From NCBI RefSeq assembly GCF_036429475.1, contig NZ_CP144125.1:930001-994000 (forward strand): a DNA stretch of 64,000 nucleotides, written 5' to 3'. The translations under genes and the position numbers were made by a program. The stretch comes from Halalkalicoccus sp. CGA53 (GTDB lineage: Archaea > Halobacteriota > Halobacteria > Halobacteriales > Halalkalicoccaceae). The notes under the pieces were generated by a model. It worked only from the letters and a program-made list of their open reading frames with translations. It was not told the DNA's origin and ran no database searches. Below are positions 1 through 64,000 of the stretch, piece by piece (the first letter of the stretch is position 1; every line of letters begins with the position of its first letter).

Positions 1-660
1 GACGTAGCCCTGCGAGCGGTCGTACGTGTGGACGTGGCCTGTAACGACGCCCTCCGCACCGATCGCCTCCTCGAGCATCGCCTTCGAGTCGGTGAGGATC
101 CCGTCGGTGAACTCGTCGGTGTAGCGCACGGTCGCACCCGCCTCGAACGAGGCCCCGATCCCCTCCTCCAGCACGATGTACTGGGCGTCGCCCCCGCCGT
201 CGCGGTCCGCGACCGTCGCCTCGACCTCGCTCTCGCCGTCGAAGACCACGAGCGGGTCGCCCTCGAACCGTCCCTGGAGGTTCGACGCGACCGGCAGCTC
301 CATCTCGCCCTCGCTCACCGCCCCCGTCAGCTCCACCTCGCCCAGGTTCCGGTGGTCGATCGTGTGCGCTTGGACCTCCCAGCCGTCCTCGTACATCTCC
401 GCGAGCTGGTCGTCGGCCATCCACTGCTCCGAGGAGTTCATCAGCCCCGGACAGGCCGCGATACAGCCCGGCGCGTCGTACTCCTGGTGAACCTCGTAGG
501 TCTCGGTGTAGTCCTCTACCGGGCTGTCGTCGTAGACGAAGACGACCATCCCGTCCCCCTCGGCCGCCGCCGGCACCGTAGACCCGAGTGCGACCGCGCC
601 CGCGCCGGCCGCCGCGAGGAACCCACGACGTGTCGTCGTCCGCCCTGCTACGCTACGCAT
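1..660 (-). CDS. Tat-exported NodB-like polysaccharide deacetylase family protein (partial, 3' end outside window)
   Basis: The reading frame starts at an ATG at 660 and runs off the left edge without a stop, so only the N-terminal 220 residues are seen. The start is a Tat signal (RRGFLA followed by a hydrophobic Ala/Gly stretch), implying export in folded form. The mature part begins with a VFVYDDSP motif and later carries HTIDH, matching the Asp and His-x3-His metal-site pattern of NodB deacetylases. Between these core elements and the rest of the fold lies an inserted beta-rich segment (about residues 95-165). The protein is clearly paralogous to the one at 15457-16740 and shares the same layout. 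The substrate is unknown; a surface polysaccharide is likely from the context. Confidence 0.8.
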   Translation of the reverse strand, partial: MRSVAGRTTTRRGFLAAAGAGAVALGSTVPAAAEGDGMVVFVYDDSPVEDYTETYEVHQEYDAPGCIAACPGLMNSSEQWMADDQLAEMYEDGWEVQAHTIDHRNLGEVELTGAVSEGEMELPVASNLQGRFEGDPLVVFDGESEVEATVADRDGGGDAQYIVLEEGIGASFEAGATVRYTDEFTDGILTDSKAMLEEAIGAEGVVTGHVHTYDRSQGYV

Positions 661-684
661 TTCCAGACCTTATTCACGGTTCGA

Positions 685-695
685 GTATACTTATG
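685..695 (-). promoter_or_regulatory. TATA box for the 1-660 deacetylase
   Basis: On the minus strand this reads CATAAGTATAC and sits 25-35 bases ahead of the ATG at 660, the spacing expected for a leaderless haloarchaeal transcript. The paralogous gene at 15457-16740 has a related ATAAGTA core in its promoter. Confidence 0.5.
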
Positions 696-792
696 CGCCG
701 GATAAGAGTGTGGGCCGGTACCACGGAGCCGGTCCTCGCCTCCCGGGGAGGATCGTCGGTCCACGCCGGTGATCGCCGGCGTCGAGTCCCCA

Positions 793-1776
793 TCAGTCGT
801 CGAACTCGTCGTAGAGCAGCACCTGCAGCTCCTCGTTCTCCTTCAGGTCGAAGACCATCGCGAGCAGCATGAACAGCCAGCCGACCGCGAACAGGAGCGC
901 CGCGGTCCCGCGGGAGGTGCCCGACTCCGGGGAGACGACGGATTTCAGACCCGCGAGGAGGCCGCCGCCGGCCGTCGCGGCCCCGACGTAGTAGAAGAAC
1001 GTCAACGGGTGGAAGTCCCGGACGAGGTACTTCACGCGGAGCCGCCAGAGGAAGTCACGAAGCAGGAGCACGGAGACCTTCGGGATGAACGTCTCGTACT
1101 TGATGTGGCTCGTCTCGTCCTTGTAGACCGCCCGTCGGGGGACATCCGCGACCGTGAGCCCGCGCGCGTTCAGCCGGACGAGCAGGTCGTTCGCGAAGCC
1201 GAAGTCCTCGTAGAGTTCGTCCAGGTCGAGTCGGTCGAGCGCCTCGTAGGAGATGGCCGTCGAGCCGTTCTGGGGGTCCATCACCTTCCAGTAGCCGCTC
1301 GCGATCTTCGTCAGCAGCGAGAGGGTGAAGTTCCCGATCTGTCGAAAGAGCGGCATGTCGCGGCGCTGTCGCCCGAGCAGGCGGTTGCCCTTCGAGTAGT
1401 CCGCCCGGCCCTCGGCGACCGGCGCGATCATCCGTTCGACGATGTCGGGCTCGGCCTGGCCGTCGCCCGCGATCACCGCTGTCACCTCCATCCCGTCCTC
1501 GTACGCGTGCTGGTATCCCGTCTTGATCGCGCCACCCACGCCGCGGTTCTTCACGTGTTTGATCGGGACGATCTCCGCGGTCTCGTCGCCCTCCTCTCGG
1601 CGTTCGTTCACCCGCGCCGCGTGTGCTTCGATCTCGGCCCAGGTGTCGTCGGTCGAGCCGTCGTCGATGACGTACGCGCGGTCGATACACGCTGGGAGGG
1701 TGTCGATCACCGCTCCGATGTGGGGCTCTTCGTTGTACGCCGGCACGACTGCGGCGATCGTCTTCCCGTTGAACAT
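793..1776 (-). CDS. Family 2 glycosyltransferase with two C-terminal membrane helices
   Basis: Product of 327 residues. The N-terminal 230 residues form a GT-A domain: VVPAYNEE at the nucleotide-binding start, IDDGSTDDT, and AGDGQAEPD around the metal-binding Asp. Two hydrophobic segments (about 256-275 and 290-312) end the protein, an arrangement seen in dolichyl-phosphate hexose synthase-like enzymes. It probably transfers a sugar from a nucleotide donor to a lipid or glycan carrier at the cytoplasmic face. The ATG at 1776 was chosen because the open frame continues far upstream only as non-protein-like sequence that overlaps the divergent deacetylase gene. Acceptor and sugar cannot be told. 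Confidence 0.85.
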   Translation of the reverse strand: MFNGKTIAAVVPAYNEEPHIGAVIDTLPACIDRAYVIDDGSTDDTWAEIEAHAARVNERREEGDETAEIVPIKHVKNRGVGGAIKTGYQHAYEDGMEVTAVIAGDGQAEPDIVERMIAPVAEGRADYSKGNRLLGRQRRDMPLFRQIGNFTLSLLTKIASGYWKVMDPQNGSTAISYEALDRLDLDELYEDFGFANDLLVRLNARGLTVADVPRRAVYKDETSHIKYETFIPKVSVLLLRDFLWRLRVKYLVRDFHPLTFFYYVGAATAGGGLLAGLKSVVSPESGTSRGTAALLFAVGWLFMLLAMVFDLKENEELQVLLYDEFDD

Positions 1777-2007
1777 AGTTGTACTCGAGTAGGCGTCACT
1801 CGCCACCTTCAGGGCTTTGTTATGGAGGGGATAGTTCGGCCGGACGGCCGACTCGTCGGCCGAGCGAGTCGAACGTCCGGGACGACGAGGCGGGCACCCG
1901 GGCGGATTACTTTCGAGATAATAAAATAGCCCTCTCCCCGAGTAAGGATCAACGACGCCGCGCACGCGAGCGTGTGAAACTGAAACGGCGACGACGATTG
2001 GTCCACC

Positions 2008-2802
2008 ATGACGACGCCACCACGCGACGAGGCCACGGGGTACGTCTCCCCGGTCGCGTACACCTACGACTGGTACGAACGTTTCTTCGAGCGGCTGCTC
2101 GAGGCGGGGTACACGCCGGCGAGCTACGACGAACCGCTCGGCGACGGCGATCTCGTCGTGAGACACGACGTCGACCTCTCGCCCGCGAAGGCGCTCGACG
2201 TCGGCCGGATCGAGGCCGACCTCGGTATCGAGTCGACCTTCTTCTTCCTCCTCACGAACCCGCTGTACAATCCGTTTCACCGCCCGAACCGGCTGGTGAT
2301 CCGAGAACTCCTCGAGATGGGCCACGACGTCGGCGTCCACTTCAGCACCCACCAGTACTGGGGTGAGGACCCCGGCGACGGGGCGATCGAGGGCCGCGTC
2401 GCGGCCGAACGCGAGGTCTTCACCACCGCGTTCACCGAGCCCTCCCCGGCTGTTTCGTTTCACCGCCCGCCCGAGTGGATCCTCTCGCGCTCGTTCGACT
2501 CGTTCGTGAGCACCTACGAGCGGCGATTCTTCACCGACGTGCAGTACGCCGGTGACTCCAGCCAGCGCTGGCGTGACGCCCCGCCGGAGGCAGACGGCGG
2601 GCCGCTCCAGGTCCTGACCCACCCGGGCCTCTGGGGTGCGGAGGACGCGACGTTCGCCCAGCGCGTCGACGAGGCCACCGAGTACCAGTTCGACCGCGTA
2701 GCGCGATTCGTCGAAGACGAGTTCATCCACGACCGGAACACCATCGAGCAGTACGACCACCGAGGGGCCCCCTCGGCGAGTACGGAGAGCCAGAATGGCT
2801 AG
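2008..2802 (+). CDS. NodB-like polysaccharide deacetylase (cytoplasmic type)
   Basis: Product of 264 residues without a signal peptide. RHDVD (about residue 50) and VHFSTH (about 107) supply the Asp and His-x3-His metal ligands of the NodB fold, and SFHRPPEW (about 150) resembles its later conserved block. The closest general match is the haloarchaeal deacetylase-like family in glycan clusters. It lies divergently from the GT2 gene and its stop overlaps the next gene by 8 bases, so the two are probably co-translated. It likely removes an acetyl group from a glycan precursor; activity is inferred. Confidence 0.75.
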   Translation: MTTPPRDEATGYVSPVAYTYDWYERFFERLLEAGYTPASYDEPLGDGDLVVRHDVDLSPAKALDVGRIEADLGIESTFFFLLTNPLYNPFHRPNRLVIRELLEMGHDVGVHFSTHQYWGEDPGDGAIEGRVAAEREVFTTAFTEPSPAVSFHRPPEWILSRSFDSFVSTYERRFFTDVQYAGDSSQRWRDAPPEADGGPLQVLTHPGLWGAEDATFAQRVDEATEYQFDRVARFVEDEFIHDRNTIEQYDHRGAPSASTESQNG

Positions 2803-4825
2803 CGTTCGAGGCGGCGTCTACGGCTGGCTCGACCGCCAGCGATTCGACGTCCTCGGCGCGATCGTCGGCCTCGTCATCGCCGTCGGGATGCTCCCGATCA
2901 GGCTCGTCGTCACGAACATCTACGTCGTCGGGATCCCCGTCGCGATCGGCATCGCCTCCGGACTCTACCTGCTCTCGGTCCGGAACGAGGACACCGAGTC
3001 CTACCCGACGCTCCCGCTCTGGGCGGGCCGCGCGCTCCCGAGCGTCGTCCTCCTGGGGATGGCGCTGCTCGTCGCGATCGGGTTCCTCCAGAACGGCCGG
3101 TCGGTAATCTTCTACTCGCTCGCCATCCTCGTCGGGGTCGCGCTGTTCGCACAGATACTCTTCGTCGACGACCGCGACTACGCCCCGTTGCTCGTCCTCG
3201 CGCAGGTCCTCGCGCTCGCGTTCGTCATCCGGATCGTCGCGCTCCGGACGATGCCCGGCTACGTCGGGATCGACATCTGGTCGCACATTCCGACCTACTC
3301 GGCGTCGATCCTCGAGGCCGGCTCGCTCGCGCCGATCGCGGACAACAAGTACTACGCCTCGCCGCTGTTTCACCTGCTGATCGTCGGCACATCGCTGCTC
3401 GCCGACCTCTCGGTCCGGAGCGCCGCGCACGTCTCGATCGGGCTGGCGATGGTGCTCGCGATCCCGTTCGTCTACCTCGCAGCCCGGCTGTTCGTCGCCC
3501 CGCGGTGGGCGCTCTTCGGCGCGGCGGTCTACGCGGTGAGCGGCTACGCCGTCGAGTGGGGGATCCACCTCATCCCCACCACCCTGGGACTGGTGTTCTT
3601 CCTCGCGATCCTCTACCTGCTCTGTCGCCTGCTCTACGTCGACACCGGGCTGCACACGTTCACGCTGTTGCTCGTGTTGAGCATCGCGACGATCCTCACC
3701 CACCAGATCTCCTCGTTCATCGTGCTCGTCATGACCGGCGCGGGGCTGCTCGCACACATCGCGCTCCAGTTCGACCTCCTCGCGCCGAGACAGAACGTGA
3801 GCCAGGTCCGCTCGAACGCCCGGGACTCGGCGAACCTGACGGGGCTGCTCGCGTTCGACCTCGGCTTCCTCACGTTCATGTGGTCGCTCACGCCGCACTA
3901 CGGCTCGACGTTCCTCGAGATCATGTTCACCTTCTTCTACGGCTCGATCGTCGAGGCCGAGGGGATCTTCGACCCGGCGGGCGACCGCGAGATCGACCCC
4001 GACGCTCCGCCGCTCGAGACGACGTTCGTTCAGGACCTCGTCGTCTACCTCGACGCGCTCGCCTTCCTCGTGCCGTTCCTGCTCACCGTCGTCGGCTGTC
4101 TGTTCATCCTCAGACGGCGGAACGTCTCGCACGCGACGTTCATGTGCGCCTCGGCGGTCGTGCTCATGTGCGTCTTCGTCTTCGCGTTCCCGATCGCCGG
4201 GGTGCGGACGTTCGTCCCCTCGCGGTGGTACGCGTTCATGATCGCGCCGATGGCGGTACTGGGCGCGATCGGCATCGCACACCTCTCGCGGACCGTCCGT
4301 CCGGCCGGGGTGTTCGCGATCCTGCTCGTACTGACGCTCGTCCTCCCCGGACTAGCGTTCGCCGGCTCGAACGGCACGATCGACCAGCCGGCGTTCGAGG
4401 ACACCCAGACCCGATACAGCTACACCGCGAGCGAGCTCGCGGCGGTCGAGACCGGCGGCGAGATCATCACGATCAACGAGACCGCGGGCGAACGGATCTA
4501 CACGGATCACCCGTACAACACGGTCTTCTCGCGGCTCGGCGCCGCCGGAGCGGAGGCAGCCCAGCAGGGCGAGACGACCATGGCCTACGACGTGATCGTC
4601 CACCGCGACTACCTCGGGGACGGCGCGGCGTTCACGCAGGACGAGTGGGGCAGGGCCGTCACCGACGACCTCTCCCGCGACCAGCTCTGCGGGACGGATC
4701 GCCACTCCGCCTACGACAACGGGGAGGTGACGATGTGCGTCGCGACGTGGGACACCGAGGCCGCGGCCGAGGAACTCGAACTCGAGGACGAGGAGGAGGG
4801 CCCCATCGACGACGGCGAGCCGTAG
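2795..4825 (+). CDS. Large multi-pass membrane protein, GT-C glycosyltransferase-like
   Basis: Product of 676 residues with about 12-13 hydrophobic helices through residue 530, then a soluble C-terminal tail of about 145 residues ending in a very acidic stretch. After the fourth or fifth helix there is an extracytoplasmic loop with GIDIWSH, reminiscent of the first acidic loop motif of GT-C enzymes that use lipid-linked sugars. No family signature was recognised with certainty, so the role (glycan transfer or polymerisation at the outer face) is an inference from topology and neighbours. The start overlaps the preceding deacetylase by 8 bases and has a GGAG 6 bases upstream. Confidence 0.65.
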   Translation: MASVRGGVYGWLDRQRFDVLGAIVGLVIAVGMLPIRLVVTNIYVVGIPVAIGIASGLYLLSVRNEDTESYPTLPLWAGRALPSVVLLGMALLVAIGFLQNGRSVIFYSLAILVGVALFAQILFVDDRDYAPLLVLAQVLALAFVIRIVALRTMPGYVGIDIWSHIPTYSASILEAGSLAPIADNKYYASPLFHLLIVGTSLLADLSVRSAAHVSIGLAMVLAIPFVYLAARLFVAPRWALFGAAVYAVSGYAVEWGIHLIPTTLGLVFFLAILYLLCRLLYVDTGLHTFTLLLVLSIATILTHQISSFIVLVMTGAGLLAHIALQFDLLAPRQNVSQVRSNARDSANLTGLLAFDLGFLTFMWSLTPHYGSTFLEIMFTFFYGSIVEAEGIFDPAGDREIDPDAPPLETTFVQDLVVYLDALAFLVPFLLTVVGCLFILRRRNVSHATFMCASAVVLMCVFVFAFPIAGVRTFVPSRWYAFMIAPMAVLGAIGIAHLSRTVRPAGVFAILLVLTLVLPGLAFAGSNGTIDQPAFEDTQTRYSYTASELAAVETGGEIITINETAGERIYTDHPYNTVFSRLGAAGAEAAQQGETTMAYDVIVHRDYLGDGAAFTQDEWGRAVTDDLSRDQLCGTDRHSAYDNGEVTMCVATWDTEAAAEELELEDEEEGPIDDGEP

Positions 4826-4892
4826 CGACGGCTCGCGCTCGTTCGACGTGAGATCGGGTACGGGAATCGATCCCCGATACCCCGAGTAAACA

Positions 4893-4913
4893 CTCGCCTT
4901 CGGTAGGGGCGAG
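4893..4913. terminator. Small hairpin between convergent genes
   Basis: CTCGCC and GGCGAG form a perfect 6-bp stem around a 9-base loop, in the short gap between the convergent genes ending at 4825 and 4938. There is no clear T-tract on either strand, so a terminator role is only possible. Confidence 0.25.
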
Positions 4914-4937
4914 AACGGATTCGAGAAGCGGCGCGGA

Positions 4938-5927
4938 CTACTCCGCGAGCTCTTCGATCCGGGAGGGCCGGCCCGTCGCGAGGCGGTCGATCTCCCTGGC
5001 GACCTCGATCGCCCGGAGCCCGTCCTCGCCCGTGACGATCGGTTCGCCTCCGGTCACGACCGCCTCGACGAACGATGATATCTCGCTCTTGAGCGGCTCC
5101 TGACGGTCGATCAGCACCTGCTCGACGACGTTCTCGTGGCGATAGTCGAAGACGGTCCGCTGCTGTCTGATGTACTCCGGTAGCGAACCGCGCGTGATCT
5201 CGATCGACTGGCCGATGTAGTCGACGTGGATCCGACAGCTCTCGGCGGAGATGGTGAGTTCGCGGATCTTCTTCTGTGTCACTCGGCTCGCGGTGAGCTG
5301 CCCGATCGTCCCGGCCTCGCTCCGGCAGATCGCCGTCGCGTAGTCGCCGTCCTCGCGGCCCAGCGCCTCGATGCTCGCGAGGTCGTCGTCTCCGAGGATC
5401 GCGAGCAGGACGTCGATGTCGTGGATCATCAGGTCCATCACGACCGAGTCGTCGATGTCGCGGTCGAGCGGCGGCCCCATCCGTCGTGCCTCGATCGCGA
5501 GCACGTCGAGGTCGGGGATGAACTCCATCAGCGTGTCGACCGCGGGGTTGAACCGCTCGATGTGGCCGACCTGGAGGACCACCCCTCGGTCCTCGGCGAA
5601 CTCGATCAGCTTACGACCGGTCGCCAGGTCGTCGACGAACGGTTTCTCGATCAGCACGTGGACGCCCGCGTCGATACACTCGCGGGCGACGTCGTAGTGG
5701 TACTGCGTCGGGACGGCGATCGAGACGACCTCGACGCGCTCGAGGAGGTCGCTCATCGTGTACGCCTCGGTCTCGAACGCCTCCGCGACCGCGCCCGCGC
5801 GCTCCATGTCGGCGTCGGCGACGCCGACCAGCTCGGTGTTCGAGAGCTCTTGGTAGACCCGCGCGTGGTTGTGGCCCATGCTCCCGACGCCGATGACCCC
5901 CGCCCTCGTCGTCTCCTGGTTAGACAC
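4938..5927 (-). CDS. Gfo/Idh/MocA family sugar-nucleotide oxidoreductase
   Basis: Product of 329 residues. GVIGVGSMG near the N-terminus is the NAD(P)-binding Rossmann glycine motif and EKPF (about residue 95) is the conserved family signature with the catalytic Lys. It is a cytoplasmic dehydrogenase. Its GTG start (minus strand GTGTCTAA) overlaps the stop of the upstream aminotransferase by 8 bases, so the two are coupled. A dehydrogenase-aminotransferase pair like this fits formation of a 3-amino sugar nucleotide, as with WlbA and WlbE in UDP-GlcNAc-derived pathways; the exact substrate is inferred. Confidence 0.85.
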   Translation of the reverse strand: MSNQETTRAGVIGVGSMGHNHARVYQELSNTELVGVADADMERAGAVAEAFETEAYTMSDLLERVEVVSIAVPTQYHYDVARECIDAGVHVLIEKPFVDDLATGRKLIEFAEDRGVVLQVGHIERFNPAVDTLMEFIPDLDVLAIEARRMGPPLDRDIDDSVVMDLMIHDIDVLLAILGDDDLASIEALGREDGDYATAICRSEAGTIGQLTASRVTQKKIRELTISAESCRIHVDYIGQSIEITRGSLPEYIRQQRTVFDYRHENVVEQVLIDRQEPLKSEISSFVEAVVTGGEPIVTGEDGLRAIEVAREIDRLATGRPSRIEELAE

Positions 5928-7008
5928 GGCTCACCTCACGATCGGCGACGGCACCGATTACGGTGTCGATCACCTCCTCGGTGAGGTTCGGGTGGACGGG
6001 TAGCGAGAGCACCTCGCTCGCGGCCCGCTCGGCGACCGGCGCGTGCGCGTCGTAGCCGTCGTACGCCTCGTACTGGTGGATACAGGTCGGGTAGTAGATC
6101 CCGTGGCCGACCCCTCGATCATCGAGCCGCTCGATCAGCGTTTCTCTGTCCTCCGTCCGTACCGTGTACTGGTGGTAGACGTGCCGGTAGCCCTCCGGCT
6201 CGACCGGTGTCACGACCGACTCGCCGAGCCCGTCGGTGAGCCGTGCCGCGTTCTCTCGGCGTCGCTCGTTGAACGCGGGGAGGCGCTCCAGCTGGATGCG
6301 CCCGATCGTCGCTGCCATGTCCGTCAGCCGGAAGTTGTGGCCGACGGAGACGTGCGCGTAGCCCGCCCCCGGCTCCCGACCGTGGTTGACGAACTGGCGG
6401 AGCCGTGTCGCGACCTCCTCGTCGTCGGTCGTGACCATCCCGCCCTCGCCGGTTGTCATGTTCTTCGTCGGGTAGAACGAGAAACAGCCGGCGTCGCCGA
6501 TCGCGCCGACGCGCTCGCCGCCGATCGCCGCGCCGTGGGCCTGTGCCGCGTCCTCGATCAGGGCCGCGTCGTACTCCTCTGCGAGTTCGACGAAGCGGTC
6601 CATCGCCGCCGGCAGGCCGTAGAGGTGGACCGGCATGATCGCGTCGACGCTGCCGCACTCCCCGATCAGCTCCTCCGTCGCGTCGGGGTCGAGAGTGTAC
6701 GTCTCGGGGTCGATATCCGCGAAGACCGGCTCCGCACCCGTGAGCCGGATCGTGTTCGCCGTCGCGACGAACGAGAAGGGGGTCGTGACGACCGTGTCGC
6801 CGGCACCGATTCCGCTCGCGACGAGCGCCGCGTGCAGTGCGGTCGTCCCGTTGGTCGTCGCGACGGCGTACTCGGCGTCACAGTAGTCGGCGAACTCGCC
6901 CTCGAACGCCTCGACCTCCGGGCCGCCGGCGATCTGCCCGGATTCGATCACCTCGATCACCCGTTCGCGCTCCTCGGCGCCGAGTTCGGGGTCGGCGATC
7001 GGGATCAC
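5920..7008 (-). CDS. DegT/DnrJ/EryC1/StrS-type sugar aminotransferase
   Basis: Product of 362 residues. It is a PLP enzyme that would aminate a keto-sugar nucleotide: TTNGTTALHAAL near the start, EDAAQAHGA, and SFYPTKNMTTGEGG containing the PLP Lys. The frame is open upstream to 7230, but that part is Arg/Ser-rich and unlike a protein, whereas a GTG at 7008 is preceded by GGAGG with a 5-base spacer and directly starts the conserved IPIADPELG block, so the GTG is taken as start. The enzyme is coupled to the Gfo/Idh dehydrogenase downstream. Confidence 0.88.
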   Translation of the reverse strand: MIPIADPELGAEERERVIEVIESGQIAGGPEVEAFEGEFADYCDAEYAVATTNGTTALHAALVASGIGAGDTVVTTPFSFVATANTIRLTGAEPVFADIDPETYTLDPDATEELIGECGSVDAIMPVHLYGLPAAMDRFVELAEEYDAALIEDAAQAHGAAIGGERVGAIGDAGCFSFYPTKNMTTGEGGMVTTDDEEVATRLRQFVNHGREPGAGYAHVSVGHNFRLTDMAATIGRIQLERLPAFNERRRENAARLTDGLGESVVTPVEPEGYRHVYHQYTVRTEDRETLIERLDDRGVGHGIYYPTCIHQYEAYDGYDAHAPVAERAASEVLSLPVHPNLTEEVIDTVIGAVADREVSRV

Positions 7009-7365
7009 GTCGCCCTCCGATCCGTGGCTGGAGCGCCGTCTGCGGTACCGGCCGTGGTACCGCGGTGACGGGAGGCGTCGGCTGTCGTCGTCTGCCCCGC
7101 TCCGGTCGGTCGATCCGAATCGACAGGGCGGCGTCTTTCGGGGTGCATCGGTGGTCTGAGAGTGGGCACGACTGCTCCTTGTCTCTCCCTGGTGTACCGG
7201 TAGCTTGGTTATACGGGTTCTAACGTCCATCGATCCGGCACGGTTTCGGTCCCACGCGACGCGCGTGCGTGGACTCTCCGCCCCCGCTCTCGGTGGCAGT
7301 TACGCTCCCTCTAGGAGGGGCAACTGTCGCGAGGCTTTTGCCGTTCGATCCGGTAGGGGGGCCCA

Positions 7366-8346
7366 ATGAACCCGCTTCAGTGGACGGCCGACCTCCTCGC
7401 CGTCCTCGCCGCGACCGCCGTCGCGGCCGTCCTGATCGCCCTCGTCGAGGTCTCGGTGACGCCGATACGGGTGCTCGCCGCCCTCCCCCTGGTGCTGTTC
7501 GTCACCGGCTACGTCTTCGTCGCGGCGCTCTACCCCGGGGCACGGCCCGAACGGGCGGACGTCGGCGAGTCGGGCGCGCTCACCGGCCTCGAACGCCTCA
7601 CGCTCTCGGTCGCGGTCAGCGTCGCGGTCGTCCCGACGCTGCTGTTCGTGCTCAACTTCACCCCGTACGGCATCTCACTGGCCCCGCTCGTGGCCGCCAT
7701 CGCCGCATGGACGCTCCTCTTCTCGGTCGTGGCGTTCGTCCGGCGCCGCTCTGTCGACCCCGCCGCGCGCTTTTCGGTCTCCCCGCGCGTCCCCTACGTC
7801 GCCGCCTACTTCACGACGACCGACGGTCGTGTCGGCGAGGCCGCACCGTTCGAGGCCCGGGACGGGCACCAGGTGCTGCTCAACGCGCTGCTCGTCGTGA
7901 GTGCCGTCGTCTTCGTCGGCGTCGTCGCCGGCGCACTCGCGCTCGGCGGCCCGGCGGACGACCCGTTCACCGAGTACTACCTCGTCGCGGAGGACGACGA
8001 GGGGAACACGACGATCGAGGCGCTCCCCGACGAGATGACCGCCGGCGAGAGCGAGACGCTGTTCGTCGGGATCGAGAACCAGGAGGGAGAGTCGCTCACC
8101 TACGAGACGGTGGTGGTCTTCGAGCGACTGGACGACGACGGCGAGGTGACCGAACGGACCGAATTGGACCGGTTCGAGACGAGCGTCGACGACGGCGAGA
8201 CCGAACTCGTCGAGTACCAGGTCACCGCGCCGGAGTCGGGCGACGACGTGCGGATCTCGTTCCTACTCTACCGCTACACGGTCCAGCCCGACCCGAGCGC
8301 GGAGAACGCCCACCGGGCGGTCTGGATCGAGCCGACGGTGAATTAA
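7366..8346 (+). CDS. DUF1616 family membrane protein
   Basis: Product of 326 residues. Five hydrophobic helices lie within the first 190 residues. The C-terminal 130 residues are outside and contain the family block EYYLVAEDDEGN and LFVGIENQEGES, typical of DUF1616. The family is common beside archaeal surface-polysaccharide clusters but its role is unknown. The stop codon shares bases with the stop of the convergent gene (TTAA at 8343-8346). Confidence 0.8.
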   Translation: MNPLQWTADLLAVLAATAVAAVLIALVEVSVTPIRVLAALPLVLFVTGYVFVAALYPGARPERADVGESGALTGLERLTLSVAVSVAVVPTLLFVLNFTPYGISLAPLVAAIAAWTLLFSVVAFVRRRSVDPAARFSVSPRVPYVAAYFTTTDGRVGEAAPFEARDGHQVLLNALLVVSAVVFVGVVAGALALGGPADDPFTEYYLVAEDDEGNTTIEALPDEMTAGESETLFVGIENQEGESLTYETVVVFERLDDDGEVTERTELDRFETSVDDGETELVEYQVTAPESGDDVRISFLLYRYTVQPDPSAENAHRAVWIEPTVN

Positions 8347-9557
8347 TCCGATCCCGGATTCGGCCCCTGGTCGACGCCCTCGGTGAGTTCGACGATGTTC
8401 TCGCGGCCGCTTCTGAGCTTCGTCACCCGCCCCTCCTCCTCGAGCCGCGAGAGCAGCCGGCTCACGGTCGCCTGTGACCAGTCGGTGTACTCGACGAGCT
8501 GGGCCTGTTTGAGCCGTCCGTCGTTCTCCCGGAGGATCTCACAGACCCGCTCCTCCTTCGTCAACGGCGGCTCCTCGATCTCCGTGGTGGCCGCCGGTCG
8601 CTCGCCCCCCGTGTCCTCCTCGGTGAGCGGCTCGCGACCGTCGGCGCTCTCGGTGGCCCTGGTGCCCTCGGTGGCCTCGGGAGCGGTGGGTGCCGCCTCG
8701 GATTCGGTCTTCCCCCGCCTGATCAGCGTGGCGCCGTCGCGCTCGCTGATGACCCGCCAGGTCAGCACCATCGAGCCGCTGATCGTGAGCGCGACGAGGA
8801 CCAGCAGCCCCGCGAGGTGGATGTGGATCGTGTAGGGCTGGGTCGGATCGAGCCCCCAGTTCGCGATCATCCCGTCGTTGAACCCGTCGCCGGTCGTGTC
8901 CGCGAGCAGCGGGTCGGTCCCGAGCTGGACCTCCTCGAAGTCGCTCAGCCCGTTCCCGGAGGTGTCCGTTCTGGTGAAGTCGGTTCCGATCATCACCTCC
9001 TCCTCGTTCGAGAGTCCGTCTCCCGAGTAGTCGCCCTCTTTCTCGATGACGGTGACCGGGAGGTAGTAGGTCCCCTGGGGCTCCTCCTCGCCCACCGCCC
9101 GGAGCTCGAGGACGATCCGGTGGTCGCCGGTCGCGTTCTCCGGCCACCCGGAGACAGCCACGTCGACCGTCGCCGACGGGTCGTCCCCGGTGGTTGTCAC
9201 GTTCTCGCAGCCGAGGTCGCCGACGGTGCCGTCGTCCTCGTCGAGGACGGTCGTACAGAGGTCGTACTCCCTGGCGTCGCCGTAGGGAGTGACGCTCACC
9301 TCGAGCTCGAGCGTCTCGTCGTGCCAGATGTACGCCGGACCGGGGTGCTCTCTGACCGTCTCGTACTGCTCCGGGATGTACGCCTCCCCGGCGACGCTCA
9401 CGTTCCCGATCGCGCTCGTCGTCCCCGGTTCCGTCGGGTACTCGCCGTAGCCCGCGACGGCGATTCCGGCACCCGCGGCCGTCCCGGCCACGAGGAGCGC
9501 ACCGACGAGGAGGACCGCGAGAGCCCGTACGCGGGGGTGACGGCCGCGTCCGGTCAT
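8343..9557 (-). CDS. Membrane-anchored winged-helix transcription regulator with extracellular Ca-binding-type repeats
   Basis: Product of 404 residues. In order: signal/anchor helix, an extracellular domain, three acidic calcium-binding-type repeats (about 172-229, each with an SGDGLSN-like core such as TSGNGLSD and TTGDGFND), a membrane helix (about 240-265), a charged cytoplasmic linker, and a MarR/IclR-like winged helix (about 330-404, with SQATVSRLLSRLEEEGRV as recognition helix region). It looks like a one-component sensor that reads outside conditions and binds DNA from the membrane. The ATG at 9557 was chosen because it begins the signal helix; the frame remains open to 9707. It may control the surrounding surface genes. 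Confidence 0.75.
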   Translation of the reverse strand: MTGRGRHPRVRALAVLLVGALLVAGTAAGAGIAVAGYGEYPTEPGTTSAIGNVSVAGEAYIPEQYETVREHPGPAYIWHDETLELEVSVTPYGDAREYDLCTTVLDEDDGTVGDLGCENVTTTGDDPSATVDVAVSGWPENATGDHRIVLELRAVGEEEPQGTYYLPVTVIEKEGDYSGDGLSNEEEVMIGTDFTRTDTSGNGLSDFEEVQLGTDPLLADTTGDGFNDGMIANWGLDPTQPYTIHIHLAGLLVLVALTISGSMVLTWRVISERDGATLIRRGKTESEAAPTAPEATEGTRATESADGREPLTEEDTGGERPAATTEIEEPPLTKEERVCEILRENDGRLKQAQLVEYTDWSQATVSRLLSRLEEEGRVTKLRSGRENIVELTEGVDQGPNPGSD

Positions 9558-9870
9558 AGCGCCGTCTCTTCGCTCGTCGGTGGCGCTCGTGGTTCGGGAC
9601 GGCCTCCCTGCGACATCGGTCGAATACCTGTGAACTACTACTCGCTTCGTTATGTCCTTTTTTATATCCGTCCCCTGACCGGGCCGAAATATAATCCTCC
9701 AGACCATACTGCCCTCGGATTAACGAAAAAGGTAAGATATCTGACGCCGCCGACGTTTTCGATCGTATTCACCGGCTTTCAGGGGGTTTCTCGACTCCCT
9801 TTCGTCACATAAGGTTTAGATCAACGATAGTAATCCCCCCTCGCCCGGTACGGGTTATCGGAGTCAATCC
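9558..9870. other. Intergenic region with divergent promoters
   Basis: No gene was found in these 313 bases, which are much richer in A and T than the neighbours. They separate the membrane regulator from the acidic lipoprotein and must hold the promoters of both. A second TATA-like string (AAATATAATCC) starts near 9689. Confidence 0.5.
9656..9670 (-). promoter_or_regulatory. TATA box of the membrane-anchored regulator
   Basis: The minus strand reads CGGATATAAAAAAGG. It lies about 100 bases ahead of the ATG at 9557, which would give a leader of roughly 75 bases, unusually long for haloarchaea. Confidence 0.4.
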
Positions 9871-10359
9871 ATGCGCAAACGAACGATCCCACTCAGCAGA
9901 CGGCGCTTCATCGAGGCCGCAGGCGCGGCAACCCTGGTCGGTCTCGCGGGCTGTGCAGACGACGATGAAGATCCGGAGGATCCGGAAGAGGATCCCATCG
10001 ACGACGAGGACGATCCTGAGGACGACCCGGAAGACGATCCTGAGGACGACCCGGAAGACGATCCTGAGGACGACGATCCGATGGACGACGAGGACGATCC
10101 TGAGGACGACGATCCGATGGACGACGAGGACGATCCTGAGGACGACGATCCGATGGACGACGAGGACGATCCTGAGGACGACGATCCGATGGACGACGAG
10201 GACGATCCTGAGGACGACGATCCGATGGACGACGAGGACGATCCTGAGGACGACGATCCGATGGACGATGAGGACGATCCTGAGGACGAAGACGATCCGA
10301 TGGACGACGAGGACGACGGCCTCACCGACGACGAGGAAGACGAAGACGACGACCTCTAA
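9871..10359 (+). CDS. Tat lipoprotein, mature part almost entirely Asp/Glu/Pro repeats
   Basis: Product of 162 residues. The N-terminus has RRRFIE, a short hydrophobic stretch and a lipobox (LAGC), so it should be exported by Tat and lipid-anchored on the outside. Nearly every residue after the Cys is Asp, Glu or Pro with a few Met; the core repeat is DDPEDDDPMDDE. There is no recognisable domain, so it is probably an extended polyanionic chain. It could bind cations, act as a spacer, or carry attached glycan; none of these can be shown here. The gene is real by its signal and consistent frame, but the repeats make its length prone to slippage. Confidence 0.75.
   Translation: MRKRTIPLSRRRFIEAAGAATLVGLAGCADDDEDPEDPEEDPIDDEDDPEDDPEDDPEDDPEDDPEDDDPMDDEDDPEDDDPMDDEDDPEDDDPMDDEDDPEDDDPMDDEDDPEDDDPMDDEDDPEDDDPMDDEDDPEDEDDPMDDEDDGLTDDEEDEDDDL
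10057..10311 (+). repeat. 36-bp tandem repeat array inside the acidic lipoprotein gene
   Basis: Six 36-bp units run head to tail at 10057-10272, five of them identical and the last with one changed base, followed by a 39-bp variant at 10273-10311. They are preceded by a 24-bp repeat (GACGATCCTGAG then GACGACCCGGAA) at 10009-10056. All units are multiples of three, so changes in copy number keep the frame. Confidence 0.9.
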
Positions 10360-10546
10360 CCGGGCCAGTCCGCAGCCGAACTCGATTTTTCGCGATCGCT
10401 GACCGCCCGTGAGTCCCCGCCTTCTACTTTTTTGAACCGTTGTTCTCTATTAGCTTTTACACGCTAATATAATACGGTATAACGGTGGTAAATTGATCGC
10501 TTAAAGTCCGAAGATTTATGCCGCATCCCGGATGTGTCCTAACCGG

Positions 10547-11857
10547 ATGTCGCCAGAGGAGCGGAAAAACAGCGGTAGAGCATCGGCTACGAGACGGTGG
10601 ACACTACGGGCTACGGGCGCGGCGCTCGCGTCATCTGCGGTCGCTGCACCCGCAGCGGCGAGCAGTGTTTGTCCGTGGATCATCGACGACAGTGACGACA
10701 GCGACGAGGACTCGTCGTCCGGCGGTGGTGGCGGCGGGAACGGCTCGTCGAGCGAGGACACGTCCGGAAACGACGGGGACGCCGAGGCGGAAGAGGAGGC
10801 GCCCTCGGAGCCGGAGTCGAGCGGCGGGGATGTGGCCTTCGACGCCGAGGAGATCGACGTCACCGCACACGGCGTCGACAACTCCGGCAACTCGTCGGTG
10901 ACGGGCGCGCTCCAGCGTCTCGCACAGAACAACCGGATCCTCTACTTCCCGGCCGGGGAGTACTACATGGACAGCGCGGTCCGGTTCGTCGGCTTCCAGA
11001 ACTTCGGGCTGATCGCCGCCGACGGCGCTCGGTTCGTCCCGGCCCCGGCCTCGAGCTACAACGCGCCGGGCCAGTCGGTGAACATGTTCACGCTCGGGGT
11101 TCCGAACTCCCCCGGACGGAACCTGCACGTCGAGAACCTCACGTTCGACTTCTCGGCGAACAACACGGGCGTACGCGGTCTTCACGCCTCGATCTCCGAC
11201 GGCCTGGTCGTCCGCGACGTCGAGGTCACCGGGACCCACGACACCGGGACGTTCGGTCCACTCAACACGGACATCGTCAGCTCGGGTGGCAGCGGCGTGA
11301 TCGAGAACCTGAGCCTGCCCGACGGCGCGGTCCACAACGACCACACGTCGAGCCGGCTCCACACGACGGGCATGGGCCCGTCGGGACTCAACGTCACGCG
11401 TCACCACACCGGCACGCTGACCGTGCGCAACGCCGAGATCAACGGCTTCCCGGACAACGGCCTCTACGCGGCGACGCGCAGCGGGACCGTCCACGTCAGG
11501 GGCGGTACGTTCCGGAACAACAACGTCGCGAACGTCCGGCTGATGGGCCAGGGGAGCTCCGTCGAGGGCGCGAGCATCACCGTGGACCGGAGCCCGCCGG
11601 GCTTCGACGCACAGCGTGCGATCCGTCTCAACCGTGGTCGGAACCTCGAGGTCCGCGATGTCGACGTTTCCGTCTCGACGTTCGTCCACGACGTGATCCG
11701 CGTCATGCCGGGCACCGACTCGGCGACGATCGACGACGTCTCCATGAACATCCCGGGCGCGAACTGGGGCGTGACGGTCACGAGCGGTGCGAGCAACGTG
11801 AACGTCGGTGACCTCGACGTCAGCGGTGCGAACCGCGGCGACGAGTATCGGTACTAG
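10547..11857 (+). CDS. Secreted right-handed beta-helix (pectate-lyase fold) protein
   Basis: Product of 436 residues. A Tat-like signal (RRWTLRATG then an Ala-rich stretch) is followed by a Ser/Gly/Asp-rich linker (about 40-95). From about residue 100 there is a repeated pattern of short beta-strands with turns such as NLHVENLTF, GLVVRDVEV, LTVRNAEI and LEVRDVDV, the hallmark of parallel beta-helix proteins acting on or binding polysaccharides. ITVTAHG-type start (here IDVTAHGVDNSG) is typical of the pectate-lyase-3 family. ATG 10547 lies about 30 bases after a TATA-like GATTTATG; an in-frame ATG at 10532 is the alternative. Enzyme activity is not evident. Confidence 0.75.
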   Translation: MSPEERKNSGRASATRRWTLRATGAALASSAVAAPAAASSVCPWIIDDSDDSDEDSSSGGGGGGNGSSSEDTSGNDGDAEAEEEAPSEPESSGGDVAFDAEEIDVTAHGVDNSGNSSVTGALQRLAQNNRILYFPAGEYYMDSAVRFVGFQNFGLIAADGARFVPAPASSYNAPGQSVNMFTLGVPNSPGRNLHVENLTFDFSANNTGVRGLHASISDGLVVRDVEVTGTHDTGTFGPLNTDIVSSGGSGVIENLSLPDGAVHNDHTSSRLHTTGMGPSGLNVTRHHTGTLTVRNAEINGFPDNGLYAATRSGTVHVRGGTFRNNNVANVRLMGQGSSVEGASITVDRSPPGFDAQRAIRLNRGRNLEVRDVDVSVSTFVHDVIRVMPGTDSATIDDVSMNIPGANWGVTVTSGASNVNVGDLDVSGANRGDEYRY

Positions 11858-11892
11858 GTAGCCGAGCCGATCGTAGACCTTCTTCGAGTGCC

Positions 11893-13176
11893 CTACGGCG
11901 AGACGGCGGTTCTGAGCGATGCGACCTCGTCGTAGAGGGTGAGATACGAGTCGATCACCTCGTCCGGGGAGAACCCGCGGACGTGGTCGGGGATCGAGCG
12001 CTGGTGAGCGACGTACTCGGTCATCAGTGTCTCGAACGCGTCGGCGAGCCCCACCGGATCGCCGGGGTCGTACACCTCGCCGGCCGGGCCGACGATCTCG
12101 CGCATGCTCCCCACGTCCGAGGTGAGGATCGGCGTGTGGCTCGCGAGCGCCTCGAGCATCACCCGGCCGAACGGCTCGTCGAGGATCCCCGAGTAGACGA
12201 AGACGTCGGCCGCGTCGTAGACGTCAGGGAGCCGTGCGTGGTCGACGTAGCCGAGCCACTCGATCGCGTCGGCCACCTCCAGGTCGTCGGCGAGCGATCG
12301 GAGCGACTCCTCGCGTCCACCCTTCCCCGCGACCCGGAGTTCGACGTCGTGACCGCGCGCCCTGATCTCCGCCAGCGCCTCGATCACGGTGTCGGCGTCC
12401 TTGATATCGGAGAGCGCTCCGACGGTGAGGAGGCTGATCGGCGCCTCGCGGTAGACCGGGTTCGTGTACTCACAGACCGGCGAGAAGAAGCGCTCGTCGT
12501 AGAAGTGGGGGATCACCGTGATCCGGTCCTCGGGAAACCCGAGGTTCCCGTAGTCGCGGACGAGATGGGGGCTGAGCGCGTGGTAGGCGTCGACCCCCGA
12601 AGCGGCCGCCATCGACCGCTCGACGAACGGGATCGAGCCCATCGAGACGAAGCCCGACCGGAGCTCCGAGTCGACGCCCTGCCACCGACCGGCGGCGGTC
12701 GCCGCGATACATCGGAGACACTTCGCGCGTCTCGGCCCCGAACACTTCTCCTCGCCCCGATAGAGCATGTCCGCCTTCGGACAGACCGGCAGGTAGGAGT
12801 TGAGCGTCGAGAGCGTCGGCACGTCCAGGTCGGCGAGCACCGAGATGAACGCCGAGGAGTACGAGTGGACCATGTCGTGACGTTCGAGGTTCTCGGTCTC
12901 GGTTCGGAGCGCGTCCACCTTCTCCGAGAGCGGGTTCGGCAGGTACGAGAGGCCGTCGTTGATCACGTACTCGACGCGGTCCTCGGCCGGGAGCGGTCGC
13001 TCTGCCTCCCACTGCGTGGTCACGTAGACGGTCAGGTCGTGGTGCCACGAGAGGTGTTCGATCAGCAGTGTCGAGGTGTGGACCGCACCCGTCCCGTTCG
13101 CCCCCGGACACTCGACGGGGACGAACCCCACGTCGAGACGTCCGCTCGTCTCTCCCCCTGTGTTCGATCCCTTCAT
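11893..13176 (-). CDS. Family 4 glycosyltransferase with a Cys-rich insertion
   Basis: Product of 427 residues. The C-terminal half has the GT4 (GT-B fold) donor-site pattern: LLTVGALSDIKD, VAGKGGREE, and the EPFGRVMLEALA block with the conserved Glu residues. The N-terminal half contains PVCPKADML and later KCLRC, four Cys in about 28 residues (about 127-155), a possible metal site that is uncommon in haloarchaeal cytoplasmic proteins. It probably adds a hexose to a glycan intermediate on the cytoplasmic side. An AT-rich GATAGTAAAAC on the minus strand near 13210 may be its TATA box. Confidence 0.85.
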   Translation of the reverse strand: MKGSNTGGETSGRLDVGFVPVECPGANGTGAVHTSTLLIEHLSWHHDLTVYVTTQWEAERPLPAEDRVEYVINDGLSYLPNPLSEKVDALRTETENLERHDMVHSYSSAFISVLADLDVPTLSTLNSYLPVCPKADMLYRGEEKCSGPRRAKCLRCIAATAAGRWQGVDSELRSGFVSMGSIPFVERSMAAASGVDAYHALSPHLVRDYGNLGFPEDRITVIPHFYDERFFSPVCEYTNPVYREAPISLLTVGALSDIKDADTVIEALAEIRARGHDVELRVAGKGGREESLRSLADDLEVADAIEWLGYVDHARLPDVYDAADVFVYSGILDEPFGRVMLEALASHTPILTSDVGSMREIVGPAGEVYDPGDPVGLADAFETLMTEYVAHQRSIPDHVRGFSPDEVIDSYLTLYDEVASLRTAVSP

Positions 13177-13245
13177 ATCCTCATCTCCCGGACTCTCGGC
13201 TCCTCTCCCGTTTTACTATCGACCCCGTAAACCGATCACCCCGTC

Positions 13246-14403
13246 CTATCGGGAGGGGCGGTCCGCGCGCGGCGACGCCCTGCGGAGGGAGACGCAGAAG
13301 ACCGACCCCTCCGGCTCGTTCGCCTCGATCCAGATCTCGCCCCCGTACCGGGTGACGAGACGGTCGACCAGCGAGAGGCCGATGCCCATCCCCGTGCTCT
13401 CGGCACCCTGCTCTCCCTCTTCGAAGATCCGATCGCGTCTGTGTGCGGGGATCCCGGGTCCGTTGTCCGCGACCCGGACCGTGACCTGCTCCTCGTCCTC
13501 CTCGACGCCGATCTCGATCACGGGCGTCTCCTTGTCGTTGTAGAAGACCGCGTTCGAGAGCAGGTTCCCGAACACCGACGAGAGCAGCTCGTTCGCTCGC
13601 ACCTCGCTCTCCGGGAGGTCGGTCGTGACGGAGATCTCGACGCCGTCGTAGAGCTGTTCTGCCTTCTTCACCTCGGTCTCCACGATCGTCCCCAGGTCGA
13701 CCGTCGAGAGCTCGCGCTCCTCGCCGACGACCGACTCGACGACGTCGCCGACGGTCCGGGTCAGCTGGAGGATGTGGTTGCTCGACTGGACGATCTCCTC
13801 TAAGAGCGCCTCGCCTCGCGGCTCGACGTGCTCGCCGAGTTCGCGTGCCCGGCCGACGACGAGCGTGATGTCGTTTCTGATGTCGTGTCGGGTGAGCTGG
13901 TTCAGGATCGCGAGCTCCCGCGTGCGCTGGCGAAGCTCCTGCTCCGTGCGTTTGCGCTCGATCGCGTACCAGATCGACCGCAACAGCATCTCGGCGGAGG
14001 TGCCGCCGCCGATCAGGTCGTCCTTCACGAGATAGTCCTGTGCGCCGCGGGCGATCGCGTCGACGCCGAGACTGCTCTCGGGCATCCCGGTCAGGACGAT
14101 CACGGGCGTCTCCGCGACGTCCGCGAGAATCGATTCGATCGTCTCCATGTCGGTGCTGTCGGGCAGGCGGAGGTCGAGGAGGACGACGTCCGCGTCGAAC
14201 ACCTCGAGACGGCCGCGTGCGTCGGCCAGCGTCGTCTCGTGGACCAGATCGACCGTGGTCGGTCCCTCGGTGACCGGGTAGCCGGTGCCGTCCGCCCGGT
14301 CGGTCGCCTCCGCGAGCATCTCCTCGATCAGGCGCGCGTCGCCCGGGTTGTCCTCGACGAGGAGGATCGACAGCGTCTTCGCGTCGGACTGGGTATCGCT
14401 CAT
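13246..14403 (-). CDS. Hybrid receiver-histidine kinase
   Basis: Product of 385 residues. A receiver domain comes first (LLVEDNPGD near residue 15, LLDLRLPDS with the phospho-acceptor Asp, YLVKDD with the conserved Lys), then a short coiled linker, the H-box TRHDIRND of the haloarchaeal type, and an ATPase domain with N-box NLLSNAVFYND, DNGPGIP and GMGIGLSLV. It is soluble, with no membrane helix. It lies 40 bases after the receiver protein gene at 14444-15340 in the same direction, so the two are likely one transcript and signal partners. Confidence 0.88.
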   Translation of the reverse strand: MSDTQSDAKTLSILLVEDNPGDARLIEEMLAEATDRADGTGYPVTEGPTTVDLVHETTLADARGRLEVFDADVVLLDLRLPDSTDMETIESILADVAETPVIVLTGMPESSLGVDAIARGAQDYLVKDDLIGGGTSAEMLLRSIWYAIERKRTEQELRQRTRELAILNQLTRHDIRNDITLVVGRARELGEHVEPRGEALLEEIVQSSNHILQLTRTVGDVVESVVGEERELSTVDLGTIVETEVKKAEQLYDGVEISVTTDLPESEVRANELLSSVFGNLLSNAVFYNDKETPVIEIGVEEDEEQVTVRVADNGPGIPAHRRDRIFEEGEQGAESTGMGIGLSLVDRLVTRYGGEIWIEANEPEGSVFCVSLRRASPRADRPSR

Positions 14404-14443
14404 CGTCTCACCCGGGGCTGCGTGATAGGGGGCGCGATCGCCC

Positions 14444-15340
14444 TCACTGCTCCTCCCCCACGACGGTCCTGATCCGATCGTCGTCGGCCGCCTCGTCGCC
14501 CGGGTCCGAGATCGACCCCTCGAGGTCGTCGATCCGGTCTTCGAGTCGCGCGTACTCCTCGCTGGCGGCGAGCTCCGACTCCCCTTTTCGTGCGCGGAGC
14601 AACGCTCGCTTCGCCGAGAGCGCGAGGTACTCCTGGACCTCCGCCTCGTGGGCGGTGCGCCCCAGCACTTCGGTGATCGCCTCGACCAACTCCTCTTTCA
14701 CCACCGGCTTGACGAGGTAGGCGTCGATCCCCATCCCGATGATGTCGAAGTCGGGCTCGACCGCCGAGAGCATCACCACCCGGCAGTCGAGATCCCACTC
14801 GTCGATCCGTTCGACGACCTCCTCGCCGCCCATCCCCGGCATCCGACGGTCGATCAGGAGGACGTCGATCTCCTCGGAGAGCCGTTTGAACGCCTCCTCC
14901 CCGTCGTAGGCCCGGTCGACGTCGAACTCGTCGTCGAGCCAGCCGGCGTGCATCGAGGCGAGACGCGGGTCGTCGTCGACGACGAGGACGGTCGGTTCCG
15001 GGTCGGGATCGAGGTACTCCTCGCCCCACTCGGCCAGCGCCTCCATCGCCGTCTGGAGCGCGCGGCCGTGGTCGGTCAGCGCGTACTCGACGCGCAGCGG
15101 CGACTCGCTGATCACCGTCCGCTCGGCGAGGCCGTTCTCGGTCAGGTCCTCTAGGCTGTCGGTTAACACCTTCGCCGAGATACCGTCGATCGACCCCTTC
15201 AGCGCGTTGAACCCCTGTGGTCCCTCCGTCATGAGGCGCTGGATTATCACCGGATGCCACTTCTTCGAGATGAGGTCGACGGTCTCGACGACGCGCCGTG
15301 CTCGGTCGGGATCGCTGGTCACGTTCTTTCTCCGTTGCAC
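14444..15340 (-). CDS. HxlR-type winged helix fused to receiver and HalX-like domain
   Basis: Product of 298 residues. Residues 10-105 form an HxlR/MarR-like winged helix (WHPVIIQRLM, KVLTDSLEDL, RVEYALTDHG). A receiver domain follows (VLVVDDDPR, LLIDRRMPGMGG with the acceptor Asp, YLVKPV). The C-terminal helices resemble the HalX domain found after haloarchaeal receivers. Having the DNA-binding domain in front of the receiver is the reverse of the usual order. The start is GTG 15340; a second GTG at 15322 has GGAG 7 bases upstream and may be the true start. The partner is likely the hybrid kinase downstream. Confidence 0.82.
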   Translation of the reverse strand: MQRRKNVTSDPDRARRVVETVDLISKKWHPVIIQRLMTEGPQGFNALKGSIDGISAKVLTDSLEDLTENGLAERTVISESPLRVEYALTDHGRALQTAMEALAEWGEEYLDPDPEPTVLVVDDDPRLASMHAGWLDDEFDVDRAYDGEEAFKRLSEEIDVLLIDRRMPGMGGEEVVERIDEWDLDCRVVMLSAVEPDFDIIGMGIDAYLVKPVVKEELVEAITEVLGRTAHEAEVQEYLALSAKRALLRARKGESELAASEEYARLEDRIDDLEGSISDPGDEAADDDRIRTVVGEEQ

Positions 15341-15373
15341 GGGCGTTGCGTCTACGCCGTATTATGCTTTGCT

Positions 15374-15380
15374 TATATCC
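15374..15380 (-). promoter_or_regulatory. TATA box of the HxlR-receiver operon
   Basis: The minus strand reads GGATATAAGC around here, about 35-40 bases ahead of GTG 15340. It would place the transcript start near 15350. Confidence 0.45.
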
Positions 15381-15456
15381 GGATAAACAGTTCAAAAAAG
15401 AGCGGTAAGGTGCCGTTTATCGCCGCGACGCGCGTCGTGGCGACGTGCCCCCGCCG

Positions 15457-16740
15457 TCAGCGGCCGAACAGCGACCGGAGGAACGCCAGGATCCGGTCGA
15501 GGAGCCCGAGTGACTCCCCACCCTCGTCCACGTCCCCGGTGTCGTCCCCGTCGTCGTCGTCGGCCCCGGCGGCACCGACGTCGTCGTCACCGTTCGCGTC
15601 GCCGTCGTCGCCGTCGGGCGTTCCGTCGTCCCCGTCGTCTTCCATGCTCGCACGGATCTGCTCGTCCTGGACCTCCCAGACGCCGAGACGGTGCATCGCC
15701 TCCTGCATCGTCACGATCTTGATGTTCCGTTCGAGCGCCGCCTCGATCGCGAACTGGATCCGTTCCTCGGGCAACGTGCTGAAGTGGCTGTGTCCGGCGA
15801 GGATGCCGAAGTCGGGCTCTCCGGCGACGCTGTCGAGGAAGTCGAGGAGTTCGTCGTCCTCCATGTAATCGGTCTCGAAATACGCGCGGTGCAGCGAGAG
15901 CGGGTCCGGCTCGTGTTCGGGATTGAGGCCACCGCGGCCGGGTCGGGCGTTCGGGTTCGAGTCGTAGAACTGGGGGACGAAGTTCTGGACGCCCTCGGTC
16001 CGGTCGTAGGTGTGGACGTAGCCGTTGACCACGCCGCCCTGGTCCTCGAGCCAGCCCTCGAGCATCTCCTGGGACTCCGAGAGGATCTGTTCGGTGAACT
16101 CGTCGGTGTACCTGACGACGGCGTCGGAGCTGATGTCCTCTTCGAGACCCTCCTCGAGGATCAGATAGCGGGTTTCGTCCGCCTCCTCCTCGTCCTCGAG
16201 ATCGTCGTAGCCGTCGTCTTCCTCGTCCTCCCCTCCGCCGTCCCGCCGTCCGGCGACGGTCGCCTCGACCTCGTTGTCCCCGTCGATGAAGACGATCGGA
16301 TCGCCCTCGAACCGGCCCGCGAGGTTCGAACGGACCGGGATCTCGGTCTCACCCGCCTCGACGCTCTCGAGGACCGGTACCTCTCCGAGGTCACGGTGGA
16401 TGAGCGTGTGGGACATGAACTCCCAGCCGTCCTGGTGCATCGCCTGCATGTGACCGGGGAGCAGCCAGTCGCTCGTCCCCCCCTCCATCAGGCCGGGGAG
16501 GGCGGCGACACAGCCAGGAACGTCGTACTCGCGGTGGACGCGGTAGGTCTTCGAGTAGTCCTCCGCGGGGCTGTCGTCGTAGACGAACACCAGCAGCCCG
16601 TCGTAGTCCTCGTCATCGTCGTCGTCGGCCATCGCCGTCGCCGGGAGGAGGGCCGAGGCACCGACCGCGGCCGCACCGGCGCCGGTCGCCTTCAGGAAGG
16701 TACGGCGGGTCGAGTTCGCACCTCTTCGCTGAGCGTACAT
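15457..16740 (-). CDS. Tat-exported NodB-like deacetylase with inserted domain
   Basis: Product of 427 residues. The N-terminus has RRTFLK and a long Ala/Gly signal, then an Asp-rich spacer. VFVYDDSPAEDY supplies the metal-site Asp and SHTLIH the His-x3-His motif of NodB. An inserted block of about 100 residues, including an Asp/Glu-rich loop, lies between the HTLIH motif and the continuing fold. The end of the fold is around GHSHFSTLPEERIQF and IVTMQEAMHRLGVW. The C-terminal 80 residues are an Asp/Gly-rich linker ending in a short amphipathic or membrane-binding segment (LLDRILAFLRSLFGR). It is paralogous to the gene at 1-660. A surface glycan is the likely substrate. Confidence 0.82.
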   Translation of the reverse strand: MYAQRRGANSTRRTFLKATGAGAAAVGASALLPATAMADDDDDEDYDGLLVFVYDDSPAEDYSKTYRVHREYDVPGCVAALPGLMEGGTSDWLLPGHMQAMHQDGWEFMSHTLIHRDLGEVPVLESVEAGETEIPVRSNLAGRFEGDPIVFIDGDNEVEATVAGRRDGGGEDEEDDGYDDLEDEEEADETRYLILEEGLEEDISSDAVVRYTDEFTEQILSESQEMLEGWLEDQGGVVNGYVHTYDRTEGVQNFVPQFYDSNPNARPGRGGLNPEHEPDPLSLHRAYFETDYMEDDELLDFLDSVAGEPDFGILAGHSHFSTLPEERIQFAIEAALERNIKIVTMQEAMHRLGVWEVQDEQIRASMEDDGDDGTPDGDDGDANGDDDVGAAGADDDDGDDTGDVDEGGESLGLLDRILAFLRSLFGR

Positions 16741-16770
16741 TGTCGAGCAGTGATTCTCTCCGTTGGCTCT

Positions 16771-16780
16771 TACTTATACG
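16771..16780 (-). promoter_or_regulatory. TATA box of the 15457-16740 deacetylase
   Basis: The minus strand reads CGTATAAGTA, 31-40 bases ahead of ATG 16740. It resembles the box before the paralogue at 660. Confidence 0.5.
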
Positions 16781-16909
16781 CTCGCTAACCTGACCTTTCG
16801 GCGCCCTCCGGTGGGGCTCGTTTCGAGGCCTGTCACCCCATCACACGCCGGATTTGGCTCCCCGGTTACCGGGACGTAACCGTTCGCCTAACTGTTCGCT
16901 CTCCTCGAA

Positions 16910-16919
16910 CTTATACGAT
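16910..16919 (+). promoter_or_regulatory. TATA box of the beta-helix/hydrolase fusion
   Basis: CTTATACGAT lies about 31-40 bases ahead of GTG 16950, consistent with a nearly leaderless message starting at that GTG rather than at upstream codons. Confidence 0.5.
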
Positions 16920-16949
16920 AGAAAGAATTTTCCGATTTTGTGGGATATC

Positions 16950-18995
16950 GTGAACGACACTAACCTCCCGAACTCGAACGAACCGAACGCCGACTACTCC
17001 AGGCGAACCTTCATGAAAGCCGCCGGCGCGACCGGCATCGTCGGATCGATGGGGACCGCACAAGCCTCAAGCGACGACGACCAACTACGGACGATGACCG
17101 TCTCCCAGGACAGCTTCACCGTCTCTAGTGACGAACTCCGCCTCGGGGAGCGACTCGTCGTCGGCCGACCCGGCTTTCGGACCATCTCCGAGGCGTGGGA
17201 CGCCGCCGACGACGGCGACGTGATCGTCGTCCACTCGAGCTACGACGCACAGCGGGCGGGCGAGGAGTTCCCGATCGTCCTCGACCGGGGCGAGAAGGAG
17301 GTCGCGCTCGTCGGGGGCGACCCCTCCGGCTCCGTCATCGACGCGGGGAACGCGAACGCCGACGTGATCCACTGTATCGGCGTCGGCTCCTCTGACTTCC
17401 GGAACTCTCCCTACCTGAAGAACCTCCGCGTCCGCGGCGGTCAGGTGGGTATCAAGATCTACGGCGCCCCGAACAGCTACTTCGAGAACGTCAAGGCGTT
17501 TCTCAACGAGAGCCACGGCTGGCACGTCTACAACCACGGCGACCATGGTGGCAGCCACGGCTGCGTCTTCCACAAGTGCGAAGCGTGGAGCTGTGGCGGC
17601 AATGGCTTCCGGATGGACCGGGAGTCGTTCCCACACGGCTCGATGTTCATCAGGTGTAACGCGACGTGGAACGGCTACAACGGCACCCGCGAGGGCGTCA
17701 CGCTCGCCGGCTACTCGACGGTCTGGCACGGCGGGACCGTCCAGCAGAACTCGGGCGACGGCTTCCGGGTCACGCGCGACGGCGGCATCGTCATCCGTGA
17801 CGCGTACATCGAGTCCAACGGGATCGAGTACAGTGGCCACCCGACGCAGATCCGGATGGTCGGCACGCTCGGCGGCCTCGTCGAGAGCTGTTACTTCAAC
17901 GGCTCGATGATGGGCGGCAACCGCCACATGGACCCTGCCGGCCACGACAACGTCTACCGGGGCGTCACGCTCCACGACGCGCGGACGACGACCGTACGGG
18001 ACTGCGCCCACCGCAACCACAGCGAGGGGTTCATCGCCGTCCAAGGCGATTCGACCGACTGCGACATCCACGAGGGAAGCCACCACAACGTCGGGGCCGG
18101 CGCGAGCGGCCCTGACCCGTTCCTCGTCCACGACCACGGCATCCGAACGCGGTCGAACGGCGTGATCCGGCCGACGGACCTCTCCGCTATACAGGGAACG
18201 TACGACGGCGATATGGGCATCGACCAGTCCAACGGTATCGCCGTCTGGATGGGGGACGAGTGGCATTTTAAGGAGGCCGTCGGGGGAGGCTCCTCCGACG
18301 GCAGCTACCGGATCCTCGAGGGTACCGCTGACGAGACGACCGTCTACGTCAAGGAGTCCGGCACGGACGGACCGACGACGCTCGTCGTCGGCGGGATCCA
18401 CGGCGACGAGACGAGCGGCTGGATGGCCGCGGACCTCATCGCAGACCAGTGGACCGTCGACTCCGGGACGCTCGTCGTCCTCCCGCGCGCGAACACCCAG
18501 GCGATCGACGCCGACCGTCGCGGGATGGGATACGACCTGAACCGTCGGTTCTTCGTCGGACAGGACCACCTCCGAAACGACATCGCGCGTGCGATCTGGG
18601 AGGAGGTCGTCGAGCGACACGACCCGGACTGGCTGATCGATCTCCACAGCTCCCGCGGCTACTACCAGGGGAGCCCACGCGGGGTCGGCCAGGCCATCTT
18701 CCCCACCGCCTCGGGGCCGGCGCGCTCGTACGCCCGCCGGATCACGAACCGGGTCAACGCGAAGTTCGGCTTCTCCGGTGACGACCGTTACCTCGTCGGG
18801 AACACGCTCGACGGGTCGAACCCGATGCTCGTCCACAAGGCGACCGCCGACGCCGGAATCGCGGGCTACATCATGGAGACCGCCTGGCCCGCCGCCGGTT
18901 CGTCGACGAAACGCGAGTGGCAGCTGGCGAGCGCCGCGAACGCGCTCAGTCTCGCCGGACACGACCTCCCCGGAACGGTGCGAGGGCACCTCTGA
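16950..18995 (+). CDS. Tat-exported beta-helix protein fused to an aspartoacylase/M14-type zinc hydrolase
   Basis: Product of 681 residues. A Tat signal (RRTFMKAAG) starts within 25 residues of the GTG. Residues of about 75-420 form a right-handed beta-helix (repeated strands such as KNLRVRGGQVGIKIYG, FRVTRDGGIVIRD). The last 230 residues carry the succinylglutamate desuccinylase/aspartoacylase pattern: GGIHGDE with H484 and E487, DLNRRF at 529-534, DLHSS with H566, and MET AW-type Glu at 643. These give a full zinc site and catalytic Glu, so the hydrolase should be active. The fusion suggests glycan recognition by the helix and removal of an acyl or amide-linked group outside the cell. Its stop overlaps the next small gene by one base. 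Confidence 0.8.
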   Translation: MNDTNLPNSNEPNADYSRRTFMKAAGATGIVGSMGTAQASSDDDQLRTMTVSQDSFTVSSDELRLGERLVVGRPGFRTISEAWDAADDGDVIVVHSSYDAQRAGEEFPIVLDRGEKEVALVGGDPSGSVIDAGNANADVIHCIGVGSSDFRNSPYLKNLRVRGGQVGIKIYGAPNSYFENVKAFLNESHGWHVYNHGDHGGSHGCVFHKCEAWSCGGNGFRMDRESFPHGSMFIRCNATWNGYNGTREGVTLAGYSTVWHGGTVQQNSGDGFRVTRDGGIVIRDAYIESNGIEYSGHPTQIRMVGTLGGLVESCYFNGSMMGGNRHMDPAGHDNVYRGVTLHDARTTTVRDCAHRNHSEGFIAVQGDSTDCDIHEGSHHNVGAGASGPDPFLVHDHGIRTRSNGVIRPTDLSAIQGTYDGDMGIDQSNGIAVWMGDEWHFKEAVGGGSSDGSYRILEGTADETTVYVKESGTDGPTTLVVGGIHGDETSGWMAADLIADQWTVDSGTLVVLPRANTQAIDADRRGMGYDLNRRFFVGQDHLRNDIARAIWEEVVERHDPDWLIDLHSSRGYYQGSPRGVGQAIFPTASGPARSYARRITNRVNAKFGFSGDDRYLVGNTLDGSNPMLVHKATADAGIAGYIMETAWPAAGSSTKREWQLASAANALSLAGHDLPGTVRGHL

Positions 18996-19147
18996 TGGCG
19001 AACCGGACGCTCTCGCCGCAGTCGGTCGACGAGGTCACGGTCGCGGAGTGCCAGCTCTGTGAGGCGACCGCCCCGGTCGAGGACCTCTACGAGATGGTCC
19101 GCTGGCTCTCACGACACAGACACCGAGAACACGTCTTCTCGCGGTAG
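18995..19147 (+). CDS. Small Cys2-His-rich putative zinc microprotein
   Basis: Product of 50 residues, coupled to the fusion gene through TGATG. It has one CQLC pair (residues 20 and 23) followed near the end by HRHREH, a possible Cys2-His2 zinc site of the kind seen in haloarchaeal small zinc-finger proteins. It is basic at the C-terminus, against the usual acidity. Function is unknown. Confidence 0.6.
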   Translation: MANRTLSPQSVDEVTVAECQLCEATAPVEDLYEMVRWLSRHRHREHVFSR

Positions 19148-19301
19148 AATTCGACTACCTTTTCCACTGGCTAAACACGTTAACTGAGGCATAATAAAAC
19201 GGCCAGGCTGGCTACGCGGGTAGTATGAGACACCTGATCGACGCACGGGTGCGGGCGAACCCGGCCCGGCGCCCGTGCAGGGTGGGAGGGACCCCTTCAC
19301 G

Positions 19302-20930
19302 ATGAGCGACGACCGGATGGACGTCCTCCTGATCGGCATCGACGCCGCCTGCGAGAGCGTCTTCGACCGACTGAACGAGACCGAGAGCATCCCGAACCTC
19401 CGTGAGCTAATGGATCGGGGCGTCTCCGGCCCGCTCACCTCGCAGATCCCGCCGTGGACCCCGAGCGCCTGGCCCTCGATGTACACCGGCGTGAACCCCG
19501 GCAAACACGGCGTCTACGGCTTCGTCGACTACCAGGGCTACGACTGGGAGGTCGTCACCGGGAACCACGTCCGGGAACACGCCCTCTGGCGGCTGCTCTC
19601 GGACCGGGGGCTCTCCAGTGTGATCGTCAACGTCCCGGTGACGTTCCCGCCCGACGAGATCGATGGCGCAGTCGTCCCCGGGTTCATCGGCCCGGAGAAC
19701 CCGCGCTGCCACCCGGAGGGGGTCCTCGACGAGCTTCGCGAGGCGATCGGCGAGTACCGCGTCTACCCCAACTACACCCGCGGTGACGACAGCATCTCCG
19801 ACGACGAGAAGATGGACGAGTACTGCGAGCTCGCCCGGATGCGCGGGGAGGCGTTTCGCTACCTCGCCGACCGGTTCTCCCCCGACCTCGGCTTCGTCCA
19901 GTTCCAGAAGACCGACACCGTCTTCCACGAGTTCGACGGCGACCCGGAGAAGGTCAGGCGGATCTACGAGGCGACCGACGACCAGATCGGGGAGATTTTA
20001 GATCGGTGTGACCCGAAGACCGTCTTCGTCGCCAGCGACCACGGGATAGGCCCCTACGAGAACTACGAGTTCCGCGTCAACGAGTTCCTTCGCGAGGAGG
20101 GCTACGTCGAGGCGACGACCGGCGGCAAGGGGATGCCGTCGTGGAATCCGATCCGGAACCAGCTCCAGGAGGGGAGCGACGAGACGACCTGGGAGCCGAG
20201 CCGCGTCGAGCGGCTGGCCGCGAAGGCCGCCGCGGTCGGGCTCACCCCCGGAAAGCTCGTTCGGGTGCTCGAACACGTCGGGCTCGACTCCGTCGCCCGC
20301 CGATACGCCCCGGCGGACATCACGCGGACGACAAGCGAGCAGGTCGACTTCCCGAACTCGCGGGCGTACATGCGCGCGCGAACCGAACTCGGAGTGCGGA
20401 TCAACCTCGAGGGCCGCGAACCGGAAGGCATCGTCCCCGAGGAGGAGTACGAGGAGACGAGAGAGGAGGTGATCCGGGCGCTGAGCTCGGTCGAGACGCC
20501 CGACGGCGATCCGGTCTTCGGCGAGGTCGTCCCCCGCGAGACCTACTTCCACGGGCCGTACGCCGAGAAGGCAGTCGACGTCGTCACTGTTCCGAACGAC
20601 TTCGAGCAGTTCCTCTCCGCACACCTCCTCGGGGAGTGGTTCGGCCCACCCTCGGAGCCGTGGAATCACAAGATGGACGGGCTGATCGTCGCGAGCGGAG
20701 AGGGTATCGACCCCGAGGCCGACCTCTCGGACGCACACCTCTTCGACGTCGCCCCGACTATCATGTCCGCGTTCGGTATCCCGTACAGCGATCGGATGGA
20801 CGGACGGTCACTCCCCGTCGTGTCGGACGCCGGCTCGACCGAGTATCCGGAGTACGAGGCGGGTGAGGTGGGCGGTCGGCACGACGAGGCGGTAGAGGAA
20901 CGCCTCGCGGACCTCGGCTATCTGGAGTGA
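19302..20930 (+). CDS. Alkaline-phosphatase superfamily phosphodiesterase/sulfatase-like enzyme
   Basis: Product of 542 residues. VLLIGIDAA near the start provides the first metal ligand, PPWTPSAWPSMYTG contains the nucleophile region (Thr/Ser) of type I phosphodiesterase/nucleotide pyrophosphatase proteins, and ASDHGIGPYE carries the Asp-His metal ligands. There is no signal peptide, so it acts in the cytoplasm or at the membrane. Similar genes occur in archaeal glycan clusters, possibly acting on lipid-linked or nucleotide sugars. ATG 19302 is preferred over an in-frame GTG at 19275 because it begins just before the conserved first strand. Confidence 0.8.
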   Translation: MSDDRMDVLLIGIDAACESVFDRLNETESIPNLRELMDRGVSGPLTSQIPPWTPSAWPSMYTGVNPGKHGVYGFVDYQGYDWEVVTGNHVREHALWRLLSDRGLSSVIVNVPVTFPPDEIDGAVVPGFIGPENPRCHPEGVLDELREAIGEYRVYPNYTRGDDSISDDEKMDEYCELARMRGEAFRYLADRFSPDLGFVQFQKTDTVFHEFDGDPEKVRRIYEATDDQIGEILDRCDPKTVFVASDHGIGPYENYEFRVNEFLREEGYVEATTGGKGMPSWNPIRNQLQEGSDETTWEPSRVERLAAKAAAVGLTPGKLVRVLEHVGLDSVARRYAPADITRTTSEQVDFPNSRAYMRARTELGVRINLEGREPEGIVPEEEYEETREEVIRALSSVETPDGDPVFGEVVPRETYFHGPYAEKAVDVVTVPNDFEQFLSAHLLGEWFGPPSEPWNHKMDGLIVASGEGIDPEADLSDAHLFDVAPTIMSAFGIPYSDRMDGRSLPVVSDAGSTEYPEYEAGEVGGRHDEAVEERLADLGYLE

Positions 20931-20951
20931 GAAGGGGTCGCGAGAGCCGCG

Positions 20952-21263
20952 TTACTGGGTCGGGAGGCCTTCGAGTCGGTCCTTGATCTCGTCGGGAATG
21001 TACGAGAGCTCCCAGTTCAGGCGGGCTTCGATCTCTCGCTTTCCCCGATCGGTGAGGATGTACTTGTTCGTCCTGAGGTCGTGTTTCCCCTTCTTGACGA
21101 GCCCCTTGTTCACGAGCGTGTCGAGATTCGGGTAGAGTCGCCCGTGACGGATCTCCGTCCCGTAGTAGCGTTCGAGTTCGTCGTTCACGTCGAGCCCCTT
21201 CGGTTCGTCGAGGCCGGCGACGACCAGTAGTAGGTCTCGCTGGAATCCGGTTAGATCGTGCAT
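20952..21263 (-). CDS. PadR family transcription regulator
   Basis: Product of 103 residues. It is a compact winged helix: LTGFQRDLLLVVAGL, a recognition region with RHGRLYPNLDTLVNKGLV, and a wing with KYILTDRGKREIEARL, all typical of PadR. It acts as a cytoplasmic dimer on DNA. It converges on the phosphodiesterase gene. Its targets cannot be told; it may be autoregulated. Confidence 0.88.
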   Translation of the reverse strand: MHDLTGFQRDLLLVVAGLDEPKGLDVNDELERYYGTEIRHGRLYPNLDTLVNKGLVKKGKHDLRTNKYILTDRGKREIEARLNWELSYIPDEIKDRLEGLPTQ

Positions 21264-21298
21264 GCGTTCACCTCTTCTACACCCTCTGAGAGCGAGAC

Positions 21299-21308
21299 GT
21301 ATATAATG
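21299..21308 (-). promoter_or_regulatory. TATA box of the PadR gene
   Basis: The minus strand reads CATTATATAC, about 36-45 bases ahead of the ATG at 21263. Confidence 0.5.
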
Positions 21309-21548
21309 AGAAGACGGTTCACCAAATTACACCTTCCCTAGGGGTACGGTGAAAAGATCGGGTAGGCGTATACGTTTTCCACCGACCTCCTCGAATCCGG
21401 CCGGAGCCGGACGAGGCGGCCGACTCGGCCGGGAGCCGGTATTTCCAACTCGACTGGCCTTTCGAAGGAGAGCACCTTAACGGGCGGATAACGCCCGCGC
21501 GCACGAGAGTTGTCTGACGCACGGAGCGTCGCGAATCGGTCGCCGTTC

Positions 21549-24191
21549 TTAGACGTCGACCGCCGGCTCCCCTCGCGCGGTGATGTCGTCCTGTTCGGCC
21601 GGGAGCGCGACCGAGACGGTCGTCCCGGAGCCGGGTTCGGAGTCGATCGTAATCGACCCGCCGTGTCGGGTCGCGATCTTCTCGCAGATCGAGAGCCCGA
21701 TTCCCGTACTCGACGAGCCGGCACCGGTGGTGAATATCTCGAAGACCTCCTCGAGGCGTTCCGCTTCGATCCCGATGCCGTTGTCGCTCACTTCGATCAC
21801 GTGGGTGTCGCCATCCCGCCGCGCAGAGACGTGGATCCTGGGCGGCTCCTCCCCGGCGTACTTGATCGCGTTGCTCACGAGGTTCTGAAAGAGCTGTGTG
21901 AGCTGATCGCGGTCGCCCTCGACGGTCGGGAGCGAATCGACGGTGAGTTCGGCGTCGCTCTCCTCGATCACGACCGTCAAATCCGTCTCGACGCGCTCGA
22001 ACACCTCCTCGCAGTCGACTGGATCGAACCGGAGCTCGTGGGTGTCGATCCGCGAGTACGAGAGCAGGTCGTCGATCATCCGCTGCATCCGTTCCGCACC
22101 GTCGACGGCGTAGCCGATGAACTCGTCGGCGTCCTCGTCCAGTTCGTCGCCGTAGCGCCGTTCGAGCAGGTCGAGGTAGCTCCTGATCATCCTGAGCGGC
22201 TCCTTTAGGTCGTGCGAGGCGACGTAGGCGAACCGTTCGAGCTCCTCGTTCGACCGTTCGAGCTCGTCGATCACGGTTTCGAGTTCGCGCTCGGCGCGGA
22301 GCCGTTCGGAGATGTCGCGTCCGATCCCGCAGATGTAGACCGACTCGTCCTCGGAGTCGACGTTCGCTCCGCCGGAGCCCTCATCTATCGTCCCCGCGGC
22401 CGCCCGTCCCAGAACCGATCCGGTGAACTCGTAGGGGATCTCCTCGCCCGCTTTCGTGACGAGCGTCGCCTCGATCGTTGCGGTCTCGCCGGTCGCGACG
22501 ATCTCGGCCATCGTTTCGACCACCTTCTCCACGTCCTCCCCGTCGACGAACTCCGCGGGATGCATGTGGGCGATCTCCTGATCGTCGTAGCCGGTGACCT
22601 CCGTGAACCGACTGTTCCACCGGAGGACGGTCCCGTCGACGCCGAAGACGTAGAAGAGGTCCTGTTGTGCGTCGAGGGCGTCCTCGGTGAACGCCTGCTC
22701 CTCGCGCAGGGCCTCCTCCATCCGTTTCCTGTCCGTCATGTCCCGGGTGATCGAGGCGAAGCCGATCAGCTCCCCGCCCTCCTCGATCGTGGTGAGGAGC
22801 GCGTTCGCCCAGTACCGCGAGCCGTCTGCGCGCACCCGCCAGCCACGGTCCTCCGAGGAACCGTTCGTGACTGCCTCCGCGAGCAGCCGATCGGGGTGGC
22901 CCCGGTCTCTGTCCTCCCGGGTGTAGAACGTCGAGACGTGCTCTCCGATCACCTCGCGTTCCTCGTAGCCGGTGATCTCCATAGCCCCCTGGTTCCAGCT
23001 GACCACCCGGCCGCGGGTGTCGAGGACGTAGATCGCGTACTCCTCGATCCGCGAAATCAGCGACCGGAGCTTCTCGCGCTCGTAGTCGAGGCGACGTTCG
23101 GTCTCGATCAGGTCGGAGATGTCCGCCACGTAGCCGTCGATGTACCGGACCGACCCGTCGGGCTCCTCGACGCCCTGACCCTGCTCTCTCACCCACTTCA
23201 CGTCCTCACTCTCGGTGACGAGCCGGTAGGTGAGCCTGTACTGCTCTCCGTTCCGAACCGCGGACTCGATCTCCTCTCTGACCATCTCGCGGTCGTCGGG
23301 GTGGATCAGGTCGCCGAGCCAGGTCACCGCGCCGGATTCGAGCGTCTCGTAGGGGTGTCCGGTGAGGTCGAGACAGCCCTCGCTCGCGAACTCGATCGGC
23401 ATCTCCGGCTCGTTGCGGTAGCGGTGAGCGATCCCCGGGAGGTTCCTGACCAGGTTCGTGAGCGCCTGTTCGCGCTCGCGCAGCACGTGTTCGGACCGTC
23501 GACGCCCCGAGACGTCCCGGCCTACCCCGCAGATGTACCGTGTCGAGTCGTCGCTCTCCGCGATCGAGCCGGTGAACTCGTAGTCGATGGCCGCGCCGTC
23601 GCTCGTCAGCAGCCGGGCCTCGACTGTCACCTCTCCCTCCTCGACGAGCGCCTCGACCGCCCGCTCGACCCGCTCTCTGTCCTCCTCGACGAAGAACTCG
23701 AACGGCGAGAGCGCCCCGATCTCCTCGTCGGTGTAGCCGGTTACCTCCGGGAGCCGGTCGTTCCAGTGGACGAGTTTCCCGTCCGTATCGGTGACGAAGA
23801 AGACGTCGGGGAGCCGGTCGAGGACGCCCCTCGTGAACTCGAGCGGCGGGACGAACGCGCTCCGCTTGCCGTCGACGTCGTCTCCTCCCTCGAGTGATTC
23901 CACGACCTCGCCGAGGTCGTCCGGTGAGCAGACGTCATCGGCCCGCTTCTCGGCCCGGTCGGTCTCGGCCACGAGGACGATCGGAACCCCGGGAAACCGC
24001 GTTCGAAGCCGTCCGAGCGCTCCCGGTCGCTCCGCGAGCGCCTCCTCACAGACGATCCCGCGACACTCCACCCCGGAGGACCACCGGATCGCGTCGTCGA
24101 CGGTTGCCGCGATACAGATGGCGGCCGTCGTCGTGAGAAGCTCCGGTACGTGCGAGCGGTCGGGTCCGATGTAGAGGAGATCGTTCGTCAT
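21549..24191 (-). CDS. Multi-PAS sensor histidine kinase
   Basis: Product of 880 residues and soluble. The first 105 residues look like a degenerate receiver domain. Four PAS/PAC modules follow, at roughly 118-235, 240-365, 370-490 and 500-640; two share the motif for DVSGRRRSE/DISERLRAE-type PAC ends. The kinase core has the H-box ASHDLKEPLRMI, N-box NLVSNAIKYA, DNGIGI and TGIGLSICEKI. It probably senses redox or a small ligand through PAS. No receiver partner lies next to it, so the partner is elsewhere, which is common for haloarchaeal orphan kinases. Confidence 0.88.
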   Translation of the reverse strand: MTNDLLYIGPDRSHVPELLTTTAAICIAATVDDAIRWSSGVECRGIVCEEALAERPGALGRLRTRFPGVPIVLVAETDRAEKRADDVCSPDDLGEVVESLEGGDDVDGKRSAFVPPLEFTRGVLDRLPDVFFVTDTDGKLVHWNDRLPEVTGYTDEEIGALSPFEFFVEEDRERVERAVEALVEEGEVTVEARLLTSDGAAIDYEFTGSIAESDDSTRYICGVGRDVSGRRRSEHVLREREQALTNLVRNLPGIAHRYRNEPEMPIEFASEGCLDLTGHPYETLESGAVTWLGDLIHPDDREMVREEIESAVRNGEQYRLTYRLVTESEDVKWVREQGQGVEEPDGSVRYIDGYVADISDLIETERRLDYEREKLRSLISRIEEYAIYVLDTRGRVVSWNQGAMEITGYEEREVIGEHVSTFYTREDRDRGHPDRLLAEAVTNGSSEDRGWRVRADGSRYWANALLTTIEEGGELIGFASITRDMTDRKRMEEALREEQAFTEDALDAQQDLFYVFGVDGTVLRWNSRFTEVTGYDDQEIAHMHPAEFVDGEDVEKVVETMAEIVATGETATIEATLVTKAGEEIPYEFTGSVLGRAAAGTIDEGSGGANVDSEDESVYICGIGRDISERLRAERELETVIDELERSNEELERFAYVASHDLKEPLRMIRSYLDLLERRYGDELDEDADEFIGYAVDGAERMQRMIDDLLSYSRIDTHELRFDPVDCEEVFERVETDLTVVIEESDAELTVDSLPTVEGDRDQLTQLFQNLVSNAIKYAGEEPPRIHVSARRDGDTHVIEVSDNGIGIEAERLEEVFEIFTTGAGSSSTGIGLSICEKIATRHGGSITIDSEPGSGTTVSVALPAEQDDITARGEPAVDV

Positions 24192-24526
24192 GGGTTCGAG
24201 GCCGCAGTCGGTGTCGTCGGTGGTGTTTCGAGCACCCCGTAATAATTCTTCTGCAACCCTTGATTATCGGAATAAACGGTGATTAATGCGATATTATCGA
24301 CGGTTCTCACGGGACGATATTCGACGAATATCCGCCCGAAACAGTTGCTTACGGGACGTGGGGGCGGTGGCACGCTTACTCGCCGGTAACGCCGATCGCT
24401 CACCCACCTGTTACATCAGGAATATATGCGTCGCGGGATCACCCAGGTTTAGAGGCAGATTAATACGTTATGAAGCCCGATACACGACAGGGTCGGACCG
24501 AACCGATGGGCGGTCCGACTACGACC
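24192..24526. other. Intergenic region between divergent transcripts
   Basis: No gene was found here. The sequence between 24240 and 24300 is AT-rich (several ATTA and AATA strings) and probably holds the kinase promoter. ATTAATACG near 24454 and AATATATGCG near 24421 are TATA-like sites for the rightward operon. Confidence 0.5.
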
Positions 24527-25165
24527 ATGAGCAACCCAGACACCCCGGCGAGCACGCCGACGGAGCAGACGTCGGTGCCCGAGTCGCTCCCCTCCCGGAT
24601 GGCCGAGGAGCTCTGTGCTGGGTTCGTCCTCCACGACCAGCGCGATCGAGACGGCGCCATCGAGGCGTTCTTCGCCGTCGATCGTCTCCAGTTCCCACAT
24701 CTCTCCGAGGAGGACGCACGTGAGGCGGCCACCGCCTACGTCGACTCGCTCTGGGGGAAAGACGAGGTCGAAGCCCCCCACATCGACGGCAGGGAGGTCG
24801 TCGACGCCGAGGGGCTCGCGGACGCCGACTGGGAGCCGGTCGAACGGCCGCTCCGACGACGGGCCGAGATCGTCGGCATGTCCGAGGAGTACGCCCGGCT
24901 CACGACGCTCGCCTGGAAGCGACACAAGGTCGGCGGCGACTACTGGACGCCCACCCTACAGGCCCAGCGAATCGAGATCGACGCCGCGCTTGGCGGTTCC
25001 GGCCACCCCGAGAAGAACGGCTTCGGGGACGACGGCTGTGGCCACATCGCCGCGCGGTATCTCGTCGGCGTCGAGCTCCACGACATGCACACCGAGCGCC
25101 ACTGGAACCAGGCGATCGACGTGATGTCGGGGTACTTCGACGAGATCCTCCGGTCGAGGCGCTGA
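24527..25165 (+). CDS. Unrecognised protein, first gene of a coupled three-gene operon
   Basis: Product of 212 residues from ATG 24527. In-frame ATGs at 24470 and 24506 are possible, but the extra residues look like leader sequence. It has a Pro/Thr-rich start, then a helical, acidic body. Visible features are LAWKRHKVGGDYW, HPEKNGFGDDGCGH and LVGVELHDMHTERHW, with several His that could bind a metal. I do not recognise a family. The stop overlaps the next start by one base. Confidence 0.6.
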   Translation: MSNPDTPASTPTEQTSVPESLPSRMAEELCAGFVLHDQRDRDGAIEAFFAVDRLQFPHLSEEDAREAATAYVDSLWGKDEVEAPHIDGREVVDAEGLADADWEPVERPLRRRAEIVGMSEEYARLTTLAWKRHKVGGDYWTPTLQAQRIEIDAALGGSGHPEKNGFGDDGCGHIAARYLVGVELHDMHTERHWNQAIDVMSGYFDEILRSRR

Positions 25166-25338
25166 TGGGATCGCTCACGCTCCCCGAACGCGTCGCCGCC
25201 GCGCGCGCGCTCCTCGAGACGGGCGCCCACGAGTACGACGGGCTCTCGGCCGAGGAGCTCGCGTACATCCAAGAGGCGATCGAGTTCCTCTCCCGCGTGG
25301 AGGGCTCCTTTCGAAAAGGGGGGAGGACGCATGAGTGA
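25165..25338 (+). CDS. Unrecognised 57-residue protein, second gene of the operon
   Basis: It starts at the ATG inside TGATG at 25165 and ends at 25338. It looks like a two-helix protein (LPERVAAARALLETGAHEYD and LSAEELAYIQEAIEFL) with a basic tail. There is no known domain. Its stop overlaps the third gene by 8 bases, so all three genes appear translationally coupled. Confidence 0.55.
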   Translation: MGSLTLPERVAAARALLETGAHEYDGLSAEELAYIQEAIEFLSRVEGSFRKGGRTHE

Positions 25339-25540
25339 AGGGCAATCGGAACAGCAGCAAGCCGTCGAGGACTGGCCGACGTTCGCGCTTCGGTACACGT
25401 TCAACCCGAGTGGGATCGGGATCAGATGCGGCTTCGAACCGGACGAGGTCGTGGTCTTCGACGCGACGCGCGGCGACTTAGAAGAGAGCTGGCTCTCCGC
25501 GACGCGGGGCTCGTACGTCCCCGTCGAAGAGACGAGATAA
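25331..25540 (+). CDS. Unrecognised 69-residue acidic protein, third gene of the operon
   Basis: It begins within the end of the previous gene. The composition is acidic with predicted strands (FALRYTF, GIGIRCGF, EVVVFDA). No family was recognised. It lies beside tRNA-Ser, which terminates the cluster. Confidence 0.55.
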   Translation: MSEGQSEQQQAVEDWPTFALRYTFNPSGIGIRCGFEPDEVVVFDATRGDLEESWLSATRGSYVPVEETR

Positions 25541-25651
25541 GCAGTATCGGGCTCGACCCCTGTGGCAGATTCTCCGCGAATTTCCGACCGCGACGAGCCG
25601 TGTTCGCGACACGCCGGCGCGGTCTTCGTGGGTGTAGAAACCGGCGGAGGT

Positions 25652-25668
25652 GCCGGGACTGGGATTCG
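25652..25668 (-). repeat. 17-bp copy of the tRNA-Ser 3' end
   Basis: GCCGGGACTGGGATTCG here is identical to 25769-25785 inside the tRNA-Ser gene (acceptor 3' strand, T-stem 3' strand and part of the T-loop). The two copies are 117 bases apart in direct orientation. This is the pattern of an attachment-site duplication, but no integrase is present. Confidence 0.7.
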
Positions 25669-25740
25669 GACGTCTCGAGGCGGCCCAGGTCGCTCCCCTG
25701 GCTGCGACTCGCCTGCTCGAATCCTGTCGTTCGGGAACCG

Positions 25741-25762
25741 TGTGCCGCGAGAGCGCGGCACA
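25741..25762 (-). terminator. Hairpin just downstream of tRNA-Ser
   Basis: TGTGCCGCG and CGCGGCACA form a perfect 9-bp stem with an AGAG loop, 5 bases after the mature tRNA 3' end. It may stop transcription or aid 3' processing; no T-tract follows. Confidence 0.4.
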
Positions 25763-25767
25763 CTGTA

Positions 25768-25849
25768 CGCCGGGACTGGGATTCGAACCCAGAATCCCAT
25801 ACGGGAACACGCTTTCCAGGCGTGCGCTTTACCATTCGGCCATCCCGGC
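25768..25849 (-). tRNA. tRNA-Ser (anticodon GGA)
   Basis: The minus strand folds as a class II tRNA. The acceptor arm is GCCGGGA paired with TCCCGGC with a G discriminator. The anticodon arm has stem CACGC/GCGTG and loop CTGGAAA. A long variable arm (TTCCCGTATGGGA) and the T-arm CTGGG/CCCAG around TTCGAAT follow. The GGA anticodon reads UCC and UCU. CCA is not encoded and there is no intron. Confidence 0.95.
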
Positions 25850-25936
25850 TCGCAGTCGTGCTAGTCGGGAGGCGGAGTTAAGTGTGTTCCTTCGGCGAAC
25901 GGTGGAGCTAAACGAGGGCGGGGAGTACGGGAGGCG

Positions 25937-26176
25937 ATGGCATCACTGAGCGCGGAGGACGAGGGGAAGGTCCTCGTCGATTCGGAGGGGAAGACGATCG
26001 GTATCGTGACCTCGGTCGAGGAGAACACGGCGTACGTCGACCCCGACGCGGGGATCACCGACGCCGTGCTCTCGGCGCTCGGACGGGGTACGTCCGACGA
26101 GGGGGCGATCGTCGTCGAGGGCGACCTCGTCGAGACGGTGACCGACGCCGAACTGCGCCTCGGGTCGACCGTCTAG
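25937..26176 (+). CDS. Small PRC-barrel-like protein
   Basis: Product of 79 residues made mostly of short strands: GKVLVDSEGKTIGIVTSVEE, TAYVDPDAG, AIVVEGDLVETVTDAELRL. This is the pattern of a PRC-barrel-type fold, often used for binding RNA or protein partners. GGAGG lies 2-7 bases ahead of the ATG. The partner is unknown. Confidence 0.6.
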   Translation: MASLSAEDEGKVLVDSEGKTIGIVTSVEENTAYVDPDAGITDAVLSALGRGTSDEGAIVVEGDLVETVTDAELRLGSTV

Positions 26177-26358
26177 AGGTAGCCGTCGACGAGGTAGGTC
26201 ACCCCGGTCGCGGATACCGCGACGACCGCCGCCACGCCGACCCGGAGTTCGACGCTCACCGGGGACCCGGTGACGAGTCCGTACCCGCCGGTCAGGACGA
26301 GAAAGGTGAGCAGCGCGATCACTCCCCAGAGCATGCTCGCCTTCAGCCGCGGCTCCAT
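26173..26358 (-). CDS. Small two-helix membrane protein
   Basis: Product of 61 residues with two hydrophobic segments (about 10-28 and 40-58). It begins immediately after the stop of the RidA gene with no gap and ends 4 bases inside the convergent gene. It is probably the last gene of the IlvA-RidA transcript. Function is unknown. Confidence 0.6.
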   Translation of the reverse strand: MEPRLKASMLWGVIALLTFLVLTGGYGLVTGSPVSVELRVGVAAVVAVSATGVTYLVDGYL

Positions 26359-26739
26359 CTACTCCAGGCTAGCGATCGCTTCGATCTCGACGCCGGCACC
26401 CTTCGGGAGCGCCCCGACTTCGATCGCGCTCCGCGCCGGCGGCTCGTCGTCGAAGAACTCGCTGTAGACCTCGTTCATCTCCTCGAAGTCCCCGATGTCA
26501 GCGAGGAAGACGGTCATCTTCAGGACGTCGCCCATCTCGAGCTCCTCGGCCGCGAGGATCGCCTGTACGTTCTCTAGGGACTGTCTCGTCTGATCACCGA
26601 TCGACTCCTCGTCCAGCAGCTCGCCGTCCGGCGTGAGCGGGATCTGGCCCGCGGTGAACAACAGGTCGCCGTTCGTCGTCGCCTGGCTGTACGCCCCGAC
26701 CGCCGACGGTGCTTCGTCCGTGCTGATGACGCGCTTCAT
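26359..26739 (-). CDS. ridA: RidA (YjgF/UK114) family enamine/imine deaminase
   Basis: Product of 126 residues, the usual size of this trimeric family. GAYSQATTNGDLLFTAGQIPL, KMTVFLADIGDF and PPARSAIEVGALPKGAGVEIEA are the conserved blocks, with Arg before SAIEV binding substrate. RidA hydrolyses reactive enamines released by PLP enzymes such as threonine dehydratase. It lies 44 bases downstream of the threonine dehydratase gene in the same direction, which fits this role. Confidence 0.9.
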   Translation of the reverse strand: MKRVISTDEAPSAVGAYSQATTNGDLLFTAGQIPLTPDGELLDEESIGDQTRQSLENVQAILAAEELEMGDVLKMTVFLADIGDFEEMNEVYSEFFDDEPPARSAIEVGALPKGAGVEIEAIASLE

Positions 26740-26783
26740 ACGTCCATCTCGAACGGGGGCCTCCTAAACGTTTTCAGGACCAC

Positions 26784-27995
26784 TCAGACCAGCAGGTCGA
26801 CCTCGTACTCGTGGCCTCTGAGCGCGGCGACGAGTTCGTCGACGTGCTCCGGTCCTCTGGTCTCTACGTCGATGACCACCTCGGCGGCGTTCATGCCGAT
26901 GTCCCTCGACGTTCGGTCGTGCTGGATTCCGTAGATGTTCGCGTTGTGCGCGGCGATCACGTCGATCAGATCTTGGAGCGCCCCGGGTCTGTCCCTGAGC
27001 ACCGTCCGGAACTTCAGGTACCGCCCCGTCTCGACGAGGCCCCGCATGATCACCGTCGTGAGCACGTTCATGTCGATGTTCCCGCCACAGAGCGCCGGGA
27101 CGATGGTCTCACCCTCTTCGTAGGCGAACCGCTCGGCGAGGATCGCTGCGAGTGGGACCGCTCCCGCACCCTCCACGAGCGTCTTCCCGCGTTCGAGCAG
27201 CGTCGTGATCGCGAGCGCGATCTCCGGATCGGAGACGGTGACGACCTCGTCGACCCTCTCCCGGATGTGCTCGAACGCCAGGTCGCCAACCCGACGCGTG
27301 GCGATGCCGTCCGCGATCGTGTCGACCGCCTCGCGCTCGTAGACCTCCCCTCTTTCGAGCGACTCGACCACGCTCGACGCGCCCTCGGCCTGGACGCCGA
27401 TCACCCTGATCTCGGGGTCGAGGCCCTTCACCGCGGTCGCGACGCCGCTGATCAGGCCGCCGCCGCCGATTCCCACGACGACCGTTTCGACCTCCGGACA
27501 GTCCTCGACGATCTCCAATCCGATCGTCCCCTGGCCGGCCATCACCAGCTCGTCGTCGAAGGCGTGGACGTAGAGTCGACCCTCATCGCGCTCGATCTCG
27601 TGGGCGTGGTCGGCAGCCTCGTCGTAGTCCTCGCCGTGGAGGACGACCTCCGCACCGTACTCGCGGGTCGCGTTCACCTTCGAGATGGGGGCGTGTTCCG
27701 GCATGACGATCGTCGAGTCGACGCCGATGCGCGTCGCCGCGAGCGCGACCCCCTGTGCGTGGTTGCCCGCGCTCGCGGTGACGACGCCGGCCTCTCTCTC
27801 CGTCGCGGAGAGCGCCGCGATCCGGTTGGTCGCTCCCCGGAGTTTGAACGAACCGGTCCGCTGGAACGTCTCGAGCTTCGGGTGGACTGCAGCGCCGGTC
27901 ATTCGCGAGAGCGCATAGGAGTACTCTTGGGGCGTCCGTCGGGTGGTCTCGGCCACCCGGTCCCGTGCCTCGTAGACCGCGTCGAGATCGAGCAT
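26784..27995 (-). CDS. ilvA: Threonine ammonia-lyase with C-terminal ACT domain
   Basis: Product of 403 residues. It converts threonine to 2-oxobutanoate and ammonia for isoleucine synthesis. TGSFKLRGA holds the PLP Lys (about residue 52), SAGNHAQGVA and GIGGGGLISG bind PLP phosphate. The last 75 residues (RDRPGALQDLIDVIAAHNANI) form an ACT domain that would sense an amino acid. It is likely co-transcribed with ridA. A minus-strand GGCATATCAATC at about 28022-28034 is a plausible TATA box giving a short leader. Confidence 0.92.
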   Translation of the reverse strand: MLDLDAVYEARDRVAETTRRTPQEYSYALSRMTGAAVHPKLETFQRTGSFKLRGATNRIAALSATEREAGVVTASAGNHAQGVALAATRIGVDSTIVMPEHAPISKVNATREYGAEVVLHGEDYDEAADHAHEIERDEGRLYVHAFDDELVMAGQGTIGLEIVEDCPEVETVVVGIGGGGLISGVATAVKGLDPEIRVIGVQAEGASSVVESLERGEVYEREAVDTIADGIATRRVGDLAFEHIRERVDEVVTVSDPEIALAITTLLERGKTLVEGAGAVPLAAILAERFAYEEGETIVPALCGGNIDMNVLTTVIMRGLVETGRYLKFRTVLRDRPGALQDLIDVIAAHNANIYGIQHDRTSRDIGMNAAEVVIDVETRGPEHVDELVAALRGHEYEVDLLV

Positions 27996-28242
27996 GCTCC
28001 GGCTATGCGAGGCCCGTTGTTAACGATTGATATGCCAGGCTGCGCGGCCGGACCGCACCGCCGTTCTTCTACCGGTTGAAAGAAAGAGAAGGCGATCGAA
28101 CCGTGTGGATGGGGTGCACAACGTGTGACGTGCGGGTGGAAGACTGGCCGGCAGGTACATAAACACCGCGCAAGCGGGCCGGAAGTGAAAACGATAGACG
28201 AAGGCGCCATACACTCCGGGTCAGACACCCGTCGTGCGACCG

Positions 28243-28620
28243 TCATCCTCGTCTGCTGAGACGAACCTCGCGTTCGACGTACTCCCGAACCCGTTCCTCG
28301 AACGGGCCCTCACCCGGCCACCGTACGCTCCCCGCGATCCCGAGTCGATCGGGCCGGCCCACGTAGAGTGCCACGTCTTCGGTGGGGAGTTCGACTCGGA
28401 CGTAAAGACCGCCCGCAACGCCCTCGTACGCGTCGAGGCGGTCGATCTCGGGCGTCTGGAGGATCCGCCCGCCGACCGAGTCACCGGGAGCCAGCGTCGG
28501 GTACCGCCCCTCCACGCGTCGAAGCCCGCGGAGCCGTGCGTCGGAGCCGAACGACCAGGTATCGAGGAGCGTGTCGACGCGATCCGGATCGGTGAGCGTG
28601 CCGTAGACGAAGACCTCCAT
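28243..28620 (-). CDS. Gamma-glutamylcyclotransferase-like (AIG2/GGCT fold) protein
   Basis: Product of 125 residues starting at ATG 28620. VFVYGTLTDPDRV is the family's phosphate-binding loop (YGTL), and LDAYEGVAGGLYVRVEV-type sequence (here LDAYEGVAGGLYVRVELP) has the catalytic Glu region. The frame upstream of 28620 is basic and not protein-like. It may act on gamma-glutamyl or similar amines (gamma-glutamylcysteine is the main haloarchaeal thiol); the substrate is inferred. Confidence 0.8.
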   Translation of the reverse strand: MEVFVYGTLTDPDRVDTLLDTWSFGSDARLRGLRRVEGRYPTLAPGDSVGGRILQTPEIDRLDAYEGVAGGLYVRVELPTEDVALYVGRPDRLGIAGSVRWPGEGPFEERVREYVEREVRLSRRG

Positions 28621-28741
28621 ACGGAACCGAGTCCCCGCACGTGTTTTCCGTTTTCGGAGGGATCGACGGTGGGCCACCAGATCTCCCTCGGGCCTCGGGA
28701 GCCGAGGGCCGCCCGCAACGAAGTGGCCCGGGCCAGCGCTC

Positions 28742-29164
28742 TCACCGAACGATCGTCACGGGGACCGGCGACCTCCGTGTCACAGTCTCGGCGACGCTCC
28801 CGAGGAGGACACGTGAGACGCCGGATCGACCGTGGCTCCCGATCACGATCTGATCGATGTCGGCCTCCTCGGCGTACCGCAGAATCCCCTTCGCGGGGTC
28901 GCCCCGGGCCATCTCGGTCCTCACGGTGGCGTCGGATCGAGCCGCGATCCCCTCGAGCTCCTCGAGCAGACGCTCTGCTTCCTCCCGGCGGTTCTCGAGC
29001 AGTCGGTCGTCCCAGACGACCGGCTCGGAAACGTAGATCGCGTCGATCGGATCGAGGACGTGCAGGAGAACGATCTCCTCGTCGGTGCGCTCCTCCAGGA
29101 CGAACTCGAGCGCCTGTCGTGCGAGGTTCGAATCGTCGACCGGCACGAGGACGGTTCGTGTCAT
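28742..29164 (-). CDS. Universal stress protein UspA family (1)
   Basis: Product of 140 residues, one complete Usp domain. VLVPVDDSNLA at the start and GSHGRSGVSRVLLGS near the end are the ATP-binding elements. The start at ATG 29164 gives the normal length; the frame extends to 29191 without purpose. A TACATATTTGGG on the minus strand near 29195 is a likely TATA box. It is divergent from the membrane protein at 29433, which it may serve. Confidence 0.9.
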   Translation of the reverse strand: MTRTVLVPVDDSNLARQALEFVLEERTDEEIVLLHVLDPIDAIYVSEPVVWDDRLLENRREEAERLLEELEGIAARSDATVRTEMARGDPAKGILRYAEEADIDQIVIGSHGRSGVSRVLLGSVAETVTRRSPVPVTIVR

Positions 29165-29432
29165 GGACGACGCTACACCCCAGATACCCAAATATGTACT
29201 TGAGACTGTAGCTAGACGTTCGGACGACCCGTCGCTCTCCCGTTTTCGATCCCGTGCGTACGCCCCGGGCGGCCTCGCTCGACGAATCGCGGTGCCCCGT
29301 GGCTACCGTCGAGGAGCCTTGTTCCGAGAACGGGGAGCGTTCGCCTTACTACCCGGTGCCCTCGTCGTCGATTCCACCCGGCGATCCGTCGCGAGCGAAG
29401 TGTTTTCGGTCGGCTGGTGTGATCGACGAACG

Positions 29433-30464
29433 GTGACGAAGCGTACGTACGACGGGCTGATTCGCGGGCTCGCCAGGGTCTATTCACGGTCGTTCGACGG
29501 TCGGTTCGGATTCTTCGTCCTCGCCGGCGCTCCGACGGTCCTCTTCGTCCTCGCCGTCCTCGGCTCGATGCTGGTGGACGAGTCGGTGCCCGTGGCAGTC
29601 GTACTGGTTGCCCTCTCGGCGGCGATGCTGCGTGGACTCCGGATCGAGTGGGATCGGCTGCTGGCCGACCCCGACCCCGACGTCTCGAGCGTCCCGCAGG
29701 GGGTCCGGAGCGTCGTCGCGGTCGTCGCCGGTGCCGTGGTGACGCTCGCGGTCACCGCCGAGTTCGGGCTCTCGCCGATCGTCGCCGCCGGACTGACGGC
29801 CGTCCTCGGGGGACTCGTCGACAGCGAGGACGCCGTTGCCATCTACTGCGGCGCGTTCGTCGGGATGACGTCGCCGGATCTGTTCACGACCTACTCGCAG
29901 GCGCTGCTCGCCGGGTTCCTCGCCGGCGGCGTGTTCGCGCTCTGCCGACCGGCGTACGACGGCGTCGGCGGCAAACTCGGAACGACAGCGTTCGTCGCCG
30001 CGACCGCGGTCGTCGCCCTCACCGCGGCCGAGTTCCACAGCGACCCGCTCCCGGGCGCCGGGACGAGCGCGCTCGTCGTCTCCTACTCGATCCTCGGGGC
30101 CGTCGTGACGTACGTGCTGAGCGTGCGGCGCGGGTGGGGCCCGGTCCTCGCGTCGGGCACCGTCGGTGTCGTCGGTGGGGTGACGATGCCGGTGCTCCAC
30201 CCCGTAACCGGGTGGATGCTCGCCGCAGCGGTCTTCTGTGCCTCGTTCGTCGGTATGGCGTCGGAGGAACGGCTCCCCGGCGTCGGTCGGATCGCACTCG
30301 CCGGTCTCGTCGCCGGTCTCGTGTTCGTCTACACGACGCCGTACCTGGGGGGCTCGGGCGGGAAACTCGGCACGATCGCGTTCGGCTCGTGTCTGGCGGT
30401 GGTCGGACTTGATACGTGGTTACTCGGGCGACGATCGAGGTACGACGGGGCAGGTACTCACTGA
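29433..30464 (+). CDS. Multi-pass membrane protein with internal duplication
   Basis: Product of 343 residues with about ten hydrophobic helices. Two halves repeat the same plan: a Gly-rich helix, CGAFVGM (about 139) or CASFVGM (about 268), and GGKLGTTAF (about 178) or GGKLGTIAF (about 308). A twofold internal repeat is typical of transporters or channels. I do not recognise the family. The GTG at 29433 is the first reasonable start before the first helix; the long upstream frame is Arg/Ser-rich and doubtful. UspA genes flank it on both sides, so Usp-linked transport is plausible. Confidence 0.65.
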   Translation: MTKRTYDGLIRGLARVYSRSFDGRFGFFVLAGAPTVLFVLAVLGSMLVDESVPVAVVLVALSAAMLRGLRIEWDRLLADPDPDVSSVPQGVRSVVAVVAGAVVTLAVTAEFGLSPIVAAGLTAVLGGLVDSEDAVAIYCGAFVGMTSPDLFTTYSQALLAGFLAGGVFALCRPAYDGVGGKLGTTAFVAATAVVALTAAEFHSDPLPGAGTSALVVSYSILGAVVTYVLSVRRGWGPVLASGTVGVVGGVTMPVLHPVTGWMLAAAVFCASFVGMASEERLPGVGRIALAGLVAGLVFVYTTPYLGGSGGKLGTIAFGSCLAVVGLDTWLLGRRSRYDGAGTH

Positions 30465-30589
30465 CCAAGGTCGGGTCGGACGCAGGGTCGTCCGGACAGT
30501 CGACCGACGACACGGACTCCGGAAGTCCGATACTGTCTGGCTGCCCGCCTACCCGTGCGGTCGTCTCGAAACCGACGGACAGGTATCGG

Positions 30590-31024
30590 TCACCTGACAA
30601 CGGTCACCGGTACTGGCGAGCGTCGGACGACTCGCTCGGCGACGCTCCCGAGCAGGATCCGACTCGCACCGGTCCGGCCGTGACTTCCGATGACGACGTG
30701 GTTGACGTCGTTGTCGACGGTGTAGTCGATGATCTCCCGGGAGACGGAACCGAGAATCGAGTCGGTTTCAATCTCGACGCCCGCGTCCGCGGCCCGCTCT
30801 CGAGCGGCTTCGAGGACTTCGTCCCCTCGCCCCTGGTGTACTTCACGCATCTGTTCGTAGTTCGACATCGCGGCGCCCTCGATCCCTGCCGCCCCATAAA
30901 AGTCGCGGGGATCGATCACGTGCAGGGCCGTGATCCGTGCGTCGGGGTGTCCCTCTACGGCGAACTCGAGCGCCTTCATCGCCTGTTCCGACTCGTCGAC
31001 CGGGACGAGAACGTGTTCGGTCAT
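30590..31024 (-). CDS. Universal stress protein UspA family (2)
   Basis: Product of 144 residues with VLVPVDESEQA at the start and GSHGRTGASRILLGS near the end, so nucleotide binding is expected. It is very similar along its C-terminus to the decayed copy at 37255-37502. It converges on the duplicated membrane protein gene. Confidence 0.9.
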   Translation of the reverse strand: MTEHVLVPVDESEQAMKALEFAVEGHPDARITALHVIDPRDFYGAAGIEGAAMSNYEQMREVHQGRGDEVLEAARERAADAGVEIETDSILGSVSREIIDYTVDNDVNHVVIGSHGRTGASRILLGSVAERVVRRSPVPVTVVR

Positions 31025-31328
31025 GTGTCCTCGAACGGAGCGCGAAGCGATAAATTCGGTGGCGGGTCTCAGATAACGGTACTCGGCGCGGGGTATTTAC
31101 TGCGTCTCGAGTGGCAGGCGAGGGTCCACGCCCGATCTCGGTGCGCCGTCTCTCCGTGAGCGCCGTTGCGAGACGCTCGAACGGACGTACACACCCGGTA
31201 TACGACCCCCGACGCCTACCGATCGGTATCGACGGAACGACGGTATGCCAGGACCCGGAGTTCGGCACGGGTCTTCCGGCCCGAGTAGCGACGTCGGGCG
31301 GCCCTAGACGACGTATCGATCCCCGAGT
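31025..31328. other. Intergenic region, no gene seen
   Basis: These 304 bases lie between the UspA start and the end of the cation ATPase gene. They should hold the UspA promoter (an AT-rich CAGTAAATACC on the minus strand near 31097). No protein-like frame was found. Confidence 0.5.
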
Positions 31329-34094
31329 TCAGTATCGCTCGAAGTACCGGTCCTGGACCTTCACGAAGACGGCCATCAACAGCGTGAACACCAGGGCAGA
31401 GACACCGATCTGCGCCCAGTGGAGCAGCCCGAGCGGCTCGACGCCGAACAGCAACTGGCCGGCGTACGTGTAGAGGACGAGGAGCTGCATCGAAACGGTG
31501 AGGGCAACCGCAAGCACGAGCCACCTGTTCGACAGCAGACCGAGGCCGTAGCGGAACCGAATCGCCTGTATGCGGACGATCTCCATGACGACGAAGCCGG
31601 TGAAGACCATGGTCTGTGCGAGCTCCCGGCTCGGCTCGTACGGTGGCGTCCACCCCAGGGGTGTTCCCGTGAGATCCCAACCGGGTACGAGTCCACCGGT
31701 GAAGTTGATCGTGAACAGCGGGAGTAGACAGACCGTCATGAACAACGAGATGCCGACGATCGACGTGACGATCCGTTTCGTGATGACGCCTTCCCCCCGG
31801 GGTCGCGGCGGCCGGTCCAAGACGTCCTCGGCTGCGGGATCGACACCCAGCGAGAGCGCCGGGACGCCGTCGGTGACGACGTTGATCCACAGGATCTGGA
31901 TCGGCGTGATGACGAGTCCGAAGCCGGCCATCGACCCCGTGAAAATCATCGTCACCTCGCCGCCGTTACCGGAGAGCAGGTAGTTGACGAACTTCCGGAC
32001 GTTGTCGAAGATCCGCCGGCCGCCGTGGACGGCGTCGCGGATCGTCGCGAAGTTGTCGTCGAGCAGGACGATGTCGGAGGCCTGTTCGGTGACGTCCGTC
32101 CCGCGGATCCCCATCGCGATCCCGACGTCGGCGTTCTTCACCGCCGGCGCGTCGTTGACCCCGTCGCCCGTCATCGCCACCGTGTGTCCCTTCGAATGGA
32201 GCGTCCGGAGGATCCGGGTCTTGTGCTCGGGCGTGGTGCGCGCGAAGACGTCGACCTCCTCGAGAAGGTCCGCGAGCTCCTCGTCCGTCGTCCCGTCGAG
32301 TTCGGGCCCCGTCACGACCCGCGGCGAGTCGATACCGATCTTCCGACCGATCGCGCGCGCGGTGACGGCGTTGTCCCCCGTGATCATCACGACGTCGATG
32401 CCGGCGTTCTGACACGCCTCGATCGCGCCCGGGACCTCCGGACGGGGTGGATCGAACATCCCCTGCAACCCCAGGAACACCAGCTCTGACTCGAGCTCCT
32501 CGCTCGCCTCGGCGGGCGGGCCGGGCCGGTACGCGAAGCCCATCACCCGGAGGGCGTCCTCGGCGAACGACTCGATCCGGGCCTTGATCTCCTCGCGACG
32601 CTCGTCGGTGAGTTCGACGACCGCCCCGTCGACGAGTTCGCGATCACAGCGCTCGAGGACGGTTTCGGGAGCGCCCTTCGTGTACGCGACCCGGCCCCCG
32701 TCGGGCGTCTCGTGGAGCGTGGTCATCCGCTTTCGGGTGGAGGTGAAGTCGACCTCGCCAAGGCGCGGGAACCGTTCGTCGAGGTCGCCGCGGTCGAAGC
32801 CTGCCTTCCGGGCGGCGACGAACAGCGCGATCTCGGTCGGGTCGCCGAGGTAGGTCCGTTCGCCGTCCCGCGTCCCCACGTCGACGTTGTTACAGAGCAT
32901 CCCACAGCGCAGCACTTCGACGACGCGCTCTCGCCCGATGGACTCTCCGTCGACGAGGAACTCGCCCTCGGTGTCGTAGCCGGTGCCGGTGACGTCGACC
33001 GTCTCCCGGCCCGCGACGATCCGGGTCACGGTCATCTCCTCCTCGGTGAGCGTGCCCGTCTTGTCCGTACAGATCACGTCCACGGAGCCGAGCGCCTCGA
33101 CGATCGGCAGCCGGCGAACGAGTGCGTTCTTCTCGGCCATCCGCCGGGCGCCCAGGGCGAGCGAGAGCGTGACGACCGCGGGGAGGCCTTCGGGAACCGC
33201 CGAGACGGCGACGCCGACCGCCGTCAGGAAGACCGTGAGCGGCTCCGTATCGCCGATCGCCAGCTCGACGACCGCGATCAGGGTGACGATGACGACGACC
33301 CCGGCGGCGATGATTCGGCCGAGTCGGTCCATCTCGGCCTGAAACGGCGTCTGGCGCTCTTCTGCATCCTCCAGCGCCGTCGCGATCCGACCGATCTCGG
33401 TCCGCGAGCCGGTCCCGACGACGACGACCCGCGCCGAACCCCGCTCGACGACGGTGTCCTTGTAGACCATGTTCCGCCGGTCGGCGAGCGCGCTCTCGGC
33501 GTCGACCACCCCCGCCTCCTTCGAGACACCGACGCTCTCGCCGGTCAGAGCGGACTCGTCGACGCTCAGGTTCGACTCCTCGACGACGCGTGCGTCCGCC
33601 GGTACGATGTCGCCGGATTCGACGAAGAGCACGTCGCCCGGGACGACGGTCCGGGCGTCGATCTCGGACTTCTCCCCGCCGCGTCGGGCGAGCGCGTGGG
33701 TCGTCGACAGTTCGCTCAGCGCCGCGATGCTCTGTTCGGCCCGGTAGTCCTGTACGAACCCGAACAGTGTGATGAAGACGACGACCCCGAGGATGACGCC
33801 CGCGTCGAGCGTGTGTCCGACGAGCGCCATCACGGCCGCCGCGACGATCAGTACCCAGATCAGCGCGGAGCTGTACTGCTCCGCGAGGATGCGCAACGGC
33901 GAGATCCCCTCCTCGGTTTCGACCTTGTTCGGTCCGAGCCGCTCGAGGCGGCGTCCGGCTTCCTCCGCGGTCAACCCCGTTTCGGACGTGTTGAGGGCGT
34001 CGTAGACGTCCGCTATCGGTCGTGTGTGCCAGGCATCGTCGATGGGAGTCTCGGGGCGACTCGCTGAACGGGCGTGCGACCCTGGAGGTGACAC
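31329..34094 (-). CDS. P-type cation-transporting ATPase (P2 type, Ca/Na-like)
   Basis: Product of 921 residues. It has an N-terminal cation-ATPase domain, the TGES actuator loop, PEGLP in helix 4, the DKTGTLT phosphorylation site, KGAPE in the nucleotide domain, the [10 protein letters not shown] hinge and a C-terminal set of helices. PEGLP and the overall length fit SERCA/PMR1-like pumps exporting Ca or another cation. The frame opens with TTG at 34157, but GTG 34094 is a more likely start since it follows a TATA-like region and needs no unusual codon. It lies among UspA genes in the stress island. Confidence 0.9.
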
Positions 34095-34246
34095 TGTATC
34101 GATATCACCGTCCCGGTGCGTCAATGTTCGGGAGTATCGCCGGCCGTCCCGAGTCAAATCCGGGTCGTCGGGTGGGACACACGGGGTTCGACCCGGACGG
34201 ATGACAAGAGTTAGGACGATCGAGGCGACGGTTCAGGCGAGAACGG

Positions 34247-35120
34247 ATGGACCCGAACACGGACTCCCCGGTGCTCTTGGTACCCGTCGCGAACGCGGAG
34301 ACCGCCGACCGACTGAGACCGACTGATGGACACGGCGATCGACGTCGCGTCCGACCGATCGCTCGACGTGGTGGTCGTACACGTCGTCGAGGTTCCGGCA
34401 CAGATGCCGCTGTCGGAGGGGACACGGCTCGTCGACGACGAGGACGAGGAGATCCTCAGGCACGCGGCGCGTGCCGCTCGGGAGGCGGACCTCTCGGTCG
34501 ATCGGCGGATTCGACTGGCCAGGGACACGGCGACCGGGATCGTCGGCGCGGCCGAGGAGTACGGTGCGGAGACGGTCCTCATGGGCTGGCGGGGGCGTCC
34601 ACCCCGTCGGGACGTCGTCCTGGGGAGCTACCTGGATCGGGTCATGAGAAACGCCCCCTGTGACGTGCTCGTCAAACGCATTCGAGGGCCGAGCGGTCCC
34701 GTCGACGCGATACTGGTTCCCGTGGCGCGTGGCGCTCACGGCGAACTCGCGCGGGAGAGCGCCGCGTCGATCGCCCGCCGAAACGACGCGAGCGTCTTCC
34801 TCCTCCACGTCCTGTCGACCGACGCGAGCGAGGCCGACCGGGAGCGCGCATGGGAGCTACTGCGCGAGGCACGCACGCCGTTCGACGGCGTCTCGGAGAT
34901 CGACGAGGGGATCACCGAGAGCGATCACGTCGCCGGGGCGATCACCGACCGGACGCCGGAGTACGACCTCACCGTCCTCGGCGCGACCGAGGAGGGGTTG
35001 CTCCGCCGGAAGCTCCTCGGGACCGTCTCTGATGGCGTCGGTCGTCACGCCGAGAACACGGTCATCATCGCCCACCGCCCCCTCTCACGGACCTCCCGAC
35101 TCGTGAGACTCGTTCGCTGA
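34247..35120 (+). pseudogene. Two-domain universal stress protein broken by a 10-bp duplication
   Basis: From ATG 34247 the frame reads LLVPVANAETADRL, a normal Usp beginning, then shifts. From ATG 34326 another frame reads MDTAIDVASDRSLDVVVVHVVEVP and continues through two Usp domains to 35120. Between them GACCGACTGA is present twice in tandem (34307-34326). Removing one copy restores one open frame of 287 codons. So the gene is frameshifted by the duplication. The downstream part could still be made from 34326 (264 residues) but would lack the first strand of domain 1; domain 2 (ILVPVARGAHGE onwards) is complete. Sequencing error cannot be excluded. Confidence 0.8.
34307..34326 (+). repeat. 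10-bp tandem duplication causing the UspA frameshift
   Basis: GACCGACTGA occurs at 34307-34316 and again at 34317-34326. Deletion of one copy joins the two Usp frames exactly. Confidence 0.9.
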
Positions 35121-35555
35121 GGGTCGTGGGTCCCCTTCGCTGACGACCAACACCGGCAGGCCGGACCGCACGAGCGCCTCGGTCGTGCTGCCCAGCAGGA
35201 TCGTCTTGAACGCCGACTTTCCCCGCGCGCCCACCACGACGAGATCGATCCCGTTCTCTCGGCCGTACTCGGCGATCGCCTCGGCGGGAACGCCCTCCTC
35301 GATCGAGGTAACGGAATCGACGCCCGCCGACTCGGCGGTGGCTTCGACTCCGGCGAGCGCCTCCCGGCCCTCTCGGCGGAGGTTCTCCCTGACCGTCTCG
35401 GGCTCGACGATGGCGTTGTCGTAGGCCGTTCGCGTCTCGACGACGTACAGGCAGTGGAGCGTCGCCCCGTACGTCGCCGCGAGGTCGACCGCATGCTCGG
35501 CCGCCGCGTGGGCGTCCTCGCTTCCGTCGATACCGACGAGAATCCGGTCGTACAT
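35085..35555 (-). CDS. Universal stress protein UspA family (3)
   Basis: Product of 156 residues starting at ATG 35555. ILVGIDGSEDAHAAAEHAV and GARGKSAFKTILLGS are the Usp nucleotide-binding elements. The C-terminal end overlaps the convergent broken UspA by 36 bases. It is a divergent neighbour of the UspA at 35762. Confidence 0.9.
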   Translation of the reverse strand: MYDRILVGIDGSEDAHAAAEHAVDLAATYGATLHCLYVVETRTAYDNAIVEPETVRENLRREGREALAGVEATAESAGVDSVTSIEEGVPAEAIAEYGRENGIDLVVVGARGKSAFKTILLGSTTEALVRSGLPVLVVSEGDPRPSANESHESGGP

Positions 35556-35731
35556 CGTTCGCCCCTCGTGCTCGATCCACATAGCGTCGTGCCTCGAGCG
35601 CTCGAAGCCGGACGGAACTGACCACTCGATCGCCGCTCCGGCGATCGGTGGACGGGTCCGAACGGGCGCGGCATCGGCCGTGGGAGGTCACGCCCCCGGA
35701 ACCCGATCCCGGGGCGCTCCCATCGACCAAC

Positions 35732-35740
35732 CTATATTTA
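35732..35740 (+). promoter_or_regulatory. TATA box of UspA (4)
   Basis: CTATATTTA lies 22-30 bases ahead of ATG 35762, which points to a leaderless message and decides that start over the longer open frame from 35648. Confidence 0.6.
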
Positions 35741-35761
35741 GGTCCGTGCGGTACCCCCCGT

Positions 35762-36184
35762 ATGGGAGTCCTGATCGCGATCGACGACTCGGATCCGGCG
35801 AGAAAGGCCCTCGAACACGGCTTCAGTGTCCACCCGGGGGAGGATATCACCGTCCTGCACGTGCTGAACCCTCCTGAGTCGGCAACGTACGGCGAGGCAC
35901 GAATGTACGTCGACTGGGAGGAGGTGATGGAGGACCGACGGGAGCGAGCCGAGGAACTGCTCGACGCGGCACGCGATCGTGCGGACGACCACGACGCCCC
36001 TGTCGTCACCGAAGTCGTGGTCGGCCGACCCGCGCGCGCGATCGTGGAGTACGCCGAAGAGCACGACGTCGACCACGTCGTGATCGGGAGCCACGGCCGG
36101 TCGGGCGTCTCGCGCGTGCTGCTCGGGAGCGTCGCCGAATCGGTGGTCCGACGCTCCCCGTGTCCGGTGACCGTCGTCCGCTGA
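35762..36184 (+). CDS. Universal stress protein UspA family (4)
   Basis: Product of 140 residues. LIAIDDSDPARKAL starts the fold and GSHGRSGVSRVLLGSVAESVVRR is close to the protein at 28742-29164, so the two are recent paralogues. The nucleotide-binding loop is intact. Confidence 0.9.
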   Translation: MGVLIAIDDSDPARKALEHGFSVHPGEDITVLHVLNPPESATYGEARMYVDWEEVMEDRRERAEELLDAARDRADDHDAPVVTEVVVGRPARAIVEYAEEHDVDHVVIGSHGRSGVSRVLLGSVAESVVRRSPCPVTVVR

Positions 36185-36427
36185 CTGGCGTGCCCGGAGA
36201 CGCCGGGGTCGGTGGTGGTCCGCGGACTACCCGCCAGGAACCGGACGATCGTAGATCGTGGGCGGAAGAAAGCGACAGGACCGCCCGGGACGATGGACGA
36301 CACGCCCGCCGAGCACGACCGAGCCGTCCGAATCGGGATCGACCCCGATCGGTGGCGTCGCGACCGTCGTTCGCCGGGTCCGGGAATAGCTTTTCATCCC
36401 TGCGAGGGGAACCACGCACGAGAACGG

Positions 36428-36814
36428 ATGGCTCGATCAGGTAACTCGACGACAGGGCCCGGATGGAGCGCCGCTCCGATCAAGTCGGCGTTCTTCCTGC
36501 TGGCACTGACGCTCGCCGGAATCCACCTGTACCTCGGTCTCCTCGCGCCGTTCGTCCCCTCGCAGAGCGCGGTTCAGTTCGTCGTCATCGCGATAGCTCT
36601 CCTCGTCGGCCCGCTCGTCTCTCTCACGAGCTACTGGCGTCCGGTGCTCTACCTCCTCGGCTCGGCGCTCGCGGTCTATCTCGGCGTGATCTGGCTACTG
36701 GCGGGCATGGAGTACTTCGCGATCGGCGTCCTGACGGGTGTCGTGGCGACGGCGTTCGTCGTCCTCGGGGTCTACCTCTTCGTCCGCGAGTCGACCGCCA
36801 CCACCGAGGCCTGA
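36428..36814 (+). CDS. Small four-helix membrane protein
   Basis: Product of 128 residues with four hydrophobic helices between about 20 and 120 and a short Ser/Gly-rich start. ATG 36428 precedes the first helix; the frame upstream is not protein-like. No family was recognised. It lies in the stress island downstream of UspA (4), after 243 bases without a gene. Confidence 0.6.
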   Translation: MARSGNSTTGPGWSAAPIKSAFFLLALTLAGIHLYLGLLAPFVPSQSAVQFVVIAIALLVGPLVSLTSYWRPVLYLLGSALAVYLGVIWLLAGMEYFAIGVLTGVVATAFVVLGVYLFVRESTATTEA

Positions 36815-37140
36815 CCGCGCCCCGGTAGCTCCGGTGAAGATCGCGGGTTCGCTGGCGGTGGACGGTCGCCGGACTCCGATCGAGACCGGCGTACGGACCG
36901 CCTGCCAACGCCGACGGGTTGCGGTAGACGGGCTCATAGACGACGCCGGTCGCGATGAGGATCTCCGTCGCGATGGCCCCCGCGACGATCCCGGCACGGG
37001 CGGTGAGCACCGTTTCGAGGCCGATGCCCGCGTCGCCCGTCGGACCGGCCGGTGCTGACCGTCGACTCCGCTCGGTGACCGACGCTATCCGCGGGGGCTG
37101 TCGTCGCCACGTCGGTGAACCACGTCACGAACGCGAGGAC
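36815..37140 (-). pseudogene. Possible frameshifted remnant of a small membrane protein gene
   Basis: A minus-strand TATA-like TGATATATCGAG near 37168-37179 is followed by a GTG-started frame reading VTWFTDVATTAPADS, which then degenerates. In another frame GIGLETVLTARAGIVAGAIATEILIATG continues as a hydrophobic helix before ending in Arg-rich sequence. This looks like one former gene split by frameshifts; the family is unknown and the call is tentative. Confidence 0.3.
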
Positions 37141-37254
37141 GGAACCTGGAGGGCGTTGGGACGCCGCTCGATATATCACTGCCCGGCCACTCCACGAGGA
37201 TGATCGCACCCGTCGATCCGTTCGGTCGTCTCGGGACTACTCACAGGTGCTCTC

Positions 37255-37502
37255 TCACCCGACGACGATCACCGGTAGTGGCGAGCACCGGCCGACCCGC
37301 TCGGCGACGTCGTCAGAACACGACGCGTTCCGATCGGCTCGAAAACCCGTCGGGTTTCGAACGCTCTCCGGCAGGATACTGCCCGCATCGGTCCGGCCGT
37401 GGCTGCCGACGACGATGTGATCCACGTCGCTGACGACGGTGGAGTCGATGATCTCCCGCGAGACGGTTCCGAGAACGCGCTCGGTTTCGAGGTTCGATCG
37501 GT
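37255..37502 (-). pseudogene. Decayed UspA copy
   Basis: On the minus strand one frame reads NLETERVLGTVSREIIDSTV and VDHIVVGSHGRTDAGSILPESV, matching the UspA at 30590-31024. The end of the domain (DDVAERVGRC then SPLPVIVVG and a stop at 37255) is in a different frame after an insertion near 37330-37390. The N-terminal half is missing. It is a relic of a former duplicate. Confidence 0.8.
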
Positions 37503-37633
37503 CTTCTCTCTAACGGCCGACGCCGAGATCGATCCCGTGACCGAACACGGCATTGAACGGACCAGAATCCCCGCGATTCCCATGCGGTCGGAATCGGAGC
37601 CGAAGTTTTGAGGACTGGCGCCGTAGCTCCGGC

Positions 37634-37909
37634 ATGGATTCGGAGACGCACGCCGTGAACGCACGGGCGTTGGGCATGACCCTGGGAACCGTCTGGGCGA
37701 TCGTCGTAGCGGTGCTGGTGCCCCTGTTACGGATCGGCTGGAGGGGCGAGTGGCGCGAGCTGCTGGCCAACGCCTACATCGGGTACGACGACACCGCCAC
37801 TGGTACGCTCGTCGGAATGGTCTGGCCCTTCGTCGACGGTCTCGTTCTCGGCACCGCGCTCGGGCGGTCGTACGACCGGTTCGACGGTCGGTCCGTGGAG
37901 GGCCGGTGA
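37634..37909 (+). CDS. Small two-helix membrane protein resembling haloarchaeal holin-annotated family
   Basis: Product of 91 residues. NARALGMTLGTVWAIVVAVLV forms the first helix and VGMVWPFVDGLVLGTALG the second, with GYDDTATG between. This plan matches a haloarchaeal family often labelled bacteriophage holin, although a phage role is unproven. The stop overlaps the next start (TGATG). Confidence 0.6.
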   Translation: MDSETHAVNARALGMTLGTVWAIVVAVLVPLLRIGWRGEWRELLANAYIGYDDTATGTLVGMVWPFVDGLVLGTALGRSYDRFDGRSVEGR

Positions 37910-38388
37910 TGACGACCGAGGAGCTACGGGAGTACGGACTGGTCGAGATGTCCGAGGAGGAGATACGGAACTTCCTCACGAACCGGGGCTTCGGCGTGCT
38001 CGGGCTGCCCACCGACGGCGCACCTTACCTGCTCCCGATGTCGTTCGGCTTCGACGGGGAGTCGAGGCTCTACTTCTCGTACTTCGCGGGTGAGGGGAGC
38101 CGGAAGACGGCGCTGAGCGACGCCGCGGAGACGGCGAGCTTCCTCGTCCACGACGCCGACTCGGTGTTCCTCTGGGAGAGTGTCCTCCTGACCGGAACGC
38201 TCTCGGAGCTCGCCGCGGGCGACGCTCCACGGGACGCGCTCGAGAACGCGTGGTACCTGGACCTGTTCGAGCGGGCGGACACCGCGGGTCGGCTCCGGCT
38301 CTACGAGTTCCGGATCGACGAGCGGACCGGGTTCAAGTGTGTGGGGCTGCCGCCCGGACTCGAACGCGACCGCTCCGATCGGGAGTGA
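37909..38388 (+). CDS. Pyridoxamine 5'-phosphate oxidase-like flavin-binding protein
   Basis: Product of 159 residues. A helical start is followed by a split-barrel core: GFGVLGLPTDGAPYLLPMSFGFDG, LYFSYFAGEGSRKTAL, and SVLLTGTLSEL. This is the PPOX-type flavin-nucleotide-binding family, probably binding FMN or F420 to reduce a small molecule. It is coupled to the small membrane protein upstream. Confidence 0.8.
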   Translation: MTTEELREYGLVEMSEEEIRNFLTNRGFGVLGLPTDGAPYLLPMSFGFDGESRLYFSYFAGEGSRKTALSDAAETASFLVHDADSVFLWESVLLTGTLSELAAGDAPRDALENAWYLDLFERADTAGRLRLYEFRIDERTGFKCVGLPPGLERDRSDRE

Positions 38389-38463
38389 GCCGGCCCCGGT
38401 GCCGGTTCGCCACCGGTCGTACGGGTGCGTGCCACTCGACCGGCGCGAACGCGACGCCCCCGA

Positions 38464-39387
38464 TCAGGCGACCCCCTCTACGCGCACCGATCCGACGTCG
38501 GGCAGGTCGTCGACGAGGACGACCGCCTGTCCCTCGATCACCGGCTCGTCGTCCCCGTCGACCACGTCGGTAGTGATCTGGTACCTGCAGTCTCCGAGCT
38601 CCTCGACCACCTCACAGACGGCCGTCATCCGGTCGCCGATCCCCACGGGGGCCAGGAAGGTGAGGCTCTGTGAGACGTAGATCGTCAGCCCCGGGAGGCG
38701 GGCGAGCGCGGCACTGATCAGCCCACCGACGAGCGTCCCGTGGGCGATCCGTCGGCCGAAGCGCGTGCCGCGGGCGTACTCCTCGTCGAGGTGGAGCCGG
38801 TTGGTGTCCCCGCTGGCGGCGGCGAACCGGCGAACGTCCTCCTCGTCGAGCGTCTTCGCGAACGCGACGCGGTCGCCGACGTTGATCCGGTCGTCGGCTA
38901 GCCCGACGCTCTCGACCTCCCAGTCGGCCTCCTCGTAGGCGACCTCCTGACGAACGCTGTAGCGGAACTCCTCGGGGCGTGGCCGTTCGAACTCCTGACG
39001 CTGGAGGACCTGCGGGAGGTGGTGGACGACGTCGTCGGTACTGACGAGGCCGACCGGTTCCTCCCCCTCCACGACGACGAGTCGAGCGATGCCGTGGTCG
39101 AACATCGAACGAACCGCGTCGCCGACCGAAACGTCGGCGTCGACGGTCACGACCTCGCTCGCCATGAACTCGTGGAGGCGACGGCCCTCCGGGTCGGACG
39201 TCTCCCCCAGCAGGCGGACGAAGTCGTCGCTCGTGACGATGCCGGCGACCCGTTCGTCGTCCACGACGACGAGCGAACCGATCGACTTCTCGCGACACCT
39301 CACCGCCGCCTCCGCCGCCGTGGCGTCGGCCGTGACGGTCTCGACCGGACTGCTCATCACGTCCGTCACCCGGATCGGAAACTCCAT
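38464..39387 (-). CDS. CBS-domain pair fused to MaoC-type enoyl-CoA hydratase
   Basis: Product of 307 residues. Two CBS motifs (about 5-60 with VTDVMSSPVETV, and 70-125 with FMASEVVTVDADVSV) form a nucleotide-sensing module. Residues of about 165-300 are a hot-dog MaoC domain with FAAASGDTNRLHLDEEYA, which keeps the catalytic Asp and His of hydratase 2 enzymes but has Arg in place of the usual Pro. It may hydrate an enoyl-CoA under control of adenine nucleotides. ATG 39387 directly begins the first CBS domain. Confidence 0.85.
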   Translation of the reverse strand: MEFPIRVTDVMSSPVETVTADATAAEAAVRCREKSIGSLVVVDDERVAGIVTSDDFVRLLGETSDPEGRRLHEFMASEVVTVDADVSVGDAVRSMFDHGIARLVVVEGEEPVGLVSTDDVVHHLPQVLQRQEFERPRPEEFRYSVRQEVAYEEADWEVESVGLADDRINVGDRVAFAKTLDEEDVRRFAAASGDTNRLHLDEEYARGTRFGRRIAHGTLVGGLISAALARLPGLTIYVSQSLTFLAPVGIGDRMTAVCEVVEELGDCRYQITTDVVDGDDEPVIEGQAVVLVDDLPDVGSVRVEGVA

Positions 39388-39460
39388 GTGAGTGAATCGG
39401 GACCGATCGACAAGAATCCACTCCGGTACGAGCGACCACACCGACGGCCAGTACCGCGGT

Positions 39461-40693
39461 CTAGAGCAGGACGACGAGCGCGACACCGACGATCGAGGTG
39501 GCGCCGAGCACGCCCGCGACGCTCTTTCCCACCCTCGCCGATCCCAGCGACCAGACGATGCCGACCTTGACGACCGTGTTCGTCACGAGGGCGAGGACGA
39601 TTCCGGTCACGGCGACGGCTCCCTCGACGCTCCCCTCGAGCGCGAGCTTCCCCAGCGAGAGCGTTATCGCGTTCGCGTCGACCGTTCCGGAGAGCAACGC
39701 CGTCACGTAGACACCCGCCTCGCCGAACAGCGAGTTGAGCACGTCGACCCCGAGAAGGACCGCCGCGAAGAGGAGTCCGAAGACGAGCGCCGGTCGCACC
39801 CGAAACGGGTTGTCGAGGTCGACCGACGGCGCCCGATCCGCACGGATCCGGGCGAGGAGGGCGAGGGAGAGGAGCCCGCCGACGACCGTCATGCCGACCA
39901 GGGGAACCGCGAGCGGTGCGACGAGTCCCGGGTTGACGACCGCGATCAGGATCAGGACCCTGGGGAACATGGCGATCGAGGCGACCGCGGTCGCGAACGC
40001 ACAGATCGGCGAGAGCTCCGGGGTGCGCCTCGCGTGGTCGGCCATCGCCATCGCCGTCGCGGTCGAGGAGACGAACCCGCCGAGCAGCCCCGTGAGCCCG
40101 ATCCCCTTCGCCGGACCGAGGATCTTCGTGAGGACGTAGCCGAGGAAGGTGAGCCCCGAGACGAAGACGACCATCAGCCAGACGAACCGGGGGTTGAGCC
40201 CGAGCAGCACGTCCAGTTCCCGGTCGGGGAGCAGCGGGAGGACGACCAGGGCGATGATGAGGAACTTCAGGGCCGCTCTGAGCTCTTCCTGGCCGATGCG
40301 CCCGGCGAGGTCGTGCATCGGGTCCTTCACCGCGAGCATCGCCGCGGTGACGGTGCCGAGGACGACCGCCAGCGTGAGCCCCTCCTCCGAGTGGCCCGTC
40401 ATCGCCCCGTAGACGAACGTGAGAACGGCCGCGACCGCCGTCGTCATTCCGACGTCACCCTCGAGCAGTATCTTGCCGACGTACGCGACGACGACCAGCA
40501 CCAGGATCATCCCCAGTACGAGTGGGAGCAGCGACGGGAAGAACAGCTGCGTCAGTGCGCCGAGCAGCGCGATCAGTGGGAACGTCCGGACGCCCGCGAA
40601 GCTCCCGGCGGACTCGCTCTGCTGGCGCTCGAGGCCGATGAGGGCACCGACTCCGAGCGCGACGAAGAGCGCGACCGATCCCGCGGGCTCCAT
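39461..40693 (-). CDS. MgtC/SapB N-terminal plus DUF4010 membrane protein
   Basis: Product of 410 residues with about 12 helices. The N-terminus (FVALGVGALIGLERQ, VRTFPLIALLGAL) is the MgtC/SapB pattern; the C-terminal two thirds match DUF4010 (GLLGGFVSSTATAMAMADHAR). Such proteins are linked to Mg or acid stress, but transport activity is unproven. The ATG at 40693 begins the first helix. Confidence 0.85.
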   Translation of the reverse strand: MEPAGSVALFVALGVGALIGLERQQSESAGSFAGVRTFPLIALLGALTQLFFPSLLPLVLGMILVLVVVAYVGKILLEGDVGMTTAVAAVLTFVYGAMTGHSEEGLTLAVVLGTVTAAMLAVKDPMHDLAGRIGQEELRAALKFLIIALVVLPLLPDRELDVLLGLNPRFVWLMVVFVSGLTFLGYVLTKILGPAKGIGLTGLLGGFVSSTATAMAMADHARRTPELSPICAFATAVASIAMFPRVLILIAVVNPGLVAPLAVPLVGMTVVGGLLSLALLARIRADRAPSVDLDNPFRVRPALVFGLLFAAVLLGVDVLNSLFGEAGVYVTALLSGTVDANAITLSLGKLALEGSVEGAVAVTGIVLALVTNTVVKVGIVWSLGSARVGKSVAGVLGATSIVGVALVVLL

Positions 40694-40851
40694 CGCCCGA
40701 ACCCACGCCGTAACCGGGGAACTATGTACCGGTATAGAGCTCCCGATCCGGGACAGTCTCCGAGACCGGCGGACAGTATGGACCGTGCGGACGAGCGAGG
40801 GGACGCGGCCCGACCGACGGTTTTGTATCGACCACGCCCGAACCTCGGGTG

Positions 40852-41862
40852 ATGGACGACCCGCTGTGGACCGAGCGACACGCGCCGACCCTGGAGGAGC
40901 TCCCACAGCCCGACGTGCGCCGGTACCTCGAGGGCGCGGCCGACGAGCCGATCAACCTCGTCCTCCACGGGCCCGCCGGCGTCGGAAAGACCGCGGCGGT
41001 ACGCGCGCTCGCCCGCGACTCACACGACTCGATCGACGACCTCGTGATCATCAACGTCGCCGACTTCTTCGGCATGACGAAGAAACAGCTCTCCGAGGAC
41101 CCCCGGTTCTCCTCGTTCATCACGCCGAAGCGCCGACGCGAGTCCTCGAAGGCGGCACTGATCAACCACGTCCTGAAGGAGTCGGCCGCCTACCCACCGG
41201 TCTCGGGTTCGTACAGGACGATCCTGCTGGACAACGCGGAGGCGATCAGGGAGGACTTCCAGCAGGCGCTCAGGCGGGTGATGGAGCGCCACCACGAGGC
41301 GACGCAGTTCGTCATCACGACGCGCCAGCCCTCGGCGCTCATCTCACCGATCACCTCCCGGTGTTTCCCGATCCCGGTTCGCGCGCCGTCGACCGCCGAG
41401 ACCGTCACCGTCCTCGAACGGATCGTCGACCGCGAGGGCGTCGAGGCCGATCCCAACGGCCTGGAGTACGTCTCCGGCTACGCGGGCGGCGACCTCAGGG
41501 AGGCCATCCTCTCGGCACAGACCGTTGCGACGAAAGAGGGCGAGATCACGATGCAGGCCGCCTACGAGGTCCTCGGCGCCCTCGGTCCCGACGAGCGGGT
41601 CGAGAGGATGCTCGCGGCGGCCGAAGCGGGCGAGTTCTCCGACGCGAGGTCGACGCTCGACGACCTGCTGGTCGACGAGGGCTACGACGGCGGCGAAGTG
41701 CTGGAGGATCTGCTCGAGGTCGGTCGGAAGCGCTACGACGGCGAGCACCTGGTCGAACTACACCGCAGAGCCGGCGAGGCGGACTTCGACCTCGCCCGCG
41801 GGACGAGCGACCGGATCCACCTCTCGCACCTCCTGGCCGATCTCGGTGCGAACGGACCGTGA
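40852..41862 (+). CDS. Replication factor C small-subunit paralogue
   Basis: Product of 336 residues. It has an AAA+ clamp-loader core: Walker A GPAGVGKT (40-47), a Walker B region ILLDNAEAI (124-132) and the SRC sensor/arginine-finger motif in TSRCFPIPV, then a helical C-terminal domain. The usual LDEAD Walker B is changed to LDNAE, so the catalytic Glu is replaced. It probably belongs to the clamp loader that loads PCNA (gene at 61947), or to a variant loader. ATG 40852 follows a TATA-like TTTTGTATC near 40820. Confidence 0.85.
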   Translation: MDDPLWTERHAPTLEELPQPDVRRYLEGAADEPINLVLHGPAGVGKTAAVRALARDSHDSIDDLVIINVADFFGMTKKQLSEDPRFSSFITPKRRRESSKAALINHVLKESAAYPPVSGSYRTILLDNAEAIREDFQQALRRVMERHHEATQFVITTRQPSALISPITSRCFPIPVRAPSTAETVTVLERIVDREGVEADPNGLEYVSGYAGGDLREAILSAQTVATKEGEITMQAAYEVLGALGPDERVERMLAAAEAGEFSDARSTLDDLLVDEGYDGGEVLEDLLEVGRKRYDGEHLVELHRRAGEADFDLARGTSDRIHLSHLLADLGANGP

Positions 41863-41917
41863 GCGGGGTCGGACGGTCGAACCGACCGGCCGGCGACGGG
41901 CTCGGGGCCACTCACCG

Positions 41918-42847
41918 TCATCGGTCTCGCCGATTGCGTACCGCCCACGGTCGGAGGATCGCGTAGACGGCCTCGTTCGCGGGGACCGCGACGTCGTTCT
42001 CTCGACCCCGTCGAACGACAGCCCCGTGGAGCGCCTCCAGCTCCACCGGCTTGTCGTGTGTCACGTCGTAGTGGAGCGAGGAGTACGAGTCGTCGTCGAG
42101 GTCGTCGGCGAACTCCATCCACCGGTCGACGGTCCCCTGGGGGAGGTCGACGCCCGTTGCCCGACCGACGCGACACACCTCTTCGACGATCCGTCGGTAC
42201 ATCTCCCACGACTCCTCGGTGTCCCGGATCCGACCCAGGGGGAGCCGTACCGCCGCGGTCATCCCGGCCTGCGCGCAGATGAAGGCGGCTTTCTCCCAGA
42301 GGACCGTCCGTATCGACCCCGAGAGCGTCGCGTCCATCCCGTCCGCGCGCTCACACCACTCGAGCAACCGCTCTCCCCGCTCGCTCCGCGTGCCGTCGAG
42401 CTCGCCGAAGGTGAACGTGGCTGGTCCACCCGTGTGCTCGATCACCCCGGGTTCGTGGATGGTCGAGAAGACGTACGCGACGCCGCCGACGACTCGATCG
42501 GAACCGATCGTGGCCGAGAGTCGCTCCTCGTTGTCGAGGCCGTTCTGGAGCGAGACGACGGCCGTCTCCTCCCGGAGCAGTGGCTCGAGTTCGGCGGCGA
42601 CCTCGTCGGTGTCGTAGGACTTTACGGTGACCAGAACGACGTCGCAGGGTCCGATCGACGCGGGGTCGTCGGTCGCGGGCAGATCGACCTCGAAATCGCC
42701 CCGGACGCTCTCGACGCGGAGACCGTCCCGCCGGATCGCGTCGAGGTGCTCGCCGCGTGCCACGAGGTGGACGTCCGCTCCGGCCCGCGCGAGCCGGCCA
42801 CCGAAGTAGCCACCGACCCCTCCGGCACCGTAGACGGCTATCTTCAT
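41918..42847 (-). CDS. 2-dehydropantoate 2-reductase family protein
   Basis: Product of 309 residues. MKIAVYGAGGVGGYFGGRLARAG starts a Rossmann NADP site; VTVKSYDTDEV has the Lys (about residue 75) and NGLDNEE the Asn of ApbA/PanE enzymes. The C-terminal helical domain (WEKAAFICAQAGMTAAVR) carries the second Lys. It reduces ketopantoate to pantoate in CoA synthesis, or a similar 2-keto acid. Confidence 0.85.
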   Translation of the reverse strand: MKIAVYGAGGVGGYFGGRLARAGADVHLVARGEHLDAIRRDGLRVESVRGDFEVDLPATDDPASIGPCDVVLVTVKSYDTDEVAAELEPLLREETAVVSLQNGLDNEERLSATIGSDRVVGGVAYVFSTIHEPGVIEHTGGPATFTFGELDGTRSERGERLLEWCERADGMDATLSGSIRTVLWEKAAFICAQAGMTAAVRLPLGRIRDTEESWEMYRRIVEEVCRVGRATGVDLPQGTVDRWMEFADDLDDDSYSSLHYDVTHDKPVELEALHGAVVRRGRENDVAVPANEAVYAILRPWAVRNRRDR

Positions 42848-42976
42848 GGACGGACGGGAGTCGTACGCTCTCGGGTCTTCCACACGGTCGTACTGTGTAC
42901 CATCGGTCGGATCCTTCCGAGGCGAACACGTTAACAGTTGTCACCACGCCGCTCGCGCGACCCCGACTGGGGCCGG

Positions 42977-43489
42977 CTACCGCCGCTCGTAGGTGACGAA
43001 CGCGAACTCCGCTCGCTCGTCTCTCCCCGCTTCCGTCCACTCCTCACGGTCGAACTCGGGGAAGTACGTGTCGCCCTCGTAGCTGGTGTGAATCTCGGTG
43101 AGGAGCATCCGGTCCGCGAAGGGGAGGAACGTCTCGTAGACGGTCGCCCCGCCGATCACGAACGCGGTTTCCGCGCCCGTCTCCCGCGCTGCCCCGACCG
43201 CCTCCTCGACGCACCCGACGACGATCGCTCCCTCTGGTACCTCGGGGTCGCCTCGGCTGAGCACCACGTTCGTCCGGTCGGGGAGGGGCCCGCCGAGACG
43301 AGCCTCGATCGCCTCGTACGTCCGCCGACCCATGACGACCGGGTGGCCGGTCGTGACCTCCTTGAACCGCCGGAGGTCCTCGGGGTAGTGCCAGGGCATC
43401 TCCCCGTCCGAACCGATCACGCAGTTCTCGGCGACGGCGGCGATCAGCACGAGGTCGACGTCTCCGTGCCCTGCGGCCGCTTCGACCAT
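42977..43489 (-). CDS. folA: Dihydrofolate reductase
   Basis: Product of 170 residues. IAAVAENCVIGSDGEMPWHYPEDLRRFK is the active-site start (with Glu/Asp later), GHPVVMGRRTYEAI binds NADPH, and FVIGGATVYETFLPFADRMLLTEI is the conserved end. The ATG at 43489 lies in a TGATG overlap with the thymidylate synthase stop, so the two are coupled, and DHFR regenerates the tetrahydrofolate oxidised by the synthase. An alternative GTG lies one codon earlier. Confidence 0.93.
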   Translation of the reverse strand: MVEAAAGHGDVDLVLIAAVAENCVIGSDGEMPWHYPEDLRRFKEVTTGHPVVMGRRTYEAIEARLGGPLPDRTNVVLSRGDPEVPEGAIVVGCVEEAVGAARETGAETAFVIGGATVYETFLPFADRMLLTEIHTSYEGDTYFPEFDREEWTEAGRDERAEFAFVTYERR

Positions 43490-44502
43490 CACTCGGCCAC
43501 CGCGAACCTGAGTCCCGGATGGGAGTCGTAGTTCACCAGCTCGACGTCCTCGAACGCGAGGTCGTCGATCGGCTTTTCACTCACGCGGATCTCCGGCGGG
43601 GAGAGCGGCTCGCGCGTGAGCTGTGTCAGGAGCCCGGGGACGTGGTCGAGCCCCTCGCGCTCCTCGGCAGGCGCCTCGCGCTCCTCGGCAGGCGCCTCGC
43701 GCTCGACCCACTCCCGGAGCGATCGGAGGTCCTCGGAGCCGCCCGCGTCGGCCAGCCGTCGCTGAAACTCGTCCCTGTTTTCGCCGTACCAGCGACCCCG
43801 GGTTCCCTCGCCGCAGTAGACGTGGGCGTCGACGACCGTGTGCGAGAACCTTCCTACCTCGAGGTCCGTTCGACCGGCGACGACGTGCGTGAGCAGCGAG
43901 TAGGCGGCGATGTTGAATGGGATCCCGAGGGCGACGTCGCCCGAGCGCTGGGTGAGGTGTGTGTTCAGCCTCCCATCCTGGACGTTGAAGACGAACGTGT
44001 AGTGACACGGGGGGAGCGTCGAGACCGCCGCGTTCGCCGGGTGCCAGGCGTTCACGACCAGCCGGCGGGAGTTCGGGCTCTCGCGAAGGGTGTCGATCAC
44101 GTACCGGAGCTGGTCGAACGTCCCGTCGTCGTTCACCCACCGGTGGTCCGCCCCGGGCCAGCTCTCGCCCGGCAGCCCCTCCTCCGGGATCGGATACCGG
44201 CGCCAGAACCGTCCGTAGGCGGTGTCGAGCCGGCCCTCCTCGTCGGCCCACTCGTCCCAGATACCGGTCTCCTCGCGCAGCGTCCGGACGTGCTCCTCAC
44301 CCGAGAGGTACCAGAGCACCTCGTGGATCAAGGAGTTCCACCGGCCGCCGTCCATCTTCTTCGTCGTGAGCAGCGGGTAGCCCTCCCGGAGGTCGATCTC
44401 GTAGTGCGCGCCGAAGGCGGAGAGGGTGTCGACACCCGTCCGGTTCGGTTTGTAACTCCCCATAGAGAGCACGTCGCGGACGAGGGCGAGGTACTGGTTC
44501 AT
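43489..44502 (-). CDS. thyA: Thymidylate synthase (ThyA)
   Basis: Product of 337 residues, longer than the bacterial enzyme because of an acidic insertion. NRTGVDTLSAFG, LPPCHYTFVFNV with the nucleophilic Cys, QRSGDVALGIPFNIA and HTVVDAHVY are the family blocks. It methylates dUMP using methylene-tetrahydrofolate. The insertion near residues 270-285 contains a 7-residue duplication (REAPAEE). The frame upstream of ATG 44502 is not protein-like. Confidence 0.93.
   Translation of the reverse strand: MNQYLALVRDVLSMGSYKPNRTGVDTLSAFGAHYEIDLREGYPLLTTKKMDGGRWNSLIHEVLWYLSGEEHVRTLREETGIWDEWADEEGRLDTAYGRFWRRYPIPEEGLPGESWPGADHRWVNDDGTFDQLRYVIDTLRESPNSRRLVVNAWHPANAAVSTLPPCHYTFVFNVQDGRLNTHLTQRSGDVALGIPFNIAAYSLLTHVVAGRTDLEVGRFSHTVVDAHVYCGEGTRGRWYGENRDEFQRRLADAGGSEDLRSLREWVEREAPAEEREAPAEEREGLDHVPGLLTQLTREPLSPPEIRVSEKPIDDLAFEDVELVNYDSHPGLRFAVAE
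43657..43698 (-). repeat. 21-bp tandem repeat inside thyA
   Basis: Two identical copies (43657-43677 and 43678-43698) encode the repeated seven residues REAPAEE-type insertion. The length keeps the frame. Confidence 0.9.
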
Positions 44503-44582
44503 GAGTGTCGGTACACGCCACGGATGGTCAATATTCCGACTGCCCCGGAACCAGCTAAGTCCCCACCGCGTCTGGATACGCC

Positions 44583-45017
44583 ATGGCCACCCCCTCGGAG
44601 ACACGACTGGTGAACAGGTATCGCGTCCAGCCACAGCACGCGAACAACTACGAGTCGCTCCACGGGGGCACGCTGATGAAGTGGATGGACGAGGTCGGCG
44701 CGATGAGTGCGATGCGGCTGGCTGGCGAGTCCTGCGTCACCGCCGGGGTCGACGGTCTCGACTTCCGCCGACCGATCCCGATCGGCGAGACCGCGCTGAT
44801 CGAGGCCTACGTCTTCCACACCGGGCGAACGAGCGTCCGGACCCGGATCCGTGCCTGGCGGGAGGACGCCCGCTCGGGCGAGACGGCACTCACGACCGAG
44901 GCGACGTTCACGTTCGTCGCGATCGATCCGGATGGAACGCCGGTCGAGGTCACGGATCTCACCGTCGAGAGCGACGAGGACCGGGAGCTCTGCGAGACCG
45001 CGCGATCGGCCGAGTAG
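44583..45017 (+). CDS. Acyl-CoA thioesterase, hot-dog fold
   Basis: Product of 144 residues. HANNYESLHGGTLMKWMDEVGAMSAMRLA is the hot-dog helix with the Asn-Asp catalytic pattern of the YciA/BACH family, and ATFTFVAIDPDG ends the sheet. It hydrolyses acyl-CoA. It is divergent from thyA and its stop abuts the stop of the convergent methyltransferase. Confidence 0.85.
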   Translation: MATPSETRLVNRYRVQPQHANNYESLHGGTLMKWMDEVGAMSAMRLAGESCVTAGVDGLDFRRPIPIGETALIEAYVFHTGRTSVRTRIRAWREDARSGETALTTEATFTFVAIDPDGTPVEVTDLTVESDEDRELCETARSAE

Positions 45018-45998
45018 CTACTCGCCCTCGGGCTCTCGGAGCACGTGGACGTACCGGGTGAGCGACCGGTGGACGCGCCGGTCGAACACCGCCTCGACCG
45101 CCCAGCCGGCGTCCTCGGCCGCCTCGTCCCATCGGCGATCGGTGACGACGACTGCACGTGGAGCGATCCTCCGTGCCTCCCGGAGTGCCCCACCGACGAG
45201 CGCCGCGAGGCCGTGACCGGCGACCTTCGACTGCCGGCCGTACGGCGCGTCGAAGACCACCGTGTCGACCGCGTTCTCCCCGATCGGAAGCGCCGTCGCG
45301 TCCCCCCGAACGACCGACCAGCGGTCGGGCGGGAGGTACCGATCGAGGTTCTCCGAGGCGCCACGGACCATCTTCCACTGCACGTCGGAGCCGACCACCC
45401 GTGCACCGACCAGTCCCGCCTCCACGAGGACACCGCCGGTTCCGCACATCGGGTCTACTACCGTTCGACCCGGCCTCGAACCCGCGACGTTCACGATCGC
45501 TCGTGCGTTGAGCGGGTCCATGCTCCCCGGCTGGAAGTACGGCTTCTTCGCCGGCGCGCGCCCGCCGAACCCGCGCTCGCTCTCCGCGACGAGCCAGCCG
45601 AGGAAACACGACTCGCCCGCGAAGGCCGCCCTGAGCTCGTGATCCGGGTCGTCGAGGTCCACCGAGAACCCCCGTCCGACGAGGACGCTCCCGAGGTCGC
45701 GCTCGGTCGCGCCGGTGCTCACCCCCGTCGCCCCCCGGACGTCACGGGCACGGACCGCAACTGAGCCCTCCCGTTCGATCGTCGCGGACTCGAGTGTCTC
45801 CCTCGCGCTCTCGACGCTCGCCGAACACTCCCCGATCAGCTCGCTCACCCGATGGGTGTACGCGAGCGTCCGTACCCGGTCCGTGACCTCGCGGGCGGTC
45901 GCCACGCCCGGCGCGGCGACCTCGACGCCGGTCGCCGCGCTCGCCGCCTCGTACGCGGCGAACGCGTCGTCCTCGCCCGCGAGTTCGAGTACGTACAC
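45018..45998 (-). CDS. THUMP-domain tRNA (guanine-N2) methyltransferase, Trm-G10 type
   Basis: Product of 326 residues starting with GTG. The first 150 residues contain a THUMP RNA-binding module. The catalytic domain has VVDPMCGTGGVLVEAGL (SAM binding), VVGSDVQWKM and VFDAPYGRQS, the last a variant of DPPYG. It methylates G10 in tRNA. Ala in DAPYG replaces the usual first Pro, which is common in this archaeal group. Confidence 0.88.
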   Translation of the reverse strand: MYVLELAGEDDAFAAYEAASAATGVEVAAPGVATAREVTDRVRTLAYTHRVSELIGECSASVESARETLESATIEREGSVAVRARDVRGATGVSTGATERDLGSVLVGRGFSVDLDDPDHELRAAFAGESCFLGWLVAESERGFGGRAPAKKPYFQPGSMDPLNARAIVNVAGSRPGRTVVDPMCGTGGVLVEAGLVGARVVGSDVQWKMVRGASENLDRYLPPDRWSVVRGDATALPIGENAVDTVVFDAPYGRQSKVAGHGLAALVGGALREARRIAPRAVVVTDRRWDEAAEDAGWAVEAVFDRRVHRSLTRYVHVLREPEGE

Positions 45999-46079
45999 GC
46001 TCTCTCGGTCGCCTCGGGGGCGAATGAGGCTGGCGGTTCGATCCCTTCGAATCGTGACCTATCAGCGCCCGCCACCAAC

Positions 46080-46098
46080 CTTTATAAAGCTTAAATAC
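46080..46098 (+). promoter_or_regulatory. Promoter of the TBP gene
   Basis: CTTTATAAAG (palindromic) overlaps CTTAAATAC, which lies 18-26 bases ahead of ATG 46116. Two overlapping TATA-like elements ahead of the TATA-binding protein's own gene allow autoregulation. Confidence 0.5.
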
Positions 46099-46115
46099 GT
46101 GTTTTAAGGCGAGAT

Positions 46116-46676
46116 ATGACCGACCCAAAGGAAACGATCAATATCGAAAACGTGGTCGCCTCGACGGGCATCGGCCAGGAACTCGACCTCCAGAGCGTCG
46201 CGATGGACCTCGAAGGTGCCGACTACGACCCCGAGCAGTTCCCCGGTCTCGTCTACCGCACCCAGAACCCGAAATCGGCCGCGCTCATCTTCCGCTCCGG
46301 AAAGATCGTCTGCACCGGCGCGAAGTCGACCTCCGACGTCCACGAGAGCCTGGAGATCGTCTTCGACAAGCTCCGTGACCTGGAGATCCAGGTCGAGGAC
46401 GACCCCGAGATCGTCGTCCAGAACATCGTCACCTCCGCCGATCTCGGTCGGAACCTGAACCTGAACGCGATCGCGATCGGCCTCGGCCTGGAGAACATCG
46501 AGTACGAGCCCGAGCAGTTCCCCGGCCTCGTCTACCGTCTCGACGAGCCGAAGGTCGTCGCGCTGCTGTTCGGCTCCGGAAAGCTCGTCATCACCGGCGG
46601 AAAACAGCCCGTCGACGCCGAACACGCCGTCGACAAGATCGTCTCGCGGCTCGAGGAACTCGGCTTACTCGAGTAA
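46116..46676 (+). CDS. tbp: TATA-box binding protein
   Basis: Product of 186 residues built of two TBP repeats: IENVVASTGIGQELDL through EQFPGLVYRTQ and KIVCTGAKS, then VQNIVTSADLGRNLNL through EQFPGLVYRLDEP and KLVITGGKQ. It recruits TFB and RNA polymerase to promoters. The acidic tail ends in LEELGLLE. Haloarchaea usually have several copies; this has the canonical sequence expected of the main one. Confidence 0.96.
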   Translation: MTDPKETINIENVVASTGIGQELDLQSVAMDLEGADYDPEQFPGLVYRTQNPKSAALIFRSGKIVCTGAKSTSDVHESLEIVFDKLRDLEIQVEDDPEIVVQNIVTSADLGRNLNLNAIAIGLGLENIEYEPEQFPGLVYRLDEPKVVALLFGSGKLVITGGKQPVDAEHAVDKIVSRLEELGLLE

Positions 46677-46681
46677 CCTCG

Positions 46682-47089
46682 ATGCTCTCCGGGCTCTCTC
46701 TCTTTCTCTCTTCCCCCCTCAGCCCCGCACAGGCCGTCGGCCCCGTGCAGGTGCTCGGGACGGTGCTCTCGCTCTCGCTCTTCTTCGCGCTGACGGTCCA
46801 CATCGCGGCGCGGAACGTCCTCGGCGACGTCCCCATCAGGAATGCGCTCGGGATCGGTCCGTTGCTCGCCGTGATCGCCGTCTCGCTGACCGCGCTCGGG
46901 GTCCATCCCGCGCTCACGATCCTCCTCGCGATCCTCGTCGACGCGGTCGCGATCTCCCGGCTCTACGGGGTCGGCCGGCGCTACACAATCTTCGTGACCT
47001 TCATCCACGCGGTGGTGAGCGTCATCCTCGGGGTGGTGCTGTTCGCCGCGCTCACGCTCGCGTTCCTCGGGCCGCCCGAGGGACCGTGA
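46682..47089 (+). CDS. Small multi-helix membrane protein (DUF7473-like)
   Basis: Product of 135 residues with four hydrophobic helices. It starts 6 bases after the TBP stop and ends one base before the hisG stop. It appears to be a haloarchaeal conserved membrane protein; the DUF assignment is from memory. Function unknown. Confidence 0.6.
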   Translation: MLSGLSLFLSSPLSPAQAVGPVQVLGTVLSLSLFFALTVHIAARNVLGDVPIRNALGIGPLLAVIAVSLTALGVHPALTILLAILVDAVAISRLYGVGRRYTIFVTFIHAVVSVILGVVLFAALTLAFLGPPEGP

Positions 47090-47938
47090 TCACTCGATCA
47101 GTCGCTCGATCTCGGTGACGAGGATGCCGCTCGCGCCGAGCTTCTTCACCTCGCTCACGGTCTCGAAGACGTCGCGTTCGTCCACGACGACGTGGACCGC
47201 GACGAGGTCGTCGCCCGCGATGTCCATCACCGTCGGGCCGCCGAGACCGGGCAGCGCCTCCCTGACCTCTTCCAGGCGCGCTTCGGGGACGTTCATCATC
47301 AGGTAGCGTTTCCCGTCCGCCGAGAGCACCGACCGGAGGGCGGTCCGGATCTGTTCGACCTTCGGGTCCTCGCGCACCGACTCGCTCGCGAACAGCCTGA
47401 CCGAACTGGAGAGTACCTCGTCGATCTCCGCCAAGCTGTTCACCCGCAGGGTCGTCCCCGTCGAGGTGATGTCGACGATGGCGTCGGCCATGTCCACGTG
47501 CGGGGTGAGTTCGGTCGCACCGGTCACCTCGACGATCGTCGGTTCGACACCCCGTTCGGCGAAGTGCTCGTAGGTGACGTTCGGGAACTCCGTCGCGACG
47601 GTCTTTCCTTCGAGGTCGGCAACGGAGTCGATCCCGCTGTCCTCGGGCGCGGCGACGACGAGCCGACAGGTGCCGAAGCCGAGGTCGAGCAGTTCGACGA
47701 CGTTCGGGTGACCCGCCTCGCGGACCTGGTCGTAGCCGGTGATCCCGAGGTCGGCGGCTCCGTCGGCGATGTACTCCGGGATGTCCGCGGCGCGGACGAA
47801 GACGACGGTCACCTCGGGGTCGACCGTCTTCGCGTAGAGCTTTCGGTCCGAGCCGTTCTCGACGTGCAGCCCCGCGCGTTCGAGGAGCGAGATCGACGGC
47901 TCGTGGATGCGGCCCTTGTTCGGGACGGCGATTCGCAT
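47090..47938 (-). CDS. hisG: ATP phosphoribosyltransferase, long form
   Basis: Product of 282 residues. It makes phosphoribosyl-ATP in the first step of histidine synthesis. [24 protein letters not shown] and [12 protein letters not shown] are the family blocks; the last 80 residues are the regulatory HisG C-terminal domain that makes the long form feedback-sensitive. ATG 47938 begins the first strand; a GTG three codons earlier is also open. Confidence 0.93.
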
Positions 47939-48046
47939 TTTCACCACGTTCGCGGTCGGAGTTCAACTGCCTTGTCATTCGCGCGGGTGCGATGGCTCCC
48001 CCTCGTATCCGGTGACCTGATAGGGGGCCCCGGCGAAGCCAGAGCC

Positions 48047-49345
48047 ATGACGACCACCCGGATCGAGGGCGGAGAGGTGCTCCGCCCCGACTGTCGCGTC
48101 GAGCGCGCGGACCTCCTCGTCGGTACCGAGGACGGCGAGATACTCTCGGTCGGCGATCCCGACGAGGTGTCCGCAGGCGACGAGACGCTCGACGCGAGCG
48201 GGGGGATCGTGATCCCCGGTCTCGTAAACGCCCATGGTCACGCCGCGATGACGTTGCTCCGGGGCTACGCCGACGACAAACCGCTCGACGCCTGGCTCCG
48301 GGAGGACGTCTGGCCGATCGAGGGGGCGATGGAGGCGGCGGATATCCGTGCGGGCACCGACCTCGCGCTGGTCGAGATGATCAGGTCGGGAACGACAGCG
48401 TTCTGTGACATGTACTTCCACGAGGAGGCGGTCGCGGATGCGGTCGCCAAAAGCGGCCTCCGGGCACGTCTCGCCCACGGGGTCGTCACGGTGGGAAAGA
48501 GCGAGGAGGATGCGTGGGCGGACCTGGAAGAAGGGATCGAGATCGCCGACCGTCTCGACGGACGTGCCGACGGCCGAATAACGACCGCGATAGCCCCACA
48601 CAGCCTCACGACGGTGGGTGAGGAGTACCTCGAAGCGGCGGTCGAGAGCGCCCGCGACCTCGGGGTTCCGCTTCACTTCCACGCGAACGAAACGGGGGAC
48701 GAAGTCGACCCGACCGTCGAGGAGCGGGGGATGCGCCCGCTCGAGTACGCCGACGATCTGGGGATGCTCGGACCCGACGACTTCCTCGCACACGGGGTTC
48801 ACGTCGACGAGCGGGAGGTCGAGCTACTCGCCGACCGGGAGACCGGAGTGGTCCACTGTCCGGCGTCGAACATGAAGCTCGCGAGCGGGATGGCGCCCGT
48901 GCAGGCGATGCTCGATTCGGGGGTCACCCTCGGGCTGGGGACCGACAGCGCGGCCTCGAACAACGACCTCGACGTCTTCGGGGAGATGCGCGACGCGGCT
49001 ATGGTCGGAAAGCTCGCGGCCGACGACGCGAGCGCCGTCTCTGCGGAGTCGGTCGTCGGGATGGCGACCGAGGGTGGTGCGTCGGCCCTCGGGATCGGGT
49101 CGGGGCGGATCGAACCGGGCGAACCGGCGGATCTCGCGGTCGTCGACCTCGACGCGGCGCACCTCACGCCCGCACACGACCCGGTGAGCCACCTCGCGTA
49201 CGCTGTCAGGGGGAGCGACGTGCGACACACGGTCTGTGACGGGCGCGTGCTGATGCGCGATCGGGAGCTGCTCACGCTCGACGAGAGGAGCGTCATCCAG
49301 ACGACACGGGACCGGGCAGCGTCGCTCGTCGAGCGGGCAGACTGA
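48047..49345 (+). CDS. 5'-deoxyadenosine / S-adenosylhomocysteine deaminase
   Basis: Product of 432 residues of the amidohydrolase superfamily. NAHGHAAMTLLRG has the metal His-x-His, HFHANET the third His region, AHGVHVDERE the fourth, and LGTDSAASNNDL the Asp; HCPASNMKLASG is the MtaD signature. It deaminates adenosine derivatives such as 5'-deoxyadenosine or SAH. The long frame upstream of 48047 is a shadow of hisG. The gene for SAH hydrolase lies nearby (49892), pointing to SAH or deoxyadenosine removal. Confidence 0.88.
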   Translation: MTTTRIEGGEVLRPDCRVERADLLVGTEDGEILSVGDPDEVSAGDETLDASGGIVIPGLVNAHGHAAMTLLRGYADDKPLDAWLREDVWPIEGAMEAADIRAGTDLALVEMIRSGTTAFCDMYFHEEAVADAVAKSGLRARLAHGVVTVGKSEEDAWADLEEGIEIADRLDGRADGRITTAIAPHSLTTVGEEYLEAAVESARDLGVPLHFHANETGDEVDPTVEERGMRPLEYADDLGMLGPDDFLAHGVHVDEREVELLADRETGVVHCPASNMKLASGMAPVQAMLDSGVTLGLGTDSAASNNDLDVFGEMRDAAMVGKLAADDASAVSAESVVGMATEGGASALGIGSGRIEPGEPADLAVVDLDAAHLTPAHDPVSHLAYAVRGSDVRHTVCDGRVLMRDRELLTLDERSVIQTTRDRAASLVERAD

Positions 49346-49393
49346 TCCCGGACCGCCGACACCGTTAGGACCGTCGCCGTTGAGCGCTCTCTC

Positions 49394-49846
49394 ATGCACA
49401 CGCACGAACGGTCGCTCCCGGGGCGGATTCCCGATTGGGCATGGGAACGCCACGCGAACCCCTGGAGCGTCAGAACGAGGTTCCTGATCGGCCCGCTCTT
49501 GCTCTACGCGCTCTACGGCCGCCACTGGCGGCTGCTGGCAGCGACGCTCGTCTTCACGGCCGCGAACCCGGTGTTGTTCCCCACGCCCGAACGAACCGAC
49601 TCCTGGGAGAGCCAGGCGGTCCTCGCCGAGCGGTGGTGGTTCGGGGAGGGCCACCGGACGTTCGAGACGACCTACCCGGGACTGATCAACTACGCGAGCA
49701 CGCCGGCGTTCCTCCTCTCGCTCGTCGCGGCACTCTCGCGAAAACCCGTGCTCGCGGCCGCCAGCATGACCGTCTCGATGGTGCTCAAGGTGCTGTTCGT
49801 CCACGAACTCGTCCGGCGATATCGCGCGTCGGTTCGAGAGGAGTGA
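49394..49846 (+). CDS. Small membrane protein (DUF6653-like)
   Basis: Product of 150 residues with about three hydrophobic segments (35-65, 105-120, 122-138). WERHANPWSVRTRF and LFPTPERTDSWESQAVLAERWW are conserved-looking blocks. The family name is from memory. Function unknown; it sits between two SAH-related genes. Confidence 0.6.
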   Translation: MHTHERSLPGRIPDWAWERHANPWSVRTRFLIGPLLLYALYGRHWRLLAATLVFTAANPVLFPTPERTDSWESQAVLAERWWFGEGHRTFETTYPGLINYASTPAFLLSLVAALSRKPVLAAASMTVSMVLKVLFVHELVRRYRASVREE

Positions 49847-49891
49847 CGGCCGCTTCGGTACCGTTTTGCCCGCGTGCTCCGAATCCGATCC

Positions 49892-51181
49892 ATGAGCGAG
49901 AGCGCGTACCCGCCGGTGACGGAGCAGCTCGCGGAGAGCGACGCCCTCCGGACCGAGGGACGACGGAAGATGGAGTGGGCCCGCCAGCACATGCCTATCC
50001 TCGAGTCGATCCGCGAGGAGTTCGAGGCCGAGCAGCCGCTCGCCGGCCAGCGGATCGGGATGGCGCTGCACGTCGAGGCGAAGACCGCGAACCTCGTCGA
50101 GACGCTCGCGGCGGGCGGCGCAGAGGTCTCGATCACCGGCTGCAACCCGCTGTCGACACACGACGACGTGAGCGTGGCGCTCGATTCGGGTGAGAACGTC
50201 ACCTCCTACGCGGTGCGTGGCGTGGACGACGAGGAGTACTACGAGGCGATCGACGCGGTGATCGACGACGACCCGACGATCACGATCGACGACGGCGGCG
50301 ACCTCGTCTTCCGGATCCACGAGCAGTATCCCCACCTCATCGACTCGATCGTCGGCGGGTGTGAGGAGACCACTACTGGCGTCCACCGTCTTCGCGCGAT
50401 GGACGCCGACGGCGCGCTCCGCTACCCGATGTTCGCCGTGAACGACACGCCGATGAAACGGCTGTTCGACAACGTTCACGGAACGGGCGAGGCCTCGCTC
50501 GCCACCATCGCGATGACGACGAACCTCTCGTGGGCCGGGAAGACGGTCGTCGTCGCCGGCTTCGGCTACTGTGGGAAGGGGCTCGCGAGGAAGGCCGCCG
50601 GACAGAACGCACACGTGGTCGTCACCGAGGTCGAGCCTCGGCGTGCGCTCGAGGCCCACATGGAGGGCTACGAGGTGCTCCCGATGGCCGACGCCGCGGG
50701 GAAGGGCGACGTCTTCATCACGACGACCGGGAACCGCGACGTCATCGTGGGAGAACACTTCGAGGCGATGAAGGACGGAGTACTGCTCGCGAACGCGGGC
50801 CACTTCGACGTGGAGATCGACCTGAACGCACTCAGCGACCTCGCGGTGGATCGCTACGAGGCCAGGGCCGGCGTCGAGGCGTACGAGATGGCCGACGGCC
50901 GTCGGCTGAACGTGCTCGCCGAGGGTCGGCTGGTGAACCTCGCGGCGCCGATCGCGCTCGGCCATCCCGTCGAGGTGATGGACCAGAGCTTCGGCGTGCA
51001 GGCGGTCGCGACCCGCGAACTCGCGGAGAACGCCGACGCCTACCCCCCCGGCGTCCACGACCTGCCCGACGAACTCGATCGGGAGGTCGCCGAGGTGAAA
51101 CTCGCCGCGGAGGGCGTCTCGATCGACGCGCTCAGCGACGTCCAGGAGGAGTACATGGGAAGCTGGGACCACGGGACGTAG
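49892..51181 (+). CDS. ahcY: Adenosylhomocysteinase
   Basis: Product of 429 residues. It splits S-adenosylhomocysteine to adenosine and homocysteine using NAD. GCNPLSTHDDVSVAL binds the substrate, and VVVAGFGYCGKGLARKA is the NAD Rossmann loop; GHFDVEIDL follows. ATG 49892 is taken as start; an in-frame GTG at 49874 is possible. Confidence 0.93.
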   Translation: MSESAYPPVTEQLAESDALRTEGRRKMEWARQHMPILESIREEFEAEQPLAGQRIGMALHVEAKTANLVETLAAGGAEVSITGCNPLSTHDDVSVALDSGENVTSYAVRGVDDEEYYEAIDAVIDDDPTITIDDGGDLVFRIHEQYPHLIDSIVGGCEETTTGVHRLRAMDADGALRYPMFAVNDTPMKRLFDNVHGTGEASLATIAMTTNLSWAGKTVVVAGFGYCGKGLARKAAGQNAHVVVTEVEPRRALEAHMEGYEVLPMADAAGKGDVFITTTGNRDVIVGEHFEAMKDGVLLANAGHFDVEIDLNALSDLAVDRYEARAGVEAYEMADGRRLNVLAEGRLVNLAAPIALGHPVEVMDQSFGVQAVATRELAENADAYPPGVHDLPDELDREVAEVKLAAEGVSIDALSDVQEEYMGSWDHGT

Positions 51182-51347
51182 TCGATTCGCCCGCGGACGG
51201 CGTAACCGGTGGTGCGTAGAGTTAACACACGTCAGTGAGTAGCCTCCGTATCCCGAGAGCGACTCCGTGCGCCGACCGGCCGCAGGTGGACGGGAAGTTG
51301 CCCACCGTCGGCGCGTCGGGGCGTGACCGGGTGGCGGAGACCGACCG

Positions 51348-53447
51348 ATGCCCGGCGACAGCGACGTTCGAGCGCGAGGAGCCGACCGGAGCGACGGTGA
51401 CCCGACGAGCGAGGGTTCCCGGACGGAGGGGGTGTGCTGTGACGGCGGTCTCGATCCCCCGTTCGCCGACCGGACGCTAGACGCCGCGCCGATCGGGATC
51501 CTCGTCACCGATCCCTCGTTGGAGGACAACCCGATCGTCTACGCCAACGAGGGGTTCCGTCGGCTGACCGGCTACGGGGACGAGGAGGTCCTCGGCCGGA
51601 ACTGCCGGTTCCTCCAGGGCGAGGGGACGGATCCGGAGCCGGTCGCGGAGATGCGCGCGGCGATCGAGGCGGCCGAACCCGTGACGGTCGAACTGCGAAA
51701 CTACCGCCGGAACGGAAGCGCGTTCTGGAATCGCGTCAGCATCACGCCGCTCTTCGACGACGACGGCGACCTCGCTCACTTCGTCGGTTGCCAGGAGGAC
51801 GTCACCGAGCGGGTAGAGCGCGAGCGGATGCTCTCCGGGCTCCACGCCGCGGTCCCGTCGCTCATGCTCGCGGGGTCTGTTCGGGCGGTGGGGGATCTCG
51901 CGGTCGAGACGGTGCTCGCGGGCTCGGAGCTCTCGGTCGCCACGCTCTACCGGTTCGCCGAGGACTCGGACGCGCTCCGCCCGATCGCTCACGCCACGCT
52001 GCCGGGAGTCGTGGCCGGGACGCCGTCGGAGATCACCGACCCCGACGACCCGATCCGACTCGCGTTCGCCGACGGCGACTCCGGGGGATCGCTCCGACTT
52101 CGTCTCCCGGGCGGGGACGGCGAGGAGGACCGTTCCCTGGCCGTTCCGGTCGGCGAGCACGGCGTGGTCGTCGCGGGCGGGGAGGGCGCGGTCCGCGGGG
52201 CGGATCGGGAGTTCGTCGAACTCCTCGCCAGCACCGTCGAGGCGGCGCTCGACCGTCTCGCCCGCGAGACCGAACTCGAACGGCGAAACGAGCGTCTCGT
52301 CGCGCTCTCGCGACTCAACGCCGTCATCCGCGGGGTGAACCGGGCGGTCGTCGGGGCGGAGACGCGTGCGGAGGTCGAGCGGGCGATCTGCGAGCACCTC
52401 GCGGAGACGAGCCCGTTCCGGGCCGCGCTCGTCGCCTCCGCTCGCGACCCGAGGGGTGGTGTTCGCGTCCGCGAGGTGGCCGGGATCGACGCCCCGACGG
52501 AGGGGCCGGTCACCGACGCCGCCCGCCCCTGGGTCCGAGCGGTCGCGAGCGCGATCCGGAACGGGACGGTCGAGACGCTCGATCCCGACGAGGGGAAGGG
52601 CGGAGCGCTCGCCGCGGTCCCGCTCGTGGCCGGCGAGGCGACTTACGGTGTGTTGGTCGTCTTCGCGGCTCCGACCTGGGCGTTCGACGAGGAGGCGACG
52701 ACGGTCCTCTCGGAGCTGGGGGAGACGATCGGGCTCTCGATCCGCGCCGTCGAGGCCCGCCACAGCCTGCTCGCGGAGACGGCGGTCGAACTCGCGCTCG
52801 TCGTGGACGAGGTAGACTCGGTGCTCGCCGCCGCCTCGAGGCGCCTCGACCGTCGGCTCTCGGTCGAGGCGTTCGTACCGATCGGTTCCGGGGGAGTGCT
52901 CTGTGCCGTCACGGCCGACGGCGGATCGTCCGACGCGTTCACGACGACCGTCGCCGAGACCGAAGGCTGGGAGCTCCTCACCGAGTCGGACGAGCGGGGC
53001 GTGTTCGTCGCCGACGCCGCGACCGCCTCGTACGTCGGGCTGCTGCTCGACCACGGCGTCGTCCCGCACTCCGCGGTCGCGGAGGCCGGACGGCTCAGGC
53101 TCTTCGCGCACGCCCCGCCGGAGACGGAGCTGCGCTCGCTCCTCGACGAGCTGGCGAGGGTCTGTCCGAGCGTCGAACTCGCCGGGAGGCGGGAGGTCGA
53201 CCGCCCCGTCAGGACGGAGCGACCCCGGCGGGAGGCGTTCACCGGCCGGCTCACCGACCGACAGCTGAGCGCGCTCCGTGCCGCGTACCACGCAGGCTAC
53301 TTCGAGTGGCCGCGCGAGACCACGGCGGAGGAGCTCGCCGAGACGATGGGGATCAGCTCCTCGACGCTCCACTTTCACCTCCGGCGGGGGCTGCGAAAGC
53401 TTCTCGAGGAGGTCACAGCGCCGCCGGAGTGGCGTCGCTCTAGGTAG
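51348..53447 (+). CDS. LOV-domain, GAF-containing Bat-like transcription regulator
   Basis: Product of 699 residues. Residues of about 45-160 form a PAS domain with GRNCRFLQ (Cys86 being the flavin-adduct residue) and NYRRNGSAFWNRVSITPL, the classic LOV signature. One or two GAF-like domains follow, then a middle domain typical of bacterio-opsin activators, and a C-terminal HTH_10 helix-turn-helix (LTDRQLSALRAAYHAGYFEWPRE then STLHFHLRRGLRKLL). It is a soluble blue-light-sensitive regulator by inference. No bacterio-opsin gene lies in the window. Confidence 0.88.
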   Translation: MPGDSDVRARGADRSDGDPTSEGSRTEGVCCDGGLDPPFADRTLDAAPIGILVTDPSLEDNPIVYANEGFRRLTGYGDEEVLGRNCRFLQGEGTDPEPVAEMRAAIEAAEPVTVELRNYRRNGSAFWNRVSITPLFDDDGDLAHFVGCQEDVTERVERERMLSGLHAAVPSLMLAGSVRAVGDLAVETVLAGSELSVATLYRFAEDSDALRPIAHATLPGVVAGTPSEITDPDDPIRLAFADGDSGGSLRLRLPGGDGEEDRSLAVPVGEHGVVVAGGEGAVRGADREFVELLASTVEAALDRLARETELERRNERLVALSRLNAVIRGVNRAVVGAETRAEVERAICEHLAETSPFRAALVASARDPRGGVRVREVAGIDAPTEGPVTDAARPWVRAVASAIRNGTVETLDPDEGKGGALAAVPLVAGEATYGVLVVFAAPTWAFDEEATTVLSELGETIGLSIRAVEARHSLLAETAVELALVVDEVDSVLAAASRRLDRRLSVEAFVPIGSGGVLCAVTADGGSSDAFTTTVAETEGWELLTESDERGVFVADAATASYVGLLLDHGVVPHSAVAEAGRLRLFAHAPPETELRSLLDELARVCPSVELAGRREVDRPVRTERPRREAFTGRLTDRQLSALRAAYHAGYFEWPRETTAEELAETMGISSSTLHFHLRRGLRKLLEEVTAPPEWRRSR

Positions 53448-53642
53448 TTGCATAGCACCTTTCTACGCCGTGGTGCCCTCCGACTAGACGGGGAACGCGA
53501 ACCCGACGGGCGACCACCTGTGCCTCTGACGGTTTCCCGGCGGCGGAGACCCCTCGATTTCTCGGAGCACTCCAGACGAAGACGGGTCCGTCTCCATCCG
53601 GCCCCGAACCCGGGGACGGCCCCTCGCTCGGAGCGCTTTTGT

Positions 53643-53663
53643 CCCGGGCCTCGAAAGGCCGGG
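53643..53663. other. Hairpin directly before the hjc start codon
   Basis: CCCGGGCCT pairs with AGGCCGGG across a CGAA tetraloop, with one bulged G. It ends one base before the ATG of the resolvase. Because haloarchaeal messages are often leaderless it may or may not be transcribed. Confidence 0.35.
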
Positions 53664-53664
53664 T

Positions 53665-54084
53665 ATGTCGAGCGCGAAGGGCGATCGTCGGGAACGCGAA
53701 CTCGTCAACCTGCTGGACGAGGCGGGGTTCGCGGTGATGCGTGCGCCCGCGAGCGGGAGCGCCACGACGAGGGAGCTGCCGGACGTGCTCGCGGGAAACG
53801 GCGAGACGTTCTACGCGATCGAGGCGAAAGCGAGCGCGGGCAACCCGATCTACCTCACGGGCGTGGAGGTCGAGGCGCTCGTCTACTTCGCGCGGAACTT
53901 CGGCGCGAAGGCGCGCATCGCGGTCCGCTTCGACCGCGAGGACTGGTACTTCTTCCACCCGGGCGACCTCTACATCACCGACGGGGGGAACTACCGCGTG
54001 AAGAAAGAGACGGCGCTGGCGGAGGGAGAGGACTTCGACGAACTGGTTGGACGATCGAAACAGGCGCGACTCGGCGAGGACTGA
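53665..54084 (+). CDS. hjc: Holliday junction resolvase Hjc
   Basis: Product of 139 residues. [39 protein letters not shown] and [18 protein letters not shown] carry the Glu, Asp and Glu-x-Lys metal-site residues of the archaeal Hjc nuclease fold. It cuts four-way junctions in recombination. ATG 53665 gives the normal size. Confidence 0.93.
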
Positions 54085-54123
54085 GAAGGACGCGAGGCTG
54101 CGGCACCGACCGCCGCTTCCGTC

Positions 54124-56493
54124 TCACTCGCGGAAACCGAGCAGCCGGAGGCCGATCAGGCTGACGAGCACCGTCGAGCCCTCGTGACCGACGACGGCGA
54201 CCGGGAGCGGGATGCCCGCCGTGAGGATTGCGCCGACCATGAGGGCGATCGCGCCGAAGGCGATCGAGAGGTTCACGAGGAGCGTCCGTCGGGTCGCGCG
54301 GCCGAGTCCGAGCGCGTAAGGGATCTTGCTCAGGTCGTCGGACATCAGCACCACGTCGGCGGTCTCGAGCGCCACGTCCGTGCCGGCGCCGCCCATCCCC
54401 ACGCCGAGCGTCGCGGTCGCGAGCGCCGGGGCGTCGTTCACGCCGTCGCCGACCATCGCGACGCCCTCGTACCGGGCGACCAGCTCCTCGACGCTCTCGA
54501 CTTTCTGTTCGGGGAGGAGTTCGGCTCTGACCTCGTCGATCCCCACCTCGTCGGCGATGCTTCTGGCGACGCGCTCGTTGTCGCCGGTGAGCATCACGAC
54601 GTGTTCGACGCCGAGTTCTCTGAGCCGGGCGATCATCTCTGCGGCGCCCGGGCGGACGGTGTCGGTGAACGCGAGCCAGCCGAGCACGCGGGCCTCATCG
54701 ACCCCCTCCCCCTCGCTCACGACGAGCACGCTCGTCTTGCCCTCGTCCTGGAGCGATCGGAGCGCGGCGTAGCCCTCGTCGAGCCCCTCGATCGCGACCC
54801 CCGAGGCCAGTCCCTCGACGTAGCGTCGGTTGCCGATGTGGACCGTCCGGCCCTCGACGGTCGCGCGTACCCCCTTGCCGACGGTGGCCTGGAACTCGCG
54901 CGCCTCCGGCACGTCGAGCGAGCGCTCGCTCGCCGCGTCGACCGTCGCCTCGGCCAGGTGGTGTTCGGATCGGGACTGGACGGCGGCCGACAGCGCGAGG
55001 AGTCGGTCCCCCGTGATCGGGCTACCGGAGAGCGTCGCGCCGTCGCGGACTGTCGCGTCGGTCAGCCGTGTGTCGCCCTCGGTGAGCGTTCCCGTCTTGT
55101 CGAACGCGACGGCCCTGATCCCGGCCGCCCGCTCGACGTGTTCGCCCCCCTTGAAGAGGACGCCCTGGCGCGCGCCCGCCGCGATCGCCGAGAGCACGGC
55201 CGCCGGCGTCGAGATGATCACCGCACACGGCGAGGCCGCGACCATGAGCGTCATCGCGCGGTAGAAGGTGGGGTCGAACTCCGCGCCGAGGAGGGTCGGG
55301 ATCGCGATCGCGACCCCGGTGAGCCCGAACACGCCGAGGACGTACGGCTGCTCGAGCCGGTCGATGAGCCGCTGTGTCGGCGCTCGCTCGCCCTGGGCCT
55401 CCTCGACCAGGTGGATGAGCTTCGCGATGGCGGACTCGTGGGCCTGACGCGTCACGCGCACCTCCAGGCTCCCGTTCTCGTTGATCGTCCCGCCGAAGAC
55501 GTCGTCGCCCGGCCCCTTCGTGACGGGGACCGACTCGCCGGTGAGCGAGGACTGATCGACCGTGCTCTCGCCGGTCTCGACGACGCCGTCGAGCGGCAGT
55601 CGGTCGCCCGGGCGGACGACGAAGACGTCGCCGATCGCGACCTCCTCGATCGGGACGGTCACTTCCTCGCCGTCGCGGAGCACCCTCGCGGACTCCGGGC
55701 GCAGACGCATGAGCGCCCTGATCGCCCGTCGCGAGCGCCCCATCGCGTAGTGCTGGAGGACGTTCGACAGCGAGAAGAGAAAGAGCAGCATCGCCCCCTC
55801 GAACGGCGCGCCGATCGAGAGCGCGCCGAGCGCGGCGAGGATCATCAGCAGGTCGATGTCTACCGCCCGGTGTCTCAGCGTCTCGACGCTCCCCTTCACC
55901 CCGTACCACCCGCCGAAGACGTACGCCACGCCGTAGCCGACCCACCCGATCAGCGGCGCCGCGTCGAGCCAGCCGGCGACGAGCCCCGTGAGCATTCCGA
56001 CGAGCGTGAGCGCGACGAACACAGCCTCTACTCGGAGCGTCGATCGCTCGCTTGCCGAGTCGGTTTCGCCCTCCTCGGTGGCGTCGCGGGTCTCGACGCC
56101 GAACTCGTGGACGACGCGCTCGATCTCGGCCGGCGAGAGGAGCTCGTCGTCGTAGGTGACGGTGAGGGTCCCCGCCCGGAACGAGCTCTCGGCGTCGTGG
56201 ACGCCGGCGATATCCGTGAGGTGGCGCTCAAGCGCGAGCGCACACGACTCGCAGCTCCGCCCCCCGTAGCCGTCGACGTGGAGCGTACACCTCGCGGCGG
56301 GCTCTCCGGCGGCGCTCGCCATCCGGCTCACGACCCGCCGTGCCTCCTCGGGCGAGAGCTCTCGCGAGTCGTACTCGAGGGTGAGCCGGCCGTTCCTCGT
56401 GTCGACTTCGGCGCCGCGGATACCGTCGTTCCCGACGGACGTCTCACGTGGTGTGCGTGTGGGTGGAGCGTCCGACCGCGTGTGTTCGTCCAT
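54124..56493 (-). CDS. P1B-type heavy-metal transporting ATPase
   Basis: Product of 789 residues. The N-terminal region has a heavy-metal-associated domain (GGRSCESCALALERHL). Core motifs are TGES, the membrane motif ASPCAVIISTPAA (SPC rather than CPC), DKTGTLT, the SEHHLAEA His-Pro-like loop, [18 protein letters not shown], and GHEGSTVLV near the end. SPC with HEGST fits the P1B-4/Zn-Co group more than the Cu group. It exports divalent metals. ATG 56493 was chosen; the frame runs to 56559. SWIM protein is divergent on the same strand side upstream. Confidence 0.9.
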   Translation of the reverse strand: MDEHTRSDAPPTRTPRETSVGNDGIRGAEVDTRNGRLTLEYDSRELSPEEARRVVSRMASAAGEPAARCTLHVDGYGGRSCESCALALERHLTDIAGVHDAESSFRAGTLTVTYDDELLSPAEIERVVHEFGVETRDATEEGETDSASERSTLRVEAVFVALTLVGMLTGLVAGWLDAAPLIGWVGYGVAYVFGGWYGVKGSVETLRHRAVDIDLLMILAALGALSIGAPFEGAMLLFLFSLSNVLQHYAMGRSRRAIRALMRLRPESARVLRDGEEVTVPIEEVAIGDVFVVRPGDRLPLDGVVETGESTVDQSSLTGESVPVTKGPGDDVFGGTINENGSLEVRVTRQAHESAIAKLIHLVEEAQGERAPTQRLIDRLEQPYVLGVFGLTGVAIAIPTLLGAEFDPTFYRAMTLMVAASPCAVIISTPAAVLSAIAAGARQGVLFKGGEHVERAAGIRAVAFDKTGTLTEGDTRLTDATVRDGATLSGSPITGDRLLALSAAVQSRSEHHLAEATVDAASERSLDVPEAREFQATVGKGVRATVEGRTVHIGNRRYVEGLASGVAIEGLDEGYAALRSLQDEGKTSVLVVSEGEGVDEARVLGWLAFTDTVRPGAAEMIARLRELGVEHVVMLTGDNERVARSIADEVGIDEVRAELLPEQKVESVEELVARYEGVAMVGDGVNDAPALATATLGVGMGGAGTDVALETADVVLMSDDLSKIPYALGLGRATRRTLLVNLSIAFGAIALMVGAILTAGIPLPVAVVGHEGSTVLVSLIGLRLLGFRE

Positions 56494-56575
56494 CGATTTA
56501 GATATCGGAGACGACGCCCCTCGTGGGAATAGGCGTTGCGTCACCTCCACCGCCCGCACGGTTCGGGTGTCGACC

Positions 56576-57214
56576 CTACTCGATCGGTTCGAGTCGGGAC
56601 TGTGGGAACGAGTAGACCCGAAGCGTCCTCGGCTTCGGCCCCGTGGCCGTGGTCCGCACCGACTGGGGATAGACGGCGCTCACGACCCGGTCGGCCGGGT
56701 CGTACTCCTCGTTCGTCGGGTACGCCGCGACCGTCCGCCCGTGCTCGCCGATACGTACCTCGTCCGCCCGGCGCGAGGAGGTGGCGACGACGAGCAGTCT
56801 GTCGCCCGTCTCCCTGTCGGTGACCGGGGTTCCGGCCGCGAGCGTGTGTCGTTCGCAGTAGTGCGGCGAGGGCTCGTCGGCCGGAACGAAGATCCGCTCG
56901 CTACACGCGAGACAGGCTCCCTCGACGTGGTGTGGCGGTGCGACGGATCGTTCGGTGATCTCGATGGCGACCCGCCGGAGGTGTTTGCAGCGCCCACCCC
57001 TGAACCGGTGGTCCGGACAGCTACAGCTACCCGCCTCGACGTCCACGAGGTAGGCGTTCTCGCTCTCGGTCTCGACCAGGTAGGCGGCGGTGCCGAAGCC
57101 CGTCACGCGCATCCGCTCGGTCCGCGCCCGACGTGCCCGCTCGTCGGCGGCACTGGCGCCCGGCGTGGACCCGATCGTTCTCGGTGACGCTGGTGTGTTG
57201 CTGGTGTGCGTCAT
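56576..57214 (-). CDS. SWIM zinc-finger protein
   Basis: Product of 212 residues. After a Ser/Thr/Ala-rich start, residues of about 65-90 have CSCPDHRFRGGRCKHLRRV, a complete SWIM C-x-C-xn-C-x-H finger. A second pair of Cys (CLACSERI) and a later CERH may form another zinc site. SWIM domains bind DNA or protein. It lies 82 bases upstream of the metal ATPase in the same direction and may respond to, or buffer, zinc. Confidence 0.8.
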   Translation of the reverse strand: MTHTSNTPASPRTIGSTPGASAADERARRARTERMRVTGFGTAAYLVETESENAYLVDVEAGSCSCPDHRFRGGRCKHLRRVAIEITERSVAPPHHVEGACLACSERIFVPADEPSPHYCERHTLAAGTPVTDRETGDRLLVVATSSRRADEVRIGEHGRTVAAYPTNEEYDPADRVVSAVYPQSVRTTATGPKPRTLRVYSFPQSRLEPIE

Positions 57215-57382
57215 GGTGTGTACCTTCGCTTCCACTGCGCCGACCGGCGCGTGCGGTCACGAATACGTCTAGAGGAAGGTGCCGAGGCTACCTAAGTCTT
57301 CCACCGGAAGCGACGCTCGTGCGGACGAAACGGCCGTGTGAGGCTTCGAAGCGCTTTTGCACGGTCGGCGGAAACCTGGGTC

Positions 57383-57595
57383 ATGGTCGTAGAGCGAGAG
57401 GCGCTCGTCGAGATCGTCGTCTCCGTCGCCGCGGTGGGCTCGTTCGTCGGGGTCATCGTGCTGATCGGGCGGACGTTCAACGAGAGCGGCCTCTCAGGCG
57501 ACGGCGCCCTCGCGCTGATCAGCGCCATCGTCGGCTTCATCCTCCTCATGTCGGTCGTCGGCATCGCACTCGCCTACTACATGAACCGCGAGTGA
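57383..57595 (+). CDS. Small two-helix membrane protein (DUF7472-like)
   Basis: Product of 70 residues with helices at about 10-27 and 40-63. ATG 57383 was chosen over an earlier in-frame start at 57338. Its stop abuts the primase gene's stop, as a convergent neighbour. The DUF name is from memory; function unknown. Confidence 0.6.
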   Translation: MVVEREALVEIVVSVAAVGSFVGVIVLIGRTFNESGLSGDGALALISAIVGFILLMSVVGIALAYYMNRE

Positions 57596-58678
57596 CTATC
57601 CTTCCGCTTCCTCTCCACCCTCGCGCCAGTCGACGAGTTCGTCCTCGTCGGCCTCGTCCAGCGCCTTCTCGTAGTACGCGAGCGGGTGCGAGATCGTCTC
57701 ACACCGGTCGTCCATGTTCACGCAGTCGCCGTAGGACTGCATCGTCGCACAGCTCGGCGGGCTGTACTCGGTCGGGGAGGTCTCGCCCCGGATGTGGTCG
57801 GTCTGGTACCGGGTGATCTTCTCGCCGAAGCCCGGGTTCACCATGTAGAGGTCGATGATCTCGTCGGTGCTCATCCCGATGTTCACGAGGAAGGTCGTGA
57901 TCGCGAACCGCGAGTGGTGTTCCAGGTGCTCGCCCTTCTGGACCGCGTCGAGCAGCGCTTTCATACAGGGCGGGAACCGGTCGGGGACGACCGTGTCGAT
58001 CTCCCGGGTGAAGTCGTACTCCGAGAGCAGCTCCCGAACGGCCTCGATCTCCCCGTCAAGCGGCTCCGCGATCGCGTCGGGGACCGACAGCGGCAACCCC
58101 TCGCCGACGCGCCGTGCGATCGCCTCCTGGACGAGTCGGATGAGTTCGGGTTCGGTGACGAACACCTCCCCGTCTGCGACGACGCGGTTGACGAGCCGCC
58201 AGTCCTCCCGGCGGAGACCCGCCGAGAGTCCCACGTAGCTCCCGACCGCGACGGCGTACTCGTCGCCCTCGGCCCGGATTCTCTCCTCGAGATCGAACTC
58301 GGCGAGGAGTTCGGCGAGCGTGAGCCGCTCGACACTGACGCTCCGCAGTCCCTCCTCCCGGGCGCGCTGTCGCCGGTCCGTCTCGATCCGCTCGCGCGCC
58401 GTCTTCGCCTCGGCCCGGGCGTACTTCCGGGTGAGCACGTGCTCGTCGACGAGCGAGACGAGCACCCGTGCGACGGGGTACGAGAGCAGCTCCGTCCGGG
58501 GGGTCCGGTGTGGCTCTCCGACCTCCCCGTCGGTGATCGCCCTCGTGACGCGCTCGGTCGCCCGCTCGACCACCGCGCGCTCGGAGACGACGTCCACGAG
58601 GTCAACGCCCGCCGTCTCGACCGCCTCCCTGGCGCTCGCGAGAAACGGGTACCGGGCGTGAAGCGCGCTGGCCTCCAT
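57596..58678 (-). CDS. priL: DNA primase large subunit
   Basis: Product of 360 residues. The N-terminal half is helical; the C-terminal domain holds four Cys for the 4Fe-4S cluster: one in FPPCMKALLDAVQKG (about 237) and three in CATMQSYGDC and DDRC (about 305-325). It pairs with the small subunit to make RNA primers. ATG 58678 begins the conserved ARYPFLASAREAV block. Confidence 0.92.
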   Translation of the reverse strand: MEASALHARYPFLASAREAVETAGVDLVDVVSERAVVERATERVTRAITDGEVGEPHRTPRTELLSYPVARVLVSLVDEHVLTRKYARAEAKTARERIETDRRQRAREEGLRSVSVERLTLAELLAEFDLEERIRAEGDEYAVAVGSYVGLSAGLRREDWRLVNRVVADGEVFVTEPELIRLVQEAIARRVGEGLPLSVPDAIAEPLDGEIEAVRELLSEYDFTREIDTVVPDRFPPCMKALLDAVQKGEHLEHHSRFAITTFLVNIGMSTDEIIDLYMVNPGFGEKITRYQTDHIRGETSPTEYSPPSCATMQSYGDCVNMDDRCETISHPLAYYEKALDEADEDELVDWREGGEEAEG

Positions 58679-58770
58679 CGTCACTCCCAGCGTGCGCTGA
58701 CGAATAAACGCCACGGCTCACCGTCGCTCGCCGACTCCCGAACGGTCATACCGACGCCGGCCGTGGTCGT

Positions 58771-59268
58771 GTCACGGTCGCGATCCGCCACGCCGAACCG
58801 CCGGACGTAGAGGCGATCCGGACGGTCGCGCGCGCCTCCTGGCACGCAGCATACGACGACTTTCTGGGACCGGAGACCGTCGATCGAACGATCGACGACT
58901 GGTACGGAACCGACTCGCTCCGACGGACGATCGCGGGGTCGGACCACGTCGTCTCGGTCGCGGAGGACGGGGGTTCGGAGGCGGTCGGCTTCGCCCACGT
59001 CGGTCCCCAGACGGAGGCGGAGACGCTGGCCGAACTCTACCGGATCTACGTGCGACCGGAGCGCTGGGGTGAGGGGGTCGGGAGCCGGCTGCTCGTGGAC
59101 GTGATCGGGCGGATCGACGGGTACGACCGTCTCGGTCTCTCCGCCTTCGCCGAGAACGAGGTCGGGATCGCGTTCTACGAACGCGAGGGGTTCGAGCGGG
59201 TCGGAGTCGAGGAGGTCGAGTTCGAGGGAGAACGCTACGAGGAGATCCGGTACGAACGCCCGCTCTGA
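58771..59268 (+). CDS. GNAT family N-acetyltransferase lacking a normal start codon
   Basis: The frame is open from 58708 to 59268. A full GNAT fold is encoded from about 58771: VAIRHAEPPDVEAIRTVARASW, then ELYRIYVRPERWGEGVGSRLL with the acetyl-CoA loop, and AFYEREGFERVG. But no ATG, GTG, TTG or CTG exists in frame before residues of the first strand; the first GTG, at 59050, is inside the acetyl-CoA site. A GTG two bases out of frame (58769) suggests a small lesion at the start, or an unusual start codon. The coordinates of the 5' end are a guess. Confidence 0.6.
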   Translation, partial: VTVAIRHAEPPDVEAIRTVARASWHAAYDDFLGPETVDRTIDDWYGTDSLRRTIAGSDHVVSVAEDGGSEAVGFAHVGPQTEAETLAELYRIYVRPERWGEGVGSRLLVDVIGRIDGYDRLGLSAFAENEVGIAFYEREGFERVGVEEVEFEGERYEEIRYERPL

Positions 59269-59385
59269 ACGTTCGGTCACCGACCGCCCGAACCGGGTCA
59301 CCGCCGCACGGTTCGCGGGAGCTGCGGATACCGTATCCGGGAGAGTGATTGTTCCATCGACATGAACTGGCTGAAAGTACGCAAA

Positions 59386-59394
59386 AACATATTT
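59386..59394 (+). promoter_or_regulatory. TATA box of the methanethiol-oxidase-like gene
   Basis: AACATATTT lies 31-39 bases ahead of ATG 59425 and supports that start over the in-frame ATG at 59362. Confidence 0.5.
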
Positions 59395-59424
59395 CTTCTG
59401 ATAGGACGTACTCTTCGGAGAACG

Positions 59425-60867
59425 ATGAGCACACACACAGCAGACTCTCACGGTGAAGAGGGACACGGCCATCACGAGACGGAGGGACCGGGGTACGCGA
59501 CGCCCCAGGCGGCGATCGAGCAGTCAGAGCGCGAGAGGGTGGCCTACGTCGTCGGACTGTACACGGGCACGGACATCGACGCGCCCGACTTCCTCGCGGT
59601 CGTCGACGTCGACCCCGATTCGGGGACGTACGGCGAGATAACCGACCGGATCGAGATGCCGACGAAGGGCGACGAACTGCACCACTTCGGGTGGAACGCC
59701 TGTTCGTCGTCGTGTCACATGGAGGGGCTAGAGCGGCGCTATCTGGTGATGCCGGGCAACCGATCCTCGCGGATCACGATCGTCGACACCGAGAACAGAG
59801 CCCATCCCGAGATCGTCCGCGTGATCGAACCGGAGGAGGTCCACGAGTTAGATCTCTCGGCACCGCACACCGTCCACTGCCCCGCCGGCGGCGGGGTGAT
59901 GATCAGTATGCTCGGGAACGCCTCGGGGGAGCTACCGGGGGGGTTCCTCGAACTGAACGAGGACCTCGAGGTCGAGGGTCGCTGGGACCTCCCCGGGGAG
60001 ATCGAGATGAACTACGATTTCTGGTACCAGCCGCGTCACAACGTGATGGTCTCCTCGGAGTGGGCAGCCCCCGAGACCTACCAGCCGGGCTTCGACCTCG
60101 AGGACGTCGAGGCCGGGAAATACGGTCACCGACTCCACTTCTGGAACTGGGCGGAGAAGACGGTCGAGCAGACGGTGGATCTCGGGGAGGAGGGGATGGT
60201 CCCGCTCGAGGTGCGGTTCCTGCACAGCCCCGAGGCGACCCACGGCTACGTCAACGCGGCGCTCTCCTCGAACATCTTTCACTTCTTCGAGGACCGCGAG
60301 GCGCGGAGCGCCTCGGACAGTGCGAGCGGCGATCAGCCGCGAGCAGACGGCCGGTGGCGCGCCGAGAAGGTCATCGACTTCGAGGCACGCGAGCACGACG
60401 ACTGGGAGATGCCCGTCCCGGCGCTCCCGACGGACATCCTCGTCTCGATGGACGACCGCTACCTGTTCGGAGCGAACTGGCTCCACGGCGAGGTCTGGAT
60501 GTACGACGTGAGCGACCCGGCGAACCCGCGACACGCGGATTCGATCTCGATCGGGGGCTACTTCGGCGACGTCAGGGAGGTCAAAGGACGTGAACTGGCG
60601 GCCGGACCCCAGATGGTGCAGTTGAGCCTCGACGGCGAACGCCTCTACTGGACCACCTCCCTCTACTCGACGTGGGACGACCAGTTCTTCCCCGCGGAGG
60701 GCGAGCACGGGTCCGTCATGCTGAAAGCCGACGTGAACCCGCGACGGGGGACGCTGACGCTCGACGAGGAGTTCCTCGTCGACTTCGGTGACCTTCCGGA
60801 TGGGCCTGCCCGCGCCCACGAGATCCGCTGGCCCGACGGCGACTGCACCAGCGACGTCTGGCAGTAA
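59425..60867 (+). CDS. Selenium-binding protein 1 / methanethiol oxidase family protein
   Basis: Product of 480 residues, the normal size of the SELENBP1 family beta-propeller. HHFGWNACSSSCHMEG holds the conserved Cys (about 100), and NYDFWYQPRHNVMVSSEWAAP and HFWNW are further signatures. Family members oxidise methanethiol to formaldehyde, H2S and H2O2. An extra His/Glu-rich N-terminus (HGEEGHGHHE) may bind metal. It is followed by a ferredoxin 5 bases downstream and a membrane protein, likely one operon. Confidence 0.88.
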   Translation: MSTHTADSHGEEGHGHHETEGPGYATPQAAIEQSERERVAYVVGLYTGTDIDAPDFLAVVDVDPDSGTYGEITDRIEMPTKGDELHHFGWNACSSSCHMEGLERRYLVMPGNRSSRITIVDTENRAHPEIVRVIEPEEVHELDLSAPHTVHCPAGGGVMISMLGNASGELPGGFLELNEDLEVEGRWDLPGEIEMNYDFWYQPRHNVMVSSEWAAPETYQPGFDLEDVEAGKYGHRLHFWNWAEKTVEQTVDLGEEGMVPLEVRFLHSPEATHGYVNAALSSNIFHFFEDREARSASDSASGDQPRADGRWRAEKVIDFEAREHDDWEMPVPALPTDILVSMDDRYLFGANWLHGEVWMYDVSDPANPRHADSISIGGYFGDVREVKGRELAAGPQMVQLSLDGERLYWTTSLYSTWDDQFFPAEGEHGSVMLKADVNPRRGTLTLDEEFLVDFGDLPDGPARAHEIRWPDGDCTSDVWQ

Positions 60868-60872
60868 CCCGC

Positions 60873-61187
60873 ATGCCCCGCGTGACCCTCCAGTGGACGG
60901 ACGGTCGGCGTGAGACGGTCAGCGCGCAACCCGGCGAGCGCACGCTCGACGCCGCGGAGGGCTCGGGGATCGACCTGCCGTTCGGCTGTCGGATCGGCGT
61001 TTGCGGGACGTGTACCGGACGAGCGCTCTCGGGCGAGATGCGCCACGCCGTGCCACCGCGGGGTCTCAGGGAACGACACCTGAGAGAGGGGTACGTCCTC
61101 ACCTGTATCGCGGTACCGAGTACCGACTGCACGCTCGAAGTGGGGACGGGCGTCCGCGCCCGGCTGTTCGAGAATCCGTGGCGGTGA
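60873..61187 (+). CDS. 2Fe-2S plant-type ferredoxin
   Basis: Product of 104 residues. Cys39, Cys44, Cys47 and Cys78 follow the Cys-x4-Cys-x2-Cys-x30-Cys pattern of beta-grasp 2Fe-2S ferredoxins. It is more basic and shorter than haloarchaeal housekeeping ferredoxins, lacking their acidic insertion. Position after the methanethiol-oxidase-like gene suggests it serves that pathway. Confidence 0.88.
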   Translation: MPRVTLQWTDGRRETVSAQPGERTLDAAEGSGIDLPFGCRIGVCGTCTGRALSGEMRHAVPPRGLRERHLREGYVLTCIAVPSTDCTLEVGTGVRARLFENPWR

Positions 61188-61194
61188 GTGAGAG

Positions 61195-61950
61195 ATGCGA
61201 AGCCGTATCACGGCGGTCGCTCTGTCGAGTCTCTCTCTACTCGCGGTCGTTCCGGCGGTCGTCCGGGCTCACGGAGCGCCTGCCGATCACGGTGTCGGCG
61301 TGTCGTTCGGGGTCGTCGTGGCCGCGGCCCTCGGGATCGGCGTCGTCGCCGGTCTGACCGTCCTCTTCACGGGCATCTCGATCCGAGCACACGCCATGGC
61401 CCGCTTCGACAGGGTAGTTGGAGTTTTCCTCATCGTCCTCGGCATCGCCCTCGCGGTGACTGCCATCGGGGAGTACTCCGTCCTCGCCGTCGCGGGAGTC
61501 CTCGGCGGTGGTGTCGTCGCGTGGACGGCCTCCTCACGGGCCCGAGGGACTCACCACGCGGATGTGACCCTCGTTGCCCTGGGCACGCACCGGGTAGTCG
61601 AAGGTGCCGTTCTCGCAGCCGTCTACCTCGCGGGAGCGGCCGTCGGAACGCTCGGAGTGGTACTGATCGTGGGGCACGTCGCGGTCGAAACCGCCGCAGT
61701 CGCCGGACTCTACGTGGCCGCGGGCACGGATCCAGCACGGGTGCTGGTCGCGATCGGCCTCATGCAGGCCGGCTTCGGGGTCGGAGTCCTCGGCGGGACG
61801 GTGCTGGCGACGGGCGTTCCCGAGACGGTTCAGGCGATCGTCGTGGCGGCGGGTGCCGGCGTGCTACTCGTCGTCGGAAACGCCGAAATGAACGGACACC
61901 ACCGGCATGGGCCCGATCCGCCGGGGGAGAAACGTCGCTCCGCGCTCTAG
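61195..61950 (+). CDS. ZIP-like membrane protein
   Basis: Product of 251 residues with a signal-like first helix and about seven further helices. Histidines occur in HGAPADHG near the outside start, in GTHRVVEG and GHVAVETAA inside helices, and in a C-terminal HHRHG, reminiscent of ZIP metal transporters. The family match is weak, so metal transport is an inference. It closes the methanethiol-oxidase operon and overlaps the PCNA stop by 4 bases. Confidence 0.6.
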
Positions 61951-62690
61951 TCGCTCTGGATCCGCGGGGCGAGCATGTACGTGACGTTGCCCTCACCCTC
62001 GGCGATCTCGAAGTGGAGTTTCACGGGGAACTCCTCGCCGATGTCGATCGTCACCTCGCCGTCGGTCGGGATCGCCTTGTTCATCTCTTTCAGGTAATCG
62101 AGGCTGAACAGCGAGTGCGCCTCGCCCGGCGTGAGGTCGATCAGGTCCTCGCGATCCAGTTTGAAGTTCACGTCGTCGGTGTCGCCCTCCGCCTCGACGT
62201 AGAACCGCTCCTCGGCGGTGTCGACGCCGAGCGCGATGTGGTCGCTCACCATGTCCGCGGCCTTCACCGCGCGGTTGACGTCGCGCCCTTCGAGGACCAC
62301 CCTGGCCGGGAGGTCGAGGTCGGGGATGTCCGGCTCCTCCCTGATCGAGTCGGGGTCGATCAGCGCGAGAGTGTACTTGAGGCCATCGAGACGGATCGTG
62401 AGTTTCCGGGTCTCCTCGTCGAGTTCGAGGTCGACGAGCTGGCCGGCGTCGGCCATCCCGACGATGTCCTCGAGCCGAGAGAGGTTCACGCCGATCGTAC
62501 CGCCGTCGGCCTCGTAGGACTCGAAGGCGGACGCGGAGAGCGTGAGGTCGACCATGCCGACGTTCGCCGGGTCGACGGCGCGGATCGAGAACTCCTCCTC
62601 GCCGAGCTGGATCTTGCACTCGTCGACCAGCGCACTCACGGAGTCGAGCGCCGCCCCGAGCGTGTCGGCGCTCACGATGGCCTTGAACAT
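61947..62690 (-). CDS. pcn: PCNA sliding clamp
   Basis: Product of 247 residues. [24 protein letters not shown] and [14 protein letters not shown] are typical of the archaeal clamp, with the acidic pattern of haloarchaeal clamps and the end [16 protein letters not shown]. It forms a homotrimer around DNA and tethers polymerases, ligase and nucleases. The frame upstream of ATG 62690 is not protein-like. Confidence 0.95.
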
Positions 62691-62714
62691 ACTGGATACG
62701 GCTACGAAACGGCC

Positions 62715-62724
62715 GTTTAAAAAG
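62715..62724 (-). promoter_or_regulatory. TATA box of PCNA
   Basis: The minus strand reads CTTTTTAAAC, 25-34 bases ahead of ATG 62690, the expected spacing for a leaderless message. Confidence 0.6.
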
Positions 62725-62920
62725 CCACCTTTCCTGTACGCGCGCACGCGGGGCAGGCTGGTTCGGAGCGGTCACCGAGTGGCGGCGTTCCGTCCCCTCC
62801 CGATCGCGCCGAGCGGTACGTGTATCGCACCGGTGTCTCACCGCTCGGAGAGCCTTCGAGCGCCCTCGAAGGTGACACGATCACGGGTCGGGTGTACTTT
62901 CCTCGACGCGTCGCCACGGA

Positions 62921-63844
62921 TCACCGCGCCCCACCTTCGAGCTTTCCGAACCGCTCGAGCGTCAGCAAGCACTCGAGCGTCAGTTTCCCAACCCACTCCC
63001 GCTCGGCGGTCGGCCACGCGTCCTCGTACTGTCCCCACCCCCACGTCGGCCACCAGCCGCCGTCTCGCGCCTGTCTCTCGATGTCTTCGTCGAGAAGCCG
63101 GTCGACACGATCCGGGTACAGTCGAGCGACCGTCGTCTCCGGCGAGAAGGCGAACGCGAACGCGTACAGCTCACGAAGTTCCTCGTCCAGGTCCATCGAC
63201 CTCACCGTGCGTTCGAGCGACGTGCGGACGTCTCCGGCGAGCCTCGGCGGGAGGTGCGGGAGGGCGCGCTCCCAGCAGAGGATCGCGTAGCGCCGTCCTC
63301 GATCGTCCCCGACGACGGTCGTGTCGCGTACGTTACGAGCCGCCCGCTCCGTAACCGCCTCGAGAAACCTTTCAGAGACCGCGTCGCCCCACCTCCACAG
63401 GTATCCGAGGAGCTCCGCGCTCGGGTTCGGCCACTCCGACTCGGAGGGTGCCGTCACGGTGTCGACGTGCCACCAGACCGCGTGCGGCGCGTCGTTTACG
63501 TCCTCGTACGTCGCCGGCCAGTAGCCCTCGCGCTCCCGGTACGACTCTTCGAGGTACGCGAGCGCGGCCCGGACGAGGTCGTAGCCCGACGAGAGCTCGA
63601 GTTCGGCCGCGTACTGCAACCCGACCGACGTCGCAAGCGGCGACGACGCTTCGAGTCGAAAATCCGGCTCGAGGGCGTGTCCGAACCCACCGTCGTCGTT
63701 CTGATACTGCCGAAGCTCCTCCACGACGTCCTCGGCCGCGGCGTCCTCGAACCGATGATCGAAGAGGGAGACGTCGAGCGACCGCCCGTGTTCGTAGATC
63801 GCGGATCTCGCCCTCGTGTACCTCTCTCGTGAGAGTCCGTGCAT
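62921..63844 (-). CDS. Terpenoid cyclase-like alpha/alpha toroid protein
   Basis: Product of 307 residues. Repeated helices with ELRQYQNDDGGFGHALEPD and ARDGGWWPTWGWGQ are the QW-like pattern of squalene-cyclase/prenyltransferase toroids. No catalytic Asp motif (DxDD) is visible, so enzyme activity is unclear. ATG 63844 precedes the first helix. The frame further upstream is a short Ser-rich extension. Confidence 0.65.
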   Translation of the reverse strand: MHGLSRERYTRARSAIYEHGRSLDVSLFDHRFEDAAAEDVVEELRQYQNDDGGFGHALEPDFRLEASSPLATSVGLQYAAELELSSGYDLVRAALAYLEESYREREGYWPATYEDVNDAPHAVWWHVDTVTAPSESEWPNPSAELLGYLWRWGDAVSERFLEAVTERAARNVRDTTVVGDDRGRRYAILCWERALPHLPPRLAGDVRTSLERTVRSMDLDEELRELYAFAFAFSPETTVARLYPDRVDRLLDEDIERQARDGGWWPTWGWGQYEDAWPTAEREWVGKLTLECLLTLERFGKLEGGAR

Positions 63845-63954
63845 AGTCTCGGATCGGGGCTCCGCACGGTAGCTGTTGTCCTCGGAGGCACTCGAGTACG
63901 AAGTCACGCCTCGCGAGCGAAGCGCGTATCCGCCTCGCGGGGGTAGGGAGTGCG

Positions 63955-64000
63955 ATGAGCAACCGCGATCAGTGGTACAACAAGGCGAAACAGCAGGGCT
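63955..64000 (+). CDS. FtsJ/RlmE-type rRNA methyltransferase, start only
   Basis: Only the first 15 codons are in the window: MSNRDQWYNKAKQQG. This matches the start of haloarchaeal RrmJ/FtsJ 23S rRNA 2'-O-methyltransferases. GGGAG lies 5-9 bases ahead of the ATG. The call rests on a short N-terminus. Confidence 0.6.
   Translation, partial: MSNRDQWYNKAKQQG

Follow-up and report, generated by a model that had tools for sequence, protein, structure and literature searches.

A predicted exported beta-helix/M14-type metallo-amidohydrolase in a haloarchaeal glycan locus, with a counterpart in the tail module of a provirus of the same genome

Very little is known about how archaeal surface polysaccharides are enzymatically matured or cut, and the same holds for the passage of tailed archaeal viruses through them. 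In the genome of Halalkalicoccus sp. CGA53, a single reading frame joins a Tat-type signal, a right-handed beta-helix, and a catalytic domain related to aspartoacylase, which raises the question of what such an enzyme would act on outside the cell. The initial annotation of the window (the whole analyzed stretch of 64,000 nucleotides, positions 930,001 to 994,000 of contig NZ_CP144125.1) suggested that this protein is a new surface enzyme that removes acyl or amide groups from a glycan or a poly-acidic polymer. In the present analysis, the domain content, conservation, genomic context, and evolutionary rates of the protein are considered, together with its relatives in a provirus of the same genome.

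The gene lies at 16950..18995 on the forward strand and encodes 681 amino acids in an open frame that begins with GTG at 16950, ends with a stop at 18995, is also open upstream from a TTG at 16854, and has an orthologue in full synteny in a metagenome-assembled genome (MAG) of the Halococcaceae, L009. Each of the three parts named in the initial annotation was matched by a Pfam model. The Tat signal (SRRTFMKAAGATGIVGSMGTAQA, followed by SS; 16995..17069, forward strand) includes the residues SRRTFMKAAG...TAQA and is kept in L009 and in a second Halococcaceae MAG, L010; its match to the TAT_signal model (residues 16-34, E=6e-4) falls just under the cut-off, with 20.0 against 22.7 bits. The beta-helix, a putative glycan-recognition half with approximate boundaries at 17160..18170 (forward strand), matches the Beta_helix model over residues 152-245 (3.3e-9, over cut-off). 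The stretch 18171..18275 (forward strand) comprises the end of the beta-helix half (PTDLS..G.YDGDMG....AVWMGDEW), which in an alignment is kept in L061 and in most exported beta-helix homologues and is absent from the provirus copies described below, and a linker. Homologues consisting of the beta-helix only share 38-40% identity with this half. Among catalytic beta-helix families of curated activity no match was obtained, the hits being the generic Beta_helix model and, below cut-off, NosD. Because a profile of the beta-helix half found no significant meaningful match in the PDB, glycan binding by this half is a property that we infer.

The catalytic domain (18282..18992, forward strand) is of the M14/AstE-AspA-like type, as indicated by matches to AstE_AspA_cat (PF24827; residues 473-568, 2e-11, over cut-off), which cover model positions 1-106 of 192, and by profile matches to PDB entries. 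Its residues H484, E487, H566, and E643 had been proposed as a full metal and catalytic set, and both the residue numbering and the conservation bear this out. The HGDE motif (18399..18410, forward strand), containing the putative metal ligands H484 and E487, is invariant in 48 haloarchaeal homologous domains, as are G485, N531, and H566 (18645..18647, forward strand), the predicted third ligand. The Asn-Arg motif of M14/AspA-type substrate binding (N531-R532, 18540..18545, forward strand) retains its arginine in 44 of the 48 domains, and E643 (18876..18878, forward strand), the probable general base corresponding to Glu222 in Csd4, is present in 47. A profile of 42 domains compared with the PDB matched M14/AspA structures, namely 3cdx (2e-16), Csd4 (4wcm, 3e-14), and DoeB (6twm, 1e-10), in addition to 2qj8 and, weakly, MpaA. 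An AlphaFold2 model of the catalytic domain, obtained from a shallow alignment of 4 rows that left out the homologues gathered in the genome survey, reached a pLDDT of 60, and its best Foldseek matches were AspA/Csd4 structures with a TM score of only about 0.34; because this structure model is weak, the M14/AspA assignment leans on the sequence profiles. The full-length model (pLDDT 38, 3 rows) was set aside for all claims. The two findings that would have spoken against the initial annotation, a loss of the zinc residues and an unrelated fold, did not arise.

The relationship to aspartoacylase stands at the superfamily level and fails at the level of the individual enzyme. With members of the AstE/AspA superfamily (PF24827; 3cdx, 2qj8, 6twm DoeB) the protein shares the HxxE...H metal-ligand motif, the Asn-Arg motif, and the late catalytic Glu, although it differs from them in being apparently exported and joined to a beta-helix. 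The equivalog models of AspA, AstE, and DoeB gave scores of 23.5, 19.5, and 20.9 bits, all far below their respective cut-offs of 180, 170, and 402.7 bits. In AspA, the C-terminal domain restricts access to small substrates; approximately 38 residues follow E643 in the window protein, which leaves no space for such a domain. For these two reasons, "aspartoacylase" is used here as a superfamily label only.

A second comparison concerns Csd4/Pgp1 (M99, PF17033), peptidoglycan D,L-carboxypeptidases that are likewise exported M14-fold enzymes acting on a wall polymer. Approximately 100 residues align, and the partial Peptidase_M99 match (residues 470-573, 4.5e-8) is over the cut-off with 33.3 against 27 bits. 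Archaea of the class Halobacteria are not known to have peptidoglycan. The first metal ligand of Csd4 is a Gln within a QxxE motif (PMC4220969), whereas the window protein has His (HxxE) and thus departs from the QxxE...H motif of M99; the C-terminal domains of Csd4 are also absent from it. A carboxypeptidase that trims surface or secreted proteins, such as S-layer proteins or pilins, rather than glycans, would agree with the PF17033 match, with the peptide substrates of Csd4 and the M14 carboxypeptidases, and with the lack of an access-limiting AspA C-terminal domain. It is less easily reconciled with the glycan-locus synteny presented below, in which the locus holds no candidate for a peptide substrate, or with the fusion of the catalytic domain to beta-helix or H-type lectin-like domains, which are not peptide-binding; we regard it as quite unlikely.

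The implication of the initial annotation that export of an AspA-like enzyme is unusual was not borne out. Of 292 genomes sampled from the class, 67 gave a match to the full-length query at E<=1e-10, mostly through its M14 half; they belong to 24 of the 77 genera covered. Most of the haloarchaeal M14/AspA-like homologues bear a Tat-type motif. The catalytic domain occurs alone (about 265-310 amino acids) or with PKD, H-type lectin-like, or thioredoxin-like (DsbA-type) domains. Such proteins are already named in RefSeq as "succinylglutamate desuccinylase/aspartoacylase family proteins" or "deacylases"; they contain the same catalytic domain at 35-50% identity, mostly with Tat signals and in some cases within similar glycan loci. 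The idea that export of the enzyme is itself new was consequently discarded, the trait being widespread across haloarchaea. A literature search found no paper linking haloarchaea with aspartoacylase. The RefSeq-named proteins differ from the window protein in that they stand alone or carry H-lectin, PKD, or thioredoxin-like partners, and none of those sampled carries a beta-helix. Surveys with the two fusion proteins (host and provirus) covered 292 and 391 genomes of the class, respectively, and recovered the fusion from no more than three genomes: the window genome, with three copies, and L009 and L010, whose proteins are 78% identical to the window protein; the survey scored the best 3-4 candidates per genome and judged fused frames from fetched loci, so rare cases may escape it. 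Across the genomes sampled, the rare feature is the beta-helix fusion, not export.

What the exported protein may act on is indicated by its neighbors. A GT2 glycosyltransferase of the AglJ-like type with an uncertain start (793..2760, reverse strand; PF00535, 7e-16; AglJ model 8e-19, below cut-off) recurs beside M14 genes, as do a large membrane protein (2795..4825, forward strand), found near them in L058, L103, L118, and partly L055, and a DUF1616 membrane protein (7366..8346, forward strand; PF07760, 3e-75). A Gfo/Idh/MocA dehydrogenase, for which the nearest model is the archaeal UDP-GlcNAc 3-dehydrogenase (4938..5927, reverse strand; NF040723, 1e-71, 242 of 450 bits, below cut-off), overlaps by 8 bases with a DegT-family sugar aminotransferase (5920..7230, reverse strand; PF01041, 6e-119), and dehydrogenase/aminotransferase pairs of this type serve in the synthesis of diamino sugars. 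A GT4 glycosyltransferase (11893..13176, reverse strand; PF00534, 2e-30) and a phosphodiesterase/phosphotransferase of the alkaline-phosphatase superfamily (19275..20930, forward strand; PF01663, 9e-37), with a homologue in L048, also belong to the locus. Three further proteins with Tat-type signals were counted nearby, where four had been annotated: a Tat-type lipoprotein (RRRF...LAGC, 9871..10359); a pectate-lyase-like protein with a Tat-like signal (10532..11857, forward strand; PF12708, 8e-5, below cut-off), the homologues of which match Pfam Beta_helix and adjoin M14 genes in several genera; and a polysaccharide deacetylase-like protein (15457..16740, reverse strand; PF01522, 9.6e-6, over cut-off), with homologues in the L057, L058, and L059 loci. 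The whole block 9871-27995 is kept in order in L009. The possibility that the window gene lies inside a provirus was rejected, since it is surrounded by regulatory genes and genes of glycan metabolism, and the synteny with this MAG is complete.

As a separate observation, the lipoprotein at 9871-10359 belongs to a set of RR-type lipoproteins, also encoded at L041:6026-6445, L045:5304-6155, and L070:1912-2529, in which the mature part consists almost wholly of Asp/Glu repeats; with 0.59 net negative charges per residue, the window lipoprotein has the highest value of the set.

The partner families of the window recur around M14 genes elsewhere (L048, L057, L058, L063, L064, L065, L103, L112, and L118). 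Partners were counted at E<=1e-15 within fetched loci of 14-16 kb. At least one glycan partner was present in 10 of 20 loci with long or fused M14 genes; among 20 control stretches of the same genomes, a single one had a partner (Fisher p=0.003), as did 1 of 17 loci with short M14 genes (p=0.004). At least two partners were present in 8/20, 1/20, and 1/17 of these loci, respectively (p=0.02). Because the selection of long loci and partner families followed a first look at the data, the p-values are indicative. Half of the long-M14 loci show no window partner family. The short Tat-exported homologues fall mostly outside glycan loci, with 1 of 17 having a partner, which indicates that the M14 domain family has other roles as well.

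The two halves of the fusion are also found apart in similar loci. In L059, a Halorientalis plasmid locus, a protein with a Tat signal resembles the beta-helix half (40% identity) but lacks the enzyme, and is accompanied by a GT2 glycosyltransferase, a beta-helix protein, a deacetylase, and a DUF1616 protein. The closest M14 relatives (49-50%) are those of L058 and L118, where the M14 gene stands without a fused beta-helix, close to genes for beta-helix proteins and for the large membrane protein; L058 additionally has a deacetylase. The thioredoxin-like (DsbA-type) domain occurs in two different fusions in separate genomes, with a beta-helix at L058:4562-6646 and with the M14 domain at L067:5684-7126. 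This shuffling, with separate halves in like loci and exchanged partners, suggests that the beta-helix and the M14 domain act in one process. The earlier proposal of a surface glycan or polymer enzyme is thus upheld as regards a predicted exported metallo-amidohydrolase, a putative glycan-recognition fold, and a glycan locus recognized by synteny across genera; the part that was lost is the rarity of export.

These data also bear on a nutritional role, in which the enzyme would cleave amides in foreign polymers or peptides for food and leave the cell's own coat uninvolved. The M14 family includes digestive carboxypeptidases and the cyanophycin dipeptide hydrolase CphZ, the latter being one of the Foldseek matches, and the many short exported homologues outside glycan loci could be seen in the same light. 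The genes nearest to the window gene, however, are those of assembly (glycosyltransferases, sugar-nucleotide genes, and DUF1616), no transporter or catabolic gene was recognized in the block, and the version encoded in a provirus tail module, described below, suggests a target on the host surface. Such a role is accordingly considered unlikely, although somewhat less so than protein trimming.

The two halves of the window protein have evolved at unequal rates. In comparison with L009, dS is equal in the two halves (0.40 and 0.38), whereas dN differs, at 0.233 for the beta-helix against 0.054 for the enzyme, corresponding to dN/dS values of 0.58 and 0.14; the values against L010 are 0.53 and 0.16, respectively. 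If the beta-helix follows a polymer that changes over time, a constant catalyst with a rapidly evolving recognition arm would be expected; relaxed constraint on the beta-helix would give the same pattern at this evolutionary depth.

A further line of evidence comes from a tailed and apparently complete provirus in the same genome (contig C2, about 2044000-2074000; loci L069 and L040), recognized by genes for a large terminase (9e-16), a portal (1.4e-31), head morphogenesis, a major head protein (8e-20), and a tape measure (1.9e-67). At the end of its tail module, a gene at 2069925-2071784 (L040:9926-11785) encodes a 619-amino-acid paralogue with the same beta-helix and M14 architecture and no Tat signal. 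A location in the tail module combined with the lack of an export signal is what a tail-spike gene would show, in contrast to the window gene, which has a Tat-type signal and non-viral neighbors; judged from these sequence features, the provirus protein is most likely the tail spike of the provirus. A second non-exported copy, 83% identical to the first, is encoded at L041:8650-10560 within a provirus remnant (L041:8650-11632) from which the head genes and most tail genes are gone and in which a few end genes are kept. This copy retains an intact frame, and a comparison of the two provirus copies gives a dN/dS of 0.31. Directly before the putative spike gene, a 363-amino-acid reading frame (L040:8783-9874) with a His/Asp-rich start (HHYHTEKDNPPPHD) has no Pfam or PHROG match, and its product could represent another metal-dependent enzyme of the virion.

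Bacteriophage beta-helix tail spikes and depolymerases likewise combine a beta-helix with an enzyme. Relatives in known viruses are scarce: among 50,697 phage records, none was found for the full-length window protein or the provirus protein, and a search of IMG/VR yielded none for the beta-helix half. One tailed-virus contig in IMG/VR (IMGVR_UViG_3300007038_000001, 48% GC) carries a stand-alone AspA-like gene of 211 amino acids near baseplate genes, the M14 domain of which shows 34% identity, and Foldseek against viral models returned only weak matches, to phage zinc carboxypeptidases. A published example of a haloarchaeal virus whose particle carries a predicted enzyme of glycan modification is HFTV1, the turret protein of which resembles polysaccharide deacetylases (PMC12494034); the provirus protein differs from it in being an M14 enzyme encoded in the tail module.

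The existence of a viral twin raises the possibility that the window gene is a captured provirus tail protein that acquired a Tat signal and serves as a surface decoy or as a weapon against cells or viruses. In the M14 tree, the window protein and its two Halococcaceae orthologues, both provirus copies, the lectin-fused proteins of L013 and L014, and a stand-alone copy from the same genome (L003) form a single clade (99/99), which, along with the architecture that the copies in the provirus and its remnant share with the host protein and the fast evolution of the beta-helix half, would suit such a capture. Against it, a direct pairing of the host and provirus domains as sisters is weak and unsupported (89/26), their beta-helices are only 25% identical (6e-11), the closest relatives of the host beta-helix are exported chromosomal or plasmid proteins (38-40% identity), and transfer from host to virus fits equally well. 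Domestication of a viral spike is therefore thought improbable, more so than either of the other alternatives. The shared design nevertheless suggests that the host and provirus proteins act on the same kind of coat.

The reading that we favor, with a probability of roughly 60%, is that the window protein is an exported amidase or deacylase that trims the cell's own surface polysaccharide, with the beta-helix providing specificity, and that a protein of like design serves the provirus as its tail spike. The protein would be exported folded through the Tat pathway, after which the beta-helix would bind the surface polysaccharide of the cell. In the M14 chemistry described for Csd4, one metal ion is employed, a Glu acts as the general base, and Arg residues bind the scissile carbonyl and the carboxylate (PMC4220969); by analogy, H484, E487, and H566 may coordinate a single metal ion, while E643 would serve as the general base and R532 and R524 would bind anions. 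The enzyme would then cut amide bonds on the polymer, either N-acyl groups of amino or diamino sugars, of a kind that the locus appears able to make, or amino acids amide-linked to sugar acids. In the wall of Halococcus, N-glycyl-glucosaminyl bridges are present, in which an amino acid is amide-linked to a sugar acid (PMC4187196). An amide between an amino acid and a sugar acid would better suit the carboxylate preference of M14 enzymes. M14 homologues also occur in genera such as Haloferax and Natrinema, and a Halococcus-like bridge is put forward here as a candidate only. Cleavage would take place after polymer assembly, as with the adjoining polysaccharide deacetylase, so that the coat is matured or loosened, and during entry the provirus spike would attach to a coat of this kind and open it.

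The interest of these findings lies in the combination of a rare fusion, its place in a conserved glycan locus, and the recurrence of its design in the tail module of a provirus of the same genome. The host protein in the glycan locus and the provirus protein at the end of the tail module offer one candidate each for the maturation of surface polysaccharides and for viral passage through them, as two proteins of one genome. A broader and more tentative proposal, which we hold to be possible rather than probable, is that haloarchaea and their tailed viruses share an unrecognized envelope metallo-amidase, carried on interchangeable beta-helices and cutting amides of surface polymers, with which the host remodels its coat and the virus breaches it. 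Walled haloarchaea such as Halococcus, from which no virus has been isolated so far (PMC13321033), would be an obvious place to seek such an amidase. If the proposal is true, the enzyme would be an archaeal counterpart, with unrelated chemistry, of both wall amidases and the virion-associated lysins of phages.
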